From the NCBI RefSeq assembly GCF_900172255.1, contig NZ_FWFU01000001.1:1054001-1118000 (forward strand): a stretch of 64,000 nt of DNA, given 5' to 3'. Source of the stretch: Roseovarius halotolerans. Its GTDB lineage: Bacteria; Pseudomonadota; Alphaproteobacteria; Rhodobacterales; Rhodobacteraceae. A model generated the notes under the pieces. The model saw only the letters and a program-made list of their open reading frames with translations, searched no databases and was not told where the DNA came from. Of the stretch, positions 1 through 64,000 are shown one piece after another. The first letter of the stretch is position 1. Each line of letters begins with the position of its first letter. Position numbers and translations under genes: made by a program.

Positions 1-52
1 GGTCTTTTCGGGGAGTGGGTGTCTCATCGCTGGTCGTGATCGAACAGAGGCA

Positions 53-1162
53 GTGTTTGTCGCCGGCCCCATGACATGGGCGCCGCTTTTGACGGAGATC
101 ACGGGGTGCGCCGAGCTTGACGCGGTGCCCGCGACCTTGGCGGATCACGCGTTGAGCGCCGCCGAATTCAACTGTTTTCCCGCGCTTGTCGCCGAAAAAG
201 GCACCCGGACCGAAGGCCTGCTGTTGCGCTCGGCCCCGCAATCGGCAGCGGACCGGTTGGCGTTCTTCGCCGAAGGGCAGGGGCTTGAGGCGCGTCCTGT
301 GACCCTGGCGGATGGCAGTGCGGGGCTGGCGTTTGTCGCAAGTGAAACCGAAGCATCGCAAACCGATGACATGCCCTGGCCTGCTGCCTCATGGGAAGCG
401 CGATGGGGCGCGTTGGCGCTCGATGCCTGTGCGGAAGCGATGTGTTATTTCGGGCGGATCGATGCCGCCGGACTGGCATGGCGGATGCCCATGATTCTGT
501 CGCGCGCCGGGTCGCGCCAATTGGCGGCAGCGGGCGCCCCGGCGACCTTGCGCAGCGCAACCCCTGCAAGCGAAGTGACCTGTCTTGCGCGCCATACGTC
601 GCATGAAGGCTATTTCCTGACCCGTGAATATACACTGCGTTATCCGGGTTTCGACGGCAGCATGAGCCCGCCACTACGCCGCGAAGTGTTTGTTGCCGCC
701 GATGCCGCGCTGGTGTTGCCCTATGATCCGCGGACCGACCGGCTGCTTCTGGTGGAACAGTTCCGCATGGGGCTTTATGCGCGCGGCGATCCGCGCCCCT
801 GGATGCTGGAGCCGGTGGCCGGGCGCATTGATGCGGGTGAAACCCCCGAAGCCGCCGCGCGGCGCGAATGCGAGGAAGAAGCCGGGTTGGCGCTCGATCG
901 GCTGGAACTGATCGCGGGCCACTATTGTTCGCCGGGCTGTTCGACCGAGTATTTCTACCTTTATCTGGGTCTGTGCGATCTGCCGGAGGAAGGCGAGGGC
1001 CGTGGCGGGCTGGAATGCGAGAACGAGGATATCCGCACGCATGTGATATCCTTTGAGCGCGCCATGGAATTGCTGAACTCGGGCGAGGCGGAAAACGGGC
1101 CGCTGGTCCTGTCGCTGGTCTGGCTGTCGCGCGAACGTGAACGGCTGCGCGGGTCTGCTTGA
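53..1162 (+). CDS. NUDIX hydrolase (ADP-ribose pyrophosphatase type) with N-terminal cyclotransferase-like domain
   Basis: The C-terminal half is a NUDIX hydrolase that probably cleaves nucleoside diphosphate-X compounds such as ADP-ribose. A complete Nudix box (G-x5-E-x7-REUxEExGU) lies at residues 257-279, with REC and EEAGL visible. The first ~110 residues, starting FVAGPM, look like a degenerate gamma-glutamylcyclotransferase-like domain, a fusion I recall from Rhodobacterales; this is inference. I use the GTG at 53, but the frame is open to the window edge, so the true start may lie upstream. The gene ends 58 bp before cysteine synthase on the same strand. Confidence 0.8.
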   Translation: MFVAGPMTWAPLLTEITGCAELDAVPATLADHALSAAEFNCFPALVAEKGTRTEGLLLRSAPQSAADRLAFFAEGQGLEARPVTLADGSAGLAFVASETEASQTDDMPWPAASWEARWGALALDACAEAMCYFGRIDAAGLAWRMPMILSRAGSRQLAAAGAPATLRSATPASEVTCLARHTSHEGYFLTREYTLRYPGFDGSMSPPLRREVFVAADAALVLPYDPRTDRLLLVEQFRMGLYARGDPRPWMLEPVAGRIDAGETPEAAARRECEEEAGLALDRLELIAGHYCSPGCSTEYFYLYLGLCDLPEEGEGRGGLECENEDIRTHVISFERAMELLNSGEAENGPLVLSLVWLSRERERLRGSA

Positions 1163-1220
1163 GTTCCAGCGCACCGGGCACTAAGTCTGGGGAAGAGCTG
1201 CGAAGAGAGGAGCACCGGCA

Positions 1221-2252
1221 ATGCGCATTGCGAAGGATCTGGCCGAAGCGGTCGGGAATACGCCACTGATCCGGCTTCGCCGGGCCAGCGAGGAAACCGG
1301 CTGCGAGATCCTCGGCAAGGCCGAGTTCATGAATCCCGGCCAGTCGGTCAAGGATCGCGCTGCTCTGTTCATCATCCGCGATGCGGTGGCACGCGGCGAA
1401 CTGGCGCCCGGCGGCACCATCGTCGAGGGCACGGCCGGGAATACCGGGATCGGGCTGGCGCTGGTGGGCGCGTCGCTGGGGTTCAAGACGGTGATCGTGA
1501 TTCCCGAGACGCAGAGCCAGGAAAAGAAGGATATGCTGCGCCTTGCAGGGGCCGATCTGGTGCAGGTCCCTGCCGCGCCCTATTCAAATCCGAACAATTT
1601 TGTTCGATATTCTGAGAGGTTAGCCAAGGAACTTGCGAAAACCGAACCAAATGGCGTGATCTGGGCCAATCAGTTCGACAACGTCGCGAACCGGCAGGCG
1701 CATGTGGAAACGACCGGCCCCGAAATCTGGGAGCAGACCGGCGGCAAGGTCGACGGGTTCTGCTGCGCGGTCGGGTCGGGCGGCACGCTGGCCGGTGTTG
1801 CCGCGGCCCTGCAGCCCAAGGGCGTGAAGGTAGCCATTGCCGACCCGATGGGCGCGAAGCTCTATTCCTATTACAAGACCGGCGAATTGGAGGGCGATGG
1901 CAGTTCCATCGCCGAAGGGATCGGGCAGGTGCGCATCACCCGCAACCTCGAAGGATTCACCCCCGATTTCGCCTATCAGGTGCCCGACGAAGAAGGGCTG
2001 CCGCATGTGTTCGACCTTCTGGAGCACGAAGGGCTGTGCCTTGGCGCATCCTCGGGGATCAACGTGGCGGGGGCAATCCGCCTTGCGCGCGACATGGGGC
2101 CGGGCCACACCATCGTGACGGTGCTGTGCGATTATGGCACGCGCTATCAGTCGAAATTGTTCAATCCCGAATTCCTGCGCGAAAAGGGCCTGCCCACGCC
2201 GGGTTGGCTGAGTGAGGCGCCTCGCAGCATTCCCGGAGTCTTTGCCGAGTGA
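1221..2252 (+). CDS. cysK: Cysteine synthase A, PLP-dependent
   Basis: It should make L-cysteine from O-acetylserine and sulfide in the cytoplasm. The PLP-binding lysine is Lys44 in the SVKDR motif. The substrate loop reads GTAGNTG (residues 70-76) instead of the more usual TSGNTG, a variant I recall from the longer ~340-residue clade. The PLP phosphate loop GSGGT is at 185-189. Length (343 aa) is normal. An AGAGAGGAG ribosome site precedes the ATG. The stop overlaps the GTG start of the downstream mechanosensitive channel by 4 bp, so the two are probably translationally coupled. Confidence 0.9.
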   Translation: MRIAKDLAEAVGNTPLIRLRRASEETGCEILGKAEFMNPGQSVKDRAALFIIRDAVARGELAPGGTIVEGTAGNTGIGLALVGASLGFKTVIVIPETQSQEKKDMLRLAGADLVQVPAAPYSNPNNFVRYSERLAKELAKTEPNGVIWANQFDNVANRQAHVETTGPEIWEQTGGKVDGFCCAVGSGGTLAGVAAALQPKGVKVAIADPMGAKLYSYYKTGELEGDGSSIAEGIGQVRITRNLEGFTPDFAYQVPDEEGLPHVFDLLEHEGLCLGASSGINVAGAIRLARDMGPGHTIVTVLCDYGTRYQSKLFNPEFLREKGLPTPGWLSEAPRSIPGVFAE

Positions 2253-4726
2253 CACGTATTTTCCGTCAGGTTCTGCTGGCGCTGACGCTGGCCCTGTTCG
2301 CCGGAAGTGGCGGCGGCATCGTTGTGCCGCCCGCCCATGCGCAGGAGGCGGCCAGCACACCGGATTTCGATCAATGGGATCGGTTCGCCGCGTCGGTGGA
2401 AAGCGCCGTCGAAGCAGGTGATACCGAGAACCAGACGCTCGAGCAACTGCGCGAGGACCTGACGGAGTGGCGTGAGACCTTTCTTGGGGCGCAGAATGCC
2501 AACTCGGGCAGCATCGCCACGGTGCAGCGCCAGCTTGACGCGCTTGGGCCGGCGCCCGAAGATGGGGGTGAATCCCCCGAAATCGCGCTGGAGCGCGAGC
2601 AGCTGAATGCCCGCCTGACCGAGCTTCAGGCACCGGGCAGACGGGCCGAGCTGGCCTATAGCCGGGCCGACGGGTTGATCCGCAGCATCGATCAGACGAT
2701 CCGGGACCGTCAGACCGAGGCCTTGCTGCAGGTCGGACCGTCACCGGTGAACCCCGTGCATTGGCCGGGTGCGCTGAGTGCGCTTTTCTCGGTCGGGACA
2801 TCGCTGGTGAGCGAGGCGCGAAGTTCCTTTTCGGAAGCGATGCAGCGGGGCACCATCGGAGATAACCTGCCGGTGACGCTGCCGCTTTTCGTGCTTGGAC
2901 TTGTGCTGATGGCGCGCGGGCGGCGCTGGAGCCGGGGGCTGAGCCGCCGGATCCTGCGGGACCGTGAAAGCGCCGGGCGCTGGATCGCCGGGTTCCTGGT
3001 GTCGCTTGGCAGTTTCGCGCTGCCCTATCTCGGGCTTGTGGCCCTCAGCGTCGTGATCGTGATTTCGGGACTGGCGGGAGAACAAGGCCAGCAGCTCTTG
3101 CAGGAATTCGTGCGCGCCGCGCTGATTTTCCTGGTGGCAAGATGGCTTGCGACGCGGGTGTTTCCGGCTGAAGACACGCGCAGCCCGATCTTGGACCTCG
3201 GGGTGGACGAGCGGCTGCGGGGGCGCTGGTATGGCGCGGCGCTTGGCTTGGTGATCGCGGCCCTGAACCTGGGCAACGGGATGCGCGAGATATTCAAATG
3301 GTCCGAGGCGGCGGGCAATGTGATCCTGTTCCCGGTCATGGTGATCGCGTCGCTCTTGCTGTGGCGGTTGGGTCGCCTGCTGGCGACGCATGCACAGAAC
3401 GAAGATGATACGGCGGCTGGCGAAGAGGCACCCAATTCGCGACTGGCCGGGATCATGACGCGGGCAATCACGATCCTGGCGGTCGTGGTGCCGGTCCTCG
3501 CTGCGGCGGGCTATTTCACGCTGGCGAAGTTCCTGCTGTTCCCGTCGCTGCTGTCGCTGATGCTGATCGCGGGGCTTATGGTTCTTCAGCGCGTTGTGGT
3601 CGAGCTATACGCGCTGTTGACCGGGAATGTCGCTGGGGCGGCGGAATCCCTGATCCCGGTCATGGTGGGTTTCGTTCTGGTGCTGCTGTCCCTGCCGCTG
3701 TTCGCGCTGATCTGGGGCGCGCGGGTGGCCGATCTGACCGAACTCTGGACACGCTTCGTGGAGGGGGTGTCGATCGGGGGCACGCGGATTTCCCCGACGA
3801 TCTTTCTGACCCTTGCGGTGGTGTTCGCGCTTGGCTACCTGGTGACGCGCCTGACCCAGGGGGCGCTGAAGAACTCGATCCTGCCCAAGACCCGGATCGA
3901 TCCGGGCGGGCGCAATGCGATCGTGGCCGGGGTGGGATATGTGGGCATATTCCTGGCAGCCATCATCGCCATCACCAGCGCCGGGATCGATCTGAGCAGC
4001 CTTGCCATTGTGGCTGGTGCGTTGTCGGTCGGGATCGGTTTCGGTTTGCAGAACATCGTGTCGAATTTCGTCTCGGGGATCATCCTGTTGATCGAGCGGC
4101 CGATTTCGGAAGGCGACTGGATTGAGGTGGGCGGTCAGCATGGCTATGTGCGCGACATCTCGGTGCGTTCCACCCGGATCGAGACCTTCGATCGCACTGA
4201 CGTTATTGTGCCCAACGCGGATTTCGTCAGCGGCACCGTCACCAACTACACGCGTGGCAACACCGTGGGGCGCGCCATTGTGCCGGTTGGCGTCTCCTAT
4301 GGGACCGACACCCGCAAGGTTGAGGCCATTCTGCAGGAGATCGCCGAGGCGCATCCGATGGTCCTGGCCAATCCCAAGCCCTATGTGGTGTTCCAGGGGT
4401 TTGGCGACAGTTCGATGGATTTCGAGATCCGGGCGATCCTGCGGGACGTGAATTTCGTTCTGAACGTGCGTTCGGACATGAACCACGAGATCGCCCGCCG
4501 CTTCGCCGAGGAAGGCATCGAGATTCCGTTCCCGCAACAGGATCTGTGGCTGCGCAACCCCGAGACGCTGACGGGTGCGGGATCGGCAACGCAGGAGCCG
4601 CGCAAGGCATCGACCGCCGACACCACGCCGCATCTGAGCGCGCGCGACGTCGAGGCGACGGTACGCGACGATGATGGCGCCTCCGGCGAAGACGGAGCGG
4701 ATGGCGGTGGCGGGGACGGACGCTGA
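2249..4726 (+). CDS. DUF3772 / MscS-family mechanosensitive ion channel
   Basis: A large (825 aa) inner-membrane channel that should open on membrane tension and release solutes during hypo-osmotic shock. It has an N-terminal signal peptide (cleavage near AHAQ, residue ~33), a periplasmic helical region of about 170 residues (DUF3772 type), many membrane segments, and a MscS pore and beta domain at about 575-780. The glycine/alanine-rich pore helix starts near residue 585. The last ~60 residues are acidic and glycine-rich. The GTG start sits inside the cysK stop. The antisense strand of its 3' third is open and continuous with the ICE recombinase frame. Confidence 0.85.
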   Translation: MTRIFRQVLLALTLALFAGSGGGIVVPPAHAQEAASTPDFDQWDRFAASVESAVEAGDTENQTLEQLREDLTEWRETFLGAQNANSGSIATVQRQLDALGPAPEDGGESPEIALEREQLNARLTELQAPGRRAELAYSRADGLIRSIDQTIRDRQTEALLQVGPSPVNPVHWPGALSALFSVGTSLVSEARSSFSEAMQRGTIGDNLPVTLPLFVLGLVLMARGRRWSRGLSRRILRDRESAGRWIAGFLVSLGSFALPYLGLVALSVVIVISGLAGEQGQQLLQEFVRAALIFLVARWLATRVFPAEDTRSPILDLGVDERLRGRWYGAALGLVIAALNLGNGMREIFKWSEAAGNVILFPVMVIASLLLWRLGRLLATHAQNEDDTAAGEEAPNSRLAGIMTRAITILAVVVPVLAAAGYFTLAKFLLFPSLLSLMLIAGLMVLQRVVVELYALLTGNVAGAAESLIPVMVGFVLVLLSLPLFALIWGARVADLTELWTRFVEGVSIGGTRISPTIFLTLAVVFALGYLVTRLTQGALKNSILPKTRIDPGGRNAIVAGVGYVGIFLAAIIAITSAGIDLSSLAIVAGALSVGIGFGLQNIVSNFVSGIILLIERPISEGDWIEVGGQHGYVRDISVRSTRIETFDRTDVIVPNADFVSGTVTNYTRGNTVGRAIVPVGVSYGTDTRKVEAILQEIAEAHPMVLANPKPYVVFQGFGDSSMDFEIRAILRDVNFVLNVRSDMNHEIARRFAEEGIEIPFPQQDLWLRNPETLTGAGSATQEPRKASTADTTPHLSARDVEATVRDDDGASGEDGADGGGGDGR

Positions 4727-4807
4727 GCGCGCCCCGCGAGGCGATTGCACCGGGCCGACAGAAACCCCTTGAACTGCCCGTTTGTGGACGTTTAAAGAGA
4801 GCCGCAC

Positions 4808-4897
4808 GGAGAGGTGGCCGAGTGGTCGAAGGCGCACGCCTGGAACGCGTGTAGGCGGGTAACCGTCTCCAGGGTTCGAATCCCTGTCTCTCCGCCA
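4808..4897 (+). tRNA. tRNA-Ser(GGA), ICE integration target
   Basis: A 90-nt class II tRNA. The acceptor stem GGAGAGG pairs with TCTCTCC (one G-U), discriminator G, with an encoded CCA end at 4895-4897. The anticodon stem CACGC/GCGTG encloses the loop CTGGAAC, giving anticodon GGA (Ser, UCC/UCU). It has a long variable arm and a T-loop GGTTCGAATCC. The gene is intact: the inserted ICE starts exactly at its 3' end, so integration preserves the tRNA. Confidence 0.95.
4892..4897. other. Proposed attL core (CCGCCA at tRNA-Ser 3' end)
   Basis: These are the last six bases of the tRNA, immediately followed by the recombinase gene. The same six bases occur at 49076-49081. Large serine recombinases need only a very short common core, so a 6-bp identity is compatible with this enzyme class. 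The exact crossover dinucleotide cannot be read from one integrated copy. Confidence 0.5.
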
Positions 4898-6517
4898 CTT
4901 CAGTCCGCCTCTGGGCACGCCAATCGCCGCCGATTGCCGCACCTGGCCGCCCGCAAGCGTCCTCAGCAGTTCCGTTTTCGATCCCATGATGCGGATTGCG
5001 TCGTCGGCGACCTCGACACGCTGCGCCAGGGCGCGCAGGTGATCCCGCCGATAGCCGCCCTCACGGTCCCGGATACGGTCGCGAGCGATCTGCGAGAATT
5101 GCCGGATCATCGCCGGGCTGACGGCGCTGTGACCGGGGCTGTCGAGCAGCGTCTGAGCGCGGTCGGCGTCCGCCCGCGCCTGATCGCGGATGACCTTTAG
5201 GCCGGCGATGCGTTCGGTCAGCGCCGGGTCGTCCAGATCGGCAACCCCGGCCTCGATGGCGTCATAGAGACGCTTGAGGCGTAGTTCCGATTCGGAAGCC
5301 CGGCGCTGCAATTCGGCGATGTGCTGGCGGCGGCGCTCGGCCTGATCTTCTCGGCGACCGAGGACGCTGCCAAGCAGCTTCTCCAGCCGGTCGGGATCAA
5401 GCAGGCGTTCCTCGATATGACCGGCAACCATGGTGTCGAGCTTGTCCATGGGGATCGCGCGCCCCTTGCAGCCGGTTTCGCCCTGCCGTGCCCGGATCGA
5501 GCAGGCATAGTAGCGATAGCGGCCGCTCTTGCCGGTGCGGATGGTCATCGCGCCCCCGCAATTGCCGCAATAGCAGATGCCGGTCAGAAGCGTGGGACCG
5601 ATCACGACGCGCGCGGGCAGTTCGGTCTTGGGGTTGCGGGCCTGCAAGAGCTTCTGCACCGCCTCGAAGGTCTCGCGGTCGATGATCGGCGGTACCGGCA
5701 CGATGACGATTTCATCGGCTTCCTTGTCCGCCTTGTTCTTCCGGTTCTTGCCCCATTGATGCTCGCCCATATAGGTGCGCCGGGTCAGGATGCGGTGAAC
5801 CTGGCCGACGCCCCAACGGCCGCCGTCACGGGTGAAGATGCCTTTGCCGTTCAGATGCTTGACGATGGCCTTAACGCCCATCTGACCGGAATCGCCATCA
5901 CCTTCCAGCGCCAGGCGATAGATCAGGCGGATCGTGTCGGCGTGCAGCGGGTCGACTTCCAGCTTCTTCTTGACCTTCGCGCCGCGCTGCTCGGCTGCGA
6001 CGACGCGATAGCCGACCGGGGGCAGCGAGCCGTTCCAGAAGCCTTGCCGGGCGTTTTCCTTTAAGGCGCGCAGGACATGCTTGGCGTTCTCCTTGGACTG
6101 GTATTCGTCGAACAGCGCCATGATCTGCCGCATCATGACGTGCATGGGGTCGTCGCCCATCTCCTGCGTGATGGAGACGAGGCGAATACCATTCTTCGCC
6201 AGCTTCCTGACATAGAACTCAAGCTCGAAATGATCGCGGAAGAAGCGCGAGAAACTGTGAACCACGACAATATCGAAGGGCGCGGGCTTCGACGTTCCCG
6301 CCTCAATCATTCGTTGGAACTCGGGGCGGCGGTCGTTGGTGGCCGACGCGCCGGCCTCCACGAAGGTTTCGACAAGCTGATAGCCCCTCGCTTCGCACCA
6401 TGCTTCGCCCTGCCTGCGCTGGTCGGGGATCGACACGTCATGTTCGGCCTGCCGGCTGGTGGAGACGCGCAGGTAGAGGGCAGCCCGCAGGGCGACATTG
6501 GGATTGTGGACGTTCAT
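4898..6517 (-). CDS. Large serine recombinase (ICE integrase)
   Basis: Site-specific recombinase expected to integrate and excise the ICE at tRNA-Ser. It has an N-terminal resolvase domain (catalytic Ser19 in LRVSTSRQ, about residues 11-165), a recombinase domain (about 185-300), a zinc ribbon with CYCGNCG and a later GCKG (about 315-365), and an arginine-rich coiled coil (about 385-450). The ATG at 6517 overlaps the preceding regulator stop as ATGA, with AGGAAAGGA upstream. Coordinates here cover only the ICE-encoded part; there is no stop codon in this stretch and the frame continues to 3605. In the predicted circle it would end at a TAG at 49013-49015. Confidence 0.88.
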
Positions 6518-6900
6518 TTGCGGGTTCCTTTCCTGCGAGGCTCGACCAGAGGCAAGACCAGTTCCACACGGTCATGAACGAGCTTCGGGACCAGTCTCAG
6601 ACCCCGGCCTTTTTCCATGCGCACAAGCCCGTATCCGACCATGGCCTTGAGGGTTCTGGACAGGTTGGACTTGGCGCGGCCGGTCATCTGCGCCAGCTCT
6701 TCCAACGAGGCTGGCTGCTGTTCGTAGATGATGCGCAGCATCTCGCAATTGCTCGCTGACATGAATTTGGCGAAGGATGTCGTGGAGATGAACCAGACCG
6801 TCGGCTCGCCGGGCTTCGGTTTTTCCTCGCCACGCGCGATCCGAAGGGTGCGGGCCTTCATTTCCTCGGGATCGGCGATCCCGACTTTCAATGTGGACAT
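6514..6900 (-). CDS. Winged-helix transcriptional regulator (HVO_A0114/MarR-like) in the integrase operon
   Basis: A 128-aa protein with a winged helix-turn-helix at about residues 55-105 (ASLEELAQMTGRAKSNLSRT) and a basic C-terminus (RRKGTRK). It resembles small HTH proteins annotated as HVO_A0114-type or MarR-like. Its stop overlaps the recombinase start by 4 bp, so it is co-translated with the integrase. A role controlling integrase expression or assisting excision is inference. The same fold is used by some antitoxins, but no matching toxin is adjacent. Confidence 0.7.
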   Translation of the reverse strand: MSTLKVGIADPEEMKARTLRIARGEEKPKPGEPTVWFISTTSFAKFMSASNCEMLRIIYEQQPASLEELAQMTGRAKSNLSRTLKAMVGYGLVRMEKGRGLRLVPKLVHDRVELVLPLVEPRRKGTRK

Positions 6901-6919
6901 GGCAAGACTCGATTATCGT

Positions 6920-7234
6920 TCAGGGTTTTTCATTATCATAATACGATAACGATTTCAAGTCATCGGGCAGATCGACCGAGCCGAACAACTCGTCGAACAC
7001 ATCGGCGAACCAGCGCTCGAACACCTGAATCTCGGCCTCGGTGATCGGCACGTCCTCGGGCCAGTCGTCGATGACCGGCAGCCGCTCGACATCGAAGAGA
7101 TGGAGCGGGCGTCCACGCGGCGGACTGACGCGCGGCGTCGGGTCGTCGTCGTAGTCGTAGAGATCGTCGGGGAGCGTTTTGGGGACCGGCTGCCGTGGGC
7201 GGCCCCTGCTGCCGTGGCGGTGTTTCGTGGACAT
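6920..7234 (-). CDS. Hypothetical acidic protein, first gene of the integrase operon
   Basis: A 104-aa product with a basic, proline-rich start (residues 1-20), then a strongly acidic body (DDLYDYDDD near 25; ITEAEIQVFERWFADVFDELF in the C-terminal half). The ATG at 7234 is preceded by CGGAGG. It lies 19 bp upstream of the HTH gene and so is probably in one operon with the regulator and recombinase. I do not recognise a family. The acidic profile would suit a small partner of a DNA-binding protein, for example a directionality factor or anti-repressor; that is only a guess from position. Confidence 0.55.
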   Translation of the reverse strand: MSTKHRHGSRGRPRQPVPKTLPDDLYDYDDDPTPRVSPPRGRPLHLFDVERLPVIDDWPEDVPITEAEIQVFERWFADVFDELFGSVDLPDDLKSLSYYDNEKP

Positions 7235-7284
7235 GGAATCCTCCGTGGTTCGCGGGATTTTCCGGGGGCTGGAAGCCCGGAATA

Positions 7285-7353
7285 GGCGAAGCATGGAGGG
7301 GGATCGGCGGCCTGTAGCGTGCCGCATTTGCGTCGATGCGTTGACGGCACCCC
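7285..7353 (-). promoter_or_regulatory. Conserved 69-bp leader/promoter element, copy 1 (integrase operon)
   Basis: Lies 51 bp upstream of the first start codon of the integrase operon. It is repeated at 33236-33304, 55 bp upstream of the HTH-rep operon, in the same orientation relative to the genes. A 28-bp core (7305-7332) is identical; flanks match at most positions with no gaps. The minus-strand transcript can form a hairpin whose arms are at 7319-7325 and 7344-7350; the one changed base between copies becomes a G-U pair in the RNA. A shared promoter, operator or leader RNA is likely. Confidence 0.6.
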
Positions 7354-7386
7354 TGTTACTAGTGTCGGCGCAGAGCCCGTTGCGCC

Positions 7387-8295
7387 TTACTTGCTGGTTG
7401 TCGCGCTGGTCTCCGCCCGCAAACTCTCCAGGAAGAGAGTGAAAGCACGGGTCGGATGGCGCCGGCTCGAATAGAAGGCGTGATAGCCCGGAAACGGCGG
7501 ACACCAATCGGCAAGGACCTCGACGAGCAGCCCGTCGTTCAGAAAGGGCGCGGCGAGATCTTCGAGCATGTAGGCCAGACCCATCCCCGCGCTGGCAGCC
7601 CCTACGAGTGCGTCGCCGTCATTGACGATCAGGGACGGCGACACTTTTACCGTCTCCGCATGTCCGTCTTTCTCAAACGACCACGGCGACAGGGTGCCAC
7701 CCGCGTTTCTGAAACCGATGCAGCGGTGGGCCGACACGTCACGCGGCGTGTGCGGAGGATCGCAGCTGTCGAGATACCGGGGCGCCCCCACAACGACAGC
7801 GCGCAAGTGGGGCCCAACGGGCACGGCGACCATGTCCATTTCCAAGTCTTCGCGCAGCCGTATCCCGACATCGAACCGCTCGGCAACGATGTCGACATGC
7901 CGGTTCTCCACGCTCAGCTCGCCGTCGATCTCGGGATGGGCAGCGATCAGTCGCGAGAAGGCCGGCCAGACGAGCGTATCGGCGGCATGTTTGCCGCAGG
8001 TCACCCGCAGACGTCCGCCCGGTTCCTCACGCAACTGTTCCAGATCGTCGATTTCCGCATCAATCTCCGCGATGACCGGCGCGAGTGTGGCCAGAAGCCG
8101 CTCGCCCGCCGCGGTGGGGGCAATGCTGCGTGTCGAGCGTGACAGCAACCTGATCCCCAGATCGGCCTCAAGGCGCTTTACGGTCTGGCTGACGGCGGAC
8201 TGGGTCACGCCGAGGCTGCGTGCCGCCGCGGTGAAGCTGCGCTCTTCGGCAACGCGATTGAAGATGACGAGGTCCGAGAACTTACGCGGGTCCAT
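7387..8295 (-). CDS. LysR-family transcriptional regulator (cargo)
   Basis: A 302-aa regulator with an N-terminal winged HTH (residues ~5-60; AARSLGVTQSAVSQTVKRLE) and a LysR substrate-binding domain (~90-295). It is divergent from the broken SDR gene at 8394 with a 98-bp shared promoter region, the usual layout of a LysR protein and its target. It sits between the integrase operon and the trb operon, so it is probably cargo. The inducer cannot be deduced. Confidence 0.85.
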   Translation of the reverse strand: MDPRKFSDLVIFNRVAEERSFTAAARSLGVTQSAVSQTVKRLEADLGIRLLSRSTRSIAPTAAGERLLATLAPVIAEIDAEIDDLEQLREEPGGRLRVTCGKHAADTLVWPAFSRLIAAHPEIDGELSVENRHVDIVAERFDVGIRLREDLEMDMVAVPVGPHLRAVVVGAPRYLDSCDPPHTPRDVSAHRCIGFRNAGGTLSPWSFEKDGHAETVKVSPSLIVNDGDALVGAASAGMGLAYMLEDLAAPFLNDGLLVEVLADWCPPFPGYHAFYSSRRHPTRAFTLFLESLRAETSATTSK

Positions 8296-8393
8296 TCAGT
8301 AGCTATACTACTTGGTCCGACAAATTTCGAGGTACTAATCTCCCACTGCATAGATGCGCTAATATCGCGTCGGCACGACAAGAGGAGCTGACA
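8296..8393. promoter_or_regulatory. Divergent promoter region LysR / SDR with inverted repeat
   Basis: A 98-bp spacer between divergent starts. AGTAG-CTATA-CTACT (8298-8312) is a perfect 5-bp inverted repeat just upstream of the LysR start and could be a LysR-type binding site. AAGAGGAG (8380-8387) is the ribosome site for the SDR gene. Operator assignment is inference. Confidence 0.35.
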
Positions 8394-9215
8394 ATGACAG
8401 AAAAGGTATGGTTCATCACCGGCGCTGGCAGGGGACTTGGGCATCTGCTCTCTCGCGATGCGCTGCGCGCTGGCGACAAGGTCGTGGCAACCAGCCGAAG
8501 CGTCGACGGGCTTGCAGAAAGCCTCTCCGCTCCGGACGACAGCCTGCTCGTGTTACCGCTCGATGTGACCGATGCCCGGGCGGCTTCGGCAGCACATGAC
8601 GCAGCCATGGAGGTGTTTGGCCGGATCGACATCCTGGTCAACAACGCCGGCCGCGCCCAGCTTGGATGATGGTTCGAGACGATCCCGGAGGAGGACGTGC
8701 GCCGGCAGTTCGAGATCAACCTCTTCGGGGCGATGAACGTGGCGCGCGCGGTGCTGCCGACGATGCGCCGTCAGCGCTCGGGCCTCGTGGTCACGATCTC
8801 CTCGGTGAACGGCTTGGTCTCGAACCCCGGTGGATCGGTCTACTCGGCGTCCAAGTTCGCGCTCGAAGGCTGGATGGAGGGCCTCGCCGAAGAAATCGCG
8901 CCGCTTGGCGTCCGATCACTCATCGTGGAGCCGGGGATGATGCGCACAAACTTCCTTGATCCGTCCACTGCACGGCAGGGGGATATGGACATTGCCGACT
9001 ATGCCGAGGCGGTGGCCGGTTTCCGAACCTTCATCGCAGAAGCGAACGGCGCGCAGCAGAACGATCCGGCGGCGCTTTCCGCCCTGATCGTCTCTGAAGC
9101 GTCCTCTCCCGACCCAGCGCGACGGCTCCTGTTCGGCGCCGATGCGCACGAATGGGCCAGCGCCAAGTGCCGGCAACTCACAGCCGAGATCGACGCTTCG
9201 AGCGCCCGTGCCTGA
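8394..9215 (+). pseudogene. Short-chain dehydrogenase/reductase, interrupted by an in-frame stop
   Basis: Together the two halves read as one classical SDR: the TGxxxGxG cofactor motif at residues 10-17 (TGAGRGLG), NNAG at ~83-86, the catalytic YSASK near 8842, and a C-terminal region ending at 9215. The frame is broken by a TGA at 8667-8669 in GGA-TGA-TGG. Removing one ATG/TGA trinucleotide (GGATGATGG to GGATGG) restores the frame, so a 3-nt tandem duplication explains the stop. The downstream half has an ATG at 8733 but lacks the NAD(P) site. Likely inactive target of the divergent LysR gene. Confidence 0.8.
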
Positions 9216-9242
9216 GTGCGGGCAATGTCGGCTTCGTGCCGC

Positions 9243-9488
9243 TCAGTTGCCATTTATCCCACTGGACCACTTCCCCCCCCGCCGCGCCTTTGCGAAGCCG
9301 CGGTCCGTGGCGATGAACCGCTCCAGCATGGGCACGATCAGCCTGACGGGATCGGCAACGGCTTGCCCCGTCTCGCGCCCCAGCACCTCGGCATAGGCGA
9401 CCAGATCGCGGTGGAGCGGCGCGGGCAGCTCCAGGGTCACCTTTACGGGCTTGTCGTCGGGCAGCGGGCCGAGTTTCAGCTTGGTCAT
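9243..9488 (-). CDS. DUF2274 protein, last gene of the trb operon
   Basis: An 81-aa protein starting TKLKLGPL, as is typical of DUF2274 proteins found after trbI in alphaproteobacterial ICEs. The middle (LHRDLVAYAEVLGRETG) resembles a ribbon-helix-helix or short helical DNA-binding unit. It starts 2 nt after the trbI stop. A regulatory role is inferred from fold and position only. A run of eight G residues near its 3' end encodes part of RRGGKWSS. Confidence 0.7.
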   Translation of the reverse strand: MTKLKLGPLPDDKPVKVTLELPAPLHRDLVAYAEVLGRETGQAVADPVRLIVPMLERFIATDRGFAKARRGGKWSSGINGN

Positions 9489-9490
9489 GG

Positions 9491-10630
9491 TCAACCTCCT
9501 GCCGGCTCGAATATCAAATCGCGGGTGACGATTATCCTGACCGGGAAGCCGGGCCGGATGGTCAGCGTGGGCGCGACCTGCAACTGGCGCTGGACGATCT
9601 GCTGGCCTGCCTGATTGACGGTATCTTGCGCCCCGTCGCGGATGGCGCGGATCAGCCGGTCCTCGTCGCTGGTCGCGAGCTCCGTGCCGACTGCGAGCAG
9701 CGTGGATAGTCCTGCGGCCTTCATCAGATCCCACCAATGATAATCGACGCCATCCTCAAGGCCGGCATAGCCCGATGCGTCCGCGCCCGGCAGGCGCTCA
9801 AGGACGATGGAGCGGCCGCCCGGCAGGATCAGGCGATTCCACACCAAGAGCACCCTGCGCTGGCCGAAGGTCACGCCGTCATCATATTGGCCGATGATGC
9901 GGGTGCCCTGCGGAATCAGGAGCAGCGAGCCGGTCGGGCTGTCATAGACGTTCTCCGTCACCTGCGCTGTGATCTGGCCCGGAAGGTCGGAACGGATGCC
10001 GGTGATGAGCGCGGCCGGGATCACGGCCCCGGCCTGCAGGATATAGGGCGAGGCCGGCGGCGTGACGCGATCCGGCGCGACGGTCTGGCGGTCCACCGGG
10101 CCGCCCAGGAAGGCGGCATGGCGGTTCTGACCGGCCGCTCCCTCCGGTTGCCCGCCGAGACCGGCCAGGCCGGGCATGGCCGTCCCGGCTGGTGTTCCTG
10201 TGCGCGGTCCGGTCTGGAAGAACACGCTGCTCAGGCGCGCGGCTTCTTCCTCGGCGCGGCGGCGTTCTTCCTCGGGATCGACCGCGGGCGCTGTGATCGC
10301 AGGCGTTGCGACCGGCTGGCCCCGCCTCTCGGCGTCGAGGATCGGACGGCCAAGGTCGCCGGGCAGCGCGGGGCCGAGGACCGGGCCGGTGTAGTCGGAG
10401 GGCAAGCCCGTGAGTCCGTCCGCCGTGGGCCGGTTTTCTGTCGAATAGAGTTCTTCGCCGCCCGGTCCGGCCTCGCGGGTCTGGAGCGCGTAGATCAGCG
10501 CGCCGCCGATGCCGAGAAGCGCGACCGCGCCAATGCCTGCCAGCATCTTGCGGGACAGGCGGGTGACGCGCGGCGGTTCTGCGCGCAGCCGCATGGGCGC
10601 TGTGGTGTCGGTGATCGGGTTGTCTGTCAT
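9491..10630 (-). CDS. trbI: TrbI, VirB10-like mating-pair channel protein
   Basis: A component of the conjugative type IV secretion channel that spans from inner to outer membrane. It has a short cytoplasmic N-terminus, one membrane helix at about residues 28-51, a proline-rich periplasmic linker, and a C-terminal VirB10 domain (about 180-375). The ATG at 10630 overlaps the trbG stop as ATGA. The frame is open further upstream, but that part is the trbG shadow. 379 aa is usual for the family. Confidence 0.92.
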   Translation of the reverse strand: MTDNPITDTTAPMRLRAEPPRVTRLSRKMLAGIGAVALLGIGGALIYALQTREAGPGGEELYSTENRPTADGLTGLPSDYTGPVLGPALPGDLGRPILDAERRGQPVATPAITAPAVDPEEERRRAEEEAARLSSVFFQTGPRTGTPAGTAMPGLAGLGGQPEGAAGQNRHAAFLGGPVDRQTVAPDRVTPPASPYILQAGAVIPAALITGIRSDLPGQITAQVTENVYDSPTGSLLLIPQGTRIIGQYDDGVTFGQRRVLLVWNRLILPGGRSIVLERLPGADASGYAGLEDGVDYHWWDLMKAAGLSTLLAVGTELATSDEDRLIRAIRDGAQDTVNQAGQQIVQRQLQVAPTLTIRPGFPVRIIVTRDLIFEPAGG

Positions 10631-11649
10631 GACGGCGAGTCTCCGGTGGCTGCGGGCTGAGCGGCGGCCTGTCGTTGCTCGATACGGACGATCCTGACGA
10701 CCTGCTGGCGGTTGCCGCTGCCAAGGCGCAGTTCGGCCGCGCCAAACAGACGGTCCACGATCAGGACGTTCCGGTAGATGCGGGAATTGACGATCTGCGG
10801 CTCGCCGTCCGACCCGAGCACGAAGATCGGCGGCATTTCGCCCTGCACGATCCCGCGCGGGAAGACGACATAGACGCGCCGGCCATCGTCGAAGACGGAA
10901 ACCGGCCGCCATGGCGGGCTGTCGCCCTGCACCTGCAATCCATAGCGATAGTTCCGCGCCGCCTCGGCAGGGATGACCGGCGCGGACGGGACGGCCCGGC
11001 GCTGGCCTGCCGGCGGCGCGGGATAGGCCCAGGCGACGGCGGGCATGTAGAGCGCTTCCCGCGCGCGCAGCTCCATCATGTAGGTTCGCCGGTCGGTGGT
11101 CACGACAAGGTTGGTCGAGATGTCGTCGCGGGTCGGTTTCACGAGGATATGGACGCGCCGGTTGGCGCCGCTGCCGCTCTCGGTATCGCCGATGATCCAG
11201 CGGGCGGTGTCGCCGGCCGCAATCGGTCCTGCGCCGGTCAGGTTTTCACCCGGCTCCAGCGCGATATTGGTGATTTGACCGGGGGCGGCATAGACCTGAT
11301 AGAGCGCGCCTTCCGACCACGGGTATATCTGGATGGCGTTGTAGTAGCCTTCGCGGCGCGGCTCGACGCGGGCGGCGGCGTTGGCGTTCTCGACGCGGCC
11401 GGTCGGTGTGCCCGCCCTCTCGCCGCCGCGCGCGACGGTCCAGGCGGGCGGAACATGCAGCGGCCGGGGCGTGTCCTCTGCCGAAGCGGCAGGCGGCGTC
11501 GGCAGCGGCGGCACGGCGTCGTCATAGGAGAATTGCGGCGTCCGGTTGGTGGCGCAGCCGGCCAGCACGGTCGCGGAAAGCAGCAACGCCGCCAGTGCGG
11601 GTTTGCGGAAAACCGGAAAGCCGGCTTTGCAGAAAGACGTGCGGGTCAT
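10627..11649 (-). CDS. trbG: TrbG, VirB9-like outer-membrane channel lipoprotein
   Basis: Periplasmic/outer-membrane component of the conjugation channel. The N-terminus is a lipoprotein signal with lipobox LAGC (Cys ~33). The VirB9/CagX domain fills the rest. 340 aa. The ATG at 11649 overlaps the trbF stop by 4 bp; the stop overlaps trbI. It belongs to the tightly packed trb operon and should assemble with TrbF and TrbI. Confidence 0.9.
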   Translation of the reverse strand: MTRTSFCKAGFPVFRKPALAALLLSATVLAGCATNRTPQFSYDDAVPPLPTPPAASAEDTPRPLHVPPAWTVARGGERAGTPTGRVENANAAARVEPRREGYYNAIQIYPWSEGALYQVYAAPGQITNIALEPGENLTGAGPIAAGDTARWIIGDTESGSGANRRVHILVKPTRDDISTNLVVTTDRRTYMMELRAREALYMPAVAWAYPAPPAGQRRAVPSAPVIPAEAARNYRYGLQVQGDSPPWRPVSVFDDGRRVYVVFPRGIVQGEMPPIFVLGSDGEPQIVNSRIYRNVLIVDRLFGAAELRLGSGNRQQVVRIVRIEQRQAAAQPAATGDSPS

Positions 11650-12335
11650 TGGCTCATCTCCCGCGACCATGAAATCGCATTGACATAGATGCCGAGCGGA
11701 TTGGCGCGCAGCCTCTCGGCGGTGCGCGGCGGCTGGATCACGATGGTCAGGATCGCGGTCCATCGCTCGGTGCCGGAAAGCTGGCCGTTTTCGTAGTGGC
11801 GCTCGGTCCAGGCGACCCGGAACGATCCGGGCGATGCCCGGATGACGCTGGACACATCGACGGCGATCTGTTGGCGGCCGACACGGGTGAACGGATCGTT
11901 GGCGCGGGCATAGTCGTTCAGAGCCGCAGCGCCCCGGTCGGTGGTGAACTCGTAGGCGCGAAGCCAGTTCTGGCGGACGATGATCGCATCGGCCGGGATC
12001 GCGCGGACCTGCTCGATGAAGCGGCCGAGATGGAAAGCGATCTGCGGATCGGTCGGGCGATAGTCGGCGTTCGCCGGTGCGACGGTCTGGGCTTCGCCGA
12101 GCGCATCGACCTGCACCACCCAGGGCACCACGGTCCCGCGCGCCGACTGCCACACCAGCGCCGAGGCGAAGCCCGCCGACAGGATCAGGGAACCGAACGC
12201 CATGTAGCGCCAGTTTCGCGCCTGCACGCGGGCCGAGCCGATGCGCTCATCCCAGACCTGCGCGGCCTTCTGATACGGGGTCTCGGGTTCCGGCGTCTTG
12301 CCGTAATGGGCTGCGGGTCGTTTGAAGATGCTCAT
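11646..12335 (-). CDS. trbF: TrbF, VirB8-like inner-membrane assembly protein
   Basis: A bitopic inner-membrane protein that nucleates the conjugation channel. It has a cytoplasmic N-terminus with the family start (KRPAAHYGKTPEPETPYQKA), a membrane helix at about residues 44-62, and a periplasmic VirB8 domain. 229 aa, as expected. It overlaps both trbL (upstream) and trbG (downstream) by 4 bp. Confidence 0.92.
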   Translation of the reverse strand: MSIFKRPAAHYGKTPEPETPYQKAAQVWDERIGSARVQARNWRYMAFGSLILSAGFASALVWQSARGTVVPWVVQVDALGEAQTVAPANADYRPTDPQIAFHLGRFIEQVRAIPADAIIVRQNWLRAYEFTTDRGAAALNDYARANDPFTRVGRQQIAVDVSSVIRASPGSFRVAWTERHYENGQLSGTERWTAILTIVIQPPRTAERLRANPLGIYVNAISWSREMSQ

Positions 12336-13708
12336 GAGCAGTCACTTTCGGAAAGGTTGACGGAAGAACCGGGGCCATGGCTGTCGCCGGAGCGGACGGC
12401 GTGTGCGGCCATGGTCGTGCCGTGGTTCATGGCCTGCGAGCGGCGCATCCGCTGCGCCCAGGCAGGCGGTGCGCCTGTGGCCGAGGCGGACGCGGCCGGG
12501 GCGGATGCTTCCGCCGCGCCTCCGGCCGTGCCCATGGTGGACGCGCCGCCACTCGCACCGAAGCCAGCCTTCGCGCCTTCGGAGAAACTGGACTTGACGC
12601 TTTCGGACGCGCGGGAGGCAGCGCGTTTCAAGGGTGAGACGGCTGCCGATCCTGCCGCGCGAGCGACGCCGCCAAGGCCAGACGCGACACCGGCCGCGCC
12701 GGACTGGCCGAGCGAGCCGAGGCTGTAGGCTGCGGAAGCGGCTCCTGCGGCCGTCGCGCCGCCGCGAACGGCCGCGGCCCCGCCGGACAAAGCGGCAGCG
12801 CCGCCTTTTGCGCCGAGCATCGCCGCGCCACCCGCCGCCGCACCGCCCGCCAGCACCATGCCGCCGGCGGCGAGGCCGGTGCCCACGGCCGCGCCCGCGC
12901 CGAGCTGGGGGCCGCCCGAGACAAGGCCGGTGGCGATGCCGGGTCCGAAGATGCCGAGGCCGAGCAGCGACAGGGCCGCGAGCACAATCGCCATGGCATC
13001 GTCGATCGTGGGGGTGACGCCGCCGAAGCCGGCGGTGAACTGCGAAAACAAGGTTGAGCCGATGCCGATGATGACGGCCAACACCAGAACCTTGATGCCG
13101 GAAGAGATTACGTTGCCAAGCACACGCTCGGCCATGAAGGCGGTCTTGCCGAACAGGCCAAAGGGGATCAGCACGAAGCCGGCCAGCGTGGTCAGCTTGA
13201 ACTCGATCAGCGTGACGAAGAGCTGCACGGCGAGGATGAAGAAGGCGAGGATCACCAGCGCCCAGGCGAACAGCAGGCAGGCGATCTGGATGAAGTTCTC
13301 GAAAAACGACCAGTAGCCCATCAGGTCGGAAATGGAATCGAGCAATGGTCGGCCGGCATCGAGGCCGGTCTGTGCCACCCGGCCTGGCCGCATGAGGTCG
13401 GCAGCGGAAAAGCCCGTGCCCGACGCCATGAGACCGAGACCGGCGAATGAGTCGAAGACGATGCGGGCGAGGTTGTTCCAGTTGCCGATGACGTAGGCGA
13501 AGACACCGACGAACAGGGTCTTCTTGACCAGCCTTGCGATAATGTCGTCATCCGCGCCCCAGGCCCAGAAGAGCGCCGCCAGCGTCACGTCGATGACGAT
13601 CAGGGTGGTGGCGATAAACGCCACTTCCCCACCGAGCAGGCCGAAGCCGGAATCTATGTAGCTGGTGAAGACCCCAAGAAACGAGTCGATGACGCCGGTT
13701 CCGCCCAT
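12332..13708 (-). CDS. trbL: TrbL, VirB6-like polytopic membrane protein
   Basis: Inner-membrane channel component. It has at least five predicted membrane helices in the first ~280 residues, followed by a long glycine/alanine-rich stretch (~270-400) and a polar tail, the normal TrbL layout. 458 aa. The C-terminus varies between family members and here ends in a serine-rich segment. Starts 3 nt after the small trbK-like gene. Confidence 0.9.
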   Translation of the reverse strand: MGGTGVIDSFLGVFTSYIDSGFGLLGGEVAFIATTLIVIDVTLAALFWAWGADDDIIARLVKKTLFVGVFAYVIGNWNNLARIVFDSFAGLGLMASGTGFSAADLMRPGRVAQTGLDAGRPLLDSISDLMGYWSFFENFIQIACLLFAWALVILAFFILAVQLFVTLIEFKLTTLAGFVLIPFGLFGKTAFMAERVLGNVISSGIKVLVLAVIIGIGSTLFSQFTAGFGGVTPTIDDAMAIVLAALSLLGLGIFGPGIATGLVSGGPQLGAGAAVGTGLAAGGMVLAGGAAAGGAAMLGAKGGAAALSGGAAAVRGGATAAGAASAAYSLGSLGQSGAAGVASGLGGVARAAGSAAVSPLKRAASRASESVKSSFSEGAKAGFGASGGASTMGTAGGAAEASAPAASASATGAPPAWAQRMRRSQAMNHGTTMAAHAVRSGDSHGPGSSVNLSESDCS

Positions 13709-13711
13709 GGA

Positions 13712-13999
13712 TCACTGTTCCTCGTTCTGTCGCGGAGCGGTCTGGGCGGGCGTCCGGCCAAGAAAGCGGTCGCGGCTCTCGGCCCATGCGGAAAGGCAGA
13801 CCGGATCGCTCGTCGCCGCTTCCCCAAGCTGCTGGCACCGGCGAAGCGTCGCGCGGAGCGGATCGGCCGGCGGTTGCAGCGCCGGTGCGGTGCTGGCCGG
13901 CGCGGGATCGTCCTTGCGGGTCATCTCGATCACCGTGGCCGCGATGGCCATGGCGACGAATACGACGGCCCCGAGCCGGGCCAGCATCTTGCCGTCCAT
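13712..13999 (-). CDS. TrbK-like putative entry-exclusion protein
   Basis: A 95-aa protein with one N-terminal membrane helix (about residues 7-25) and a periplasmic domain with two cysteines (RRCQQLGE and DPVCLSAW), the pattern of the alternative TrbK proteins between trbJ and trbL in alphaproteobacterial trb operons. In RP4 the equivalent lipoprotein blocks redundant transfer between donors; function here is by analogy. Confidence 0.75.
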   Translation of the reverse strand: MDGKMLARLGAVVFVAMAIAATVIEMTRKDDPAPASTAPALQPPADPLRATLRRCQQLGEAATSDPVCLSAWAESRDRFLGRTPAQTAPRQNEEQ

Positions 14000-14017
14000 G
14001 GGCGGCCCCTCCCGTGG

Positions 14018-14779
14018 TCAGTTGTTGCCGTTGAACATCTGCGCGTTGCCCGGCTGGTAGCCGCTGCCGGGGGTCAGGAAGCGCTCGCGCTGGACACGGC
14101 CCTGTTCGGCGGCCGTCGCACGCTCGGCCTCGATCAGCGCTTCCGACCGGCCGTTGGCGGCGAGCATGGCGATCAGGTCGGAAAGCTGCTGCGACTGGAG
14201 GGCGAGGATCTGATTGCCGGCCTGCGTGGCCTGCAATGCGCCGGTCGCACCCTGGCTCCGGCCGACGAGCGCGGCCATCTCGGCGCGGTTGCTGTCGATA
14301 TTGCCGACGACACCGGCTTGCACCTTCATGGCGTCCTGCAAGCCGCCGACCGTGTTTTGCCAACGGTCGCGCGCATCGGCGACAAGCTGGGCGTCGGTCG
14401 CCGACAGCGACACATTGCCGTATTGGCTCTGGAACGCCTGGTCGATGTTCTGCACGTCGAACGCGATGTTCTGCGCGTCGCTGAGAAGCTGCTGCGTGCG
14501 GCTGACGTTCTGTTGAATCTGCTGGAGCGAGGAATATGGCAAGCTCGCCAGATTGCGGGCCTGATTGATGAGCATCTGGGCCTCGTTCTGGAGCGAGGTG
14601 ATCTGGTTGTTAATCTGCTCCAGCGTGCGCGCGGCCGTGAGCACGTTCTGCGCGTAGTTGGTCGGATCATAGACGATCCATTGCGCATGGGCCGGGCTTG
14701 CCAGCATGGGCGAAAGCGCGACCGGAATGGCGAGCGCCAGCGCAAGGGCCGAGGCCCCGACAAACTTGGAATAGGTCAT
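14018..14779 (-). CDS. trbJ: TrbJ, VirB5-like mating-pair protein
   Basis: A secreted or periplasmic minor pilus component. Signal peptide at residues 1-33 (cleavage at AHAQ), then glutamine- and asparagine-rich coiled coils (TLEQINNQITSLQNEAQM). 253 aa. The start at 14779 is chosen for the signal peptide; the longer frame upstream is a trbE shadow. It overlaps trbE by 4 bp (ATGA). Confidence 0.9.
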   Translation of the reverse strand: MTYSKFVGASALALALAIPVALSPMLASPAHAQWIVYDPTNYAQNVLTAARTLEQINNQITSLQNEAQMLINQARNLASLPYSSLQQIQQNVSRTQQLLSDAQNIAFDVQNIDQAFQSQYGNVSLSATDAQLVADARDRWQNTVGGLQDAMKVQAGVVGNIDSNRAEMAALVGRSQGATGALQATQAGNQILALQSQQLSDLIAMLAANGRSEALIEAERATAAEQGRVQRERFLTPGSGYQPGNAQMFNGNN

Positions 14780-17262
14780 GGAAGAATCTCCTGTGGGGTA
14801 TCGAGTCGGGCCGGCGCGGCGGATTCCGGCCGGTCGGCAAGATTGGTGAGGTTGGGGATCAGCTCGACCGCCCACTCGACGCCGCGCTCGCGCAGCCATG
14901 CGGCGAGGAAACCATCGCGGCCGTGCTCCGCAACGATCTGCGCAATGAGGGTCTGGTCGGATTTGGCGGATGCGGCGCAGAGGGCGAGGCCGACTTCGGA
15001 CAGGCCCAGCTCGAACAGGCGGTTGCCCCTGCGGCTTTGGCAGTAATAATCCCGCTTGGGCGTGGCCCTTGCGAGGATTTCGATCTGCCTGTCATTGAGG
15101 CCGAAGCGGCGATAGATGGCCGCGATCTGCGGCTCGATGGCGCGCTCGTTCGGCAGCAGGAGCCGCGTCGGGCAGCTCTCGATGATAGCGGGCGCGATGT
15201 TGCTGCCGTCGATGTCGGACAGGCTTTGCGTGGCGAAGATGACGCTGGCGTTCTTCTTGCGCAGCGTCTTCAGCCATTCGCGGAGCTGGCCGGCGAATCC
15301 CTCGTCGTCGAGCGCAAGCCAGCCTTCATCGATGATGAGCAGCGTGGGGCGGCCGTCGAGCCGGTCGCCGATGCGATGGAACAGGTAGGACAGAACGGCC
15401 GGGGCCGCGCCGGTGCCGACCAGCCCTTCGATCTCGAACGCCTGCACGTCCGCCGATCCCAAATGCTCTGTCTCGGCGTCGAGCAACCGGCCATAGGCAC
15501 CGCCGACGCAGAACGGCCGGAGCGCCTGTTTCAGATCGTTGGATTGCAACAGCACCGCAAGGCCGGTGATCGTGCGTTCTTCGACCGGCGCGGAGGCGAG
15601 CGAAGTCAGCGCCGTCCAAAGATACTCTTTGACCTCGGGCGTGATGGCGATGCCTTCGCGCATGAGGATGGTGGCAATCCAGTCCGCCGCCCATGCGCGT
15701 TCATAGGTGTCGTGGATGCGGGCCAGCGGCTGGAGCGAGACGGACGCCTCGGCCCCTTCTGTCAGCCCGCCGCCAAGGTCATGCCAGTCGCCGCCCATGG
15801 CGAGCGACGCGGCGCGGATGCTGCCGCCGAAGTCGAAGGCGAAGACTTGGCTGGCCTCGTAGCGGCGGAACTGGAGCGCCATGAGGGCGAGCAGCACGCT
15901 CTTGCCCGCGCCCGTGGGGCCGACGACAAGGGTGTGCCCTACGTCGCCGACATGCAAAGACAACCGGAACGGGGTTGAGCCTTCGGTCTTTCCAAAGAGC
16001 AAAGGGGGCGCACCGAAATGCTCGTCCCGTTCCGGCCCCGCCCACACCGCCGAAAGCGGGATCATGTGGGCGAGATTCAAAGTGCTGATGGGCGATTGCC
16101 TGACATTCGCGTAGGCGTGTCCGGGCAGGCTGCCGAGCCATGCGTCAACCGCGTTGACGCTCTCGGGCATGGCGGTGAAGTCGCGGCCCTGAACGATCTT
16201 CTCGACCAGGCGCAGCTTCTCGTCGGCAAGGCGCGGGTCGGCATCCCATACGGTGACGGTCGCTGTGACGTAGGCCATGCCCGCCACGTCCGCCCCAAGC
16301 TCCTGCAACGCCATGTCGGCGTCGAGCGCCTTGTTCGCGGCGTCAGTGTCCACAAGGGCGGACGCCTCGTTGGTCATCACCTCTTTCAGAATCGCGGCGA
16401 CGCTCTTGCGCTTGGCGAACCATTGGCGGCGGATGCGGGTCAGGAGCTTTGTGGCGTCCACTTTGTCCAGCAGGATCGCGCGCGTGCTCCACCTGTAGGG
16501 GAACGGCAGCCGGTTCATCTCGTCGAGCAGGCCAGGCGTCGTCGCGGTCGGGAAACCTACGATGGTCAGGACGCGCAGATGCGCGTCGCCAAGGCGCGGC
16601 TCCAGCCCGCCCGTCAAGGGCTGATCGGCCAGCAGCGCGTCGAGGTGCATGGGCACCTCGGGCACGCGCACACGGTGGCGATTGGTCGATATGGTCGAAT
16701 GGAGGTAGGTCAGCGTCTCCCCGTCATCGAGCCAGCGGCACTCCGGCATGAATCCGTCGAGCAGCGCCAGCACGCGATCGGTGCGATCGATGAAGGCGCG
16801 CAGGACCTCCCACGGGTTCACGCCGGATTGCTCGCGACCCTCGTAGAGCCAGCTTTCCGCGCGGGCGGCTTCCTCGGCCGGGGGCAGCCAGAGGAAGGTC
16901 AGGAAATAGCCGGACACGAAATGCGTGCCGGCTTCTTCGAAACCCGCTTTGCGCTCTGCATCGACCAGCGCCGAGGCGGCGTCGGGAAAGGCGCTGTCGG
17001 GATAGGTCGCGGCCTCGCTGCGCTGCGCCTCAACGAAGATGCTCCAGCCGGAGCCGAGACGGCGCACGGCGTTGTTGATGCGACCGGCGACGGCGACTAG
17101 CTCGGCGGCGACGGCGGAATCCAGATCGGGACCGCGAAACTTCGCGGTGCGCTGGAACGATCCGTCTTTGTTGAGCACGACACCCTGACCGACCAGCGCC
17201 GCCCAGGGCAGATAGTCGGCGAGGCGCGCGGCGGTGCGGCGGTATTCGGCAAGGTTCATCAT
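14776..17262 (-). CDS. trbE: TrbE, VirB4-like conjugation ATPase
   Basis: The hexameric ATPase that powers pilus biogenesis and transfer. Walker A GPTGAGKS at about residues 448-455, Walker B LLIIDEGW at about 645, and the VirB4 N-terminal domain (about 20-230). 828 aa from the MM start at 17262. The longer frame to 17433 overlaps trbD and is not used. The neighbours trbD (13 bp away) and trbJ (overlap) place it in the standard order. Confidence 0.93.
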   Translation of the reverse strand: MMNLAEYRRTAARLADYLPWAALVGQGVVLNKDGSFQRTAKFRGPDLDSAVAAELVAVAGRINNAVRRLGSGWSIFVEAQRSEAATYPDSAFPDAASALVDAERKAGFEEAGTHFVSGYFLTFLWLPPAEEAARAESWLYEGREQSGVNPWEVLRAFIDRTDRVLALLDGFMPECRWLDDGETLTYLHSTISTNRHRVRVPEVPMHLDALLADQPLTGGLEPRLGDAHLRVLTIVGFPTATTPGLLDEMNRLPFPYRWSTRAILLDKVDATKLLTRIRRQWFAKRKSVAAILKEVMTNEASALVDTDAANKALDADMALQELGADVAGMAYVTATVTVWDADPRLADEKLRLVEKIVQGRDFTAMPESVNAVDAWLGSLPGHAYANVRQSPISTLNLAHMIPLSAVWAGPERDEHFGAPPLLFGKTEGSTPFRLSLHVGDVGHTLVVGPTGAGKSVLLALMALQFRRYEASQVFAFDFGGSIRAASLAMGGDWHDLGGGLTEGAEASVSLQPLARIHDTYERAWAADWIATILMREGIAITPEVKEYLWTALTSLASAPVEERTITGLAVLLQSNDLKQALRPFCVGGAYGRLLDAETEHLGSADVQAFEIEGLVGTGAAPAVLSYLFHRIGDRLDGRPTLLIIDEGWLALDDEGFAGQLREWLKTLRKKNASVIFATQSLSDIDGSNIAPAIIESCPTRLLLPNERAIEPQIAAIYRRFGLNDRQIEILARATPKRDYYCQSRRGNRLFELGLSEVGLALCAASAKSDQTLIAQIVAEHGRDGFLAAWLRERGVEWAVELIPNLTNLADRPESAAPARLDTPQEILP

Positions 17263-17275
17263 GGATGGGCTCCCC

Positions 17276-17557
17276 TCAGACCGCCAGAAAAGCCGGGATG
17301 CGCAGATGCCGCCGCCCGACTTCGACGAATTGGGGATCGCGCTTCGCCGCCCATACCGCCGCGAAATGCCCGATGGCCCATATGGCGATGCCGACCAGCC
17401 AGAGGCGCAGGCCGAGACCCACGGCCCCGGCAAGCGTCCCGTTCATGATGGCGATGCTTCTCGGAGCGCCGCCGAGCAGGATATGCTCGGTCAACGCCCG
17501 GTGGACCGGGATCGAGAATCCCGGCACCGCGTCCAGTTGTTCGAGACCGCCCGCCAT
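17276..17557 (-). CDS. trbD: TrbD, VirB3-like membrane protein
   Basis: A 93-aa inner-membrane protein with two adjacent hydrophobic segments in the middle (about residues 32-65), preceded by PGFSIPVHRALTE, a VirB3/TrbD signature. It works with TrbE at the base of the channel. The start overlaps the trbC stop by one base (TGATG). Confidence 0.88.
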   Translation of the reverse strand: MAGGLEQLDAVPGFSIPVHRALTEHILLGGAPRSIAIMNGTLAGAVGLGLRLWLVGIAIWAIGHFAAVWAAKRDPQFVEVGRRHLRIPAFLAV

Positions 17558-17889
17558 CAGACGAGCGCCCCGCCGCCGAACGAGAAGAACGACAGGAAGA
17601 AGCTCGATGCGGCGAACGCGATGGACAGGCCGAACACGATCTGGATCAGGCGACGGAAACCGCCGCTGGTGTCGCCGAAGGCCAGCGTCAGGCCGGTCAC
17701 GATGATGATGATGACGGCGATGATCTTGGCGACCGGCCCCTCGATGGATTCGAGGATGGATTGGAGCGGCGCTTCCCACGGCATCGACGATCCCGAGGCA
17801 TGGGCGGCCGGAGCCATGAAGAGGCCGACATAGGTGAAGGTCGCGGCCGTGGCGACGTGGCGGCGGATGCGCATGGTATGACGGATCAT
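17557..17889 (-). CDS. trbC: TrbC, VirB2-like pilin
   Basis: The major subunit of the conjugative pilus. It has an N-terminal signal sequence (cleavage near AHAS, residue ~32) and two hydrophobic helices (about 53-70 and 83-103). 110 aa, as in the family, and overlapped by trbB at 17886-17889. TrbC pilins are often cyclised after TraF-type cleavage; a TraF homologue is encoded at 29922-30467. Confidence 0.9.
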   Translation of the reverse strand: MIRHTMRIRRHVATAATFTYVGLFMAPAAHASGSSMPWEAPLQSILESIEGPVAKIIAVIIIIVTGLTLAFGDTSGGFRRLIQIVFGLSIAFAASSFFLSFFSFGGGALV

Positions 17890-18881
17890 TCGGGGTCTCC
17901 AGTTCTGGTGGGGGTTGCCAAGGGGCTGAGATGCGTGATGCGGTAGTCGCCGTCCGGCCCCAGCCCTTCGACGCGGGCGAGTTCGGCCAGCCGGCGCGCG
18001 GAACCGCGCCCGGAAAGGACGGCAACAAGGTCAATGGTTTCCGCGATCAGGGCGCGCGGGACGGTGACGACAGCCTCTTGAATGAGCTGTTCAAGCCGGC
18101 GCAGCGCGCCAATGCCGGTGCCTGCGTGGATGGTGCCAATCCCGCCCGGGTGGCCCGTGCCCCATGCTTTGAGCAGATCGAGGGCTTCCGATCCGCGCAC
18201 CTCGCCGATGGGGATGCGGTCGGGGCGCAGGCGCAGCGAGGAACGGACCAGATCGGAAAGCGTCGCCACGCCGTCTTTCGTCCGCATAGCGACAAGGTTG
18301 GGCGCGGCGCATTGCAGCTCGCGAGTGTCCTCGATGATGACGACACGATCCGCGCCCTTGGCGACTTCGGCCAGAAGCGCGTTGGTCAGTGTGGTCTTGC
18401 CGGTGCTGGTGCCGCCCGCCACGAGGATGTTGGCGCGGGATGCGACGGCCGCGCGTAGCGTTTCCGCCTGATCGGCGGACATGATGCCGGCGGACACATA
18501 GTCGTCGAGCGTGAACACCGCGACGGCGGGCTTGCGGATGGCGAAGGCCGGCGAGGAAACCACCGGGGGAAGCAAGCCTTCAAAGCGTTCGCCGCTCTCG
18601 GGAAGCTCGGCCGAAACGCGGGGACTGCGGGCATGAACCTCGACGCCGACATGGTGTGCGACCAGGCGCACGATGCGCTCGCCATCGGCCGGCGGCATCG
18701 TTTCGCCCGTATCCGCCAATCCTTCGGACAGCCGGTCGATCCAGATGCGGCCATCCGGGTTCAGCATGACCTCGACCACGGCCGGGTCTTCCAGAAACCG
18801 GGCAATGGCCGGGCCGAGCGCCGTGCGCAGCATCCGCGCGCCGCGCTGGATCGCCTCCGGTCTGTGATGTGTGGCAGTCAT
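17886..18881 (-). CDS. trbB: TrbB, VirB11-like conjugation ATPase
   Basis: The cytoplasmic secretion ATPase that starts the trb operon. Walker [10 protein letters not shown] at about residues 155-163, plus the [21 protein letters not shown] boxes characteristic of VirB11 ATPases. I chose the ATG at 18881 ([10 protein letters not shown]), giving 331 aa; an upstream ATG at 18926 would add 15 residues and has no better ribosome site. The 20-bp conserved element lies 118 bp upstream. Confidence 0.92.
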
Positions 18882-18998
18882 GTCGGCCCCGCTTTCGACG
18901 GGGCGCACGACAGTCGGTCCCCGCATCGGGGTCGATTAAAAGAACCTGATTTTTGGCCGACTCAACAACTATTTACGCGCGTGCGGCCACCGGCGGTG

Positions 18999-19018
18999 AT
19001 CGGCGGCAAATAGGACGG
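18999..19018 (-). promoter_or_regulatory. 20-bp element shared by the trb and traG operons, copy 1
   Basis: The sequence ATCGGCGGCAAATAGGACGG is repeated exactly at 21578-21597. The copies lie 118 bp upstream of trbB and 98 bp upstream of traG, in the same orientation relative to transcription. This looks like a shared operator or promoter element that co-regulates channel and coupling protein. The LysR protein at 21604 is the nearest candidate regulator (inference). Copy 1 lies between trbB and the CopG gene, just 10 bp from the CopG stop. Confidence 0.55.
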
Positions 19019-19027
19019 TTTGAAAAT

Positions 19028-19489
19028 TCAGGGTCGGTCGCTATCGGGGTCGGACGGCCGCTGCGCGGGACTGTCCCCAAGCGAATCGACATCGCGCGAC
19101 AGCTCCTTGAGGAACCTGTCTCCGGTGGCGAGGCGCTTGCCGAGGGTCTGAATGAAGCCCTCGAACCGTTCCACGCCTTTCGCGCGGGCGGACGATTGCC
19201 CGGTGTCGGAGATCGGCGGCGTGATCGTCAACCAGAACTGGACGAACAGCGAAAGCGTCTCGCCGAGCACGGCGAGATCTTCGTCGAGCCCGTCCATCTG
19301 TCGGCCGAGCCTGTCCAGGCGGCGCGTCATGGCCGCCTCCAGCCGATCCGCTGCGTCGCCGGACAGGAAGGAAGCGACGGACGCCTCCACGATGGCGGAT
19401 TTGGAGACATTGCGGCGCAGCGCCAGCATCTCGACCTGTTGCAGCAATTCGGGATCGAAATAGACGTTCATGCGGGTTCGTGTGGCCAT
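19028..19489 (-). CDS. CopG-family ribbon-helix-helix protein
   Basis: A 153-aa protein. Residues 1-45 form a ribbon-helix-helix DNA-binding domain (RMNVYFDPELLQQVEMLALR, then VSKSAIVEASV). The rest is helical, with a heptad-like stretch at ~55-80. It is 11 bp downstream of traG and upstream of trbB, the usual place for this gene in trb-type ICEs; it probably represses or senses the transfer operon. The C-terminal tail is rich in Asp/Ser/Pro. Confidence 0.8.
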   Translation of the reverse strand: MATRTRMNVYFDPELLQQVEMLALRRNVSKSAIVEASVASFLSGDAADRLEAAMTRRLDRLGRQMDGLDEDLAVLGETLSLFVQFWLTITPPISDTGQSSARAKGVERFEGFIQTLGKRLATGDRFLKELSRDVDSLGDSPAQRPSDPDSDRP

Positions 19490-19500
19490 GGGAGGGTTCC

Positions 19501-21480
19501 TCAAAGCTCGATCCCGTCATCGGGGTTCATCGACGCCTGCCGGGCGACCGCGCGCATGCGCTGACGCAGGGCGCGGGCTTTGGCCGCGTCCAGGTCCGGT
19601 TCGTCGTCAAGGATGTCGAACTCCCGCGCCGGAGACGGCGGCGGAACGATTTCCTCATGCTCGGGCAATTCCGGTTCACGGCGGATGCCGGCATTGGCCG
19701 GATCGCCTTCCGTTCCGCTAGCCATGGACTGGGCATCGCCCTTCTGCGCGACCAACCGGCTCGACCAATCATCGGATGACGGGTTCGTGGCGGGACCGGC
19801 CGCCGGATCGGGTGGGGTCAGGAGGCGTTCAGTGAACCGCGAATCCTCGAAGTAGCGCGCCTTGGTGGCGCGGATCGGCGGCGTGCCCGCGACCATGACG
19901 ATTTCATCGGTGGGCGGAAGCTGCATGATCTCGCCCGGCGTCATCAATGGCCGAGCCGTCTCCTGCCGGGACACCATGAGATGCCCGAGCCAGGGCGCGA
20001 GGCGATGGCCGGCATAGTTGGTGGAATCGCGCAACTCGGTCGCGGTGCCGAGAGCGTCGCTCACCCGCTTGGCCGTCCGTTCGTCATTGGTGGCGAAGCT
20101 GACGCGGACATGGCAGTTGTCGAGGATCGAATTGTTCTGGCCGTAGGCGCGCTCGATCTGGTTGAGGCTCTGCGCGATCAGGAAGGATTTGAGGCCGTAG
20201 CCGGCCATGAACGCCAGGGCGCTCTCAAAGAAGTCGAGCCGGCCGAGCGCCGGAAACTCGTCCAGCATCAACAGCAGGCGGTGGCGCTTGCCGGAGGTGT
20301 TCAAGTCCTCGGTCAGCCGGCGGCCGATCTGGTTGAGGATCAGGCGGATGAGCGGTTTGGTGCGGTTGATGTCGGATGGCGGCACAACGAGGTAGAGGCT
20401 GACCGGCTCCTTGCTTTCGACCAGATCGGCAATGCGCCAGTCGCAGCGCGCCGTCACACGCGCCACCACGGGATCGCGGTAGAGGCCGAGAAACGACATG
20501 GCGGTGGAGAGCACGCCCGACCGTTCGTTCTCGGATTTGTTCAACAGCTCCCGCGCCGACGATGCGATGACGGGATGAACGCCGCTCGGCCCAAGATGCG
20601 GCGTGTCCATCATCGCGCGCAAGGTCGCCTCGACCGGGCGGCGCGGATCGGACAGGAAGCTGGCGACGCCCGCCAACGTCTTGTCCTTCTCGGCATAGAG
20701 AACATGCAGGATCGCGCCGACAAGCAGGGAATGGGAGGTCTTTTCCCAATGGTTTCTTTTGTCGAGGCTGCCTTCGGGATCGACCAGAATATCCGCGATA
20801 TTCTGCACGTCCCTGACTTCCCACTCGCCCTGTCGCACCTCCAGCAACGGATTGTAGGCCGACGACTTCGCGTTGGTCGGATCGAACAGCAGGACGCGGC
20901 CGTGCTTTGCGCGAAAGCCGGCTGTCAGCGTCCAGTTCTCCCCCTTTATGTCGTGGACGATGCAGCTTCCCGGCCAGGTCAGGAGCGTGGGCACCACGAG
21001 GCCGACGCCCTTGCCGCTGCGCGTCGGGGCGAAGCAAAGGACATGCTCGGGACCGTCGTGGCGCAGATAGTCGCGTTCGTAGCGGCCGAGCAGGACGCCA
21101 TCGGGGCCGAGCAATCCGGCCGCGCGGATTTCCTTGTCCTCCGCCCATCGCGCTGATCCGTAGGTGGCGACGTTCTTCGCCTCCCGCGCGCGGATGATCG
21201 ACATAAAGATGGCGGCGGCGATGGCAATGAAGCCGCCGGACGCGGCGATGATCGCACCTTCGACGAAGATCGCGGGCGCATAGGCGTCGAAGGAAAACCA
21301 CCACCAGAAGAAGGCTGGCGGGTAATAGACCGGCAGACCCGCCAGCTCGAACCACGGTGCTCCAAGCTGCGGCTGGAAGCCGAGGCGAAAGGCGACCCAT
21401 TGCGTCGCCGCCCAGGTCATCACCAGAACGATGGTGAAGACGATAGCAATCTGACCCCAAAGGATTCGGCCTCCGCGCAT
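19501..21480 (-). CDS. traG: TraG/VirD4 coupling protein
   Basis: A membrane-anchored ATPase that brings the relaxase-DNA complex to the type IV channel. It has two to three N-terminal membrane helices (residues ~8-30, 45-70, 75-100), Walker A TRSGKG with Lys157 (APTRSGKGVGLVVPTL), and Walker B LLMLDEFPALG. 659 aa. The acidic C-terminal tail (after ~560) is typical of relaxase-recognition tails. The second copy of the conserved 20-bp element lies 98 bp upstream. Confidence 0.93.
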   Translation of the reverse strand: MRGGRILWGQIAIVFTIVLVMTWAATQWVAFRLGFQPQLGAPWFELAGLPVYYPPAFFWWWFSFDAYAPAIFVEGAIIAASGGFIAIAAAIFMSIIRAREAKNVATYGSARWAEDKEIRAAGLLGPDGVLLGRYERDYLRHDGPEHVLCFAPTRSGKGVGLVVPTLLTWPGSCIVHDIKGENWTLTAGFRAKHGRVLLFDPTNAKSSAYNPLLEVRQGEWEVRDVQNIADILVDPEGSLDKRNHWEKTSHSLLVGAILHVLYAEKDKTLAGVASFLSDPRRPVEATLRAMMDTPHLGPSGVHPVIASSARELLNKSENERSGVLSTAMSFLGLYRDPVVARVTARCDWRIADLVESKEPVSLYLVVPPSDINRTKPLIRLILNQIGRRLTEDLNTSGKRHRLLLMLDEFPALGRLDFFESALAFMAGYGLKSFLIAQSLNQIERAYGQNNSILDNCHVRVSFATNDERTAKRVSDALGTATELRDSTNYAGHRLAPWLGHLMVSRQETARPLMTPGEIMQLPPTDEIVMVAGTPPIRATKARYFEDSRFTERLLTPPDPAAGPATNPSSDDWSSRLVAQKGDAQSMASGTEGDPANAGIRREPELPEHEEIVPPPSPAREFDILDDEPDLDAAKARALRQRMRAVARQASMNPDDGIEL

Positions 21481-21577
21481 ACGGGCTCCAGTCGGACAAA
21501 GAGACGGAGCCGATCAGAGAATAGGCAAATCCACTACAGGCAACAGGAAAACGGATACGGGAGGGCTGCCGGATACT

Positions 21578-21597
21578 ATCGGCGGCAAATAGGACGG
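21578..21597 (-). promoter_or_regulatory. 20-bp element shared by the trb and traG operons, copy 2
   Basis: Exact repeat of 18999-19018. It sits 6 bp beyond the LysR stop and 98 bp before the traG start, so traG probably has its own promoter rather than relying on read-through from LysR. Confidence 0.55.
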
Positions 21598-21603
21598 GTC
21601 ACG

Positions 21604-22563
21604 TCATTGCGGGCGCTCGCGCGGCTCATTCTGGATGCCACCCGGAGCCGAATCGCAGATGCGTCCCAGCTTGCCCGCGAGGACCAGCATGTTGCGGATG
21701 GCCGGGCTTTGGTTGAACGGCGACCAGATGGCCGAGAACGAAACCGGCTCCGGCTCGTCGGCGAACGGCAGGAAGACGAGGCCGGTCGTCGGCAGCAACG
21801 CGGTGGCGGCCCCGACGATGGTGATGCCGAAACCCTGCTCGACCATGGACAGCAGCGTGCCGCGCCCCACACCGAAGCGCTGAATCGAGGGCGGCGGCAA
21901 GCGCCCGGCGAGGCGCAGGATGATATGGTCGTGGACCTGCGGGCCGGTGCTGTCATAGCGCACGAGAAAGGTCTCTCCCGCCAGATCAGGCCATGTGACG
22001 GTCGACTGCCCAGCGAGCGGATGCCGTTCCGGCAGCACCGCCACCAGCGGCTCGGTCCAAATGCGCCGGGAATGGAAATCGGGCAACTCGGCCGGGCCGG
22101 CGACGAACGCCAGGTCCAGAAGGTCGGAGCGAAGCTGGATCACCGCATCGCGGGCCGTGCTTTCGGTGATCTCGACTGCGATGCCCGGATGGGTCTCCCG
22201 ATATTGTGCGATGAGTTCCGCGAGGAAGCTGCGCGGGATAAGGGCGTGGATGCCGAGACGCAGGCGACCGCACTCGCCCGAGGCGGCCAAGCCGGCGGTC
22301 TTCACCGCATGGTCGAGTTGATCGACGCCCGCTGATACTTGCTCGATAAAGCGATGACCTGCATCGGTTAGCCGGACGCCGCGTGCGTGACGCTCGAACA
22401 GAAGGATGCCTAGGTCTTCCTCTAAGGTTTTCACACGGGTGCTGACAGTCGAAACGCTGACACCCAGCGCGTTAGCAGCGTGACGGAAGTTCAGATATTC
22501 GGCAACGGCGAGTGTGTGGATGAGCGACACAAGGGGAATGCGTGATCCCAGCCGGGAAGGCAT
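21604..22563 (-). CDS. LysR-family regulator of the transfer region
   Basis: A 319-aa LysR protein: winged HTH near residues 12-60 (AANALGVSVSTVSTRVKTLEE), then a substrate-binding domain. I use the ATG at 22563 (PSRLGSRIPLVS); an in-frame ATG at 22611 would add an unusual arginine-rich 16-residue head. LysR genes next to traG are common in this ICE family, and its closeness to the duplicated 20-bp element makes it the leading candidate regulator of traG and trb (inference). Confidence 0.85.
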   Translation of the reverse strand: MPSRLGSRIPLVSLIHTLAVAEYLNFRHAANALGVSVSTVSTRVKTLEEDLGILLFERHARGVRLTDAGHRFIEQVSAGVDQLDHAVKTAGLAASGECGRLRLGIHALIPRSFLAELIAQYRETHPGIAVEITESTARDAVIQLRSDLLDLAFVAGPAELPDFHSRRIWTEPLVAVLPERHPLAGQSTVTWPDLAGETFLVRYDSTGPQVHDHIILRLAGRLPPPSIQRFGVGRGTLLSMVEQGFGITIVGAATALLPTTGLVFLPFADEPEPVSFSAIWSPFNQSPAIRNMLVLAGKLGRICDSAPGGIQNEPRERPQ

Positions 22564-22724
22564 ACCCGATCGACTATCTAAAGTCAGCGTCAAACGCCGT
22601 CTCCGTCGCATCGCTAACTGCCCCCTGTCATCCGGCGGCAGTCTTGGCCTTGGCCGGGAGAGAAAAGGCCAAGACTGCGAAAGGTATCCAAGTGGTTTGA
22701 GGACTTAATCATCTCTGATCTAAG

Positions 22725-23765
22725 TCAGAAAAACAGGTAGGTCGCGTAGCCTGCGATCATCGCCATGGCGAAGATGACCCCGACGAATGCCACGAGAAGC
22801 TTCATCGTGAAGAGGGAGCGCAGCAGGATGAGTTCGGTCAAACTGGCCCCGGCGCTTCCGATGATCAGTGCAAGGACGGTCCCTGCGCCCACTCCTTTCG
22901 CCATAAGAGCCCCGGCGAGCGGTATGACCGCCTCTGCGCGGATATACAGCGGCACGCCAATGACGGCGGCAACAGGAATAGCGAACGGATTGTCCGGACC
23001 GGCATACTGCTCAAGCAGAGCGGTCGGCATGAATCCGTAGATCAAGCTGCCGAGCGCAATGCCGACGAGCAGATAGGGTAACACGTCGACGAAGTCGATC
23101 CATGCATCCCGCCACACACCGCTGTATTTTCCCGTCTCCTTCGTTCGGACGGAAGACTGGCTGTCACAGCAGCTGCCGGACGCAGGAGTGATCTTGATTG
23201 CGGTGTCGCCGCAGGCGCTTTCCGACCGAGAGCCGCAGCTATCGGTTTTCGGACTTCCGCAATCCGGTACGGCCGGTGCAGCACCACACTGGCTTTGCGA
23301 CGAGCCACATCCGCCGGTCTCTTTCGTTGCTGTGCGACGGATATACCGCTCGAAACCGAACGCATGCATCAGCCATCCGGCACCCAGCGATACTGCAAGG
23401 GCGGCAATCACGTAGGTGGATGTGAGAGTCAGTCCGAACGTGGCCGCCAGCAAAACGACAACAACCGGGTTCAGGAGCGGGGAGGAGAAGAGAAACACCA
23501 TCATCGGACCGAACCCGGCGCGCGCTCGGATCAAACCCTTCAGCATCGGAATGGTCGAACAACTGCAGAAGGGCGTGATTGCCCCAAGACCTGCGGCGAG
23601 GAGATAGCCGCGAGTACCGGTGGAGCTGAGCAACGCTTCCACTTTGGCCGGGGGAATATGACGCTGGAGAACGCCAACCAGTGCACTGATCCCGATGAAC
23701 AGAACCGAGAGTTCGACAGCGAGAAAGACGAACATGCCGAGGGTGTCTTGCAGTTGGGGTGACAT
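22725..23765 (-). CDS. ArsP-like permease (COG0701) with cysteine-rich central loop
   Basis: A polytopic efflux permease, 346 aa, with membrane helices in two blocks (~10-135 and ~215-345). The conserved FCSCS motif is at 66-70, as in ArsP-type arsenical permeases. The loop between the blocks (about 150-205) holds seven cysteines (153, 160, 169, 177, 185, 199, 200), suggesting a metal or arsenical binding loop. It is divergent from an ArsR-family regulator and near an ArsO-like monooxygenase, so export of trivalent (organo)arsenicals is likely; the exact substrate is not shown by sequence. Confidence 0.8.
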   Translation of the reverse strand: MSPQLQDTLGMFVFLAVELSVLFIGISALVGVLQRHIPPAKVEALLSSTGTRGYLLAAGLGAITPFCSCSTIPMLKGLIRARAGFGPMMVFLFSSPLLNPVVVVLLAATFGLTLTSTYVIAALAVSLGAGWLMHAFGFERYIRRTATKETGGCGSSQSQCGAAPAVPDCGSPKTDSCGSRSESACGDTAIKITPASGSCCDSQSSVRTKETGKYSGVWRDAWIDFVDVLPYLLVGIALGSLIYGFMPTALLEQYAGPDNPFAIPVAAVIGVPLYIRAEAVIPLAGALMAKGVGAGTVLALIIGSAGASLTELILLRSLFTMKLLVAFVGVIFAMAMIAGYATYLFF

Positions 23766-23778
23766 TATGAAACCATCC

Positions 23779-23794
23779 TTCTAGATATGTCGAA
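23779..23794. promoter_or_regulatory. Putative ArsR operator, permease side
   Basis: TTCTAGATATGTCGAA is preceded by AACCAT. The same pattern AACCAT-N2-TTCTAGA-N2-T-N-TCGAA recurs exactly 60 bp away at 23831-23854. This copy ends 14 bp upstream of the permease start, where a bound repressor would block it. Confidence 0.5.
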
Positions 23795-23838
23795 ATTTCC
23801 ACTGATCTAGTTGCTTATCGCGCTCGGGTCAACCATAT

Positions 23839-23854
23839 TTCTAGAGGTCTCGAA
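23839..23854. promoter_or_regulatory. Putative ArsR operator, arsR side
   Basis: TTCTAGAGGTCTCGAA is the second copy of the element at 23779-23794, ending 15 bp upstream of the chosen arsR start. One site per divergent gene fits autoregulation plus control of the permease. Confidence 0.5.
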
Positions 23855-23869
23855 TTAATGGAGGACGGT

Positions 23870-24178
23870 ATGGATCACGAACAAGCCGCAGACAGCCTGA
23901 CCGAGCTCGGCAACACGCATCGATTGGCGGTCTTCCGCTTCCTGGTGAGGGCTGGGCATGAGGGCGCATCGGTCGGGGAAATCCAGAAAGAACTCGGCAT
24001 CCCGGCGTCTACCCTGTCACATCATCTCGCACGAATGACGAAGGTGCGACTCATCCGGCAGGAAAAACACAGCCGAACGACCATCTGCATTCCCGAGTTC
24101 CAGAACCTCGAACGGCTGATCGACTTCCTTATGGAAGAGTGTTGCGCCGGTGATGCGGAGGGGAAAGATGCCGCGTGA
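23870..24178 (+). CDS. arsR: ArsR/SmtB-family metalloregulatory repressor
   Basis: A 102-aa winged-helix repressor (HTH at about 35-60; ELGIPASTLSHHLARM). I choose the second ATG (23870) because GGAGG lies 5 nt before it; the first ATG at 23858 overlaps that site. The protein lacks the classical ELCVCDL helix-3 site, but has Cys73 and a Cys91-Cys92 pair near the C-terminus (EECC) that could bind As(III) or another soft metal. It probably controls the divergent permease and the downstream monooxygenase. Confidence 0.85.
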   Translation: MDHEQAADSLTELGNTHRLAVFRFLVRAGHEGASVGEIQKELGIPASTLSHHLARMTKVRLIRQEKHSRTTICIPEFQNLERLIDFLMEECCAGDAEGKDAA

Positions 24179-24323
24179 TCGATTTTCGCAGATGCATGAA
24201 GGACAGGCAAAAATCGGAAACCGACCCGGAAAGACGGTGCTTGGCTCGAAACTGACGACGTATGCCAGGGCTGCCGCCCGGAGCATGGTTCCAATCTCTC
24301 CCGACACCGACGTTTCCGTCTGA
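24168..24323 (+). CDS. Possible small ORF overlapping the arsR 3' end
   Basis: A 51-codon frame begins at an ATG 11 bp inside the end of arsR (GATGCCGCGTGA) and ends at a TGA at 24321-24323. The product is basic (KLTTYARAAARS) and matches nothing I recognise. Overlap with arsR is consistent with coupling, but the frame could be chance or the remnant of a lost cassette gene. Confidence 0.2.
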   Translation: MPRDRFSQMHEGQAKIGNRPGKTVLGSKLTTYARAAARSMVPISPDTDVSV

Positions 24324-24434
24324 TTTGAGCTGAAACCTCCGATCGCCAACCGGGCCTTTTCTGTTGCCGTGAGTCGGCGACGGGGAAAGCGCCGGTCTGC
24401 AATCGCCTGTCAATCCATGAGTGGGGCCGAACAC

Positions 24435-25544
24435 ATGAACGATACAAACGAATTGGTGGTTGACGTCGTTGTCATTGGCGGCGGTCAGGCTGGCCTGTCC
24501 GCCAGCTACTATCTTCGCAAAAGCGATCTCGATTTTGTTATTCTCGATGCGCAGCGTAATCCCGGTGGCGCCTGGCAGCGAGGCTGGAATTCGTTGCGGC
24601 TTTTCTCTCCCGCTGAGTACAGTTCTCTGCCGGGACGGCAAATGCCACCTTCGAAAGGTGATGGGTTTCCAACACGCATCGAAGTGCTCAACTATCTGGA
24701 AGATTACGAAAACCGCTATCGACTGCCGATCGAAAGACCGGTTCGCGTGCAAAATATCGAGAAACAGCCCAACGCGCTGCGCGTTCAAACCGACAACGGT
24801 ACGTGGCTCGCAAAGGCGGTGATCAGCGCGACCGGCACGTGGAGTAAGCCGTACATTCCGCACTATGACGGGGCTGAAACCTTCCGTGGGCAACAGCTGC
24901 ATTCTGCCGAATACGTTTCGCCAGAAGGACTGACGGGCAAAAGTATCCTGATCATCGGCGGTGGAAACTCCGGTGCCCAGATCTACGCGGAACTTTCGAG
25001 GGTTGCCGGTACGATCTGGGCGACGCTCCACCCCCCGAAATTCCTGCCAGACGATGTGGACGGACGGGTTTTGTTCGACCGGGCTTCCGCGCGTTACGGT
25101 GAAGGGAGCCCTCAGGGCGGTGCTCCTCTATCCGATCTGGGAGATATCGTAATGGTCCCTTCGGTGCTCGAAGCCAGGGATCGCGGCATCCTTCGGAGCG
25201 TGCGCCCTCCTGTCCGCTTTACGGAAGACCGCGTTGTCTGGGAGGACGGAACAACGACCGCCGTCGACGCGGTTATCTGGTGCACGGGCTTTCATCCCGC
25301 TCTGGATCATCTCGATGGCCTGGGCATCAAGCAAACCGATGGCAAGATCGCGGTGACTGGAACGCGTTCGATCGATGAACCGCGTCTCTGGCTTCTGGGT
25401 TATGGAGACTGGACCGGATTTGCCTCGGCAACTCTTGTCGGTTCGGCACGCACCGCTCGAGATACTGTTCGTGAGATAGAGCGATGCGTTGAGAGCAACG
25501 AAACTGCCCACAAATCTGTAACTGGACAGCCAGACCACATATGA
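24435..25544 (+). CDS. arsO: ArsO-like flavin-dependent monooxygenase
   Basis: A 369-aa oxidoreductase with an N-terminal FAD-binding motif (VIGGGQAGLS, residues ~12-21) and an NADPH-binding GGGNSGAQ (~180-187), plus the C-terminal ATG-type pattern CTGFHP and GYGDWTG. This two-dinucleotide layout is typical of the ArsO/flavin monooxygenases found in ars operons. I chose the ATG at 24435; in-frame ATG (24417) and GTG (24369) alternatives exist upstream. It is encoded with arsR and the ArsP-like permease; a role in oxidising arsenicals is inferred. Confidence 0.8.
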   Translation: MNDTNELVVDVVVIGGGQAGLSASYYLRKSDLDFVILDAQRNPGGAWQRGWNSLRLFSPAEYSSLPGRQMPPSKGDGFPTRIEVLNYLEDYENRYRLPIERPVRVQNIEKQPNALRVQTDNGTWLAKAVISATGTWSKPYIPHYDGAETFRGQQLHSAEYVSPEGLTGKSILIIGGGNSGAQIYAELSRVAGTIWATLHPPKFLPDDVDGRVLFDRASARYGEGSPQGGAPLSDLGDIVMVPSVLEARDRGILRSVRPPVRFTEDRVVWEDGTTTAVDAVIWCTGFHPALDHLDGLGIKQTDGKIAVTGTRSIDEPRLWLLGYGDWTGFASATLVGSARTARDTVREIERCVESNETAHKSVTGQPDHI

Positions 25545-25719
25545 AAAGTGGATCAAATCGATGACAGAAAGAGCGAACTGAAACGGATTGAGAGAATTAC
25601 TGTGCCTCCATTCTTCGGATCGGGCGCCCTTCAGAACCACAGGAAGCTTCATTTCGAGCTGGATAGTGGATTGGCTCGACGCTCATTCCGGAACGCGGAC
25701 ATAGCCCGTCGGACGATCG

Positions 25720-26010
25720 TGCCGCTCTTTGCTGCGCCAGTGTCGCCATGATGATGTCGAGCCATCCCGTTCCGGTGCCGAAAAAGCCGAACCCGGCCGC
25801 CATACAGCGAGATTGGCAATCACATCGTTGCCCGAGCAGATCCAGACAGAGCGCATGTTCGCATTTTCCTTCCCGTTAGGCGTAGAGGAGAGCAAGGCAA
25901 GCGGCATTGCAGCGAAGGCGATAAGGCCAACAACGCCCATGGTGCCCCACCCTGGAACAGTTCCGTTGAGAGCATCCCAGGTGACGCTTCCTGGTCCATC
26001 ATCGTGAATC
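25720..26010 (-). pseudogene. Remnant of a CDF-type cation transporter (C-terminal half, frameshifted)
   Basis: On the minus strand a stretch reading GTMGVVGLIAFAAMPLALL, then NANMRSVWICSGNDVIANLAV, changes frame near 25800 and continues as FGFFGTGTGWLDIIMATLA. This matches the last third of small cation-efflux proteins (MRSVW-CSRND and GTGTGWPD are hallmarks). The N-terminal half is missing and the two pieces are in different frames. Boundaries are approximate. The rest of the gene-free stretch 25545-26221 shows nothing I can assign. A decayed metal-resistance gene beside a working arsenic cassette suggests loss after cassette insertion. Confidence 0.65.
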
Positions 26011-26221
26011 TCGACGGTATCGAAGCGACCATAGTCGCGGGGCAGGCGCCGCTTCGCCGGACCATCTCTCCGCTGTTGCCCTGGCTGCCGATAAGTCGTT
26101 GAACTTCGGATTGCCGTGAGCGCTCCGGTCAAAACAATTTTCCTCGCATCGAACAAAGGAGCGCTGTGTTATTCCCGAACCGCCACTACGTGTGCGACGT
26201 TCTCGTTGGAGTTTGATCCCG

Positions 26222-28276
26222 TCACAATCCGAGACCCCTCTGTCGCCCCAATTGCCACGACACCGATCCGCCCTGCACGACGCCCATAACTTCGCGACCG
26301 AGCTGGCGGTCGATGACCGGCCGCCAAGGGACAAGCGTGAACTCGTGCGCCTTCTCGACGATGGCGAACTTGCCGCTGGATAGCTGCACGGTTCCGGTGA
26401 ATTTGCCGCTGACGTTCTCGCCGTCCGTGGTGGCGCGGAACGGCAGCGCCTTTCTTTCAGCCATCTCCACGCCGACGCGGGAAACCTCCCGCTCGCGCAG
26501 AATGGCGAGAAGGTTGCGCCGATAGAGCACGCGGCCGTCGCGTGCGCGGGTAGCATCGCCCTGTTCGACATGATGCTCGCGGCGGCGGTCGATGGCCTCG
26601 CGCACCTGCTGGCCGAAACCGGTCGGTGCAAGATCGGCCGTCTCGCCATGGATCAGTCGCCGGTCCAGCCAGGACGCGCCGTCCGATCCGATCTGCCTGT
26701 CCAGATTCACGGGAGAAAGGACGCGAACGCTGGCCTGTCTGTCGCGACCGGCGTCATAGGCGGCGGCGCGGTTCTCGAAGTCGGGGGGGATGCGCCATTG
26801 GTCAGCGTCGATCCGCTCGACGATCCGGGTGCGGCGTAGCGCCTCAAGTCGGCGCACATGGGCATCGACATAGCCTTCATAGTCTCCGCCCGGAACATGT
26901 CCCTCGAACTTCGCCTGCTCCAAATGACGGCTCGGGCGATAGATGCCGCCCTCGGCGATTGTCGCAATGGTGCGGTCGGACGGCCGGGCCGTCGCCTCGG
27001 TGCGACCGATCTCGATGACGCTGCCGATCCGGGCATCCTCCAACTGCATGGGGTCGATGTTGGCGATGTGGTGCATCCGTCCGTCGATCCCGTCCACGAC
27101 GACGGTGAGATTGTCGCCCAGCTCGTTGGCGAGATATTTGTCGAGGACGCGGCCGGTGACGGGTGCAGCGGGTGCGCCCTCATGGATGCGGAAGGTCATG
27201 GGATCGCGCTCAAGCCCATCGGCGGCGAGCGATCTTTGCATGGTGCGGATGATGTCCCCGCGTTCGCCCAACTCGCGCAGGGTCGATTCAAGCCGCTCGT
27301 TCAATTCCCAGACGCCGGGCGCGTGTTCGGTGGCGAGGCCCATCCGCCCCAGCTTGGACAGCCGGCGCAGGCGAAGCGTGTGCTCGAACTGCCGCTTTGG
27401 CTCCCCCGGTTCGTGGCGCAGGTCGAGGAACCGTCGGTCGGCTTCCTCGACCATGGCCCTGTCGATGCGGGTAAAACGATCCTGGTCGATCTCGGCGGTG
27501 AGCTTGCGGGTCTGCTCGATCTCCCGAACGGGACCGAGTTCCAGCGTCGCCAACTCGCTGGCCCGTTCGCGGACACCATGAACGATGTAGTCGCCGTTGA
27601 TGACCAGATCCTGCCCCAGATCGTCCTTGCCCCGGACGATGACATGCACATGGGGATGGCCGGTGTTGTAGTGATTGATCGCCACCCAATCGAGCTGGGT
27701 GCCGAGGTCGGCTTCCATCCGGCCCATGAGGTCGCGGGTATAGGCCGTAAGGTCCGACAGCTCCGCGCCGTCCTCGGGCGAGACGATGAACCGGAACTGG
27801 TGGCGGTCATCCTGGCCGCGTTCCAGGAAGGCGTCGCCATCCGCGCGGTCCTCGGTGCGCGAATAAAGCTGGCCGCGCTCGCCGTCGCGCGAGGTGCCGT
27901 CGCGCTGGATATAGCGCAGATGGGAGTGCGCCTTCCGGCCCTTTCCAGGGTGAAGGATGTAGCGCTGCTGAACCATGACGCGACGCGCGCCCGGCTGCCG
28001 ATGATGCCAGCCGCCGCCGAGATTGCGGGTGCGGACGAAGACCGCGCCGCGCCCGCGCTTCACGCCCTTGCCGCTCGACAGGACCGTATGCGAACCGGCC
28101 GGGGTTGCGGATGTGAACGCCGCCGTTCCGAAACCGCCTCGGGGCGAGGTGCGGCGCTGCTGCCGGGCGATCTTCTTCGCCTGCGTGAGGAAGCTCTTGG
28201 TCTTGCCCGCGCGTGGGGTGTCCGAGCGGATGCGGCCGGGCCTTGGCCGGAAGCGGTTTTCGTCATCGGCGCTCAT
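26222..28276 (-). CDS. VirD2-like relaxase (DUF3363 family)
   Basis: The enzyme that nicks oriT and pilots the transferred strand. The metal-binding motif HPHVHVIVRG is at about residues 207-216, preceded by the conserved FRFIVSPEDGAEL and DWVAINHYNTG. A long C-terminal DUF3363 region runs from ~290 to the end (SWQLGRQRGLG). 684 aa from the ATG at 28276; the strongly basic N-terminus (1-100) is usual. Its start overlaps the stop of a small upstream ORF as ATGA. No oriT could be identified by eye. Confidence 0.92.
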   Translation of the reverse strand: MSADDENRFRPRPGRIRSDTPRAGKTKSFLTQAKKIARQQRRTSPRGGFGTAAFTSATPAGSHTVLSSGKGVKRGRGAVFVRTRNLGGGWHHRQPGARRVMVQQRYILHPGKGRKAHSHLRYIQRDGTSRDGERGQLYSRTEDRADGDAFLERGQDDRHQFRFIVSPEDGAELSDLTAYTRDLMGRMEADLGTQLDWVAINHYNTGHPHVHVIVRGKDDLGQDLVINGDYIVHGVRERASELATLELGPVREIEQTRKLTAEIDQDRFTRIDRAMVEEADRRFLDLRHEPGEPKRQFEHTLRLRRLSKLGRMGLATEHAPGVWELNERLESTLRELGERGDIIRTMQRSLAADGLERDPMTFRIHEGAPAAPVTGRVLDKYLANELGDNLTVVVDGIDGRMHHIANIDPMQLEDARIGSVIEIGRTEATARPSDRTIATIAEGGIYRPSRHLEQAKFEGHVPGGDYEGYVDAHVRRLEALRRTRIVERIDADQWRIPPDFENRAAAYDAGRDRQASVRVLSPVNLDRQIGSDGASWLDRRLIHGETADLAPTGFGQQVREAIDRRREHHVEQGDATRARDGRVLYRRNLLAILREREVSRVGVEMAERKALPFRATTDGENVSGKFTGTVQLSSGKFAIVEKAHEFTLVPWRPVIDRQLGREVMGVVQGGSVSWQLGRQRGLGL

Positions 28277-28593
28277 GGATGCGCCTCCGGCCGAAATCGC
28301 GGAAAATCGGGCAATCGGCGGCCATGGTGCCGAACAAAAGCCTGCAAGGCCAGGGCGTTGCACGGAATCGCGGCACTCCGCCGCTCAAGATCATGGTGCC
28401 GGAAACGGCGGCCTAACCAGTGTGCAGACAACAACAATTTCGGAAACCGGCCCGACATGGTGCCGGTTCCTTCAATCTTGCCCTCCCTTCTTATCGCCCT
28501 TTCCGTCCTTCCCACCGGGATTCCAGCCAGGCGCAAACCTGCCTGACTGGACACCGGAACGGGTCGCGCCGTGCGCCGGATCGCCGTCCTCAT
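28273..28593 (-). CDS. Small arginine-rich hypothetical protein between lytic transglycosylase and relaxase
   Basis: A 106-codon frame whose ATG overlaps the transglycosylase stop (28590-28593) and whose TGA overlaps the relaxase start (28273-28276), both as 4-bp ATGA junctions. Such junctions are repeated throughout this operon, which argues for a real gene. The product is very basic (arginine and histidine rich, e.g. HWLGRRFRHHDLERR), with an internal Met at residue 46 (SGRFPKLLLSAHW). No family recognised. A relaxosome accessory role is a guess from position; high GC alone could also keep the frame open. Confidence 0.5.
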   Translation of the reverse strand: MRTAIRRTARPVPVSSQAGLRLAGIPVGRTERAIRREGKIEGTGTMSGRFPKLLLSAHWLGRRFRHHDLERRSAAIPCNALALQAFVRHHGRRLPDFPRFRPEAHP

Positions 28594-29501
28594 GGCGTTC
28601 CCTCGTCGTCGGCGCGGGCCACGAAAATGCTGCCGGTTTCCGGCTCCGCATCGGCAGGATCGCGCACCGGAATGGTTGCGCGGCCGTCGCCGGATTGCGC
28701 CCCGGATGGCGGCGCGGCGGCAGTCCGCGCGTCGGCCGGGCGCGTGACGAAGAGCGGGGCTTCGCGCCAGTCGGGCGGTGGCGGCGCTGCATCGGGAGAA
28801 GCCTCGCCGCCGAGGATCGGCGCTAGCGCGGCGACATAGGCGCGGGTCTCCGGTGGCAATGCGCGGCCGGTCGCAAGGTATTCGTCGTAGCGACCGGGAC
28901 CGGCATTGTAGGCTGCCAGCATCGCCGCGACATTGCCGTAGCGGTCGAACATCTCGCGCAGATAGGCCGTGCCTGCGAGGATGTTATCGCGCGGGTCGTA
29001 GGGATCGCGGCCGAGCCGATGACGGATGCGCAGGCCCGCCCAGGTGTCGGGCATGACCTGCATCAACCCCATCGCGCCGGCCGATGACACCGCGCGCACG
29101 TCGCCCGCGCTTTCGGCGCGCAGCACGGCGACAATCCAGTGCTCGGGGATGCCGAAGCGCCGCGCCGCTTCGGCAATGTGGGCGGCGTTGGGATCGACGG
29201 CGGCGGGCCGGACCATCGGCGTCGATTGCGCAACGGCCATTGCCGATCCCGCGCCGAGTGACAGCATGGCGGTCATTATCAGAACGGCATAGCGCCATAC
29301 AGCCCTGTCTCCGCTTTGAGCCCAGCCTGCCGGCGTGCTCGCTGCGGTCAAGGGCAAGGCGCAAGCGCCGGCCGATGGCCGCCCCTGACCTGCGCTGCGC
29401 GCGCCGGCCGTCTTGCGCCCGAGCGGGACGACGGGATGAGACGGCCTTTCCGCGAACAACGGGATGAGGGTCTTGAGTGCGGGAATGACGCGGGTTTGCA
29501 T
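28590..29501 (-). CDS. Conjugation-associated lytic transglycosylase (SLT family)
   Basis: A periplasmic muramidase that locally opens peptidoglycan for the mating channel (VirB1 role). The SLT domain is at about residues 110-220, with catalytic Glu130 (LRAES), the GLMQVMPDTW motif and AYNAGPGR. A hydrophobic signal stretch lies at ~70-92; translation may therefore begin at an internal start such as Met76 rather than the ATG at 29501, which is 4 nt after the DUF736 stop. The C-terminal ~90 residues are Pro/Ala-rich linker. Confidence 0.85.
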   Translation of the reverse strand: MQTRVIPALKTLIPLFAERPSHPVVPLGRKTAGARSAGQGRPSAGACALPLTAASTPAGWAQSGDRAVWRYAVLIMTAMLSLGAGSAMAVAQSTPMVRPAAVDPNAAHIAEAARRFGIPEHWIVAVLRAESAGDVRAVSSAGAMGLMQVMPDTWAGLRIRHRLGRDPYDPRDNILAGTAYLREMFDRYGNVAAMLAAYNAGPGRYDEYLATGRALPPETRAYVAALAPILGGEASPDAAPPPPDWREAPLFVTRPADARTAAAPPSGAQSGDGRATIPVRDPADAEPETGSIFVARADDEGTP

Positions 29502-29505
29502 GGCC

Positions 29506-29853
29506 TTAGTCCCGCTCGTCGCGCGGTTTCGGGCGGCTCCAGTGCAGCGACCACGACGCGCCCGCGTCGTCGTCGCGGAACAGGTTGGCGCGGATCGGAT
29601 GCGGGAACGTGGGATCGTCCAGCAGCACGGAAAGATATTCGCCGGCCTTCTCGCCGGTGCGTTTCCAGGCCGCGCCGATCTCCGGGCCGGTTTCGTTGCT
29701 CATGCCGTCGAACAGGTGAACGCGATAATCCGGTGCGTTCTCCGCGTCGGACGACTCAGCCGCGACGATGATGATGTCCTGATGCAGCAAGAGCGTCCCG
29801 AAGTGTCCGATGAAGCCGGCCTCGTCGCGCGCAAATTCACCAATCTGGGGCAT
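29506..29853 (-). CDS. DUF736 protein, copy 1
   Basis: A 115-aa protein of the DUF736 family, found almost only in alphaproteobacterial ICEs and plasmids. It begins PQIGEFARDEAGFIG and contains EIGAAWKRTGEKAGEYLSV, the central conserved block. A second, diverged copy is at 38956-39273. Function unknown. It lies upstream of the transglycosylase in the same operon; 68 bp separate it from traF. Confidence 0.85.
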   Translation of the reverse strand: MPQIGEFARDEAGFIGHFGTLLLHQDIIIVAAESSDAENAPDYRVHLFDGMSNETGPEIGAAWKRTGEKAGEYLSVLLDDPTFPHPIRANLFRDDDAGASWSLHWSRPKPRDERD

Positions 29854-29921
29854 GACAGTCTCCTTGGCGGTGAGGTTGGGAAAACCATCGGCGGGCACCG
29901 CTCCCGCCGATGGGGAAGCGG

Positions 29922-30467
29922 TCATTGGGTCGGCGCGCGCCATTCGTAGCGGCCGTCGCCTTCCTCATCGGTCCAGAGCGGGACCGCTCGGCCGATGACA
30001 GAACTTGCTGGGATGGGTCCGAAATAGCGGCCGTCCAGGCTGTCGCGGACCTCCCAATTCATGAGGAAGATTTCGCTGGAGGCGATGACGCGGCAGCCCT
30101 GCCAGACGGGTAGATCGCGGCCGATCCGGTCGCGGTCGAGCGCTTCGCCCATCTCGATCCCGTCCACCGTGATCGCGGATCGCAAACGGCAGACCCGCTG
30201 TCCCGGCAGTCCGAGGACGCGCTTCAGGAGCGGCACGCCGCGCCCGACATAGCCGCGTTCGACCATGAATCGCTCCAGCGGTTCGGGCGGCATGACGGCT
30301 ACCAGCTCCGGCACGTCGAGCGCGTCGGCCGGCCTGACCGTGTAGAAGCCGATGGGCGCGCTGGCGGTCGCGTTCCAGATCAGTTTCGCAGGCCAATCGG
30401 CGACGCTGGCGGCTGCGATGCCCGTGACGGCCAACGCCGTTACCGTGAGGATACGGCGGCGCGTCAT
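29922..30467 (-). CDS. traF: TraF-like S26-family signal peptidase
   Basis: A 181-aa inner-membrane peptidase with an N-terminal membrane helix (about 5-25), catalytic Ser36 in TASAPIGFY and catalytic Lys82 in PLLKRVLGLPG, the Ser/Lys dyad of S26 proteases. In RP4 the homologue processes the TrbC pilin; the ICE encodes a TrbC at 17557-17889. The start overlaps the DUF2840 stop (ATGA). Confidence 0.9.
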   Translation of the reverse strand: MTRRRILTVTALAVTGIAAASVADWPAKLIWNATASAPIGFYTVRPADALDVPELVAVMPPEPLERFMVERGYVGRGVPLLKRVLGLPGQRVCRLRSAITVDGIEMGEALDRDRIGRDLPVWQGCRVIASSEIFLMNWEVRDSLDGRYFGPIPASSVIGRAVPLWTDEEGDGRYEWRAPTQ

Positions 30468-30982
30468 GGGTCGATCCTCTGGCGACCGAGCCAGGCGGCG
30501 TGTCGCTCCGGCGTATAGGCGTGCGGCTCCAGACCGGCAGTCAGACGATTGTGGACGTGCCGCCAGTGCTCCGGGGATATGTCGGCAGGATCGAGGCCGA
30601 GCGCTTCCACGGCGTCGATGGCCTGCAATGCGCGCTGCACCTTCGCCCAGCTATCGAGACGCAACAGGATGTCGCCGCCGGGACGGACGAAGGGCAGCGT
30701 CTGGAACGGCTCGCCGCGGCCGATGGCACGCAGGATGTCGATGCGGGAAACGATCGTGCCATGTGCGCCGGACGCCCATCGCACGAAGGCGAAGATGCTG
30801 CCGGGCGCGAAGCCGACGATGCTGCGGCGGCGGTCGAGTATCTGTTCGTAGCTCTTGCGGCCGAAGCGTATCCAGTGCTCGATCTTGCGTTTCTGGAAGG
30901 TCAGTTCGACCAAGGTGGTGAAAGGCGCGGGTTCGTCCGGCAGCGGACGGCCGTGCAAGCGGTGCGCCGCATTGCCGGTCAT
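30464..30982 (-). CDS. DUF2840 protein
   Basis: A 172-aa protein. The segment KRKIEHWIRFGRKSYEQILDRRR and the following FAPGSIFAFVRWA are the conserved DUF2840 blocks. It lies between traF and the RHH gene in this ICE family. Function unknown. Overlaps both neighbours by 4 bp. Confidence 0.85.
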   Translation of the reverse strand: MTGNAAHRLHGRPLPDEPAPFTTLVELTFQKRKIEHWIRFGRKSYEQILDRRRSIVGFAPGSIFAFVRWASGAHGTIVSRIDILRAIGRGEPFQTLPFVRPGGDILLRLDSWAKVQRALQAIDAVEALGLDPADISPEHWRHVHNRLTAGLEPHAYTPERHAAWLGRQRIDP

Positions 30983-31233
30983 GGTTGATCTCCCTCGGAG
31001 GATGGAAATTCGCGCGCCAGCAGGTCGCGCAGCATGTCGGTGACGGTGATCCCACGCCGGAAGGCTGCGACCTTGATGCGGCCGCGCAGCTCGGGCGTGA
31101 TGTCGATGGTCAGGCGGGCGGTGAACGCTTCGCCGGCGGCTTTGCCGTTCGGTGGCGTTTCGCCCGCCCTGATCCAGCTTTCGGGATTGCCCGGCCGGGA
31201 TGCGAAACCGGGCTTGCGGATGCGCCCGGTCAT
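30979..31233 (-). CDS. Ribbon-helix-helix protein of the partition module
   Basis: An 84-aa protein with a flexible basic N-terminus (1-35) and a C-terminal ribbon-helix-helix (FTARLTIDITPELRGRIKVAA, then GITVTDMLRDLLARE). Position directly after parA and the ParG-like layout suggest it binds the centromere-like site and partners ParA. The start overlaps the parA stop by 4 bp. Confidence 0.8.
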   Translation of the reverse strand: MTGRIRKPGFASRPGNPESWIRAGETPPNGKAAGEAFTARLTIDITPELRGRIKVAAFRRGITVTDMLRDLLAREFPSSEGDQP

Positions 31234-31883
31234 GGCAAGGTTCTCCCGATGGGCAGCCGATCTATCTCGACGGCCAGCGCCGCGATCTCGCGGGCGGCGG
31301 GGCTGTCGACGTCGATCTCGGATGCAAGCCGGCCGGACTGCGCGGCGTCAGCAAAGACCACGCGCTGGCCGATGGTGGCGGTGAGCAAGGGCGGATCGTG
31401 ATCGGCCAGCGTCTCGGCCGTCTCGCGGGCGATGATCGTGCGCGCGCCGCAACGGTTGAGGACGAAACGGGCGGCTAGTTCGGGCCGGTAGATGCGGGCT
31501 TCATTCAGAAGCGTCAGCATCTCGGCCGACGCCCAGCCATCAAAGGGGGATGGCTGCACCGGGATCAGCACGAGGTCGGCGGCGAGCAGCGCGGAGCGCA
31601 TGAGGCCGGCGACACGCGGCGGCCCGTCGATGACGATCATGTCGGCGTCGCGGGCCAGCTCCGGGGCTTCCCGGTGCAGCGTGTCACGGGCCAGGCCGAT
31701 GGTGCTAAACGACCTCGGCAGCCCCTCATGGCTGCGCCGCTCAGACCAGTCGAGCGCGGAGCCTTGCGGGTCGGCGTCGATCAGGATGACGCGCCGTCCT
31801 TCAGCCGCCCAGGCCCCGGCGAGATGCAGCGCCAGCGTGGTCTTGCCGACGCCGCCCTTCTGATTGAGGAACGCCACGATCAT
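31230..31883 (-). CDS. parA: ParA-family partition ATPase
   Basis: A 217-aa Walker-type ATPase with the deviant Walker A KGGVGKTT (residues 9-16), the IDADPQGSALDW switch motif and DGPPR. It should segregate the excised, replicating form of the ICE together with the RHH protein, and possibly the large ParB at 42737. Start overlaps the repA stop as ATGA. Confidence 0.92.
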   Translation of the reverse strand: MIVAFLNQKGGVGKTTLALHLAGAWAAEGRRVILIDADPQGSALDWSERRSHEGLPRSFSTIGLARDTLHREAPELARDADMIVIDGPPRVAGLMRSALLAADLVLIPVQPSPFDGWASAEMLTLLNEARIYRPELAARFVLNRCGARTIIARETAETLADHDPPLLTATIGQRVVFADAAQSGRLASEIDVDSPAAREIAALAVEIDRLPIGRTLP

Positions 31884-32908
31884 GGCGCACCGCGCCGCGC
31901 GGCACCGGCACCATGGGTCGCGTGCGCGCGCGTCAAAGAAGAAGAGTTAGTTTTATTGTTAGATTCTTCTATAGAGTACGGCGTGCGATTTGCGCCTAAT
32001 GTCCCGATAGTCCGTGCGCCTAATGTCCCGATGGGATTCACATGGTTTCCCACAGGCACTGTGGATAGATTTTCGGGGACAAAGCGCAGCAGTTCACGCC
32101 CGTCTTCCCACTCGATCTGGAGGCTGTAACCGGGCAGCGACTGACGAACTGCGAGGCGGCGCAGGTCGAGCGCGAAATCGGACTGCCGCGCCGAACTGCC
32201 GGATTTCTGGTGAAGGTGGGCGATCTCGAAAGCCCAGCCCTCGGGCTGGCGCCCTGCGTGTTTGCGGGCGACGCGATAGAGCCAGCGCTCGATGCCGCCG
32301 GTCAGCCGGAAATAGGCCGGGTCGATGGTCAGCACCAGCGAACGGTCGATGACGCTGTTGTAGAACCATTCGGGCAGGACGAACTCCATGCCCTCGACGC
32401 GGCCGGCGCGCGTCGTCATTTCCTCCCACTCGTTGATCCATGAGAATTGCCGTCGCCGCCAATGCTTCCCGTTACGGATCGTCGTCGCGATGACGGTCGA
32501 TTGCAGGCGGGCGAGCGCGGCCTTGAGCAACAGGTAATCCCGGTTGCCGGTGGCCCGCCCCACGGCGCGCAGGAGCTGGTAGGGCATGAAACGAAAGAAG
32601 CGCGACGTGGTGAAACCGTCATTCTCGGCCGCGACGATCTGGCTTGCGGCCCAGATCAGCACATCGGCATCCCAGATTGTCGCCATGCCGTGCTCGGGCA
32701 TGGCGAACACCTGCACCTCGACATCGGCGGTTTGATAGAGGATCGGTTTTGTGCGGGGCCGCTTCGCCAGCGAGAAGAACGGCCGTTCCATCAGGTCGCG
32801 CTGGTCGCGCGGCGCGGCGTCGCCGGTCGCGACCACAAAGGGGTCGAGGCGGCTGCGCTCGCTGGTGTCGGTCGGCTGCGCGGGGCTGTCATCGTCGTCG
32901 CGCAACAT
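31880..32908 (-). CDS. repA: RepA-type replication initiator
   Basis: A 342-aa replication initiator protein A: central winged-helix domain (about 45-270) with ERPFFSLAKRPR, IWDADVLIWAASQIV and TIDPAYFRLTGGIERWLYRVARKH as family blocks. It should start replication of the excised circle. Near the C-terminus two 18-nt direct repeats (24-nt period) encode IGTLGA twice, resembling iterons. It abuts the upstream HTH gene and overlaps parA. Confidence 0.9.
   Translation of the reverse strand: MLRDDDDSPAQPTDTSERSRLDPFVVATGDAAPRDQRDLMERPFFSLAKRPRTKPILYQTADVEVQVFAMPEHGMATIWDADVLIWAASQIVAAENDGFTTSRFFRFMPYQLLRAVGRATGNRDYLLLKAALARLQSTVIATTIRNGKHWRRRQFSWINEWEEMTTRAGRVEGMEFVLPEWFYNSVIDRSLVLTIDPAYFRLTGGIERWLYRVARKHAGRQPEGWAFEIAHLHQKSGSSARQSDFALDLRRLAVRQSLPGYSLQIEWEDGRELLRFVPENLSTVPVGNHVNPIGTLGARTIGTLGANRTPYSIEESNNKTNSSSLTRAHATHGAGAARRGAP
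31991..32032 (-). repeat. Two iteron-like direct repeats inside repA
   Basis: TGCGCCTAATGTCCCGAT occurs at 31991-32008 and 32015-32032, spaced 24 nt start to start (8 codons, so the protein repeats IGTLGA). Initiator-binding iterons inside or beside rep genes are well known. Two copies are few, so an origin is only suggested; an AT-rich stretch (31945-31985) follows on the left. Confidence 0.4.
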
Positions 32909-33181
32909 TCAGCACTCGTCCCGCTCTTCGGGGGTGAGCGGGCGCGCGGCGAAGACGGTGCCGGCACTTGTGTCGCTGGTGGATTTGCGCGTGCCGATGG
33001 CGCTCCAAGCTTCCAGATCGCGCAGGGTATAGAGGACACGGCCGCCGATCTTTCGATAGAGCGGGCCGGTTCCGTAGGTGCGGTGCTTTTCAAGGGTGCG
33101 GATCGAAATGCCGAGGAAGCGTGCGGCTTCCTGTGTGCGCAGAAGGCGCGGCGGCAGGTCCGCATTGCGGCGGTTCGCCAT
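32909..33181 (-). CDS. AlpA/MerR-like helix-turn-helix protein, first gene of the rep operon
   Basis: A 90-aa protein with an excisionase-type winged helix: RTQEAARFLGISIRTLEKHRT (about 13-35), then PLYRKIGGRVLYTLRDLEAW. GGAGG lies 6 nt before the ATG. Its stop abuts the repA start. Proteins of this kind act as ICE excision factors or regulators; either fits. The operon is preceded by the second copy of the 69-bp leader found before the integrase genes. Confidence 0.85.
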   Translation of the reverse strand: MANRRNADLPPRLLRTQEAARFLGISIRTLEKHRTYGTGPLYRKIGGRVLYTLRDLEAWSAIGTRKSTSDTSAGTVFAARPLTPEERDEC

Positions 33182-33235
33182 GGATGACCTCCGGTTCGTC
33201 AGTGGATGGCGCTGCCGATGACGGCGGCGCGCTAT

Positions 33236-33304
33236 GGCGAACCATGGCGAGGGACCGGCGGCCTGTAGCGTGCCGCATTTGCGCACGCGCGCTGGCGGCA
33301 CCCC
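33236..33304 (-). promoter_or_regulatory. Conserved 69-bp leader/promoter element, copy 2 (rep operon)
   Basis: Ungapped match to 7285-7353 with an identical 28-bp core (33256-33283). Here the hairpin arms GTGCCGC (33270-33276) and GCGGCAC (33295-33301) are perfectly complementary. It lies 55 bp upstream of the HTH gene, linking control of replication/partition/mobilisation genes with the integrase operon. Confidence 0.6.
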
Positions 33305-33430
33305 CCTCCGGGGCGGGATCAGACTGAAAAGATGGAGAGATTCAGCGTGTCAGTGGGGCGCGCGCCAATTCGCCGAAGACAATCCCGTGCGGGTCGGGTA
33401 AGACTGAACGCGGAGCAGACGCGCTGCTTT

Positions 33431-33577
33431 GGGGCTTAGTAACCCCTGACTAGCGGTAGGTGCCGACCGTGACGGCACCACCATCCTCGAACCTTATGGT
33501 CGGGGAGCCTATGGCGTATGTCCAGGGCTGCCCGCCTAAAGGTCATAGGGCCGTCTAGTCACGGTTACTAACTCCCC
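33431..33577. ncRNA. Candidate structured non-coding RNA or origin-type structure
   Basis: Gene-free spacer between divergent operons. Outer arms GGGG-TTAGTAACC (33431-33444) and GGTTACTAA-CCCC (33563-33577) can pair over 13 bp. Inside are GACTAG (33448-33453) with CTAGTC (33555-33560), a perfect 7-bp hairpin GGTGCCG/CGGCACC (33459-33465, 33473-33479), and CCTATG/CATAGG (33508-33513, 33544-33549). This nested layout resembles a multi-branch RNA. The transcribed strand is unknown. Alternatives: an origin, oriT or copy-control RNA. The rest of 33182-33650 holds only the 69-bp leader. Confidence 0.45.
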
Positions 33578-33650
33578 GATCACCAGGTCAGAGGGGCCAA
33601 TTGCGGGGGCGCACCGCAAACCACGGCTCCCGGGTAGAAGGGGAACGACG

Positions 33651-33938
33651 ATGCGAACGCCCGTCGAACTCGATCCCGATGTGGACGATGAAGCGCCAAC
33701 GGGAAACGACATCACGCCTTATGACGAAGCGCATTTCGTGACCTATCTGCGGCTGCTCGACGCGAAGGCGGAAGGCGCGGACTGGAAGGAAGTGGCGCAA
33801 ATCGTGCTGCACCGCGATCCGGTCGGCGACGAGTTCAGGACACGCCGATGCTGGCAAAGCCATCTCGAACGCGCGCAATGGCTTTCGCGTGAGGGTTACA
33901 AGCGGATACTGGAACAGGCTGCTGCCAATAAGACGTGA
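33651..33938 (+). CDS. Small ICE accessory protein, divergent from the rep operon
   Basis: A 95-aa protein, acidic at the N-terminus (ELDPDVDDEAP), with a helical core HFVTYLRLLDAKAEGADWKEVAQIVLH and SHLERAQWLSREGYKRIL. I recall this pattern from a small, presumably DNA-binding, protein family near DUF2285 and rep genes of alphaproteobacterial ICEs, but cannot name the family with confidence. The AAGGGGAACG upstream (33638-33647) is a good ribosome site. It is divergent from the rep operon across the structured spacer. Confidence 0.7.
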   Translation: MRTPVELDPDVDDEAPTGNDITPYDEAHFVTYLRLLDAKAEGADWKEVAQIVLHRDPVGDEFRTRRCWQSHLERAQWLSREGYKRILEQAAANKT

Positions 33939-34093
33939 AAAGGCGAATTCTGACCACTATGTAGGCTAGAATTGCCCAACATGGCTGCTACAGTGGCGGC
34001 GTTGCGATTGGTCGGGCGGCTACGGACGTTCGCTGCGGCCTGTACGAACGTCTGCGTGCACCACTAGGCCAGCAAGAGCGGCAGTCGCGCGTG

Positions 34094-36100
34094 CTACTTC
34101 AGCGCAGAGTTCGCCTTTGCAAATAGCTTTTCCCAAGCTGATCGCTCTTCTGCCAGCAAGTCATTTAGGCTGTGGTTCCGGCACCACCGCACAAATGCTT
34201 TGGCAAGCTGATATTTGGACAGCTTCTCTGACTTGAGGATCGAGGCCATCGAGCGTGATGTTTGGCCCGTCACCGCCGGCAACTCATGACCGAGTTCATC
34301 CTTTGCAACGGAGGCCAAGGTGGTTCGGAGCAAATCCTCGATCTCCGGATTGGTCACTGTTCCATCCAGCACATCGGCCGTGCGTAAGATACCCTTATGC
34401 CCGACACTATGAATAAGCGTTTCTTGTTGGGCGGCGGAATCTCCTGCGCTGTCAGAATCTAGAAGTGCGGCCACCCTCAAATTGTGTGCATGGAGGATCG
34501 TCGCGAAATAAACGACCTTTCCCGCCGTTCCGGCCGGAATCACGGCTATGTTTTTCCGAAGACCGTCCTGGCCCGCCTCCTCGAATAGTTCCGAGACGGC
34601 ACCGACATACCAAAAATCGGTCAACCCTTCGACGATGAAGTTGCGCTGCTGGGAGAAGAGACTTTGCGCAAGGTCGTAGCCGAGAGCTTCCTGTAGGGGC
34701 AGCAGGGCTGCGGGATCGTTCGATGTGACGCTGGTGTGGACTTTCGTCCCGACCTCCCGATCCGTCATTTCCACCACACGCACGCGATCGAGTTCGTCGG
34801 GTCCGACGAGAAACGGCGAATGCGTTGTGTAGAGCGTCTGGTTGCCCTCCGCGAGGCGAGAAAGGGTATCACGGAAGTCACGCTGTTTAAGTCCATGAAG
34901 GTGCAAGCCGGGCTCATCCAGTAGCAGGACGGCGTTCTCGTGCTTATCCTCAGCCTCGGCAAAGAAGACCACAAAGAACGAGACCAGCCACTGAAAGCCC
35001 TCTGACCGCTGATCGAGTTCAACTTCAACGCCCAGGTCGTCCACCACAACCACTTTGAGGTACTGGCCGTCCGAAGTGATGCGGAGGGTGTCGGCCTCGC
35101 CTCGATCGACTTTCGGCTTCCATGCCGAACGGATCTCTTTCGTTAGCCGGATGCTAGCCGCGTTGAGTTGATATTGCCGCGCGTCGAGTTCGTCCCGGAT
35201 CGTATCGAGCTGTGCATTCTGCTGTCCATGCGCATCGACGCCGGACTTGCCCATCGCGGACAGCTTAGCTGCGTCGAGACCAAGCAACTTTAAAAGGCAA
35301 ACATTCCCGTAGTCGTATTGATCGTCATCGAATGCCTGGCTTGCGATCCGCTGCGCGAGATGTCCGAGGTGGATGAGTGGGCGGACACGGAAGTAATTGC
35401 TGAACAACACGAAAACCGGAAGTCGCTTACGCAGGGTGGCGACAGCGGCGTCCCGGTCGATGGAGATAGACACGCGCTCCCGTATCTTTGCTAACCGGGT
35501 ATTCTCGCGCTCGTCATCTTCATTCACAACGGCGAGCATGTCGCTGAGCCACTTCGACATAGTCTGCGCCTTGTCTCCCGTAACAACGGTATGCTTCTGC
35601 CAGCCCTCCGTGATCTGGGATAGCGACACACTTGGTTTTGGCTCTTCATCACCGGCTTGAGCGTCGAGGTGGCGTACGAGACGGACGAGATCGGCTTCCA
35701 AATCACCGTAGGATGGCCTGTCGGGCGCGCCCTCCAATTGGTTTGTAAACGTATCATCAAGGTAGCGAGTGAACCGATAAGTAATTTCGCTCGACTGAAG
35801 CGACGCTGGCAACTCAGCCACGTCGTCCTCATCAAGTGCGAACCAACCCGTCGCGACAGGAACATTCGTCGGCTTCACTTTACCTGTCGTGATGTCGTTG
35901 AGCAGCGCGCGCGGGTAATCACGAAGCTGATCGAATGGCTTCACCTCGTCGGGCCGAGATATCTGTTGTAGCGCCTGAAGAACGGCGGACTTACCGGCCT
36001 CGTTCGGCCCGACGAGAATCGTCTTGCCGTCCTCTACGTCGAATTCACCGGTATCCCGAACACTACGGTAGTTTTGAACGCGCGCTTTAACTAACTTCAC
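34094..36100 (-). CDS. OLD-family ATPase/TOPRIM nuclease, single gene
   Basis: A 668-aa protein with an N-terminal ABC/SMC-like ATPase (Walker A GPNEAGKS at 31-38; Walker B LLLDEP at ~393, followed by TTHSPFL) and a C-terminal TOPRIM domain (IVEGLTDFWYV at ~490, LLDSDSAG at ~545). This is the overcoming-lysogenization-defect (OLD) layout. No UvrD helicase, reverse transcriptase or other partner is adjacent, so it resembles class 1 OLD nucleases such as that of phage P2. Probable anti-phage or plasmid-exclusion cargo; it does not sit in an operon and its codon usage looks less GC-biased than the neighbours. Confidence 0.8.
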   Translation of the reverse strand: MKLVKARVQNYRSVRDTGEFDVEDGKTILVGPNEAGKSAVLQALQQISRPDEVKPFDQLRDYPRALLNDITTGKVKPTNVPVATGWFALDEDDVAELPASLQSSEITYRFTRYLDDTFTNQLEGAPDRPSYGDLEADLVRLVRHLDAQAGDEEPKPSVSLSQITEGWQKHTVVTGDKAQTMSKWLSDMLAVVNEDDERENTRLAKIRERVSISIDRDAAVATLRKRLPVFVLFSNYFRVRPLIHLGHLAQRIASQAFDDDQYDYGNVCLLKLLGLDAAKLSAMGKSGVDAHGQQNAQLDTIRDELDARQYQLNAASIRLTKEIRSAWKPKVDRGEADTLRITSDGQYLKVVVVDDLGVEVELDQRSEGFQWLVSFFVVFFAEAEDKHENAVLLLDEPGLHLHGLKQRDFRDTLSRLAEGNQTLYTTHSPFLVGPDELDRVRVVEMTDREVGTKVHTSVTSNDPAALLPLQEALGYDLAQSLFSQQRNFIVEGLTDFWYVGAVSELFEEAGQDGLRKNIAVIPAGTAGKVVYFATILHAHNLRVAALLDSDSAGDSAAQQETLIHSVGHKGILRTADVLDGTVTNPEIEDLLRTTLASVAKDELGHELPAVTGQTSRSMASILKSEKLSKYQLAKAFVRWCRNHSLNDLLAEERSAWEKLFAKANSALK

Positions 36101-36262
36101 TTTATTACCCCCCTGCCATTAGCACCCATCCGAGCCTATCACCGAACGAACGCGCTTCAATGTTTATACTCGCGAAGTACGCGATGCTTCATCCGCAGCA
36201 CATCGCGCAAAGGTCGACAATTGATACGGCTACCGTCGAGACCACGCCGATAGCAAGATACC

Positions 36263-36904
36263 TTACCTTGGTTGAATCCTGATCGGATAGTGTAGCAGCA
36301 GACGATAGCCGCCGCGCATCATCCTGATGCCGTGGGCAACGAGGCGACGCGCCTTGTTCTTGCTCGGATCGCTCTCGAAGTCCTCCTTAGCGCCCCGAAA
36401 GCCAAGCAGGACTTCGGCAATGGTGCGATAGCTCTCGCCGCGCAGCCGGGCGTCGAGGGCGCGCAGGGACAGGATATGCCATTGCCGGAGCTGGGCGGGC
36501 ATGTTGCGGAAGTCGGGGCCAGGCGTTCGGCCCTTGAGGGATCGCCAGAAGCGCCGCGCCGCATGGGCGCGAAGCTCCATGAAGTCGTCCAGAGGCAGTT
36601 CGACGGCGTAGAACGCCGCCGCATCCGGCACGGATTGGGACAGCCAGAATTGGTGCTCGACGCCATCCGCCTGCCAGATGCCGTGCCAGCCATCGGCGGC
36701 GCGGCGCAGGTCGAGGCCGTCGAGATGGGCGAGAACGACGGTCGGCTGGCTGGCCGTCTCATCCGGTTCGGCCGGCACCAGTTTGACGGCTTGCGGCTGA
36801 AACCGGGGCGACCAGAACAGCGGGTCGCGGTCAGGCGCGGCGTCGGGATCGTGCGGGAAATCGCAAGCCCCAGCGTCGGGCGAAGGCTTCCAGCTCGGTC
36901 GCAT
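36263..36904 (-). CDS. DUF2285 protein
   Basis: A 213-aa frame whose C-terminal two thirds is the DUF2285 domain (HILSLRALDARLRGESYRTIAEVLLG at ~140-165; then IRMMRGGYRLLLHY). It overlaps the DUF6499 frame by 74 bp in the +1 frame. Reading across CCC-G at the frame junction gives RRWGLRFPHDPDAAPDRDPLFW, which matches how single-chain homologues read. It may therefore be produced as the C-terminal half of a frameshift fusion rather than independently. Function: presumed DNA-binding ICE regulator. Confidence 0.75.
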   Translation of the reverse strand: MRPSWKPSPDAGACDFPHDPDAAPDRDPLFWSPRFQPQAVKLVPAEPDETASQPTVVLAHLDGLDLRRAADGWHGIWQADGVEHQFWLSQSVPDAAAFYAVELPLDDFMELRAHAARRFWRSLKGRTPGPDFRNMPAQLRQWHILSLRALDARLRGESYRTIAEVLLGFRGAKEDFESDPSKNKARRLVAHGIRMMRGGYRLLLHYPIRIQPR

Positions 36905-37046
36905 CCGGGCGCTTCGCGCGGACGAGAAGCCGGAAGTCCTCTCGGTAATCGTCGTTGCGACGCAGATACTCCCAGGCGAATCCGGCGGCGGGAATCTTGC
37001 GCGTGTGCCTGTAGGCCGCCGGCGCCCGCCAATTGATCTTCAGCAT
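36831..37046 (-). CDS. DUF6499 transcriptional-regulator domain protein
   Basis: A 71-aa frame with the DUF6499 pattern: WRAPAAYRHTRKIPAAGFAWEYLRR, then DYREDFRLL and FARRWGLRF. The last residues (PARSRRRA) are an out-of-frame tail; the protein appears to continue in the DUF2285 frame after a +1 shift. AAGGGAGGG (37055-37063) precedes the ATG. The upstream leader has the hairpin GGGTG-CACCC near 37068-37091. Confidence 0.7.
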   Translation of the reverse strand: MLKINWRAPAAYRHTRKIPAAGFAWEYLRRNDDYREDFRLLVRAKRPDATELEAFARRWGLRFPARSRRRA

Positions 37047-37209
37047 GGCGCACCCTCCCTTTACTCACGGGTGCTTGGGGAGACACCCGGACCAAGGAGT
37101 TTCGGGCACGACCTATGCGGGAGATAGTCTGTATGATCTGAAACGTTGTTCGTATATCCAGAACACTTATAGTTATTTTATTCTTAACAGTGTTTGCGTG
37201 ATTTTGCGA

Positions 37210-37284
37210 GCCGGGCGCAGCCCGGCGAGCGCGGCCATGTGATCGGGCATGGCCGCAACGCCGATCCGCGTCGCCGGATCGGCG
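37210..37284. other. Three consecutive perfect hairpins in a 313-bp spacer
   Basis: GCCGGGC-gca-GCCCGGC (37210-37226), GCGGCCATG/CATGGCCGC (37231-37239, 37248-37256) and CGCCGATCC/GGATCGGCG (37259-37267, 37276-37284) follow one another with 2-4 bp gaps. They lie between the AT-rich DUF6499 promoter region (37117-37200) and the DUF932 terminator. The rest of 37047-37359 shows no gene. Possible tandem terminators, protein-binding hairpins or part of an origin; nothing decides between these. Confidence 0.45.
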
Positions 37285-37307
37285 GAAAATTTTGGAACCC
37301 TGAAAGC

Positions 37308-37352
37308 CTGAAAAGCAGAAAGCCGCGCAACCGGGTTTCCGGCTGCGCGGCT
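37308..37352 (-). terminator. Intrinsic terminator of the DUF932 gene
   Basis: The arms AGCCGCGCA/TGCGCGGCT (37321-37329, 37344-37352) enclose an inner CCGG-gttt-CCGG; on the minus strand the hairpin is followed by TTTCTGCTTTTC. It lies 8 bp after the DUF932 stop. Confidence 0.75.
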
Positions 37353-37359
37353 CTGCTGA

Positions 37360-38556
37360 TTAGGCGGCCTTCTCCAGCAAGGTCTTAGCCTTCGCCTCCA
37401 GTTCAAGGCGACTGTCCTGATGGACCTTGCTGCGGGCATGGGCCGTCATGCCCTGCACGAAATCGAAGATGCTCTCGGGCGGGCGGCCTTCCTCCTGCAA
37501 CACGGTCTCGATGATCTTGCCGGTCTCGGCCTTGCTGAACCCGCGCTTGCGCAGGAAGCTCTCGCGGTCCTCATCGGTACGGGCGACGATCCGCTCGCGC
37601 GCCGCCCTGATCCCGGCCACGAATGGCGCGGGCGAGGAATTGGCGAAGCTGGTCAAAGCCGGAGCCGCTTCATGGGCGAAACGCTGCGCGGCAAACTTGC
37701 TGTGCCGGATGCTGATTTCCTCGAACCCTTCCACGCCCCAAAGGTTGCGGTTCATGCAAACCGCCCGGAGATAGAAAGAGGCGATGCCGAGGGTCTTCGA
37801 TCCGACTTCGCTGTTCCAGCAATAAAATCCCCGGAAATAAAGATCGGGGTCGCCGTTCGGCAGGCGTCCGGCTTCGATGGGGTGCGTATCGTCCACCAGA
37901 AACAGGAACACGTCACGGTCGCTGGCATAAAGCGTGGTCGTGTCCTTGGTCACGTCCACGAACGGATTGTGCGTCATGGTCGCCCAATCCAGAACGCCCG
38001 GCACCTTCCACATGGTATCGCCGACGCCATCGCCCGCGATCTTCATGACGGCGGCGACAAGTTCATGGTCCCAGATGCGCCCGTAGTCCGGGCCGGTCAC
38101 GGCGCGAAGCTCAACGCGCCCATCCTCGGTTTCCAGTGTCTTCACCAATTCGCCGCGATGACTGACAAGGCCATGTTGCAGATTGATGCCCGCCAGCGGT
38201 GCGGGAAGATCACGCAGGTAGCGGGCCGGTGCGCCGACAAGGCTGCAAAGCTGGCCGAAACTCCAATGCGTCGGGGCGACGGGCTGCTCCTGTCCGGGCA
38301 CGATCAGCGAAAGCCACTCGGCATCGTCGCGGCTGGCTTCCACACGCACGGTGCGACTCTCCACGGTGCGGGCCTTGGCGCGATCCGCGCGGGACTTCAC
38401 GGCTTCATAAAGCTCGGTCAGCGACAGATAGCGTTCGTCATCCGGGCGCGAGAACCATTCCGACGAAACGCGGCCGATATTTTCGCCGCGCGAAATGTCC
38501 ACGCGGAAGCCCTTGGAAACGGGCTGCTGGTGATGGTTCAGGGTCATGGTGTTCAT
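37360..38556 (-). CDS. DUF932 protein
   Basis: A 398-aa protein of the DUF932 (phage/plasmid LGT_TIGR03299-like) family, common on ICEs and large plasmids. Visible blocks: ELRAVTGPDYGRIWDHELVAAV (about 160-185), YASDRDVFLFLVDDTHPIE (about 215-235), RGFYCWNSEVGSKTLGIASFYLR. Function unknown. AAAGGAAAG lies 4 nt before the chosen ATG; an in-frame ATG 15 nt upstream (KGKT) is an alternative. Preceded by the 259-bp leader that also precedes parB. Confidence 0.88.
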   Translation of the reverse strand: MNTMTLNHHQQPVSKGFRVDISRGENIGRVSSEWFSRPDDERYLSLTELYEAVKSRADRAKARTVESRTVRVEASRDDAEWLSLIVPGQEQPVAPTHWSFGQLCSLVGAPARYLRDLPAPLAGINLQHGLVSHRGELVKTLETEDGRVELRAVTGPDYGRIWDHELVAAVMKIAGDGVGDTMWKVPGVLDWATMTHNPFVDVTKDTTTLYASDRDVFLFLVDDTHPIEAGRLPNGDPDLYFRGFYCWNSEVGSKTLGIASFYLRAVCMNRNLWGVEGFEEISIRHSKFAAQRFAHEAAPALTSFANSSPAPFVAGIRAARERIVARTDEDRESFLRKRGFSKAETGKIIETVLQEEGRPPESIFDFVQGMTAHARSKVHQDSRLELEAKAKTLLEKAA

Positions 38557-38812
38557 GGTCTTTCCTTTCATGGGCTTGGGTTGGAGCGCAGCGCTGCGCT
38601 CCAACCCTGCCCGTCGGCGAGACCGGGGGGTGCAAGGTGCAAGGGCGGCCGGGCGGTGGGGCATCACCCGGCCTGCACAAGCGGATCGACGTGATGACGA
38701 AAATGCGCAGCATGTATCCGCGCGGAAGGCTGGGGATACCGCCCGGCCGCCCTTGTGCCGCGCCAGGGGGCAGCGCCCCCAAGCAACCGGCCCGGCCAAA
38801 GCGAAGCGGCGG
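38554..38812 (-). repeat. 259-bp leader repeat, copy A (upstream of DUF932)
   Basis: Matches 44840-45098 without gaps, with about 20 differences by hand count, in the same orientation. In the minus transcript it can form an 18-bp stem (38640-38657 with 38738-38755), a 6-bp GGGGGC/GCCCCC hairpin, and a perfect 30-nt palindrome (38578-38607) just before the ribosome site. Both copies end in the same ATGAAAGGAAAGACCATG start context. The gene-free stretch 38557-38955 otherwise contains only the DUF736 terminator. Confidence 0.8.
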
Positions 38813-38907
38813 ACTGGGGATAAGATTTGATCGGGATACGCAAAGCCTGAAAACCGGAAAGCCGTGTGTCCCGATCTCCTTATTCCTTGAGAGGCGGCGG
38901 CCATGAG

Positions 38908-38938
38908 CAAAAAGAAGCCCCGCTCGGATGAGCGGGGC
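38908..38938 (-). terminator. Intrinsic terminator of DUF736 copy 2
   Basis: The hairpin GCCCCGCTC-ggat-GAGCGGGGC (38917-38938) is followed on the minus strand by TTCTTTTTG. It lies 17 bp after the DUF736 stop; a strong textbook terminator. Confidence 0.88.
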
Positions 38939-38955
38939 GATCTCGGGTTTCGGCC

Positions 38956-39273
38956 TCAGTCGCCGTTGCGGCGGGACCAGATGAGATTGTGGGATTTTCC
39001 GTCCTCGGCTTCGACCAGGCTGGCGTAGATCGGTGCCGGGAAGCTCGGATCATCCAGCTTGACGGAGAGGTATTCGCGCTGTGTCTCGCGGGCGATCTTC
39101 TTCCAGGCCGCACCGAACTCGGTGGCTCCGGCGAAGATGCGGAAGTCGGGGCCGCGCTCGCTGTCGCTCTCGGTGGCGGTGAACTTGGCCTTGACGTTGA
39201 GCGTCAGGGTCTTGACCGCGCCGGTGAAGCCCGCGCCGTTCTCGTTCTGGGTGAAGGTGCCGATGGTTGCCAT
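38956..39273 (-). CDS. DUF736 protein, copy 2
   Basis: A 105-aa DUF736 protein ([44 protein letters not shown]). Diverged from the copy at 29506-29853, mainly sharing GAAWK and EYLSV. Single-gene transcript: own terminator downstream and a long leader upstream containing CAGCCCC/GGGGCTG (39343-39349, 39359-39365). Function unknown. Confidence 0.88.
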
Positions 39274-40025
39274 TGTCGTATTCCTTTTCCTGTCGGGCCG
39301 CACCATTGCGACCTCGATGGCGGTCGTGAGACCGGGGACGATCAGCCCCGCACCCCTTGGGGCTGGAACATCGTGGAAGGCGATCGGCGACGGCTTTTTT
39401 GTTTCGCGCTGCAAAGCCGAAGGCGGCGGAAAAAAGCTGGCGGCGGACGTTGTGGGAAGACGAGCGAGGCGAAGCCGGTCTTCGGTCAGACCTTGCCAGA
39501 TCGAGGACGCGAATGGAGCGCTCATAACAGGAAATCGCGTGGAATAGGGCAATGGCGGCCGTCCTGTGCCTCGCCGGAATCGGGGACTCTACGCGGGTTT
39601 GTTGGCTGCGGTTTTCCCTGATCCGACCGGCAAGGCCAATTCGCGCTGTCGCCAGCGTGGGCCTGCGGGTGTGGTTTCGTCTGACCTTCGCCGATGCTGC
39701 CGTGTCCGGTTTGGCCGGAAGATCGCTTGCGGGGCGTTGCGCCATGCTCGGCCAAGCGGATGATTTGGCCTTTCCCGGTGCTGATCCGCCTGCCAATTGA
39801 AGTGAATGGAAAACCCAATCTCATGGGCCTGCCGCGGCGACCGGGATCGAGGCCCCGGAATTGCTCCCGTCTATCCGCGTGTAGCCTACCGCGAAATGGA
39901 CGCCGCCGCCCCCTTGCGTTAGGGATTGAAGCCGAATGGCGGAAACGCGCCATGGGCGTGGTTCCGGCGCAGCCGAAAGCCCGGCCCGCAGGGCAACGCC
40001 CGAGTCTTCCCTTCCTCCCGTCGTA
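39274..40025. other. Gene-free region
   Basis: About 750 bp without a recognisable gene. Frames on both strands are open because of high GC, but none has a family motif or convincing ribosome site. The first ~150 bp is probably the leader of DUF736. Decayed genes cannot be excluded. Confidence 0.5.
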
Positions 40026-40054
40026 TTGACATTGTGGATACGCGCACTCATATT
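40026..40054 (+). promoter_or_regulatory. Promoter of the toxin-antitoxin operon, apparently leaderless
   Basis: TTGACA (40026-40031) and CATATT (40049-40054) are separated by 17 bp. The expected transcription start coincides with the antitoxin ATG at 40061, and there is no ribosome site before the ATG, so the mRNA may be leaderless. An autoregulating antitoxin could cover this promoter. Confidence 0.5.
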
Positions 40055-40060
40055 GCGATC

Positions 40061-40402
40061 ATGACCAAAGCTCGTATCGTCCCTTCGGAATCTGCCCGTT
40101 CTGCGACCACCGCGGTTGCAGGTCGTGCCTCTACGGCTGACACCAAGGGCAGCATCAATCTGCGGATCGAGACCGGCACGCGCCAGCTCATCGACGATGC
40201 GGCGGCTGTGCTCGGCAAGACACGCACCGAGTTCATGGTGGAAAGCGCCCGGCGGCAAGCGGTCGACGTGCTGCTCGACCAGCGCCTGTTCACGCTCGAC
40301 CCCGAGCGCTACGACGCCTTCATGCAGGCGCTCGACAATCCGCCCGCGCCGGGGCCGAAGCTCAAGGCCCTGCTGCGCCGGACCCCGGCATGGCAGAAAT
40401 AG
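40061..40402 (+). CDS. DUF1778-family antitoxin (TacA/AtaR-like)
   Basis: A 113-aa protein with a ribbon-helix-helix at about 30-75 (SINLRIETGTRQLIDDAAAVLGKTRTEFMVESA) and a C-terminal toxin-neutralising tail (YDAFMQALDNPP). Together with the overlapping GNAT gene it forms a type II toxin-antitoxin pair of the TacAT kind, which stabilises mobile elements. The stop overlaps the toxin frame by 13 bp. Confidence 0.88.
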   Translation: MTKARIVPSESARSATTAVAGRASTADTKGSINLRIETGTRQLIDDAAAVLGKTRTEFMVESARRQAVDVLLDQRLFTLDPERYDAFMQALDNPPAPGPKLKALLRRTPAWQK

Positions 40403-40920
40403 ACGACACGCCCGACCATCCCGAATTGCCACTGTCTGCTCCAGTTCCTCTGACGGCAGAGCATGACCTTTCGGCATTCGACTGCGGTGAGCCCGCGTTG
40501 AACGACTGGTTGCGCCATCGCGCCTTGAAGAACGAAAGCCGGTTTTCGCGCACCTATGTCGTGTGCGTGGGCAATCAGGTCGTCGGTTACTTTTGCATTT
40601 CGGCCGGGTCAGTCGAGCGCGGTGCGGCTCCCGGAAAGGTGCGGCGCAACGCGCCCGACCAGATTCCGGTCTCGGTCGTCGGCCGGCTGGCCGTTGACCT
40701 CGACCACGCCGGAAAGGGTCTCGGCGCGGACCTTTTGGCGGACGCGCTGCGCCGGATTGCGCTGGCTTCGCAAAGCATTGGTATCGGGGCCGTGATGGTC
40801 CAGGCGAAGGATGAAGCGGCCAAACACTTCTATCTGCGCTGTGCCGAGTTCGTCGAATACCCCGAAGACAGCCGGACGCTGTTCCTGCCTATCGAAACCG
40901 TGGTCGCGGCGTTTAGCTAG
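40390..40920 (+). CDS. GNAT acetyltransferase toxin (TacT/AtaT-like)
   Basis: A 176-aa GNAT-fold enzyme. The start LSAFDCGEPALNDWLRHRALKNE is the classical signature of tRNA-acetylating TacT/AtaT toxins. The acetyl-CoA motif lies around RLAVDLDHAGKGLGADLL (about 97-114), and a C-terminal conserved FYLRCAEFVEY follows. It is expected to acetylate charged tRNA and stop translation when the antitoxin is lost. Confidence 0.88.
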   Translation: MAEIDDTPDHPELPLSAPVPLTAEHDLSAFDCGEPALNDWLRHRALKNESRFSRTYVVCVGNQVVGYFCISAGSVERGAAPGKVRRNAPDQIPVSVVGRLAVDLDHAGKGLGADLLADALRRIALASQSIGIGAVMVQAKDEAAKHFYLRCAEFVEYPEDSRTLFLPIETVVAAFS

Positions 40921-40937
40921 AGTTTGGGAGAAATACG

Positions 40938-41894
40938 ATGGGTGAAGCCAAGCGAAAGAGGCAAGAACGGGCTTGGCTGGATTCTGATCGCTACAACGGC
41001 ACGATAGATCTTCACGTTTTGCCCCCGGCGGCGGAGATTGACGGAGCACGCATTCGCGAACTGACAGGTGACGATACAATACCGGACACGACGCAGGTCA
41101 TCTTGCGCGCGTTCAGAGCAGTCGTTGGTGAGCGGACCTTCCATGTCGGATTCTGCCTCGGTGACGGCGAATCCTTCAGCGCTGTTGGTATCGCCGTCAT
41201 AGAAAGACTGTCGATGGAAGCGCCGGGAGCCGCGCTTCACATTGTGCCTATCGTTCACGACGACATCGCATGGGACATCGTGATGCGGCATCTGCGCAGC
41301 TTCACGGGGCAGGTATTGTTGTTCGCATTCCCGAATTCAGATGTTTACGATGCGGGCACCGCTGAAGTTTCGTACTCGAAACATATCCGTCAGTTCGATC
41401 CAAGCGGCGCCTTGCTTGGCCGATTGACCGAAGCGCAGCGGCGCAAGATACGCGAACAAAAAGCTTCGATGCTCAATCGACCGCCGCCGCCCAGATTCTA
41501 TCCAGCATCCGGTGTCACGCAGGAAGACTCGCCATGGATATTCCGGGTTGGAACTCCTGCCGGAAAAGTCATCAGAACCGCCGTTTGGGATGGCCGTCGT
41601 AACTATGCGCATGAACTCCCTGAAGACATCGTGCGATGGGTAGGCGGCGACAGGATCGCCATCGTGCAGGTGGACAGTCCTGTTGGGGTCAATCGGCGGT
41701 CTTCACTCGACTTGACGCACAAGCTCGCCAAAGATTTCGATGGCGTCATTCACTGGGCGCGGGATACGGACACGTTTCAGTCGATTCTCAAGTCGTTTAT
41801 CCGCCTCGATCTGGACTCGGTGAGTCCACCGGAGCTTTCTGCCGGTTGGGAGCCTGAAATCGTGATCTTCGCGGCGAACGGGGACCACGCGTGA
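40938..41894 (+). CDS. Hypothetical protein, first gene of an unknown two-gene unit
   Basis: A 318-aa soluble protein beginning MGEAKRKRQERA, a short basic head sometimes seen on small cargo proteins. No signal peptide or membrane helix, and no motif I recognise. Features: RAFRAVVGERTFHVGFCLGDG in the first third, SGALLGRLTEAQRRKIREQ near 155-175, and a C-terminal part with HKLAKDFDGVIHWARDTDTFQSILKSFIRLDLDSV. GGGAG precedes the ATG. The stop overlaps the GTG start of the next gene (GTGA). It sits in a cargo slot after the toxin-antitoxin pair. Confidence 0.6.
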   Translation: MGEAKRKRQERAWLDSDRYNGTIDLHVLPPAAEIDGARIRELTGDDTIPDTTQVILRAFRAVVGERTFHVGFCLGDGESFSAVGIAVIERLSMEAPGAALHIVPIVHDDIAWDIVMRHLRSFTGQVLLFAFPNSDVYDAGTAEVSYSKHIRQFDPSGALLGRLTEAQRRKIREQKASMLNRPPPPRFYPASGVTQEDSPWIFRVGTPAGKVIRTAVWDGRRNYAHELPEDIVRWVGGDRIAIVQVDSPVGVNRRSSLDLTHKLAKDFDGVIHWARDTDTFQSILKSFIRLDLDSVSPPELSAGWEPEIVIFAANGDHA

Positions 41895-42115
41895 AAAAAG
41901 CTGAATGCGAACAGGCTGTCCGGCATTTGTGCCATCAATGGCGGAAAGAATCTGGCTTTTCGTCCACTCCGGCAGACCAGTTGAGCTTCGGCAGCTTCCT
42001 GTCATGGGTCCAGCAGAATTATTCATCTTACCTTGATTTCCGCACCACCACCTCCGTCTCTTATGACGTGGAGATGTGGTTTGACGATGAATTCAAACAG
42101 AACTGGCGAAGGTAG
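41891..42115 (+). CDS. Hypothetical 74-aa protein, second gene of an unknown two-gene unit
   Basis: Starts with GTG inside the stop of the preceding gene and ends at 42115. The sequence has many aromatics (SFGSFLSWVQQNYSSYLDFR) and an acidic patch (VEMWFDDEF). No family recognised. Overlapping start suggests the two products are made in fixed ratio, as in toxin-immunity or two-component accessory systems; this is inference. Confidence 0.55.
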   Translation: MKKAECEQAVRHLCHQWRKESGFSSTPADQLSFGSFLSWVQQNYSSYLDFRTTTSVSYDVEMWFDDEFKQNWRR

Positions 42116-42136
42116 GATCAGCATCGCGCGACACGG

Positions 42137-42553
42137 CTAACCCGAGAGCTGGCCGACGCCCGTCGCCAGGCGCATCCATGCCGCGATGCCGACGCATCCG
42201 CCGCCGACGATGCAGAAGATTTGCCGCCAGATTTCGGACGGCACGGCTTCCTTGGTGATGCCATGGACCAATGCATAACCGGCCACGGCGGCGGGCGCGG
42301 CGAAGACAAGCGCCACGATCAGGCGGATGATAGGTGTGCGGATCGTCTCGAACAGCACGGCCAGGATGCCGAAGGCGACGCCTGCGGAGAACAGCCCGAC
42401 CAGCCCCGCGCCGATCAGGCCGGAGCCGGTCTGGTAGGCGAACTGCGCGGCGGCCAGCCCGACGAAGAAGGGTAGCGCGTAAATGGCGAGCGTGTAGGCG
42501 AGAAGGCAGAGAAGCGCGACCAGCGCAACGCTCATGAACATGACGGCGACCAT
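42137..42553 (-). CDS. Small integral membrane protein next to parB
   Basis: A 138-aa protein with four hydrophobic segments (about 1-25, 40-62, 70-90, 105-125). I use the ATG at 42553 (VAVMFMSVAL), preceded by AAAGGAAC; the longer frame to 42604 adds a basic head. Found by position after parB on the same strand. No recognised family; a role in surface exclusion or transfer is only possible. Confidence 0.65.
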   Translation of the reverse strand: MVAVMFMSVALVALLCLLAYTLAIYALPFFVGLAAAQFAYQTGSGLIGAGLVGLFSAGVAFGILAVLFETIRTPIIRLIVALVFAAPAAVAGYALVHGITKEAVPSEIWRQIFCIVGGGCVGIAAWMRLATGVGQLSG

Positions 42554-42736
42554 GATTTTGTTCCTTTGACTTTGCAGCACCGCCTTTCGCGCAGTCGTCA
42601 ACACCGTCGCTGCGCATCTTTATGGTGCCGTTATCGTTCCAAACTGTCGAGGTCATCCGGCCGCGCGGGGAAGCCGCGCGGCCGCGATTTTTGGGGGCGG
42701 AAGACCGGGACCGCTTGCGCGACCCCGGCCCACCTT

Positions 42737-44842
42737 TCATTCCGCCGCGACGGGGAAAGCCTCGTCCTCCGTGGCCTCGGCGCTCTCGGCGTCCGGCATG
42801 TCCTCGGCCAAGGCGGAAGCCTTCGGCTGCTCGTCGGCCAGCCATGCGGGCCGTTCAGTGCGCAGCACGGGCGGCAGCCAGCCGGTTCCGGCCAGAAGCC
42901 GCTCGGCGGCTTCCGCCATTTCCGGCTTCTTCCTGTCCGCTATCCGCTCCGCCGCCTCGTCGCCAAGGGCATCGCGCACGGCGGCGAGGATTTGCGCCTT
43001 GGTGACACGCCCGAGATAGGCCCGAACCGTGGGCGTCCAGTGCGCCGTCATGTCGAGCGCCACCGCCGTCGCCAGCCTGTCGGCGGTGGCGAGCGCATGG
43101 CGCTTGTGGGTTTCCCACGGCTGCTTGACGGCATTGACGGTCAGCGAAGCGCAATGCGCGAACAGGGCCATGACGCTGGCATGATCCAGTCCGGCGATGA
43201 AGCCCCAAAGGTCCGCCACGTCGCGCGGCATGTCTGCCGCCCATCCGGCATGGCGATCCTCCAATGCCTTCGCCGCCGCCGTGTCCTCGATCCCGTCCGC
43301 GTGGCTGGCGAGGTAGCTGCTCGTCGGGCGGATTTCGAGGCAATGGGCATCCCCGCCACCGCGATAGAAGGTCTGCGCGGCAAGCGCATGGGTGACGGCG
43401 ATTAGCGCCATGTCCGGCTGCTCGCCAAGGGCGAGACGCAGGGCAAGGGTGCAATGCGCAGTCAGGTCGCGGATGAGCGAGTCCGACAGCGGCTTGCCGT
43501 CTTCCTCCGCATCCTCGTCCTCGGGCTCGAGCGCGGAAACATGGTTCCCGTCCTCGTCATGCTCGCCATCGTCCATGACTTCGCCATGGGCGTTGACGCG
43601 CACCCCGTCGATGACGGTGCTGCCGTCCTCCGCGTCGGGTTCCTCCGGTTCCGGGGCTTCGTCCTCGGGGCGGATGAACCCGCGCTCGATCCGGGCTTCT
43701 CCGTCATGGTTCAGAACCACGAACACGCCAGCGCGCGCGATCTCGTCGGCCTCATAGGCATGACGCTTGCCGTCGATCCGCTCGATTTCGGCTTCAAGCT
43801 CCGCGAAGCGCTGATCCACTTCCGGCGGCAGGTCCACGTCCGCGTCCTCCCATTCCGCCGACAGGCGTTCAAGTTCCTCCTGCGCGGCGTCGTAGGCGGC
43901 TTTGTCTTCTTCCGAAAGCTCCACCGGCTGCGGATAGGTGCGGCGCAGTCCATGGGCGTGGGGCCAGTCGATATGGGGCGAAACCCATTTCCATCCCTCG
44001 GCTTCCTGAACCTGCGCCGCGATGCCTTCCAGCTTGTCGAGGGCCAGTCGGTCGAGCAACGCGGCATCCTCGTAGAAGCCGCCGCGATCCTCGGTGAACA
44101 GGTCGCGGATGATGGTGCCGCCCGCCTCCGAATAGGCTTCCGCGCCGACAAGGATCGCGCGCCGGTCGGTTGCCGCCACGTTGCTGGCGGTCAGGTCGCG
44201 GCGAATGATCCACGGCTCGCGGTTGTAGGACAGGTTTTCGTAAACCTGTTCCTGCCGGGCATGGTCCTCGGTAATGGCGAAGGCCATCAACTGATCCAAG
44301 GTCAGATCGCCGTCACGATAGACCTGCATCAGCTTGGGGCTGATCGCGCCAAGGCGAAGCCGCTGTTTCACCACATGCGCGGTGAAGCCGAAGCGGGCCG
44401 CGATTTCCTCCGCGCCCCATCCGCGCGTTTCCGCAAGCTCGCGGAAGCGCTCGAACTGGTCGGCGGGGTGGAGGTCTTCGCGGGTCACGTTCTCGTCAAG
44501 GCTGATCTCGGCGGGATCGTTCGCCGTGTCGATGACGCAGCGGACGGGCTCGGTCCGCTTGATCTCCTTGCGCTTGGCGCGCAGCAACTGCGCCAGCCTG
44601 CGGCCTTCGCCGACACTCACCAGATAGCAGCCGGTCGGCTCGCCCTCCGCATCAGTTTCCGGCTCCACCACCAGATTTTGCAGGATGCCCTTGGCGGCGA
44701 TGCTCGCCGCCTTCGCCTCGATGGACGCCTCGCTGTGCGGGGTCTTCCGGGCGTTCTGCGGGTGCTTCTTGAGCTTGTTGAGCGGGATGAAGACCGTTTC
44801 GCCATGTTCGGGAACGGTCGGGGTCTGTGTCTTCGTCGTCAT
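42737..44842 (-). CDS. parB: Large ParB/RepB/Spo0J-family protein
   Basis: A 701-aa protein. The ParB/Srx nuclease-like domain is at about 17-110 (IPLNKLKKHPQNARK; VGEGRRLAQLLRAKR), followed by a ParB HTH (DQFERFRELAETRGWGAEEIAARFG, about 130-160) and a long helical C-terminus with an acidic central region (EDDAEEDGKPLSDS). These oversized ParB proteins are typical of alphaproteobacterial ICEs and plasmids. It lies far from parA. Preceded by leader repeat copy B. Confidence 0.9.
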   Translation of the reverse strand: MTTKTQTPTVPEHGETVFIPLNKLKKHPQNARKTPHSEASIEAKAASIAAKGILQNLVVEPETDAEGEPTGCYLVSVGEGRRLAQLLRAKRKEIKRTEPVRCVIDTANDPAEISLDENVTREDLHPADQFERFRELAETRGWGAEEIAARFGFTAHVVKQRLRLGAISPKLMQVYRDGDLTLDQLMAFAITEDHARQEQVYENLSYNREPWIIRRDLTASNVAATDRRAILVGAEAYSEAGGTIIRDLFTEDRGGFYEDAALLDRLALDKLEGIAAQVQEAEGWKWVSPHIDWPHAHGLRRTYPQPVELSEEDKAAYDAAQEELERLSAEWEDADVDLPPEVDQRFAELEAEIERIDGKRHAYEADEIARAGVFVVLNHDGEARIERGFIRPEDEAPEPEEPDAEDGSTVIDGVRVNAHGEVMDDGEHDEDGNHVSALEPEDEDAEEDGKPLSDSLIRDLTAHCTLALRLALGEQPDMALIAVTHALAAQTFYRGGGDAHCLEIRPTSSYLASHADGIEDTAAAKALEDRHAGWAADMPRDVADLWGFIAGLDHASVMALFAHCASLTVNAVKQPWETHKRHALATADRLATAVALDMTAHWTPTVRAYLGRVTKAQILAAVRDALGDEAAERIADRKKPEMAEAAERLLAGTGWLPPVLRTERPAWLADEQPKASALAEDMPDAESAEATEDEAFPVAAE

Positions 44843-45098
44843 GGTCTTTCCTTTCATGGGCTCGGGTTGGAGCGCAGCGCTGCGCTGCAACCCTGCCCGT
44901 CGGCGAGACCGGGGGGTGCAAGGTGCAAGGGCGGACGGGCGGAGGGGGATCACCCGGCCTGCACAAGCGGATCGAAGTCGTGACGAAGGTGCGATGCTGG
45001 CATCCGCGCGGAAGGTCGGGGATACCGCCCGGCCGCCCTTGTGCCGCGCCAGGGGGCAGCGCCCCCAAGCAACCGGCCCGGCCAGAGCAAAGCGGCGG
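44840..45098 (-). repeat. 259-bp leader repeat, copy B (upstream of parB)
   Basis: The counterpart of 38554-38812 (see that entry). The stems are largely kept: the 18-bp stem has two mismatches, the palindrome one. The remaining gene-free bases to 45371 contain ACTGAG/CTCAGT (45242-45247, 45255-45260) upstream of the Gabija-like genes and no gene I can identify. Confidence 0.8.
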
Positions 45099-45371
45099 CC
45101 GGGTGTATGAACAGGATCAGGATGTGGGAAACCGGAAAGCCGAAGGCCCTGACACACTGATCGCCGCATAATGCCGGGCGAGGTCTTCACGTGACCATGC
45201 GGAAGTGCCTCGTCCGCGCAGCAAGTCCGCTTCGCCTTGCAACTGAGATTTAGGCTCAGTCCTTTCTAAGCACCGTGAAATCGAATATCGAAATGATACG
45301 GCGGGTCGTGGGCAAACAAGGAAGAAATGCCTGAGTGGGGCGAGCGACTTTGCCATGTTTGGGGGCGAGCA

Positions 45372-47168
45372 ATGAAAATCTACTCTGTGGCCATCGAGAA
45401 CTTTCGTGGCATCCGCACGGCTACAATCGTGTTGCCCGATCGTGCGGTGCTCATCGGTGACAACAATACGGGAAAGTCGTCGGTGATCGAGGCCATCGAC
45501 CTAGTTCTGGGACCGGATCGCCTCAACCGTCGTCCACCCGTGGATGAGCATGATTTCTGGCAGGGTCGTTATGTCGCCGCCGTGCCGGAGGGCGAGAACG
45601 CCGTCGAGGGCGATGCTCCCAAGATCAGGATTAACGTCACTATCGTTCATCTCTCCATCGAACAGCAGGCGCGGTTCGGCGGACATATCGAGTGGCTGAA
45701 CGTCGAGACCGGCGATCTTTATGCAGAGGCTAACCCAGCAGGTGTCGATGCCGCCGCAATCGTGGCAGCGTTGCGTGTAACATTCATTGGCGAATACAAC
45801 TTCGATGAGGATGATTTCGACGGCAACACCTACTACACGCGCAGTCTCACGGAGGACGATCCCCCAGCGACCTTCTCAAAGAAGGACAAGCAGCATTGCG
45901 GGTTCCTCTATCTGCGCTCGCTCAGGACCGGATCACGCGCTCTCAGCCTCGAACATGGCAGCCTGCTCGACATTATCCTGCGCCTAAAGGAAATCCGGCC
46001 GCAGATGTGGGAAGCAACCATCGCGACGCTCGCGGGCTTTGACGTGGCGAGTGACCCGGAGCTGGGGATTTCCGGCGTCTTGGAAAGTATCAACACGTCT
46101 TTGAAAAAATATGTCCCGCAAGAATGGGGAGCGAAGCCGCACCTCAAAGTATCCAGCCTCACCCGTGAGCATCTGCGCAAGGTCGTGACCGCGTTCATAG
46201 CCACGGGCAACGGCGACCATGCGGCACCGTTCTACCGACAGGGCACGGGCACCATCAACATGCTGGTGCTGGCGATGCTTTCGCAAATTGCCGAGGACAA
46301 GCAGAACGTGATCTTCGCTATGGAGGAGGTCGAGACCGCGATCCCGCCCTATGCGCAGAAGCGCATCGTGCATGAGCTACGCAAGCTCTCCGCGCAGTCG
46401 ATCATCACCTCCCACTCTCCCTATGTGCTGGAGGAGTTCGGGCTGGAGCAAACCGTAATTTTGGCGCGTTCCGACGGCGGCGACCTCAGCCAAGCGAAGA
46501 TCGCGCTGCCTGACAGCGTGAAACACAAGCGCTATCGCCAGGAGTTCCGCACACGTTTCTGCGAAGGGCTGCTCGCCCGGCGGGTGCTGATCGCAGAGGG
46601 GGCGACCGAGGCGACCGCCTTTCCGGCAGCGGCGCGCCGGCTAGCGGAGTTGAACCCGGCAATCTATTCATCTCTGGAAGCGTTGGGGCTGTGCATCATC
46701 GACGCCGGTAGCGAAAGCCAGATTGCCGATCTGGCATTGCTTTACCGACGTCTTGGTAAGCGGACCTTCGCGGTTTGCGATAAGCAGACCGATGCCGCCA
46801 AAGGAGCTATCGAGGCGCAAGTTGAGCATCTTTTCATGCACGAGGAAAAGGGTATCGAGGATCTGGTGCTGAACAACACAACGGCGGCCGCGCTTGGGCG
46901 GTTCGCAGAGATGCTAGATTGGCCGCCGCATCTACTCGCGCAATATCCTGACCCCAAAGCTCAAGCTGTCGCCGCTCTTAAGGCATATTTTGGCTGGTCC
47001 AAGGGAAATTGGGGAATTGCGGAGTTTCTCGCCCAATGCACGGAGGCGGAGATTCCGCAATGGATACGCGATGCCTGCATCGAACTGCGCAAGCGATGCG
47101 ATCCTCCGCCGGCGCCGCCGGCGGCGGGCGCTAATGGTGGCGACCTGTTCGCTGACATTTTTGGCTAG
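45372..47168 (+). CDS. GajA-like OLD ATPase/TOPRIM nuclease (Gabija-type)
   Basis: A 598-aa protein: N-terminal ABC-like ATPase with Walker A GDNNTGKSS (29-37), Walker B-like VIFAMEEVE (~310), H-loop ITSHSPYVLEE, then TOPRIM with AEGATE (~405) and FAVCDKQTD (~463). Length is near that of known GajA (about 580). I use the ATG at 45372 with GGGGGCGAG before it. The UvrD helicase begins 11 bp downstream, the defining two-gene Gabija layout. Expected role: sequence-specific nicking of phage DNA sensed by nucleotide depletion. It lies at the ICE right edge on the plus strand. Confidence 0.85.
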   Translation: MKIYSVAIENFRGIRTATIVLPDRAVLIGDNNTGKSSVIEAIDLVLGPDRLNRRPPVDEHDFWQGRYVAAVPEGENAVEGDAPKIRINVTIVHLSIEQQARFGGHIEWLNVETGDLYAEANPAGVDAAAIVAALRVTFIGEYNFDEDDFDGNTYYTRSLTEDDPPATFSKKDKQHCGFLYLRSLRTGSRALSLEHGSLLDIILRLKEIRPQMWEATIATLAGFDVASDPELGISGVLESINTSLKKYVPQEWGAKPHLKVSSLTREHLRKVVTAFIATGNGDHAAPFYRQGTGTINMLVLAMLSQIAEDKQNVIFAMEEVETAIPPYAQKRIVHELRKLSAQSIITSHSPYVLEEFGLEQTVILARSDGGDLSQAKIALPDSVKHKRYRQEFRTRFCEGLLARRVLIAEGATEATAFPAAARRLAELNPAIYSSLEALGLCIIDAGSESQIADLALLYRRLGKRTFAVCDKQTDAAKGAIEAQVEHLFMHEEKGIEDLVLNNTTAAALGRFAEMLDWPPHLLAQYPDPKAQAVAALKAYFGWSKGNWGIAEFLAQCTEAEIPQWIRDACIELRKRCDPPPAPPAAGANGGDLFADIFG

Positions 47169-47179
47169 AGTGCTCTGCT

Positions 47180-49003
47180 ATGGTCGAGTTGACGAAGGCC
47201 CAACAGGATGTGCTTGCCACGGACGGCTATCAACTCGTCACTGGCGGCCCCGGATCGGGCAAGACCACGGTTTCTATCCTCAAGGCAGCGAAAATCGCGC
47301 GTGAGGCATTGCGACCGGAGCAACGTATCCTTTTTCTCAGCTTCGCCCGTGCAACCGTATCCCGCGTCCTGGAGGCCATGGATGAGGAAAGCCGGATTTC
47401 ACGAGACGAAAAGCGACGTATTGAGGTGGACACCTACCATGCGTTCTTCTGGCGCATCCTCAAGACGCACGGCTATCTCGTAGGCTTTCCGCGCCGGCTG
47501 GCGATCCTGACACCACCTAACGAGGCCATCGCCCTATCGGCGGTGCGGAGTGGCTACAAGGCCAACTCCAAGCTCAGTGACGCGGAGAAGGCCGAAAAGA
47601 AAGCGCGCGAAGAGGCTGAACGGAACCGTCTGGCGAAGGAGGAAGGCCGGGTCTGTTTCGATCTTTTCGCCGACCGGGTTGCGACGTTGCTGCATGGTTC
47701 GGCGAAGGTTCGGACACTGATCTCAACCATGTATCCATTTATCATCCTCGATGAGTTTCAGGACACTAGCGCGGATCAATGGCGCGTAGTCCAGGCGCTT
47801 GGCGCGAACAGCACACTAATCGCACTGGCTGATCCCGAGCAGCGGATATTCGACTTCATCGGTGCTGACCCCGAACGCTTGGATCATTTTCGCGCCGCGT
47901 TTCACCCCTCAGAACATGACCTAGCCGGAGACAACCACCGCAGCAAAGGCACCGAAATCGCCCTGTTCGGTAACGATGTCCTGAGCGGGAAATTCCGGCA
48001 AAGCAACTACAGTGGCATCGCTTTTCAGGGGTTTAAATCGAACCAGAACCAAGCCTTTGCTAGCTTGGTTGGTCATGTGCTCCAAGCACGCAAGCGTCTG
48101 ATAGACAGCGGCAAACCTAATTGGTCGCTCGCGATCCTTGTGCCTACGAAGAAGATGACCCGGTTGGTGTCGGATGTGTTGCGCGAGCCCTTTGGGCAGG
48201 TGCCAGCAATCGGACATACGGCGGCCGTTGATATGGATGGGCCGATTCTCGCGGCGGAGATCGTAGCCTTCCTGCTTCAACAGGGGCGTCATGCCGGCCA
48301 TTTCGACGAATTCTTGGACCTGCTCTGTAGTTACTACCATGGCCGGGGTGGCGCAGCGCCGACAGCGGGCGATCTGACGGAAGCGGCGCGTCTCAATGCA
48401 GCGCTCGGGAAATGGAATCAGTGCTTGGCAGTGGGGAAGGCACCTCCCAAAAACTCCGTGCTGAACGCGACTGCCGCGGTTTATGCGACCGCCCTAGATG
48501 TTGGCCTGACCGGCGATCCTGACCGCGATTGGGCTGCGATCCGCGCGGCGTTGGAGGCCGGCGGTTGTGCGAGATTGCGGGCGATAGCTGGAGACGTTCG
48601 CAACGTCCGCCTGCTCGAGCGCGGCACCCAGCTTCGGCAGGGCTTAACTCAAGATTGGCGAGATACCGGCGGCTATCTCAATGCTCTTGCCATCACGCGG
48701 CAATCCTTTGTGCAGGAGCATTTTGCCACGGCGCACAAGCCGGAAACCGGCGTGGTGGTGATGAATATGCACAAGGCCAAGGGGAAGCAATTCGATGAGG
48801 TCATCATCTTCGAGGGATGGCCAAGGCGTGCAAAAGGCAAGGTCGTGGCCAACTTCGACCGGATCGTGCGTGAGAATATTGCTGCCGGGCCGATGATGCA
48901 GGCTCGACAGAATTTCCGCGTCAGCGTTACACGCGCAAAGCTACGCACCACAATCCTCACGCCGGAGGATGATCCTTGTGTGTTGCTCACGGCATCTGGA
49001 TAG
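47180..49003 (+). CDS. GajB-like UvrD-family helicase (Gabija-type)
   Basis: A 607-aa superfamily 1 helicase with Walker A GGPGSGKTT (22-30), motif II LDEFQDTS (~190), GDNHRSKGTEI (motif IV region), a C-terminal VVVMNMHKAKGKQFDEVII (motif V, ~523) and a final RVSVTRAK (motif VI). It is about 110 residues longer than the best-studied GajB; the extra length seems to be in the 1B/2B insertions (a charged coiled coil at ~135-160). Forms the second gene of the defence pair. Confidence 0.85.
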   Translation: MVELTKAQQDVLATDGYQLVTGGPGSGKTTVSILKAAKIAREALRPEQRILFLSFARATVSRVLEAMDEESRISRDEKRRIEVDTYHAFFWRILKTHGYLVGFPRRLAILTPPNEAIALSAVRSGYKANSKLSDAEKAEKKAREEAERNRLAKEEGRVCFDLFADRVATLLHGSAKVRTLISTMYPFIILDEFQDTSADQWRVVQALGANSTLIALADPEQRIFDFIGADPERLDHFRAAFHPSEHDLAGDNHRSKGTEIALFGNDVLSGKFRQSNYSGIAFQGFKSNQNQAFASLVGHVLQARKRLIDSGKPNWSLAILVPTKKMTRLVSDVLREPFGQVPAIGHTAAVDMDGPILAAEIVAFLLQQGRHAGHFDEFLDLLCSYYHGRGGAAPTAGDLTEAARLNAALGKWNQCLAVGKAPPKNSVLNATAAVYATALDVGLTGDPDRDWAAIRAALEAGGCARLRAIAGDVRNVRLLERGTQLRQGLTQDWRDTGGYLNALAITRQSFVQEHFATAHKPETGVVVMNMHKAKGKQFDEVIIFEGWPRRAKGKVVANFDRIVRENIAAGPMMQARQNFRVSVTRAKLRTTILTPEDDPCVLLTASG

Positions 49004-49075
49004 GTCGCCGGGCTATTTTAGAGGGTCATGGAGGGCTATAGAGTAAACGTAGTTCTCATCGCTATCCCGCGTGCC

Positions 49076-49081
49076 CCGCCA
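49076..49081. other. Proposed attR core and degenerate tRNA 3' end
   Basis: CCGCCA here repeats the tRNA end at 4892-4897. Around it, 49063-49084 and the tRNA 3' region match at 15 of 22 aligned positions, including ATCCC at the same spacing. It lies 73 bp after the helicase stop and 48 bp before the first non-ICE gene. Assignment depends on one short similarity, so it is provisional. Confidence 0.45.
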
Positions 49082-49128
49082 TTTTCCCTTTAGCGAGCTT
49101 GTTGGCGCGCGAACCAGGCGTTCAGCGT

Positions 49129-50274
49129 CTAGGATTGTGATTGCGGGTAACGATAGGGCTCCGGGGTGTCGGGCCGGACGGAACGTTCGCGCGCATGGCG
49201 GTCGCGCAGGATGCAGGCGGTCGCAACGGGCAGGGTGGCTGTCGCCAAGAACATCGTCGCCGGGTCGAAGGTATCGGATAGCGAGCCTGCCGTGGCCGGG
49301 CCAAGGATGCTTCCGGCGGCGCTGGCGAGCAGGGCGGCGGTGAAGCTCAGCGATGGGATGTCCGGGAAAAGCCTTTCGGACCAGAAGGCCAGAACGGCGC
49401 TTGTCATCATCACGTGAACGCCTTGCAGACCCGCTGAAACGAGCAGCGCGCTATCAGATGCGGGAAGGATGCCGACCAGGATCAGCGACAGCGCGCTTGC
49501 CGACATGAGCAGGCGCAACAGCCACGACATGCCGATGGCCTGTTTCACATCACCGGCAAGCAGACCGGTCAGGCCGAAGACCCCGTAGCAGAGAAAGACG
49601 AGGGCGGGCGTTGCCGCCTTCGGAATGCCCGCGATGCCGCCATGCGCAAAGAACGCGTCGGGTGCGAAGGAGATGTAGATCGCGGAGTTCGCACCATAGA
49701 CGAAGGCAATCGCGAAAAGCGGGGATGCGGCGAAAGAGCAAAGCTCGCGCCAGGGCATCGCGGTGGCGTTTGGCTGCGGCTTGTCGATCCGGCGCAGGAC
49801 CGACCAGTTGAGGATGAACGCGGCCAAAGCGGCGATCGCAAAGAACGCCCAGCAATAGCGCCAGGGCAGGTCAGCAAAGACCAGCGCCAGGGCGGCAAGA
49901 CCGGCCGCAACCACGCCGATGCTCGTTCCCGTGCTGATCCGCGCCAGCGCGGTCGGGCGGTCCCAATCGCGGATCTTGCGATGCACCGGATCGTTGAACG
50001 GCGTCCAGGCGAAACCGGCGCTTGAGGCCGCCAGAAAGACGCCGGTCGCGAGCATGACCGTATCTTGCGCAAGCGCGATCATTCCCATGCCGGTCAGCGC
50101 CGAGAAGAGGCCGGTCAGAACAGGTGTCTTGGGCCCCATGCGGTTGAGCAGGGCCTGTGCGGCCAGCAGGCCGACGAAGAAGCCGCAGAAACCAAGGCTG
50201 GCGATGAAGCCCACGGTCGAACTGGAGAGCGAGAAGACGGATTTGAACTGGGGAACGAACAGCCCGAAACCCAT
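49129..50274 (-). CDS. MFS transporter (chromosomal)
   Basis: A 381-aa frame with about 11-12 membrane helices of a major facilitator permease. The ATG at 50274 starts in the middle of the first helix; the in-frame residues upstream (FQSLSAAGFAATAISYGPGR) complete a normal helix, and AAAGGAGG (50344-50351) lies 4 nt before an ATC codon, with no ATG, GTG or TTG in between. So the true product is probably longer at the N-terminus, or the start was damaged. Neighbouring HxlR regulator on the same strand. Confidence 0.78.
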   Translation of the reverse strand: MGFGLFVPQFKSVFSLSSSTVGFIASLGFCGFFVGLLAAQALLNRMGPKTPVLTGLFSALTGMGMIALAQDTVMLATGVFLAASSAGFAWTPFNDPVHRKIRDWDRPTALARISTGTSIGVVAAGLAALALVFADLPWRYCWAFFAIAALAAFILNWSVLRRIDKPQPNATAMPWRELCSFAASPLFAIAFVYGANSAIYISFAPDAFFAHGGIAGIPKAATPALVFLCYGVFGLTGLLAGDVKQAIGMSWLLRLLMSASALSLILVGILPASDSALLVSAGLQGVHVMMTSAVLAFWSERLFPDIPSLSFTAALLASAAGSILGPATAGSLSDTFDPATMFLATATLPVATACILRDRHARERSVRPDTPEPYRYPQSQS

Positions 50275-50481
50275 GCGGCCTGGGCCATAGCTGATCGCGG
50301 TGGCGGCAAAGCCCGCGGCTGAGAGGCTCTGGAAATAGGTGATGGCGCCTCCTTTCTCTGGGCGAATTCGTAACGAAAGGATGAGTTCCGGGGCGGACCG
50401 GACATTTTTATGTCGCGCTTCGGGAAGGTGGTTCTGGCCTGTGGGCAGGTCGTGAATGCGGCGCGACGGACAAGGGGGATG

Positions 50482-51132
50482 TCACGGATCGAGCGCGAAG
50501 AGATCGAGAAAATCCTGCGCCGCCGACAGATCGCCCGTCGCGCTGACGACACCGCCAGATACAAGTTCCGAGAGAGGCGCGGGGCCATAGACGGCCATCG
50601 CCATCCTGTTGCCATTCCCCGATAGGACAAAGTTCGCGTCTGGGCGGGGTGTGGCGACGGTATGCAGGCGCCCATCGGACAGCCGCATCTCGAAGGCTTC
50701 GTTGCCGAAGTCGAAACCGGCCAGCGCTTCGCGACCCTGTGCGTGGTTCTGCCGGAGATTGACCCCCATCGAAATCATCAGGGCCGTCGGGCTGATGAAC
50801 CGCGAGGGATCATGGCCGGGGATGCGCAGCGCCCAGCGGCAAAGCGCTTCGAGCACAGGAAGGAGATCGCGTCCGGCATCTGTCAGCGTATAGATCCCGA
50901 GTTGTTGATCGTGATTGACGACACCGGCCTCTTCGAGCTGTGAAAGTCGCCCGGTGAGCACGCTGGCGGTAATGCCGGGCAGACCGGCACGCAGCATCTG
51001 GAAGCGTTTGGGCGTGAACATCAGTTCACGCACCACCAGAAGGGCCCAGCGATCACCCACAAGATTGAGAGCATGGGCCGCGAGGCAGCCTTCGTCATAG
51101 CGGATACGTCGGTTTTTTGCCGGTTCGGTCAT
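50482..51132 (-). CDS. HxlR-family transcriptional regulator with C-terminal SCP2-like domain
   Basis: A 216-aa protein with an HxlR winged helix (about 15-105; CLAAHALNLVGDRWALLVVRELM) and a C-terminal region (~120-216) resembling the sterol-carrier-like domain often fused to HxlR proteins. It is divergent from the DUF1428-GST unit with about 100 bp between starts, so it probably regulates that unit. Confidence 0.85.
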   Translation of the reverse strand: MTEPAKNRRIRYDEGCLAAHALNLVGDRWALLVVRELMFTPKRFQMLRAGLPGITASVLTGRLSQLEEAGVVNHDQQLGIYTLTDAGRDLLPVLEALCRWALRIPGHDPSRFISPTALMISMGVNLRQNHAQGREALAGFDFGNEAFEMRLSDGRLHTVATPRPDANFVLSGNGNRMAMAVYGPAPLSELVSGGVVSATGDLSAAQDFLDLFALDP

Positions 51133-51231
51133 GAATTCATACTATCCGTTGGGTTTTAATACTGCAACTGGCAGGCTTTAGTGGCTGGCAGGATTCGCCG
51201 GCAACCAACCAAGCATATAAGGAAACGCATA

Positions 51232-51957
51232 ATGACATATTTTACGGGCTCCGTCGGTTCCGTGCCCGATGAGAACCGACAGGCTTTTTTGGACCATGTC
51301 GCCGCGGTCTGGCGGGTGTTGAAAACTTATGGTGCAAAGCGGATGATCGAGACGTGGGGCGTCGATGTCCCCAAGGGCAAGGTGACCGATTTCTATGGCG
51401 CGGTCGACGCCAAGGAGGGGGAAACCATCGTCTTTTCCTGGATCGAATGGCCCGATCGGGAAACCACCAACGCATGTTGGGAGAAAATGGCCGATGATCC
51501 TGCAATGAAGGACATTCCCGAGATGCCGTTCGATGGTCGGCGTATGATCATCGGGGGATTTGAGCCTGTCTTCACGCAGGGCAAACCCCACGGCGCGCCC
51601 TTTTACCAGGGGTTTGTGCTGGCGGTTCCGGAAGAGAGCAAGAAGGCATACGTGTCGCTTGTCGGTGAGGGCTGGGAGATATTCTCGAAGCATGGCGCCC
51701 TTGGAATGGTCGAAACCTGCGGTCGGGACGTGCCGCATGGCAAGCAGACTGATTTCTACCGCGCAACCAAGGCCGAAGAAGGGGAGGTTCCGTATTTCAG
51801 TTGGGCGGCGTGGCCGGATCGCGAAACCTGCGATGCCGCGGCGAAGGCAATGGAAGCCGAGATGGGTGACATGGACATGTCCGCAATGCCGTTTGACGGA
51901 ATGCGCATGATGTGGGCGGGTTTCGAGACGATCTTCGACTCGGAGGTGGCGTCATGA
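51232..51957 (+). CDS. Tandem DUF1428 protein
   Basis: A 241-aa protein made of two DUF1428 (dimeric alpha-beta barrel) repeats: MTYFTGSVGSVPDENRQAFL and again FYQGFVLAVPEESKKAYV; each repeat ends MPFDG(R/M)RM-GGFE-like. I choose the ATG at 51232 (AGGAAACG before it) over the longer GTG frame. Its stop overlaps the GST start as ATGA. Function unknown; the pair is probably induced through the divergent HxlR protein. Confidence 0.85.
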   Translation: MTYFTGSVGSVPDENRQAFLDHVAAVWRVLKTYGAKRMIETWGVDVPKGKVTDFYGAVDAKEGETIVFSWIEWPDRETTNACWEKMADDPAMKDIPEMPFDGRRMIIGGFEPVFTQGKPHGAPFYQGFVLAVPEESKKAYVSLVGEGWEIFSKHGALGMVETCGRDVPHGKQTDFYRATKAEEGEVPYFSWAAWPDRETCDAAAKAMEAEMGDMDMSAMPFDGMRMMWAGFETIFDSEVAS

Positions 51958-52628
51958 CTGTCACGCTTGTCACCTATGACTGGGTGCCCGAGTTTCCACG
52001 CACTCTTGTTCGCGATTTGCGGGTGCGTTGGGTGCTGGAGGAGCTTGAGAAGCCCTACAACATCGAGACGGTCCCGCTGAACCCCAAGAGCGATGCGCAT
52101 TGCGCGATCCAGCCGTTCGGGCAGGTCCCTGTCATCCGGGACGATGACCTGAGCGTGTTCGAGAGCGGTGCGATCCTGATCCATCTGGGCGAAGGCAGCG
52201 CGCTGATGCCTGAAGTGAAACGCGCCGAGGTGATCCAGTGGATGTTCGCTGCGTTCAACACGCTCGAGATGGTTTCCGGCTCATGGATGCAGATGGTTCT
52301 GGCGCAGAAGTTCCCGGACTTCTTCGGTCCTGCCCCGGAGGATGAAGTCATCGCCTATGCAAGACAGGCGATGAACCACAAGCTGCGGGTCATGCAAGAG
52401 GTGCTTGATGGGCGCAATTGGCTCGTCGGGGATTTCAGTATCGCCGATATCGCGATGAGCGATGTTCTGCGCGCGGTCGAGGGGCTGGGGGCGCTCGCTG
52501 ACTGGCCGGGGCTGAGCGACTATGTCGCGCGCGCCAAGGCACGGCCTGCCTTTCAGAAGGCGATGAACGACCAGATGACGCATTGGCAGGCAGCGGATGA
52601 GGAACGCCAAAAGCGCGACGCGGGGTAG
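51954..52628 (+). CDS. Glutathione S-transferase family protein
   Basis: A 224-aa GST. N-terminal thioredoxin-like domain (about 3-85; FGQVPVIRDDDLSVFESGAIL is the glutathione-binding cis-Pro/Glu-Ser motif) and a helical C-terminal domain (GDFSIADIAMSDVL, N-cap box). A cytosolic detoxification enzyme with unknown substrate, coupled to the tandem DUF1428 gene. Confidence 0.88.
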   Translation: MTVTLVTYDWVPEFPRTLVRDLRVRWVLEELEKPYNIETVPLNPKSDAHCAIQPFGQVPVIRDDDLSVFESGAILIHLGEGSALMPEVKRAEVIQWMFAAFNTLEMVSGSWMQMVLAQKFPDFFGPAPEDEVIAYARQAMNHKLRVMQEVLDGRNWLVGDFSIADIAMSDVLRAVEGLGALADWPGLSDYVARAKARPAFQKAMNDQMTHWQAADEERQKRDAG

Positions 52629-52655
52629 CGCGCGCGGCAATCAGCGTTCTGGCCT

Positions 52656-52686
52656 CGTGCCGCGGGGGTGCGCCCGGCGCGGCACG
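52656..52686. terminator. Hairpin between convergent GST and speB
   Basis: CGTGCCGC (52656-52663) and GCGGCACG (52679-52686) form an 8-bp stem with an inner GGG/CCC. It lies midway between convergent genes, so it may end both transcripts, but no clear T-run follows on either strand. Confidence 0.4.
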
Positions 52687-52690
52687 GGGA

Positions 52691-53536
52691 TCAGAGGCAG
52701 CGCGCCATCAGGCGGTAAACGATCTGGGCGGCGGTGAAATCCCATGCCGCATTGCCATCGGGGGCCAGTTCCACCACGTCGAAACCGACGCAGCGCCGCC
52801 CTTTGAGCGCATGTTCCACGAGGTGCAGCGACTGGTAGTAATCGAGCCCGCCGGGTACCGGTGTGCCGGTCGCGGGCATCTGCGAAGGATCAAGCCCGTC
52901 CACATCGAAAGAGACATAGACGAGTTCGGGAAAATCCGGAGGCAGATCCACCTGATGAATGCGGTTGGTGACAAGATCCTCGGCATCGCGCCAGAACACC
53001 TTGTTCGCCTCGCGGCTGTCGGCCTCTTGCTGGCAGATCGCGCGCACGCCGAACTGGGCGAGGTGCATCCCCTGTTGGGTCAGCAGGTGCATGACCGAGG
53101 CATGGGAGTGTTCTTCGCCTTCATAGGCGACACGCAGGTCCGCATGGGCGTCGATCTGCAAGATCCCGACCGGCTGTCCAAGCGCACGGGCAACGCCCAT
53201 CACAGCACCATAGCTGAGCGAATGTTCCCCCCCCAGAGTCACCGGAATGCGGCCTGCCCGCGCCGCCGCTTCGGTGCGTGTGGCCAGACGTTCCATCACC
53301 TCGGGCAGGGGGCCGTCGCAGTCGACGGGGGTTTCGGTCAGAATGCCGGCGCGGCAGGGTTCCTGCCCGACGCAGAGCCGCTCGAGTTCATTTGAGGCCG
53401 CGATGATCGCCGCCGGTCCACGCGCTGTGCCCGCGCCATAAGACACCGTGCGTTCAAGCGGCATCGGGATCACACGGAAGCGGGCGGCGTCGCTTGTCTC
53501 GTCTGCGCTGAGTTCACTGGCAAGAAAGCTGCTCAT
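52691..53536 (-). CDS. speB: Agmatinase
   Basis: Converts agmatine to putrescine and urea. Ureohydrolase metal motifs: GGEHS (102-106), DAHADLR (129-135) and SFDVDGLDPS (209-218), supplying the di-manganese ligands. 281 aa. The start overlaps the nspC stop as ATGA. With speA, nspC and the dehydrogenase upstream it forms a complete arginine-to-spermidine operon. Confidence 0.9.
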   Translation of the reverse strand: MSSFLASELSADETSDAARFRVIPMPLERTVSYGAGTARGPAAIIAASNELERLCVGQEPCRAGILTETPVDCDGPLPEVMERLATRTEAAARAGRIPVTLGGEHSLSYGAVMGVARALGQPVGILQIDAHADLRVAYEGEEHSHASVMHLLTQQGMHLAQFGVRAICQQEADSREANKVFWRDAEDLVTNRIHQVDLPPDFPELVYVSFDVDGLDPSQMPATGTPVPGGLDYYQSLHLVEHALKGRRCVGFDVVELAPDGNAAWDFTAAQIVYRLMARCL

Positions 53537-54702
53537 GACAGGCGCTCCTTGAAATCCTGGTAGCCGAACGCGCGCTGGATCCGCAGATCGTCGGTGCGAC
53601 TGTTCCAGATGGCGATGGCGGGCAGGGGCACGCCGTTGAAGGTGTTCGTCTTGACCATCGAGTAATGCGCCTGATCGAGAAAGGCGAAACGTTGGCCGAT
53701 CTCAAGTGGCGCGGCCCAGGTGTAGTCGCCGATAATGTCCCCCGCGAGACAAGACGGCCCGCCCAGCCGGTAGGTATGTCCGGCTTCTGCCTCGTCCATC
53801 AGGGCAGGGCGATAGGGGGCCTCGATCACATCGGGCATGTGGCAGGTGGCCGATATATCGGTGATCGCTACGGGCATCGTGTTTTCGAACGTGTCGAGAA
53901 TCTCGCCCACAAGAATACCGGCATCGAGCGCCACCGCCTCTCCGGGTTCGAGGTAGACCTCGACGCCGTGGCGCGCGCGAAGCTGCTTGATGAACTCGAT
54001 CAGCCCGGCGCGGTCGTAATCGTCGCGGGTGATGTGGTGCCCGCCGCCCAGGTTGATCCATTGAAGCCGTGCCATATGCGGCGCCAGCAGAGGCTCCACC
54101 GCCTCCCAGGTGCGCCGGAGCGGCGCGAAGCCCTGTTCGCAAAGCGTGTGCATATGCAGCCCTGCGACCCCGTCCAGCGCGGCGGAATTCAGGTGGGAGA
54201 CCGGCACGCCAAGGCGAGAGCATGGCTGGCAGGGGTCGTATTTCTCGACTTCGCCTTCGGAGTGCTGCGGGTTGATGCGCAGCCCGACCGAGACGCCAGC
54301 CGCCTGCGCTCGCGCGCCAAAACGGTCCTTCTGGCCCAGACTATTAAAGATCAGGTGATCGCTGAGGCTCAGGATCTCGTCGATCTCGGACTCCTTGTAG
54401 CCGGTCGAGAAGGTCGTGACCTCGCCGCCATATTCCTCGCGACCGAGGCGCGCTTCGTGCAATCCGCTGGCACAGGTGCCCAAGAGGTAGGAGCGCACCA
54501 GCGGGGCCAGAGCGAACATGGAAAACGCCTTGAGCGCGCTGAGCATCCGCGCGCCCGAGGCCGCGCCAACATCCGCAAGCACCTTGAGATTGGCCTCGAG
54601 CGCGACCTCGTCCACCACGAAACAGGGCGAGGGCACGCGGCCAAGGTCGAACTGGCGAAAGGCACCTGCATCGCCGGCCTGGGTTTGCATGGGCTGGGTC
54701 AT
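53533..54702 (-). CDS. nspC: Carboxynorspermidine/carboxyspermidine decarboxylase
   Basis: A PLP-dependent fold III decarboxylase that forms spermidine (or norspermidine) in the alternative polyamine pathway. PLP lysine Lys58 in LSALKAFS; NLGGGHH for phosphate binding; HTLCEQ; and the substrate loop GPSCLAGD with catalytic cysteine. 389 aa from the ATG at 54702. Sits between the dehydrogenase and speB. Confidence 0.9.
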   Translation of the reverse strand: MTQPMQTQAGDAGAFRQFDLGRVPSPCFVVDEVALEANLKVLADVGAASGARMLSALKAFSMFALAPLVRSYLLGTCASGLHEARLGREEYGGEVTTFSTGYKESEIDEILSLSDHLIFNSLGQKDRFGARAQAAGVSVGLRINPQHSEGEVEKYDPCQPCSRLGVPVSHLNSAALDGVAGLHMHTLCEQGFAPLRRTWEAVEPLLAPHMARLQWINLGGGHHITRDDYDRAGLIEFIKQLRARHGVEVYLEPGEAVALDAGILVGEILDTFENTMPVAITDISATCHMPDVIEAPYRPALMDEAEAGHTYRLGGPSCLAGDIIGDYTWAAPLEIGQRFAFLDQAHYSMVKTNTFNGVPLPAIAIWNSRTDDLRIQRAFGYQDFKERLS

Positions 54703-54727
54703 GGCGTAGCTGTTCCCTGCGCCCGTT

Positions 54728-55939
54728 TCAGAACGAGACCGGCGCGTCCAACTCATGCACCTGCCAGGGCAGGCCATGCTGATTGAGCATGTCCATGAAG
54801 TCGTCGGGGTCGAGCTGCTCCATGTTCCACACGCCCGGCGCGGTCCAGTTGCCCTTGAGCACCTGTGCTGCGCCGATCATCGCCGGAACGCCGGTGGTAT
54901 AGGATACCGCCTGGCTGCCGACCTCGGCAAAGCACTCCTCGTGGTCGCAGATATTGTAGATGTAATAGGTCTTCTCGCCCGACCCGTCCTTGGCCTCGCC
55001 GGTGGCGATGTCGCCGATGCAGGCCTTGCCCTTGGTCTGTTCTCCCAGCTCGCCGGGGTCGGGCAGGAGGGTCTTGAGGAACTGGATCGGGATGATCTCG
55101 ACCCCGTTATGCATCACCGGGTCGATCCGAGTCATGCCGACATTCTGCAAGACCTTGGCATGGGTGATATAGGCATCCCCGAAGGTCATCCAGAACCGCG
55201 CGCGCTCGATCTCGGGGAAATGGGTGCTCAGGCTTTCCAGTTCCTCGTGATACATGAGATACATGTTCTTGGGGCCGATGCCGGGGAAATCGAACTCGAC
55301 CTTGTGGGTCATGGCCGGTGTCACCTTCCAGTCGCCTCGCTCCCAATGCTTGGCGTCCTGCAAGACCTCGCGCAGGTTGATCTCGGGATTGAAATTGGTT
55401 GCGAAGGCCTGATCGTTGCTGCCGCCATTGGCATCGAGAACGTCGATCTGGCGGATACTGTCGAGCTTGTGCTTTTTTAGCCAGGTGGCGAAGACGCTGG
55501 TCACGCCGGGATCGAACCCCGATCCTAGGATCGCGGTCAGCCCTGCCTTGTGGAACTTGTCCTGATAGGCCCATTGCCACTTGTATTCGAACTTGGCCTC
55601 GTCTTCGGGTTCGTAATTCGCCGTGTCGAGGTAATGGCAGCCCGCCTCTAGGCAGGCATCCATCAGCTTGAGATCCTGGTAGGGCAGCGCAAGGTTGACG
55701 AGGATCTCGGCACCGGTTTTGCGGATCAGGGCGACTGTTGCCGCCACGTCCATCGCGTCGATCTCAGCGGTGTCGATATCGACTCCGACCCGTTCCTTGA
55801 CCGATTTGGCGATGGCGTCGCATTTGGATTTCGTGCGGCTGGCCAGCGTGATCTTCGTGAAGATGTCGGCATTCATCGCCATCTTGTGGACGGCGGCATG
55901 GCTGACGCCGCCGGCGCCGATTACGAGTGTGTTTCCCAT
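54728..55939 (-). CDS. Carboxynorspermidine/carboxyspermidine synthase (saccharopine dehydrogenase family)
   Basis: Reductively condenses putrescine (or diaminopropane) with aspartate semialdehyde using NADPH. Rossmann motif GAGGVS at 8-13; family blocks GCHYLDTANYEPEDEA and GFDPGVTSVFA. 403 aa. Lies just upstream of nspC, 26 bp after speA, giving the CASDH-CASDC pathway that replaces SpeDE in many bacteria. Confidence 0.9.
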   Translation of the reverse strand: MGNTLVIGAGGVSHAAVHKMAMNADIFTKITLASRTKSKCDAIAKSVKERVGVDIDTAEIDAMDVAATVALIRKTGAEILVNLALPYQDLKLMDACLEAGCHYLDTANYEPEDEAKFEYKWQWAYQDKFHKAGLTAILGSGFDPGVTSVFATWLKKHKLDSIRQIDVLDANGGSNDQAFATNFNPEINLREVLQDAKHWERGDWKVTPAMTHKVEFDFPGIGPKNMYLMYHEELESLSTHFPEIERARFWMTFGDAYITHAKVLQNVGMTRIDPVMHNGVEIIPIQFLKTLLPDPGELGEQTKGKACIGDIATGEAKDGSGEKTYYIYNICDHEECFAEVGSQAVSYTTGVPAMIGAAQVLKGNWTAPGVWNMEQLDPDDFMDMLNQHGLPWQVHELDAPVSF

Positions 55940-55965
55940 GACCTCTGTCTCCCGGGTTTGTTCGC

Positions 55966-57852
55966 TTATTCGTAGTAGGTGTAGCCGTTGATGCTGTCGC
56001 GATAAGCCGCCATCAGCGGGCGGCGTTCCTCGACGCTGATGATGCCTTTGGAGATCGCGCCATCCACCAGCTTGCGGAAGGCGGCCACGCAATCGCTGGG
56101 ATCATATTCGACGTAAGAGAGAACCTCGGCGATGGTGTCTCCTTCCTGTTCGTGAAGCAGATCAAATCCCGCATCGTCGCGCAAGTCTATCGTGACAACG
56201 TTGGTATCGCCGAACAGGTTGTGCAGATCGCCCAGGGTTTCCTGGTAGGCGCCCACGAAGAAGACGCCCATGTGATAGGGCCGGTCCTCGGGCAGGTCAT
56301 GCACCGGCAGTGACGGCGAGGTGCCGTCAGCGACGATGAAGTGATCGACCTTGCCGTCGCTGTCGCAGGTGATGTCGGACAGCACCGCGCGGCGGGTGGG
56401 CGGCTGATCCAGCATCTGAAGGGGCATCAGCGGATGCAGCTGGTCGATGGCCCAGACATCGGGCAGCGACTGGAACAACGAGAAATTGCAGTGATAGATA
56501 TCGGCGAGCTTGTGCAGTTCGTCCTCGATATCCGCGCCGCGCTCGTCACTGGCGGCCAGCGCCTTGATACGCGCCATCAGGTGGCGGTAGATCGTTTCAG
56601 TGCGGGCCATCTGGCGCATCCCGACATGCCCGCGCCGAAAGAGGGCCCGCATTTCATTGCGATAGAAGCTGGCGTCGTTGAGGCATTCGCGCAGGCGGTC
56701 GCCCGACAGGTAATCGCCGACCGCCGTGAGGTCGCTGACATAGTGGTGATCGTCGGGCTCCACGGCGGGTGCGTCAGGCGCATCGAACAGCGTCGCCTCG
56801 AGCACGTTGAAGATCAGCATAGAGGAGGTTGCGACCGAAGCGCGTCCGCTTTCGGTGACCAGCGTGGGATGCTCTACCCCGGCCTCGTTCATCGCATAGG
56901 CGACCGTTTCAACGATGTTGGCGCAGTATTCCTCGACACTGTAATTGATCGAATTGGCGGTGGCTTTCTGTTCGCCGGTATAGTCGAAGCCAAGCCCGCC
57001 GCCCAGATCGAGATGCGTGAGCGGCGCCCCTTCGGCCTTCATTTCGCAGAAATAGCGGCAGGCATCGCCAACGGCGCGGCGGACATCGTTCACATCGGGC
57101 ACCTGACTGCCCAGATGCGAATGCTGAAGGGTCAGGCAGTGCAGCAGACCCGCATCGCGCAGCTTGTCGATCACCTCGACGAGTTGGGCCGTGTTCATCC
57201 CGAAGGTCGAACGATCCCCCGAACTGGCGGCCCAGTTGCCGCTGATCTGGTTGGTCAGCTTGACGCGCACACCGAGCATCGGTTCGACCCCGAGCGCGCG
57301 GCTGGTCTCGATGACGGTATCCACCTCCATCGTGCTTTCCAGAACGATGACCGTATTGAAACCGAGCTTGCGCGACTGGATCGCCAAACCGACGAATTCC
57401 GCATCCTTGACGCCATTGCAGACGATCAGCGCGTCATCAGGCAGCTTGTGGGCGAGGGCGATCACCAGTTCGGGTTTCGACCCCGCCTCGAGCCCGAAAT
57501 CGTATTTGCGGCCGAACTCGACGATCCGGTCGACGACCTGCGCCTGCTGATTGACCTTGATCGGAAACACCCCGCGATATGTCCCCTGATAGCCGGTGCG
57601 CTTGATCGCGTCGCGGAAGCTCTCGTTGATCTGACGGATGGCATCTTCGAGATAGGAACTGACGCGCAGGATCATAGGCGTGTGGATACCGCGCTTTTCA
57701 AGATCGCGGATGATCCCCGGAAGGCTGACCGGGGGTGAGTCAGGCGAGAGCGGGTTCTTGAGCGCGACGTCGCCATTCTCGAGAACCTCGAAAAACCCGC
57801 GTCCCCAGCGTTTCAGGCCGTAGAGATCTTCGTGGGTCTCGCTTGTCGTCAT
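55966..57852 (-). CDS. speA: Biosynthetic arginine decarboxylase
   Basis: Converts arginine to agmatine. Large fold III decarboxylase (628 aa) with PLP lysine Lys99 in FPIKVNQQ, HLDLGGGLGFDY, and SDITCDSDGKVD with catalytic Cys. I choose the ATG at 57852 (TTSETHEDLYG), with GGAG 8 nt upstream; an ATG at 57888 would add 12 residues. First gene of the polyamine operon. Confidence 0.92.
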   Translation of the reverse strand: MTTSETHEDLYGLKRWGRGFFEVLENGDVALKNPLSPDSPPVSLPGIIRDLEKRGIHTPMILRVSSYLEDAIRQINESFRDAIKRTGYQGTYRGVFPIKVNQQAQVVDRIVEFGRKYDFGLEAGSKPELVIALAHKLPDDALIVCNGVKDAEFVGLAIQSRKLGFNTVIVLESTMEVDTVIETSRALGVEPMLGVRVKLTNQISGNWAASSGDRSTFGMNTAQLVEVIDKLRDAGLLHCLTLQHSHLGSQVPDVNDVRRAVGDACRYFCEMKAEGAPLTHLDLGGGLGFDYTGEQKATANSINYSVEEYCANIVETVAYAMNEAGVEHPTLVTESGRASVATSSMLIFNVLEATLFDAPDAPAVEPDDHHYVSDLTAVGDYLSGDRLRECLNDASFYRNEMRALFRRGHVGMRQMARTETIYRHLMARIKALAASDERGADIEDELHKLADIYHCNFSLFQSLPDVWAIDQLHPLMPLQMLDQPPTRRAVLSDITCDSDGKVDHFIVADGTSPSLPVHDLPEDRPYHMGVFFVGAYQETLGDLHNLFGDTNVVTIDLRDDAGFDLLHEQEGDTIAEVLSYVEYDPSDCVAAFRKLVDGAISKGIISVEERRPLMAAYRDSINGYTYYE

Positions 57853-58002
57853 GGGGTTCGCTCCGGAGAAAAGGGTGAAGGGATCCACACCGTGAATGGT
57901 ATGTCAGGGGCGTCCGAATTAAAACAGGGCCGCGATCTCTTCGCGCCGTAGTCGCCGACAGAAGATTCGTCCAGTCCTATCACAATCCGCAGGGGCGCGG
58001 GT

Positions 58003-60051
58003 TCACTGCGCCGTGTTTCCCGTCTCACGTCGGCGCTGGAGCTGTAGAAGGGCAATCGGCGACCACAGGACCAGCCCTATCGCCATCGTGGTGAGGCCGG
58101 GAGCGATGAACAGCAGCGATACGAGTGCCACCGCCCAACGTTCCAACCGCGTCAGCGGGGCAATCAGAAAGCCCGAGAACGCCACCCCAAGCCCGCCGAT
58201 ACCCAGCATGGCTCCGGCCAGCGTGATCGTAAAGGAGGCCCAGGTAAAGCCATCCGTCACCAGCAGAAGGGCGGGAGAATAGACAAAGACGAAGGGAACG
58301 AGCGCCTTGGCGATCCCCAGCCGGAAGGCGGTGTTGCCGGTCTTGAAGGGGTTCGATCCCGCGATGCCTGCCGCGGCATAGGCCGCGAGCGCCACTGGGG
58401 GTGTGATATCCGCGAGCACGCCGTAGTAGAACACGAAGAAATGCGCCACGAGGGGTTCGACGTTCAACACCGCCAGCGCCGGTGCCGCGACCGCGACGAG
58501 AATGATATAGGTGGCGGTGGTGGGAATGCCCGCGCCCATGATGATGCAGGCGATGGCGATCAGGATAAGCGAGACGAACAGCGCCCATTGTTCGATGGCG
58601 AAATAGCTTAGCGGCCAGAGGGCGCTCAGGAATCCGCCCATGTCGGTCGCGGTCTGGACCACCACATAGCCGAGGCGAAAGCCCACGCCGGTCAGGGTGA
58701 CGACGCCCACGACGACGCCCACGGTCGCCGCAGCCGCCCCGACCGCCAGCGTGTTGCGCGCGCCATCCGCAAGCGCCTGCCACAGATCGGTGAGCGTCAG
58801 CCGGTTCACGGGATTGAGAAAGCCCACGACGACACAGGCGATGATCCCGTAGACCGCTGCATAATCCGGCGTCTTGCCGCTCAGAATCAGGTACACGAGG
58901 ATGAAAAGCGGGATCACGGACAGCCAGTGTTGGCGCAGCACGAGGCCCGCCTTGGGAAGCTCGGACGCGGCGAGGCCGCGAAGTCCCAGCTTGCGGGCCT
59001 CGAGATGGACCATGATGAAGATCCCGAAATAGTGCAGCAGGGCCGGGAACAGGGCCGCCGCCAGGATATCGCGCAGCGGGATCTCCAGATATTCGACCAT
59101 GATGAAAGCCGCGGCGCCGAGGATCGGTGGCGTGATCTGACCGCCGGTCGATGAGGTGGCCTCGACCGCGCCCGAGAAATGCGCCGGATAGCCGACGCGC
59201 TTCATTGCCGGAATGGTCAGTGCGCCGGTCGTGACCGTGTTGGCGATCGACGATCCCGAGATCGTCCCCATGAAAGCCGATGAGAAGATCGCCACCTTGG
59301 CAGGGCCGCCCGCGTAACGTCCCGCGATCACCATCGCGAGGTCGATGAACAATTGCCCCAATCCGATCCGCGTTGCCAGAACGCCGAACAGGATGAACAG
59401 GAAAACATACTGGGCCATGACACCGATGGCGATGCCGTAGATCCCCTGGTTGGTCATGTAGAGATGGTTGATCAGTGCTTCCCAGCTGGCGCCGCCATGC
59501 TTGAGCGCGCCCGGCGCCCAGGGTCCGAAGATCGCGAAGGCGACAAAGATCAGCGCGATAATAGGCAGCGTCGGACCTACCGAGCGCCGCGTCGCCTCGA
59601 GCGTCAACAGCAAAAGGGCCGTGCCCATGAGAACGTCCATTTCAGACGGGTTGCCGACACGGATCGAAACCACCTGGGGCGGAAGAAGCGGAAGGTACAG
59701 CGCCGCCCCGACCGCCATGATAGCGAAGACCATGTCCAGCAGAGGGACGCCACCGGGGCGATACCAGGCAGGGGCCGGCGGCTCCTGGGGTGTGCTGCGC
59801 CGCCATGAGAACAAGAGGAACACCAGCCCAAGCACAAAGGACAGGTGAATGCCGCGATGCAGAAGCTCGCGCACGAGGCCAAACCCCGACGCGTAGAAAT
59901 GATAGGCGGACATCGCGACCAGGATGACCGAGACAATGAGCGCGATGCTGCGGCCCGTGGTCCTGAAGGCCAGTTCCGGATCGTATTTGCGCTCGATCTC
60001 ATGCAGCTCTTCGGCTGTGAGTTCGCGGTCGTTTGTCGGTTCATCGGCCAT
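58003..60051 (-). CDS. TRAP transporter permease, fused small and large subunits
   Basis: A 682-aa permease with 4 and 12 membrane-helix modules in one chain, as used with TAXI-type binding proteins. Conserved ISGSSIANTVTTGALTIPAMKRVGY and SSTGGQITPPILGAAAFIM are DctM-type signatures. The TAXI receptor gene lies just upstream with a strong hairpin between. Imports an organic anion driven by an ion gradient; substrate unknown. Confidence 0.92.
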   Translation of the reverse strand: MADEPTNDRELTAEELHEIERKYDPELAFRTTGRSIALIVSVILVAMSAYHFYASGFGLVRELLHRGIHLSFVLGLVFLLFSWRRSTPQEPPAPAWYRPGGVPLLDMVFAIMAVGAALYLPLLPPQVVSIRVGNPSEMDVLMGTALLLLTLEATRRSVGPTLPIIALIFVAFAIFGPWAPGALKHGGASWEALINHLYMTNQGIYGIAIGVMAQYVFLFILFGVLATRIGLGQLFIDLAMVIAGRYAGGPAKVAIFSSAFMGTISGSSIANTVTTGALTIPAMKRVGYPAHFSGAVEATSSTGGQITPPILGAAAFIMVEYLEIPLRDILAAALFPALLHYFGIFIMVHLEARKLGLRGLAASELPKAGLVLRQHWLSVIPLFILVYLILSGKTPDYAAVYGIIACVVVGFLNPVNRLTLTDLWQALADGARNTLAVGAAAATVGVVVGVVTLTGVGFRLGYVVVQTATDMGGFLSALWPLSYFAIEQWALFVSLILIAIACIIMGAGIPTTATYIILVAVAAPALAVLNVEPLVAHFFVFYYGVLADITPPVALAAYAAAGIAGSNPFKTGNTAFRLGIAKALVPFVFVYSPALLLVTDGFTWASFTITLAGAMLGIGGLGVAFSGFLIAPLTRLERWAVALVSLLFIAPGLTTMAIGLVLWSPIALLQLQRRRETGNTAQ

Positions 60052-60079
60052 GGTCTGCACCCGGAAAGTTCAATCAGGA

Positions 60080-60114
60080 CAAAAGAAGCCCGGCCACCGA
60101 AATGGCGGCCGGGC
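60080..60114 (-). terminator. Intercistronic terminator/attenuator between TAXI and TRAP genes
   Basis: GCCCGGCC/GGCCGGGC (60088-60095, 60107-60114) forms a stem extended by CGCC/GGTG on the minus strand, followed by TTCTTTTG. Partial termination here would make more binding protein than permease, a common arrangement. Confidence 0.65.
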
Positions 60115-60135
60115 CTGACATGCTTGAGCGGGCGA

Positions 60136-61146
60136 TCACTTGATCAGACCGGCCTCTTCGTAGAAGCGTTTCGCGCCATCGTGAAGCGGCACGCCGATCC
60201 CGCTGAGCGCGGTTTCAGCGGTGATCGTCTTGCCCTTGGCGTGGCCGACATCGAGAAGCTTGCGCGAATTGTCGTTCCAGAGCGCCTTGGTGATCTCGTA
60301 GATCAGTTCTGGGTCTTCCTCGGCCGACGTGAACCACTGGGCACCCACGGCGACGGTTTCGGTCGCGGGGACGCCTTCATAGGTGCCTTCGGGGATCGAG
60401 CTTTGGGCAAAGAATCCGAATTCGCTGGTCAGTTGGTCGGCGCCTTCACCGGAGATAGGCACGAGCTTGATGTCTTCTGCCGACGCCAGTTCCACCAGCG
60501 AACCGGTGGGATAGCCCGCGACCACGAAGAAGGCGTCGATCTTGCCGTTGCGAAGTGCCTCGGACGCGGCGTTGCCCTTGAGCGCCTCGGCGGTCACATC
60601 GTCGACCGACAGGCCATTGGCCTCGAGGATGAGTCCGGCATCGACATAGGTGCCCGAACCCGGCTCGTCGAGGGAGACGCGCTTGCCCGCGAGATCCTTG
60701 ACCGAGTCGATCCCGCTATCGGCCAGCGCGACAAGGTGGATATGCTCTTCGAACAGGGCCGCGATGGTGCGCAGGTTTTCGGCAGGCGGTTGTCCGTCCA
60801 TCGTGCCGGTGCCGGTATAGGCCCAATAGGCCACGTCCGACTGGGCGAAGCCCGAGTTGCGCAGGCCCGAGACGATCGCATTGATATTGTCCACGGAGCC
60901 GCGCGAGGAAACCGCCGACGCGATCAGCCCTTCGACGCCGCAGCTGCCGCCTTCTTCGCAGGGGCGCGATCCGGGGGGCTTGGAGATTGCGTTCGCGATC
61001 ACGCCGCCAACCGGGTAATAGGTGTATGCCGTACCACCCGTCCCGATCGTGAAGAACTTGAGGTCCTGCGCGGTGGCGGAGGCCGCCAGTCCGGTGACGA
61101 GCACCGCCCCGACGACGAGATTGCGTGCGCTGCGAATGAATTGCAT
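60136..61146 (-). CDS. TAXI-family TRAP solute receptor
   Basis: A periplasmic binding protein, 336 aa. Signal peptide 1-26 (ATAQ); then KFFTIGTGGTAYTYYPVGGVIANA, the hallmark of TAXI receptors, and AQSDVAYWAY. I use the ATG at 61146, because the longer frame has no signal peptide at its start. Delivers substrate to the fused permease downstream. Confidence 0.92.
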   Translation of the reverse strand: MQFIRSARNLVVGAVLVTGLAASATAQDLKFFTIGTGGTAYTYYPVGGVIANAISKPPGSRPCEEGGSCGVEGLIASAVSSRGSVDNINAIVSGLRNSGFAQSDVAYWAYTGTGTMDGQPPAENLRTIAALFEEHIHLVALADSGIDSVKDLAGKRVSLDEPGSGTYVDAGLILEANGLSVDDVTAEALKGNAASEALRNGKIDAFFVVAGYPTGSLVELASAEDIKLVPISGEGADQLTSEFGFFAQSSIPEGTYEGVPATETVAVGAQWFTSAEEDPELIYEITKALWNDNSRKLLDVGHAKGKTITAETALSGIGVPLHDGAKRFYEEAGLIK

Positions 61147-61340
61147 GAGTGTCTCCCTGTACATGTGTTTGCTCGCCTTGCTTCGAGTGCGGTCTGGACT
61201 GCCTGGCAACGGGCGGGCATGAGGAACGTTAGGCCAAGCGAAGGGGCGCCGCAACCGCAAGTGGGCGTCGAGATGGCGCGCTATCGGCGCGGCTGGTCCA
61301 AGCCATGGCACCGCCTTGGAGGCAAGTCGGGGAAGGGCGG

Positions 61341-62249
61341 TCATGTGCGCTCCAGGACGAAATCGGGAAAGATGCCGGAGTCAGCGCATGCTCGCGCGCA
61401 ATCCATCCCCTTGAGCATGCCGTGTCCCAGAACCAGAGCGGTCTTGAACCCAAGCGCCTGCGCACCGAGCACATCGGTTTGCAACGTGTCGCCAACCATC
61501 AGCACCCGCGCCGGATCGGGCGGCGAGCCGAGGCGCGAAACGGCGATGTCGAATATCTCGGGAAAGGGCTTGCCGAAGAAGCGCGGCTCGCAGCCGGTCT
61601 TGTCGGCAAGGCGATGCGCGAAATGTCCGGGTTCGAGCGACAATCCGTCTTCGCGTGGCGCCACAAGGTCGGGATTGCCGACCAGCACCGGGCGGGGATC
61701 GCGCAAGACGGCGGACTCGAGCAGCGCCTGACGCTTGGCGGTCCAACCAGCGGAACCGATCATCAGAAACCCGTCCACCGCGGCATAATCCTTGGGATCG
61801 TCGCCAAGGAAACGCAGGCTGAGCCCGCCGAGATCCTCATCGCCATGTTCCGGGGAAAGCATCACGCCCCAGTGGCGCCTGTCGCCTGAGAGATGTGCAA
61901 GCAGGGCTTCCCGGCTCGAGGCAACTTCGTGCGGGGCGAAGTCGAAGCCGAGCCGCGCATGACGTTCCATCATCAGGCGCTTGGGATAGCCGGCCGAATT
62001 GGTAACGACGCAAAGCCGCTTGCCGGCGCGACGCAGCGCCAACATGCGCTCTACCGCGCCCTGTACCGGGCGTTCTCCGACATTGAGCACGCCGTAAGCG
62101 TCCAGCAGGATCAGGTCGAAGGGGTCCGCCACGGCCTTGAGATCGGGTGCGCGCGTGGAGGCACCGGGCTGCCCCGGCGCAGGCAGGCGGGCGCGGATCG
62201 CCTGATAGGCCGCAAAAGCCCAGGGACCGTCACGCGTCGCGACCTGCAT
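61341..62249 (-). CDS. HAD-superfamily hydrolase (TIGR01459-like)
   Basis: A 302-aa phosphatase of the HAD IIA type. Nucleophile Asp50 in LILLDAYGVLN (second Asp replaced by Tyr, as is common for this branch), VVTNSAG (motif II), KPFPEIFD (motif III) and MVGDTLQTDVLGA (motif IV). Its start overlaps the phnE stop by one base, so it belongs to the transporter operon. Substrate unknown. Confidence 0.85.
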   Translation of the reverse strand: MQVATRDGPWAFAAYQAIRARLPAPGQPGASTRAPDLKAVADPFDLILLDAYGVLNVGERPVQGAVERMLALRRAGKRLCVVTNSAGYPKRLMMERHARLGFDFAPHEVASSREALLAHLSGDRRHWGVMLSPEHGDEDLGGLSLRFLGDDPKDYAAVDGFLMIGSAGWTAKRQALLESAVLRDPRPVLVGNPDLVAPREDGLSLEPGHFAHRLADKTGCEPRFFGKPFPEIFDIAVSRLGSPPDPARVLMVGDTLQTDVLGAQALGFKTALVLGHGMLKGMDCARACADSGIFPDFVLERT

Positions 62250-63073
62250 CACAGGATCCGCTTGCGCAGCCATGCCGCGACAATCTCGCCCAGAACCACG
62301 AGGCCGAGGATGCACAGGAGGACCATTGCGGCCTCGGGCCAGTTGAACGTGTCGATCGCGCCCTGAAGGATGATACCGATCCCGCCCGCACCTACCAGAC
62401 CGAGCACCGTGGATTCGCGCAGGTTGATATCCCATCGCAGGATTGCCACAGCCCAGAAGGTCGGCATGACCTGCGGCACGATGGCATAGGCGATCACCTT
62501 CATGCGCGAGGCTCCCGTGGCTTCGAGCGCCTCGACGGGGCGACGATCGATCTCTTCGATGGCTTCGCCCAGAAGTTTGCCGACGAAACCGATCGAGCGC
62601 AGCATGATCGCGACGATCCCGGCAACGATGCCTGGCCCGAAAATTGCGACGAAAAGAAGCGCCCATATGATCGTGTTGATCGAGCGCGACGAAACCAGGA
62701 TGAAACGCCCGATCCACAGCGTCACGCGATTTGGCGTTGTGTTCTGCGCGGCAAGATAAGCCACCGGCAGCGACACCAGCACCGCAAAGGCGGTGGCGAT
62801 GGTTGCGATGTTCACGGTTTCCCAGAGCACCTTGAGGATCGTCGCAAGGTTGGTTGGGTCGGGCGGCACCATGCGCCCGAGAAGATCGCCCATCTGTTGC
62901 GGCGCATCCCAGACCCAGGCCCAGATCACGTCGATACTGGTGATCGACCAGCCAATCGCGAGTGCTGCGGCCAGAAGGCCCAGATAGCGCGCAAGCCGCT
63001 GTTGCGGGGTGAACCGCGTCCAGTCCTCGGCCAGAGTGGAGGAACGTTCGTGGTGGTCCTTCGCTCCGGTCAT
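62249..63073 (-). CDS. phnE: Phosphonate-type ABC transporter permease PhnE (second)
   Basis: A 274-aa inner-membrane permease with about six helices and the EAA-type loop LGEAIEEIDRRPVEALEATGAS. Homologous to the upstream copy, with which it probably forms a heterodimer. Start overlaps the upstream phnE stop by 4 bp. Confidence 0.9.
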   Translation of the reverse strand: MTGAKDHHERSSTLAEDWTRFTPQQRLARYLGLLAAALAIGWSITSIDVIWAWVWDAPQQMGDLLGRMVPPDPTNLATILKVLWETVNIATIATAFAVLVSLPVAYLAAQNTTPNRVTLWIGRFILVSSRSINTIIWALLFVAIFGPGIVAGIVAIMLRSIGFVGKLLGEAIEEIDRRPVEALEATGASRMKVIAYAIVPQVMPTFWAVAILRWDINLRESTVLGLVGAGGIGIILQGAIDTFNWPEAAMVLLCILGLVVLGEIVAAWLRKRIL

Positions 63074-63867
63074 AGCATTTTCCTGATGCGCCCGCTGATT
63101 GCCTCGCTGACGAGGATCGCGCCGACGATGACGATGGTGATCGCCAATGCGAAATCATAATCGTAGCGCCCAAAGGCGTTGGCGAGCGTCGCGCCAATCC
63201 CGCCCGCGCCGACGATGCCGATCATGGCCGAGGCGCGCAGATTGCTGTCGAGCTGATAGATCGACAGTCCGATCTGGCGCGGCAGGATCTGCGGGAAGAT
63301 GGCGTAGAACAGCATCGACAGATATGGAGCGCCCGCCGCGCGCATCGCCTCGACCTGACCGAAATCGATCTCTTCGATACGTTCGGCCAGCATCTTGGCG
63401 ACGAAACCGATGGAATAGACGATCAGCGTCAGCACCCCGGCGAGCGGACCAAAACCTACGGCCTTTACGAAGATGATCGCCACGATCACCGGGTGAAAAC
63501 TCCGCGCGAGGATGATGATCGCGCGGCCCAGCAGAAAGATCGGTTTCGGGGCAATGTTTCTGGCGGCCATGAAGGCAATTGGGATCGAAAGGAGAACGCC
63601 GCCGAATGTGGCGAGGATCGCTATCTTCAGGCTTTCGAGGAAGCCGTCTATCAGCAAGCCGCTGCGGGCGAAGCTCGGAGGAAAGGCGCCGCCAAAGATG
63701 CGGCTGGCGCGGGTCAGGCCCTGGCTGACGCGTTCCCAGTCGATCGGAAGCGCATAGATCGTCGTGACGACATAGGCCGCAACGCCCAACCATACGCCCC
63801 AGCGCAGCAGCGGGTTGGCGATGAAGGGCGGCTTCTGCCAATGGTCGGGATAGGATTTGTCGCTCAT
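63070..63867 (-). CDS. phnE: Phosphonate-type ABC transporter permease PhnE (first)
   Basis: A 265-aa permease with the conserved MLAERIEEIDFGQVEAMRAAGA cytoplasmic loop that docks on the ATPase. It overlaps the phnC stop by 4 bp and the second phnE by 4 bp. Imports phosphonates or phosphate esters; the specificity-determining PhnD gene is not inside the window. Confidence 0.9.
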   Translation of the reverse strand: MSDKSYPDHWQKPPFIANPLLRWGVWLGVAAYVVTTIYALPIDWERVSQGLTRASRIFGGAFPPSFARSGLLIDGFLESLKIAILATFGGVLLSIPIAFMAARNIAPKPIFLLGRAIIILARSFHPVIVAIIFVKAVGFGPLAGVLTLIVYSIGFVAKMLAERIEEIDFGQVEAMRAAGAPYLSMLFYAIFPQILPRQIGLSIYQLDSNLRASAMIGIVGAGGIGATLANAFGRYDYDFALAITIVIVGAILVSEAISGRIRKML

Positions 63868-64000
63868 GTCGCGGCCTTCAACGCGGCGCTCGGGGCGGTG
63901 CCTTGCTGACGGTCCTGAGACGGGACGCCGGCATAGATCTCCTCCATCGCCTCGGGCACGAGTTCGCCGGGCAGACCATCAAAGATGATCCGCCCATAGC
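63864..64000 (-). CDS. phnC: Phosphonate ABC transporter ATPase PhnC, C-terminal fragment
   Basis: Only the last ~44 codons are in the window: YGRIIFDGLPGELVPEAM, then EEIYAG, typical of the PhnC C-terminus. The stop overlaps the phnE start as ATGA. The gene continues beyond the right edge. Confidence 0.75.
   Translation of the reverse strand, partial: YGRIIFDGLPGELVPEAMEEIYAGVPSQDRQQGTAPSAALKAAT

Follow-up and report, generated by a model that had tools for sequence, protein, structure and literature searches.

Genes whose product depends on the integration state of their element are a kind already known from phage repressors and archaeal suicidal integrases, the latter being tyrosine enzymes of the SSV type that are split upon integration. 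In phage lambda, integration cuts int off from a sequence on the far side of attP and thereby changes int output (sib retroregulation), an effect exerted on RNA and not on the protein end. Large serine recombinases (LSRs) recombine attP with attB without a helper, the reverse reaction needs a directionality factor, and directional control is usually credited to this separate factor. We know of no LSR whose end changes upon integration, and no report of an integration-dependent tail exchange in such an enzyme was found in the literature searched.

In mycobacteriophage BPs and in ORF13 of phiRSS0, attP lies within a gene and the C-termini differ between the circle and the prophage; in the parts of the reports used here, the gene is a repressor or regulator, and BPs uses a degradation tag (PMC4557955, PMC3816273). 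In haloarchaeal pleolipoviruses, a coding sequence across attP is complete only in the circle and, in the portion of the source used, is distinct from the integrase gene and lies downstream of it (PMC7911831). The Int protein (ORF14) of the Ralstonia filamentous phage phiRSM1 is likewise a serine recombinase that integrates at the 3' end of a tRNA-Ser gene, in reverse orientation and with the core TGGCGGAGAGGGT; compared by its partial description only, it is small and resolvase-like, and its attP lies between ORF14 and ORF15, outside the coding end (PMC3816273). The Sphingobium plasmid pPDL2, with seryl-tRNA integration, was set aside as a different type by its partial description only, its integrase being phage-integrase-like and 328 aa long.

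The window analysed here, a stretch of 64,000 nucleotides from Roseovarius halotolerans (NZ_FWFU01000001.1, positions 1,054,001 to 1,118,000), contains an integrative element of about 44.2 kb (positions 4892–49081) between two CCGCCA crossover regions, at 4892–4897 (attL) and 49076–49081 (attR). Its target (attB) is a tRNA-Ser(GGA) gene at 4808–4897 on the plus strand, the 3' end of which is unbroken after integration. By its annotated content the element qualifies as an ICE, with defined ends, a T4SS, a coupling protein, a relaxase and its own recombinase; it carries TraG/VirD4, TrbE and other T4SS-type genes, a DUF3363/RlxS-like relaxase, an RPA replication initiator, a ParB-HTH protein and Gabija genes. 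Since CCGCCA occurs 52 times on the plus strand and 71 times on the minus strand of the window, the 6-bp repeat alone is weak border evidence. The same ICE with the same borders was found in a second host, the Roseovarius MAG G058 (NZ_JALUXE010000014), inside a tRNA-Ser(GCT) gene; identity to window positions 4806–49084 is 99.86–99.99% over three pieces, and the two sequences diverge at TGGCGG/CCGCCA on both sides of the element. In a comparison with three same-genus genomes as empty sites (L037, L043, L044), the DNA after tRNA-Ser did not match the right flank of the window, and the right border therefore rests on the second host.

The recombinase ORF extends from 6517 to 3605 on the minus strand (970 aa counted from ATG), and its 542 codons through the crossover region (4892–6517, minus strand) encode, in order, Resolvase (PF00239, 12–159), Recombinase (PF07508, 192–293) and zinc-ribbon (PF13408, 310–368) domains, which are common to SPbeta SprA/YokA, Bxb1, PhiC31 and the Listeria LI integrase; the sequence match to YokA is 3.7e-15. 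This domain order and the invariant serine of the N-terminal catalytic motif YLRVS place the enzyme among the LSRs: R15 and S17 (first-row numbering) are invariant in 44 aligned proteins, and S17 is presumably the nucleophile. There is no stop codon in the 542 codons before the end of the ICE part, and W541 and R542 correspond to positions 4897–4892, the final six bases of tRNA-Ser(GGA). As the preliminary description had stated, the frame exits the ICE at the 3' end of the tRNA gene and stays open for about 430 codons, 428 by our count, to position 3605; this host-derived extension with its stop (3605–4891, minus strand) is antisense to tRNA-Ser and then to an MscS-like gene (2249–4726, plus strand).

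When the ends of the ICE are joined at CCGCCA, the frame would read ...GGLKWR-GTRDSDENYVYSIALHDPLK-stop, giving a product of 562 aa. The tail, 20 codons GTRDSDENYVYSIALHDPLK followed by TAG at 49015–49013 (49013–49075, minus strand), is in frame with the recombinase only in this joined state; the stop near the junction that had been described is thus confirmed, the 22 codons originally counted having included WR. The joined junction is absent from the window itself. As read from the sequence, the recombinase is without a stop of its own, its end in the chromosome being borrowed from host DNA and its end in the circle being a short tail, so that each move of the element very likely alters the protein. 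As in SSV-type elements, the circle carries its att site inside the recombinase coding sequence; in contrast to them, the enzyme has serine recombinase domains and its catalytic part is not split off, as 542 of the 562 codons with all three domains remain together and only a short tail is exchanged. In contrast to BPs-type integration-dependent immunity, attP lies in the gene of the recombinase itself and not in that of a repressor.

The same arrangement recurs across this family of integrative elements, most of which come from records with Alphaproteobacteria titles. With the duplicates L050, L051 and L052 removed, 86 recombinase rows gave 83 distinct loci, and the frame is open through WR into tRNA-Ser in 61 of them (anticodons GGA, GCT, TGA and CGA). 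The other 22 are L109, which is broken, two attP-type loci, three contig ends together with L128, and 15 sites that are degraded or of another kind. A homologue whose stop lay inside the element would speak against the preliminary description; the frame runs open through WR at 61 of 62 tRNA-Ser junctions, the exception, L109, having an early break, and the claim of that description that the integration state sets the C-terminus holds both here and family-wide. For the 62 attL rows that have a stop (among 64 tRNA rows, the three duplicates still included), the foreign stretch measures 8–631 codons, with a median of 46, and a long foreign tail, as it had been called, is not the rule.

The 428-codon host extension is probably due to local chance, being antisense to a coding gene and differing in length from those at other sites. 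That the open frame is altogether meaningless and merely reflects GC-rich DNA is extremely improbable; we retain this explanation for the host extension and reject it for the tail because of the family-wide pattern and the shared, stop-terminated tail. The preliminary description had also suggested that a foreign tail could keep the enzyme inactive or unstable in the chromosome, which would lock integration. In the attL forms at tRNA-Ser, foreign residues do take the place of the native tail, but the foreign stretches are often short and excision requires recombinase made in the integrated state, and we consider such a lock quite unlikely. Given this requirement, some activity is probably retained by the attL form if no second copy supplies the enzyme in trans.

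Right ends were looked for in the genomes of 74 of 80 loci; L062 and L064 (genomes covered via other loci), L074 and L076 (Brucella, deliberately), L124 and L128 were left out. Right ends with the 48-nt spacing were found in 34 of 50 genomes in the first search (45 matches, three with other spacing left out) and in 28 of 43 in the second, which comprised 16 genomes without a right-spaced match in the first, one repeat (G126, already positive) and 26 new ones; combined, 61 of 76 different genomes were positive. In the second search no right end was found in 15 of 43 genomes, three same-genus relatives included. The reversed control pattern, with all spacings allowed, matched in 11 of 50 genomes and 1 of 43, and an earlier right-end pattern with a different spacing gave three matches in 50 genomes, none correctly spaced. 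The 61 rows yielded 60 distinct 48-mers and 55 distinct arms with enough sequence; most identical-arm sets were entered once, and where 48-mers were identical the first locus found supplied the extension. In 21 of 22 same-contig pairs checked, with contigs recognized by equal length, arm and recombinase sit at opposite ends of a single element; the pairs are mostly from genomes of the first search (L123 alone from the second), and a single arm was used for contigs carrying several (L090, L123). The exception is Palleronia rufa, the right arm of which is not positioned as the partner of its recombinase. Tail distance correlated with recombinase distance (r = 0.70, 0 of 9999 permutations) in a set of 20 consistent pairs out of 21, several of which are nearly identical.

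The arms share the consensus WRxxxDxDExYxYAIAL, followed after 0–5 codons by a stop in 54 of 55 distinct right ends; YxYxIA was part of the search pattern, and its conservation is thus partly by choice. The stop lies at codon 18 in 27 arms, at codons 19–23 in 27, at codon 36 in one and before codon 18 in none, and is TAA in 17, TGA in 25 and TAG in 13. A stop within six codons of codon 17 is present in 54 of 55 arms; the corresponding fraction of control windows is 0.19, and the two remaining frames of the arms give 12 and 19 of 55. Owing to shared ancestry, these counts are not independent. Two differing extensions outside the 55 (L157, L168) both stop at codon 23. An open reading frame convergent with the tail lies within 100 nt of its stop in 29 of 53 arms, a count set aside for want of a proper control.

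It is unlikely, in our judgement, that the arm is kept only as DNA, as the recombinase-binding half-site of attP, with the peptide as a functionless by-product. Such a constraint would fit the start of the arm at the crossover, where a half-site is required, the variable mid-arm residues, and conservation that stops short of the stop codon in half of the arms, being gone already before the stop in those stopping at codons 19–23. Also in its favor, a less elaborate test of codon phase gave no significant result (synonymous fraction 0.207 vs. 0.159 ± 0.050; 341 of 2000 column permutations). One reverse frame, with stops ignored, had a higher synonymous fraction (0.299), which counts against selection on the tail. 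Base conservation, however, extends to about nt 54, the commonest stop position, beyond which it drops to background; since the usual LSR half-site is about 25 bp, this counts against a DNA constraint, as do a stop position held within six codons while stop type and preceding sequence vary, a β-strand predicted in two proteins, and an omega below 1 in the tail frame only. With the search-pattern columns (YxYxIA) excluded, the codon model gave omega = 0.464 and 2dlnL = 14.3 in the tail frame (52 rows), a value reached by 6 of 200 column permutations; four other frames gave omega of 0.64–1.09 with 2dlnL < 0.8 (46, 10, 50 and 46 stop-free rows). The circle-encoded C-terminal tail is probably under selection.

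Genes of the attP type, with the tail joined to the gene, occur in two other assemblies, L115 ending in ATTDDDEHYVYAVAL and L118 in AEADETENYTYAIAL; such junctions are rare in assemblies, none being found among 390 genomes of the order. Four contigs tested for a closed-circle signature had no exact terminal overlap, and L115 and L118 may therefore be circles or tandem arrays. In AlphaFold2 models of both proteins the tail is predicted as a β-strand, at residues 543–549 in L115 (last block pLDDT 64) and 540–546 in L118 (67), preceded by a disordered linker, with low overall confidence (mean pLDDT 68 and 74, pTM 0.33 and 0.36). Structural matches included 9dxh, 9iu2, 9tep and 4kis; among the 50 matches listed, no alignment extends past residue 517 of the model, and the tail strand at 540–546 is left uncovered. 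The shared peptide, the steady stop position with varying stop type, the omega below 1 and the predicted strand make the circle tail look native, as the preliminary description had it.

The tail could also have the opposite polarity and act as a degradation signal, as in BPs, so that the circle enzyme would be short-lived and integration would stabilize it. In 27 of 55 arms the tail ends at codon 17, mostly with ...AIAL, but the other 28 have extra residues past codon 17 (1–5, in one case 18), so that the extreme C-terminus is not kept, and the host tmRNA tag ANDNRAPVAVAA is unlike the tail; we regard a degradation signal as very unlikely.

The best explanation, to which we assign a probability of about 0.6, is a family of attP-in-gene recombinases in which the native circle tail is replaced by host residues upon integration. 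The gene would carry attP in its own 3' end, and the enzyme would recombine at the TGGCGG found at tRNA-Ser 3' ends. On the circle, the gene would cross attP and end in a native tail of 15–20 residues, DxDExYxY[A/S]IAL, that probably forms a β-strand; integration would detach this tail, and the frame would enter the antisense tRNA strand and end at the first host stop. The two frames, the borders in two hosts, the family-wide arrangement and the common tail with its stop are read directly from sequence. Beyond this, both forms of the recombinase would be translated: the tail would be selected because the enzyme made from the circle must integrate in a new host, while the tail-less attL form would be tolerated, or perhaps favored, for excision. 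Against this reading, the beginning of the right arm has to serve as an attP half-site as well.

The tail swap would be a built-in mark of the integration state and could bias direction. Tentatively, the tail strand may favor integration or block excision, and recombination, by removing it, would leave the enzyme primed for excision. If true, directional control would have a second layer built into the enzyme itself, a protein end that reports whether the element is integrated. The odd RDSNPR ends of these recombinases would be residues from the antisense tRNA strand. Since it is mainly the integrated form that is deposited in genome databases, annotation-based cloning of enzymes of this family would miss the native tail. 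A small winged-HTH gene (HVO_A0114/MarR-like; 6514–6900, minus strand) overlaps the recombinase start (ATGA) and is likely co-translated with it.

The minus-strand ORF at window positions 6517–3605 comprises 970 codons, and the Resolvase, Recombinase and zinc-ribbon domains identified by Pfam all lie inside its first 368 residues, a domain set that marks it as a large serine recombinase (LSR). The tRNA-Ser(GGA) gene occupies 4808–4897 on the plus strand, and its final six bases coincide with recombinase codons 541–542 (WR), past which the frame crosses the antisense of this tRNA gene and then the antisense of an MscS-like gene. When the ends of the ICE are joined at CCGCCA (4892–4897 / 49076–49081), the frame continues instead as GTRDSDENYVYSIALHDPLK up to a TAG stop (49015–49013), for a total of 562 aa; in this predicted circle, the gajB-like gene on the opposite strand ends at 49003, 9 nt from the recombinase stop. 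The frames as read from the sequence agree with the preliminary description, according to which the stop is missing upon integration and a near stop lies across the circle junction, and they demonstrate two predicted recombinase C-termini, one fixed by the circle and the other by the host site.

With 123 copies of CCGCCA in the window (52 + 71 on the two strands), the repeat by itself does not prove the ICE ends. The same ICE is carried by a contig titled as a Roseovarius MAG (G058, NZ_JALUXE010000014), which shares the window's genus, with 99.86–99.99% identity to window 4806–49084 over three covering pieces. Its target is tRNA-Ser(GCT), whereas that of the window ICE is tRNA-Ser(GGA), and the two sequences diverge at TGGCGG on both flanks of the element. 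In G058, the recombinase frame stays open for 121 codons beyond residue 540 and then stops. Records of Hyphomonas pacifica and Palleronia rufa also contain a 100% identical recombinase protein.

We compared the best 80 of 322 relatives from a genome scan together with six loci of the genus, the window's own included, which after three duplicates were dropped gave 83 recombinase loci. The frame is open through WR directly into a tRNA-Ser gene in 61 of the 83, so that the state-dependent C-terminus is more general than a single element could reveal. One further tRNA junction (L109) has a recombinase frame broken early, the contig ends at the junction in three loci and also in L128, where the frame is broken, 15 loci have other or degraded sites, and two have attP-type junctions. 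The anticodons at 64 tRNA rows, duplicates included, are TGA (21), GGA (16), CGA (15) and GCT (12), and the stretch from WR to the stop spans 8–631 codons, with a median of 46 (62 left-junction rows). Two more distant relatives, with 53–57% identity, have the same geometry at the 3' ends of tRNA-Arg (L186, Sinorhizobium pSymB) and tRNA-Asn (L187, a 4.3-kb contig labelled phage), which extends it beyond tRNA-Ser. Hosts are mostly titled Alphaproteobacteria, with a few exceptions by record title alone (Modicisalibacter, Burkholderia, Bacillus, Verrucomicrobia). Plasmid-borne relatives with 68–69% identity are found in Brevundimonas plasmid pBH3a (L183) and in Enterobacter and Klebsiella plasmids (H3–H8); in pBH3a, with merD/merE close by, the gene has the end WRTTMASKPTAAR, and a tRNA was not found at this site.

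Right ends were sought in the host genomes with patterns modelled on the window's right end. The first search gave 34 of 50 genomes at the 48-nt spacing and 35 at any spacing, with 11/50 for a reversed control pattern; a fixed-spacing pattern allowing two mismatches gave 28/43 (control, 1/43). As 17 of these 43 genomes were already among the first 50, the searches combined yield 61 positives in 76 different genomes. In 21 of 22 same-contig pairs checked, the right end and the recombinase are opposite ends of one element, 2.6–70 kb apart.

None of the 55 distinct right arms has a stop before codon 18; the stop is at codon 18 in 27, at codons 19–23 in 27 and at codon 36 in one, and all three stop codons are used. 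In 54/55 arms, a stop lies no more than six codons away from codon 17, compared with a control-window mean of 0.19 (range 0.05–0.33). Base conservation falls to background past nt 54; it is lost at the stop in codon-18-stop arms and before the stop in arms with 1–5 extra codons. Tail distances track recombinase distances (r = 0.70, 0/9999 permutations, n = 20). A state-dependent circle tail, that is, residues read past WR upon joining of the ends, is well supported by these comparisons.

The codon model gave ω = 0.464 for the in-frame tail (2ΔlnL = 14.3, 52 rows) and ω = 0.64–1.09 for four other frames (2ΔlnL < 0.8; 46, 10, 50 and 46 stop-free rows), and 6 of 200 column permutations equalled the in-frame result. 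A cruder tail test gave no significance (341/2000). It should be noted that the motif middle YxYxIA belonged to the arm search pattern, and its columns were excluded from the codon tests. Selection on the circle tail is moderately supported by these data.

In two assembled contigs, the recombinase gene continues into the arm, ending ...GLKWRATTDDDEHYVYAVAL-stop in an Azospirillaceae MAG (L115) and ...GLKWWAEADETENYTYAIAL-stop in a Paracoccus MAG (L118). These contigs could be circles or tandem arrays; a search for exact terminal overlap found none. The same junction pattern was absent from 390 genomes of the window's order, as expected if assemblies are dominated by the integrated state. For both of these natural proteins, whose sequences were taken from longer stretches of the contigs concerned, AlphaFold2 predicted the tail as a strand behind a poorly ordered linker, at residues 543–549 in one and 540–546 in the second, with low mean pLDDT (68 and 74, respectively). 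In structural comparison, the second model matched SPbeta 9dxh (Z 16.5, rmsd 28.5 over 456) and Bxb1 9iu2 (Z 14.2, rmsd 16.4 over 360); among the LSR complexes listed, the alignment stops by residue 517, so the predicted tail lies outside the compared part.

Selection on the tail would act in the circular (or tandem-array) phase of the gene, in which the enzyme has to integrate the element; because it would be confined to this phase, the tail most likely serves integration. It may aid attP–attB synapsis or restrain the reverse reaction. The form integrated at tRNA genes is without the circle tail; since near-identical ICEs in different hosts and sites indicate that the elements keep moving, this form can probably still excise.

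According to the accessible text of a survey of actinobacterial ICEs, serine-recombinase integration at tRNA genes is rare, the named cases being phiRSM1 (tRNA-Ser) and mycobacterial elements (tRNA-Leu) (PMC3218068). The TGGCGG core described for phiRSM1 (PMC3816273) is common to the present ICE family. Judging from the available parts of the sources, state-dependent C-termini as such are already known, for the BPs repressor (PMC4557955) and phiRSS0 ORF13 (PMC3816273); likewise, pleolipoviruses have genes spanning attP (PMC7911831), and in archaeal suicidal integrases the att site is within the integrase gene (PMC8371274). The word tRNA is absent from the available text of a large LSR survey (PMC10083194), and the accessible portions of PMC8627217, PMC11104534, PMC12884075, PMC5704250 and PMC10111431 contain nothing on a changing recombinase end; in the review PMC5704250, the Tn4451 enzyme is described as acting in both directions without a directionality factor. 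Our literature searches, with subscription papers mostly outside their reach, found no earlier report of an LSR end swapped by integration.

The cargo at the ICE right end is a predicted Gabija defence system, with GajA- and GajB-like genes (45327–49003, plus strand; PADLOC E 2.1e-266 and 1.2e-237). The minus-strand gene at 34094–36100 encodes a second AAA ATPase, whose TOPRIM part is OLD-like, and its top PADLOC matches are Old and AriA. The ICE also encodes an RPA replication initiator (31880–32908, minus strand) and a ParB-HTH protein (42737–45190, minus strand), which may allow its replication or partitioning in circular form; this would mean a longer phase of tail production. A 278-bp repeat is present at 38535–38812 and 44821–45098, with 90.6% identity between copies.

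In Sphingomonas sp. 37zxx (L095/L179), a candidate element of 2,593 bp from right arm to recombinase end (contig 16749–19341) is perhaps a minimal mobile unit. The Agaricicola taiwanensis genome has four right arms (L151, L171–L173), and JAFS01000001 (L221) has three inside 7.4 kb, which would represent multiple or stacked elements.
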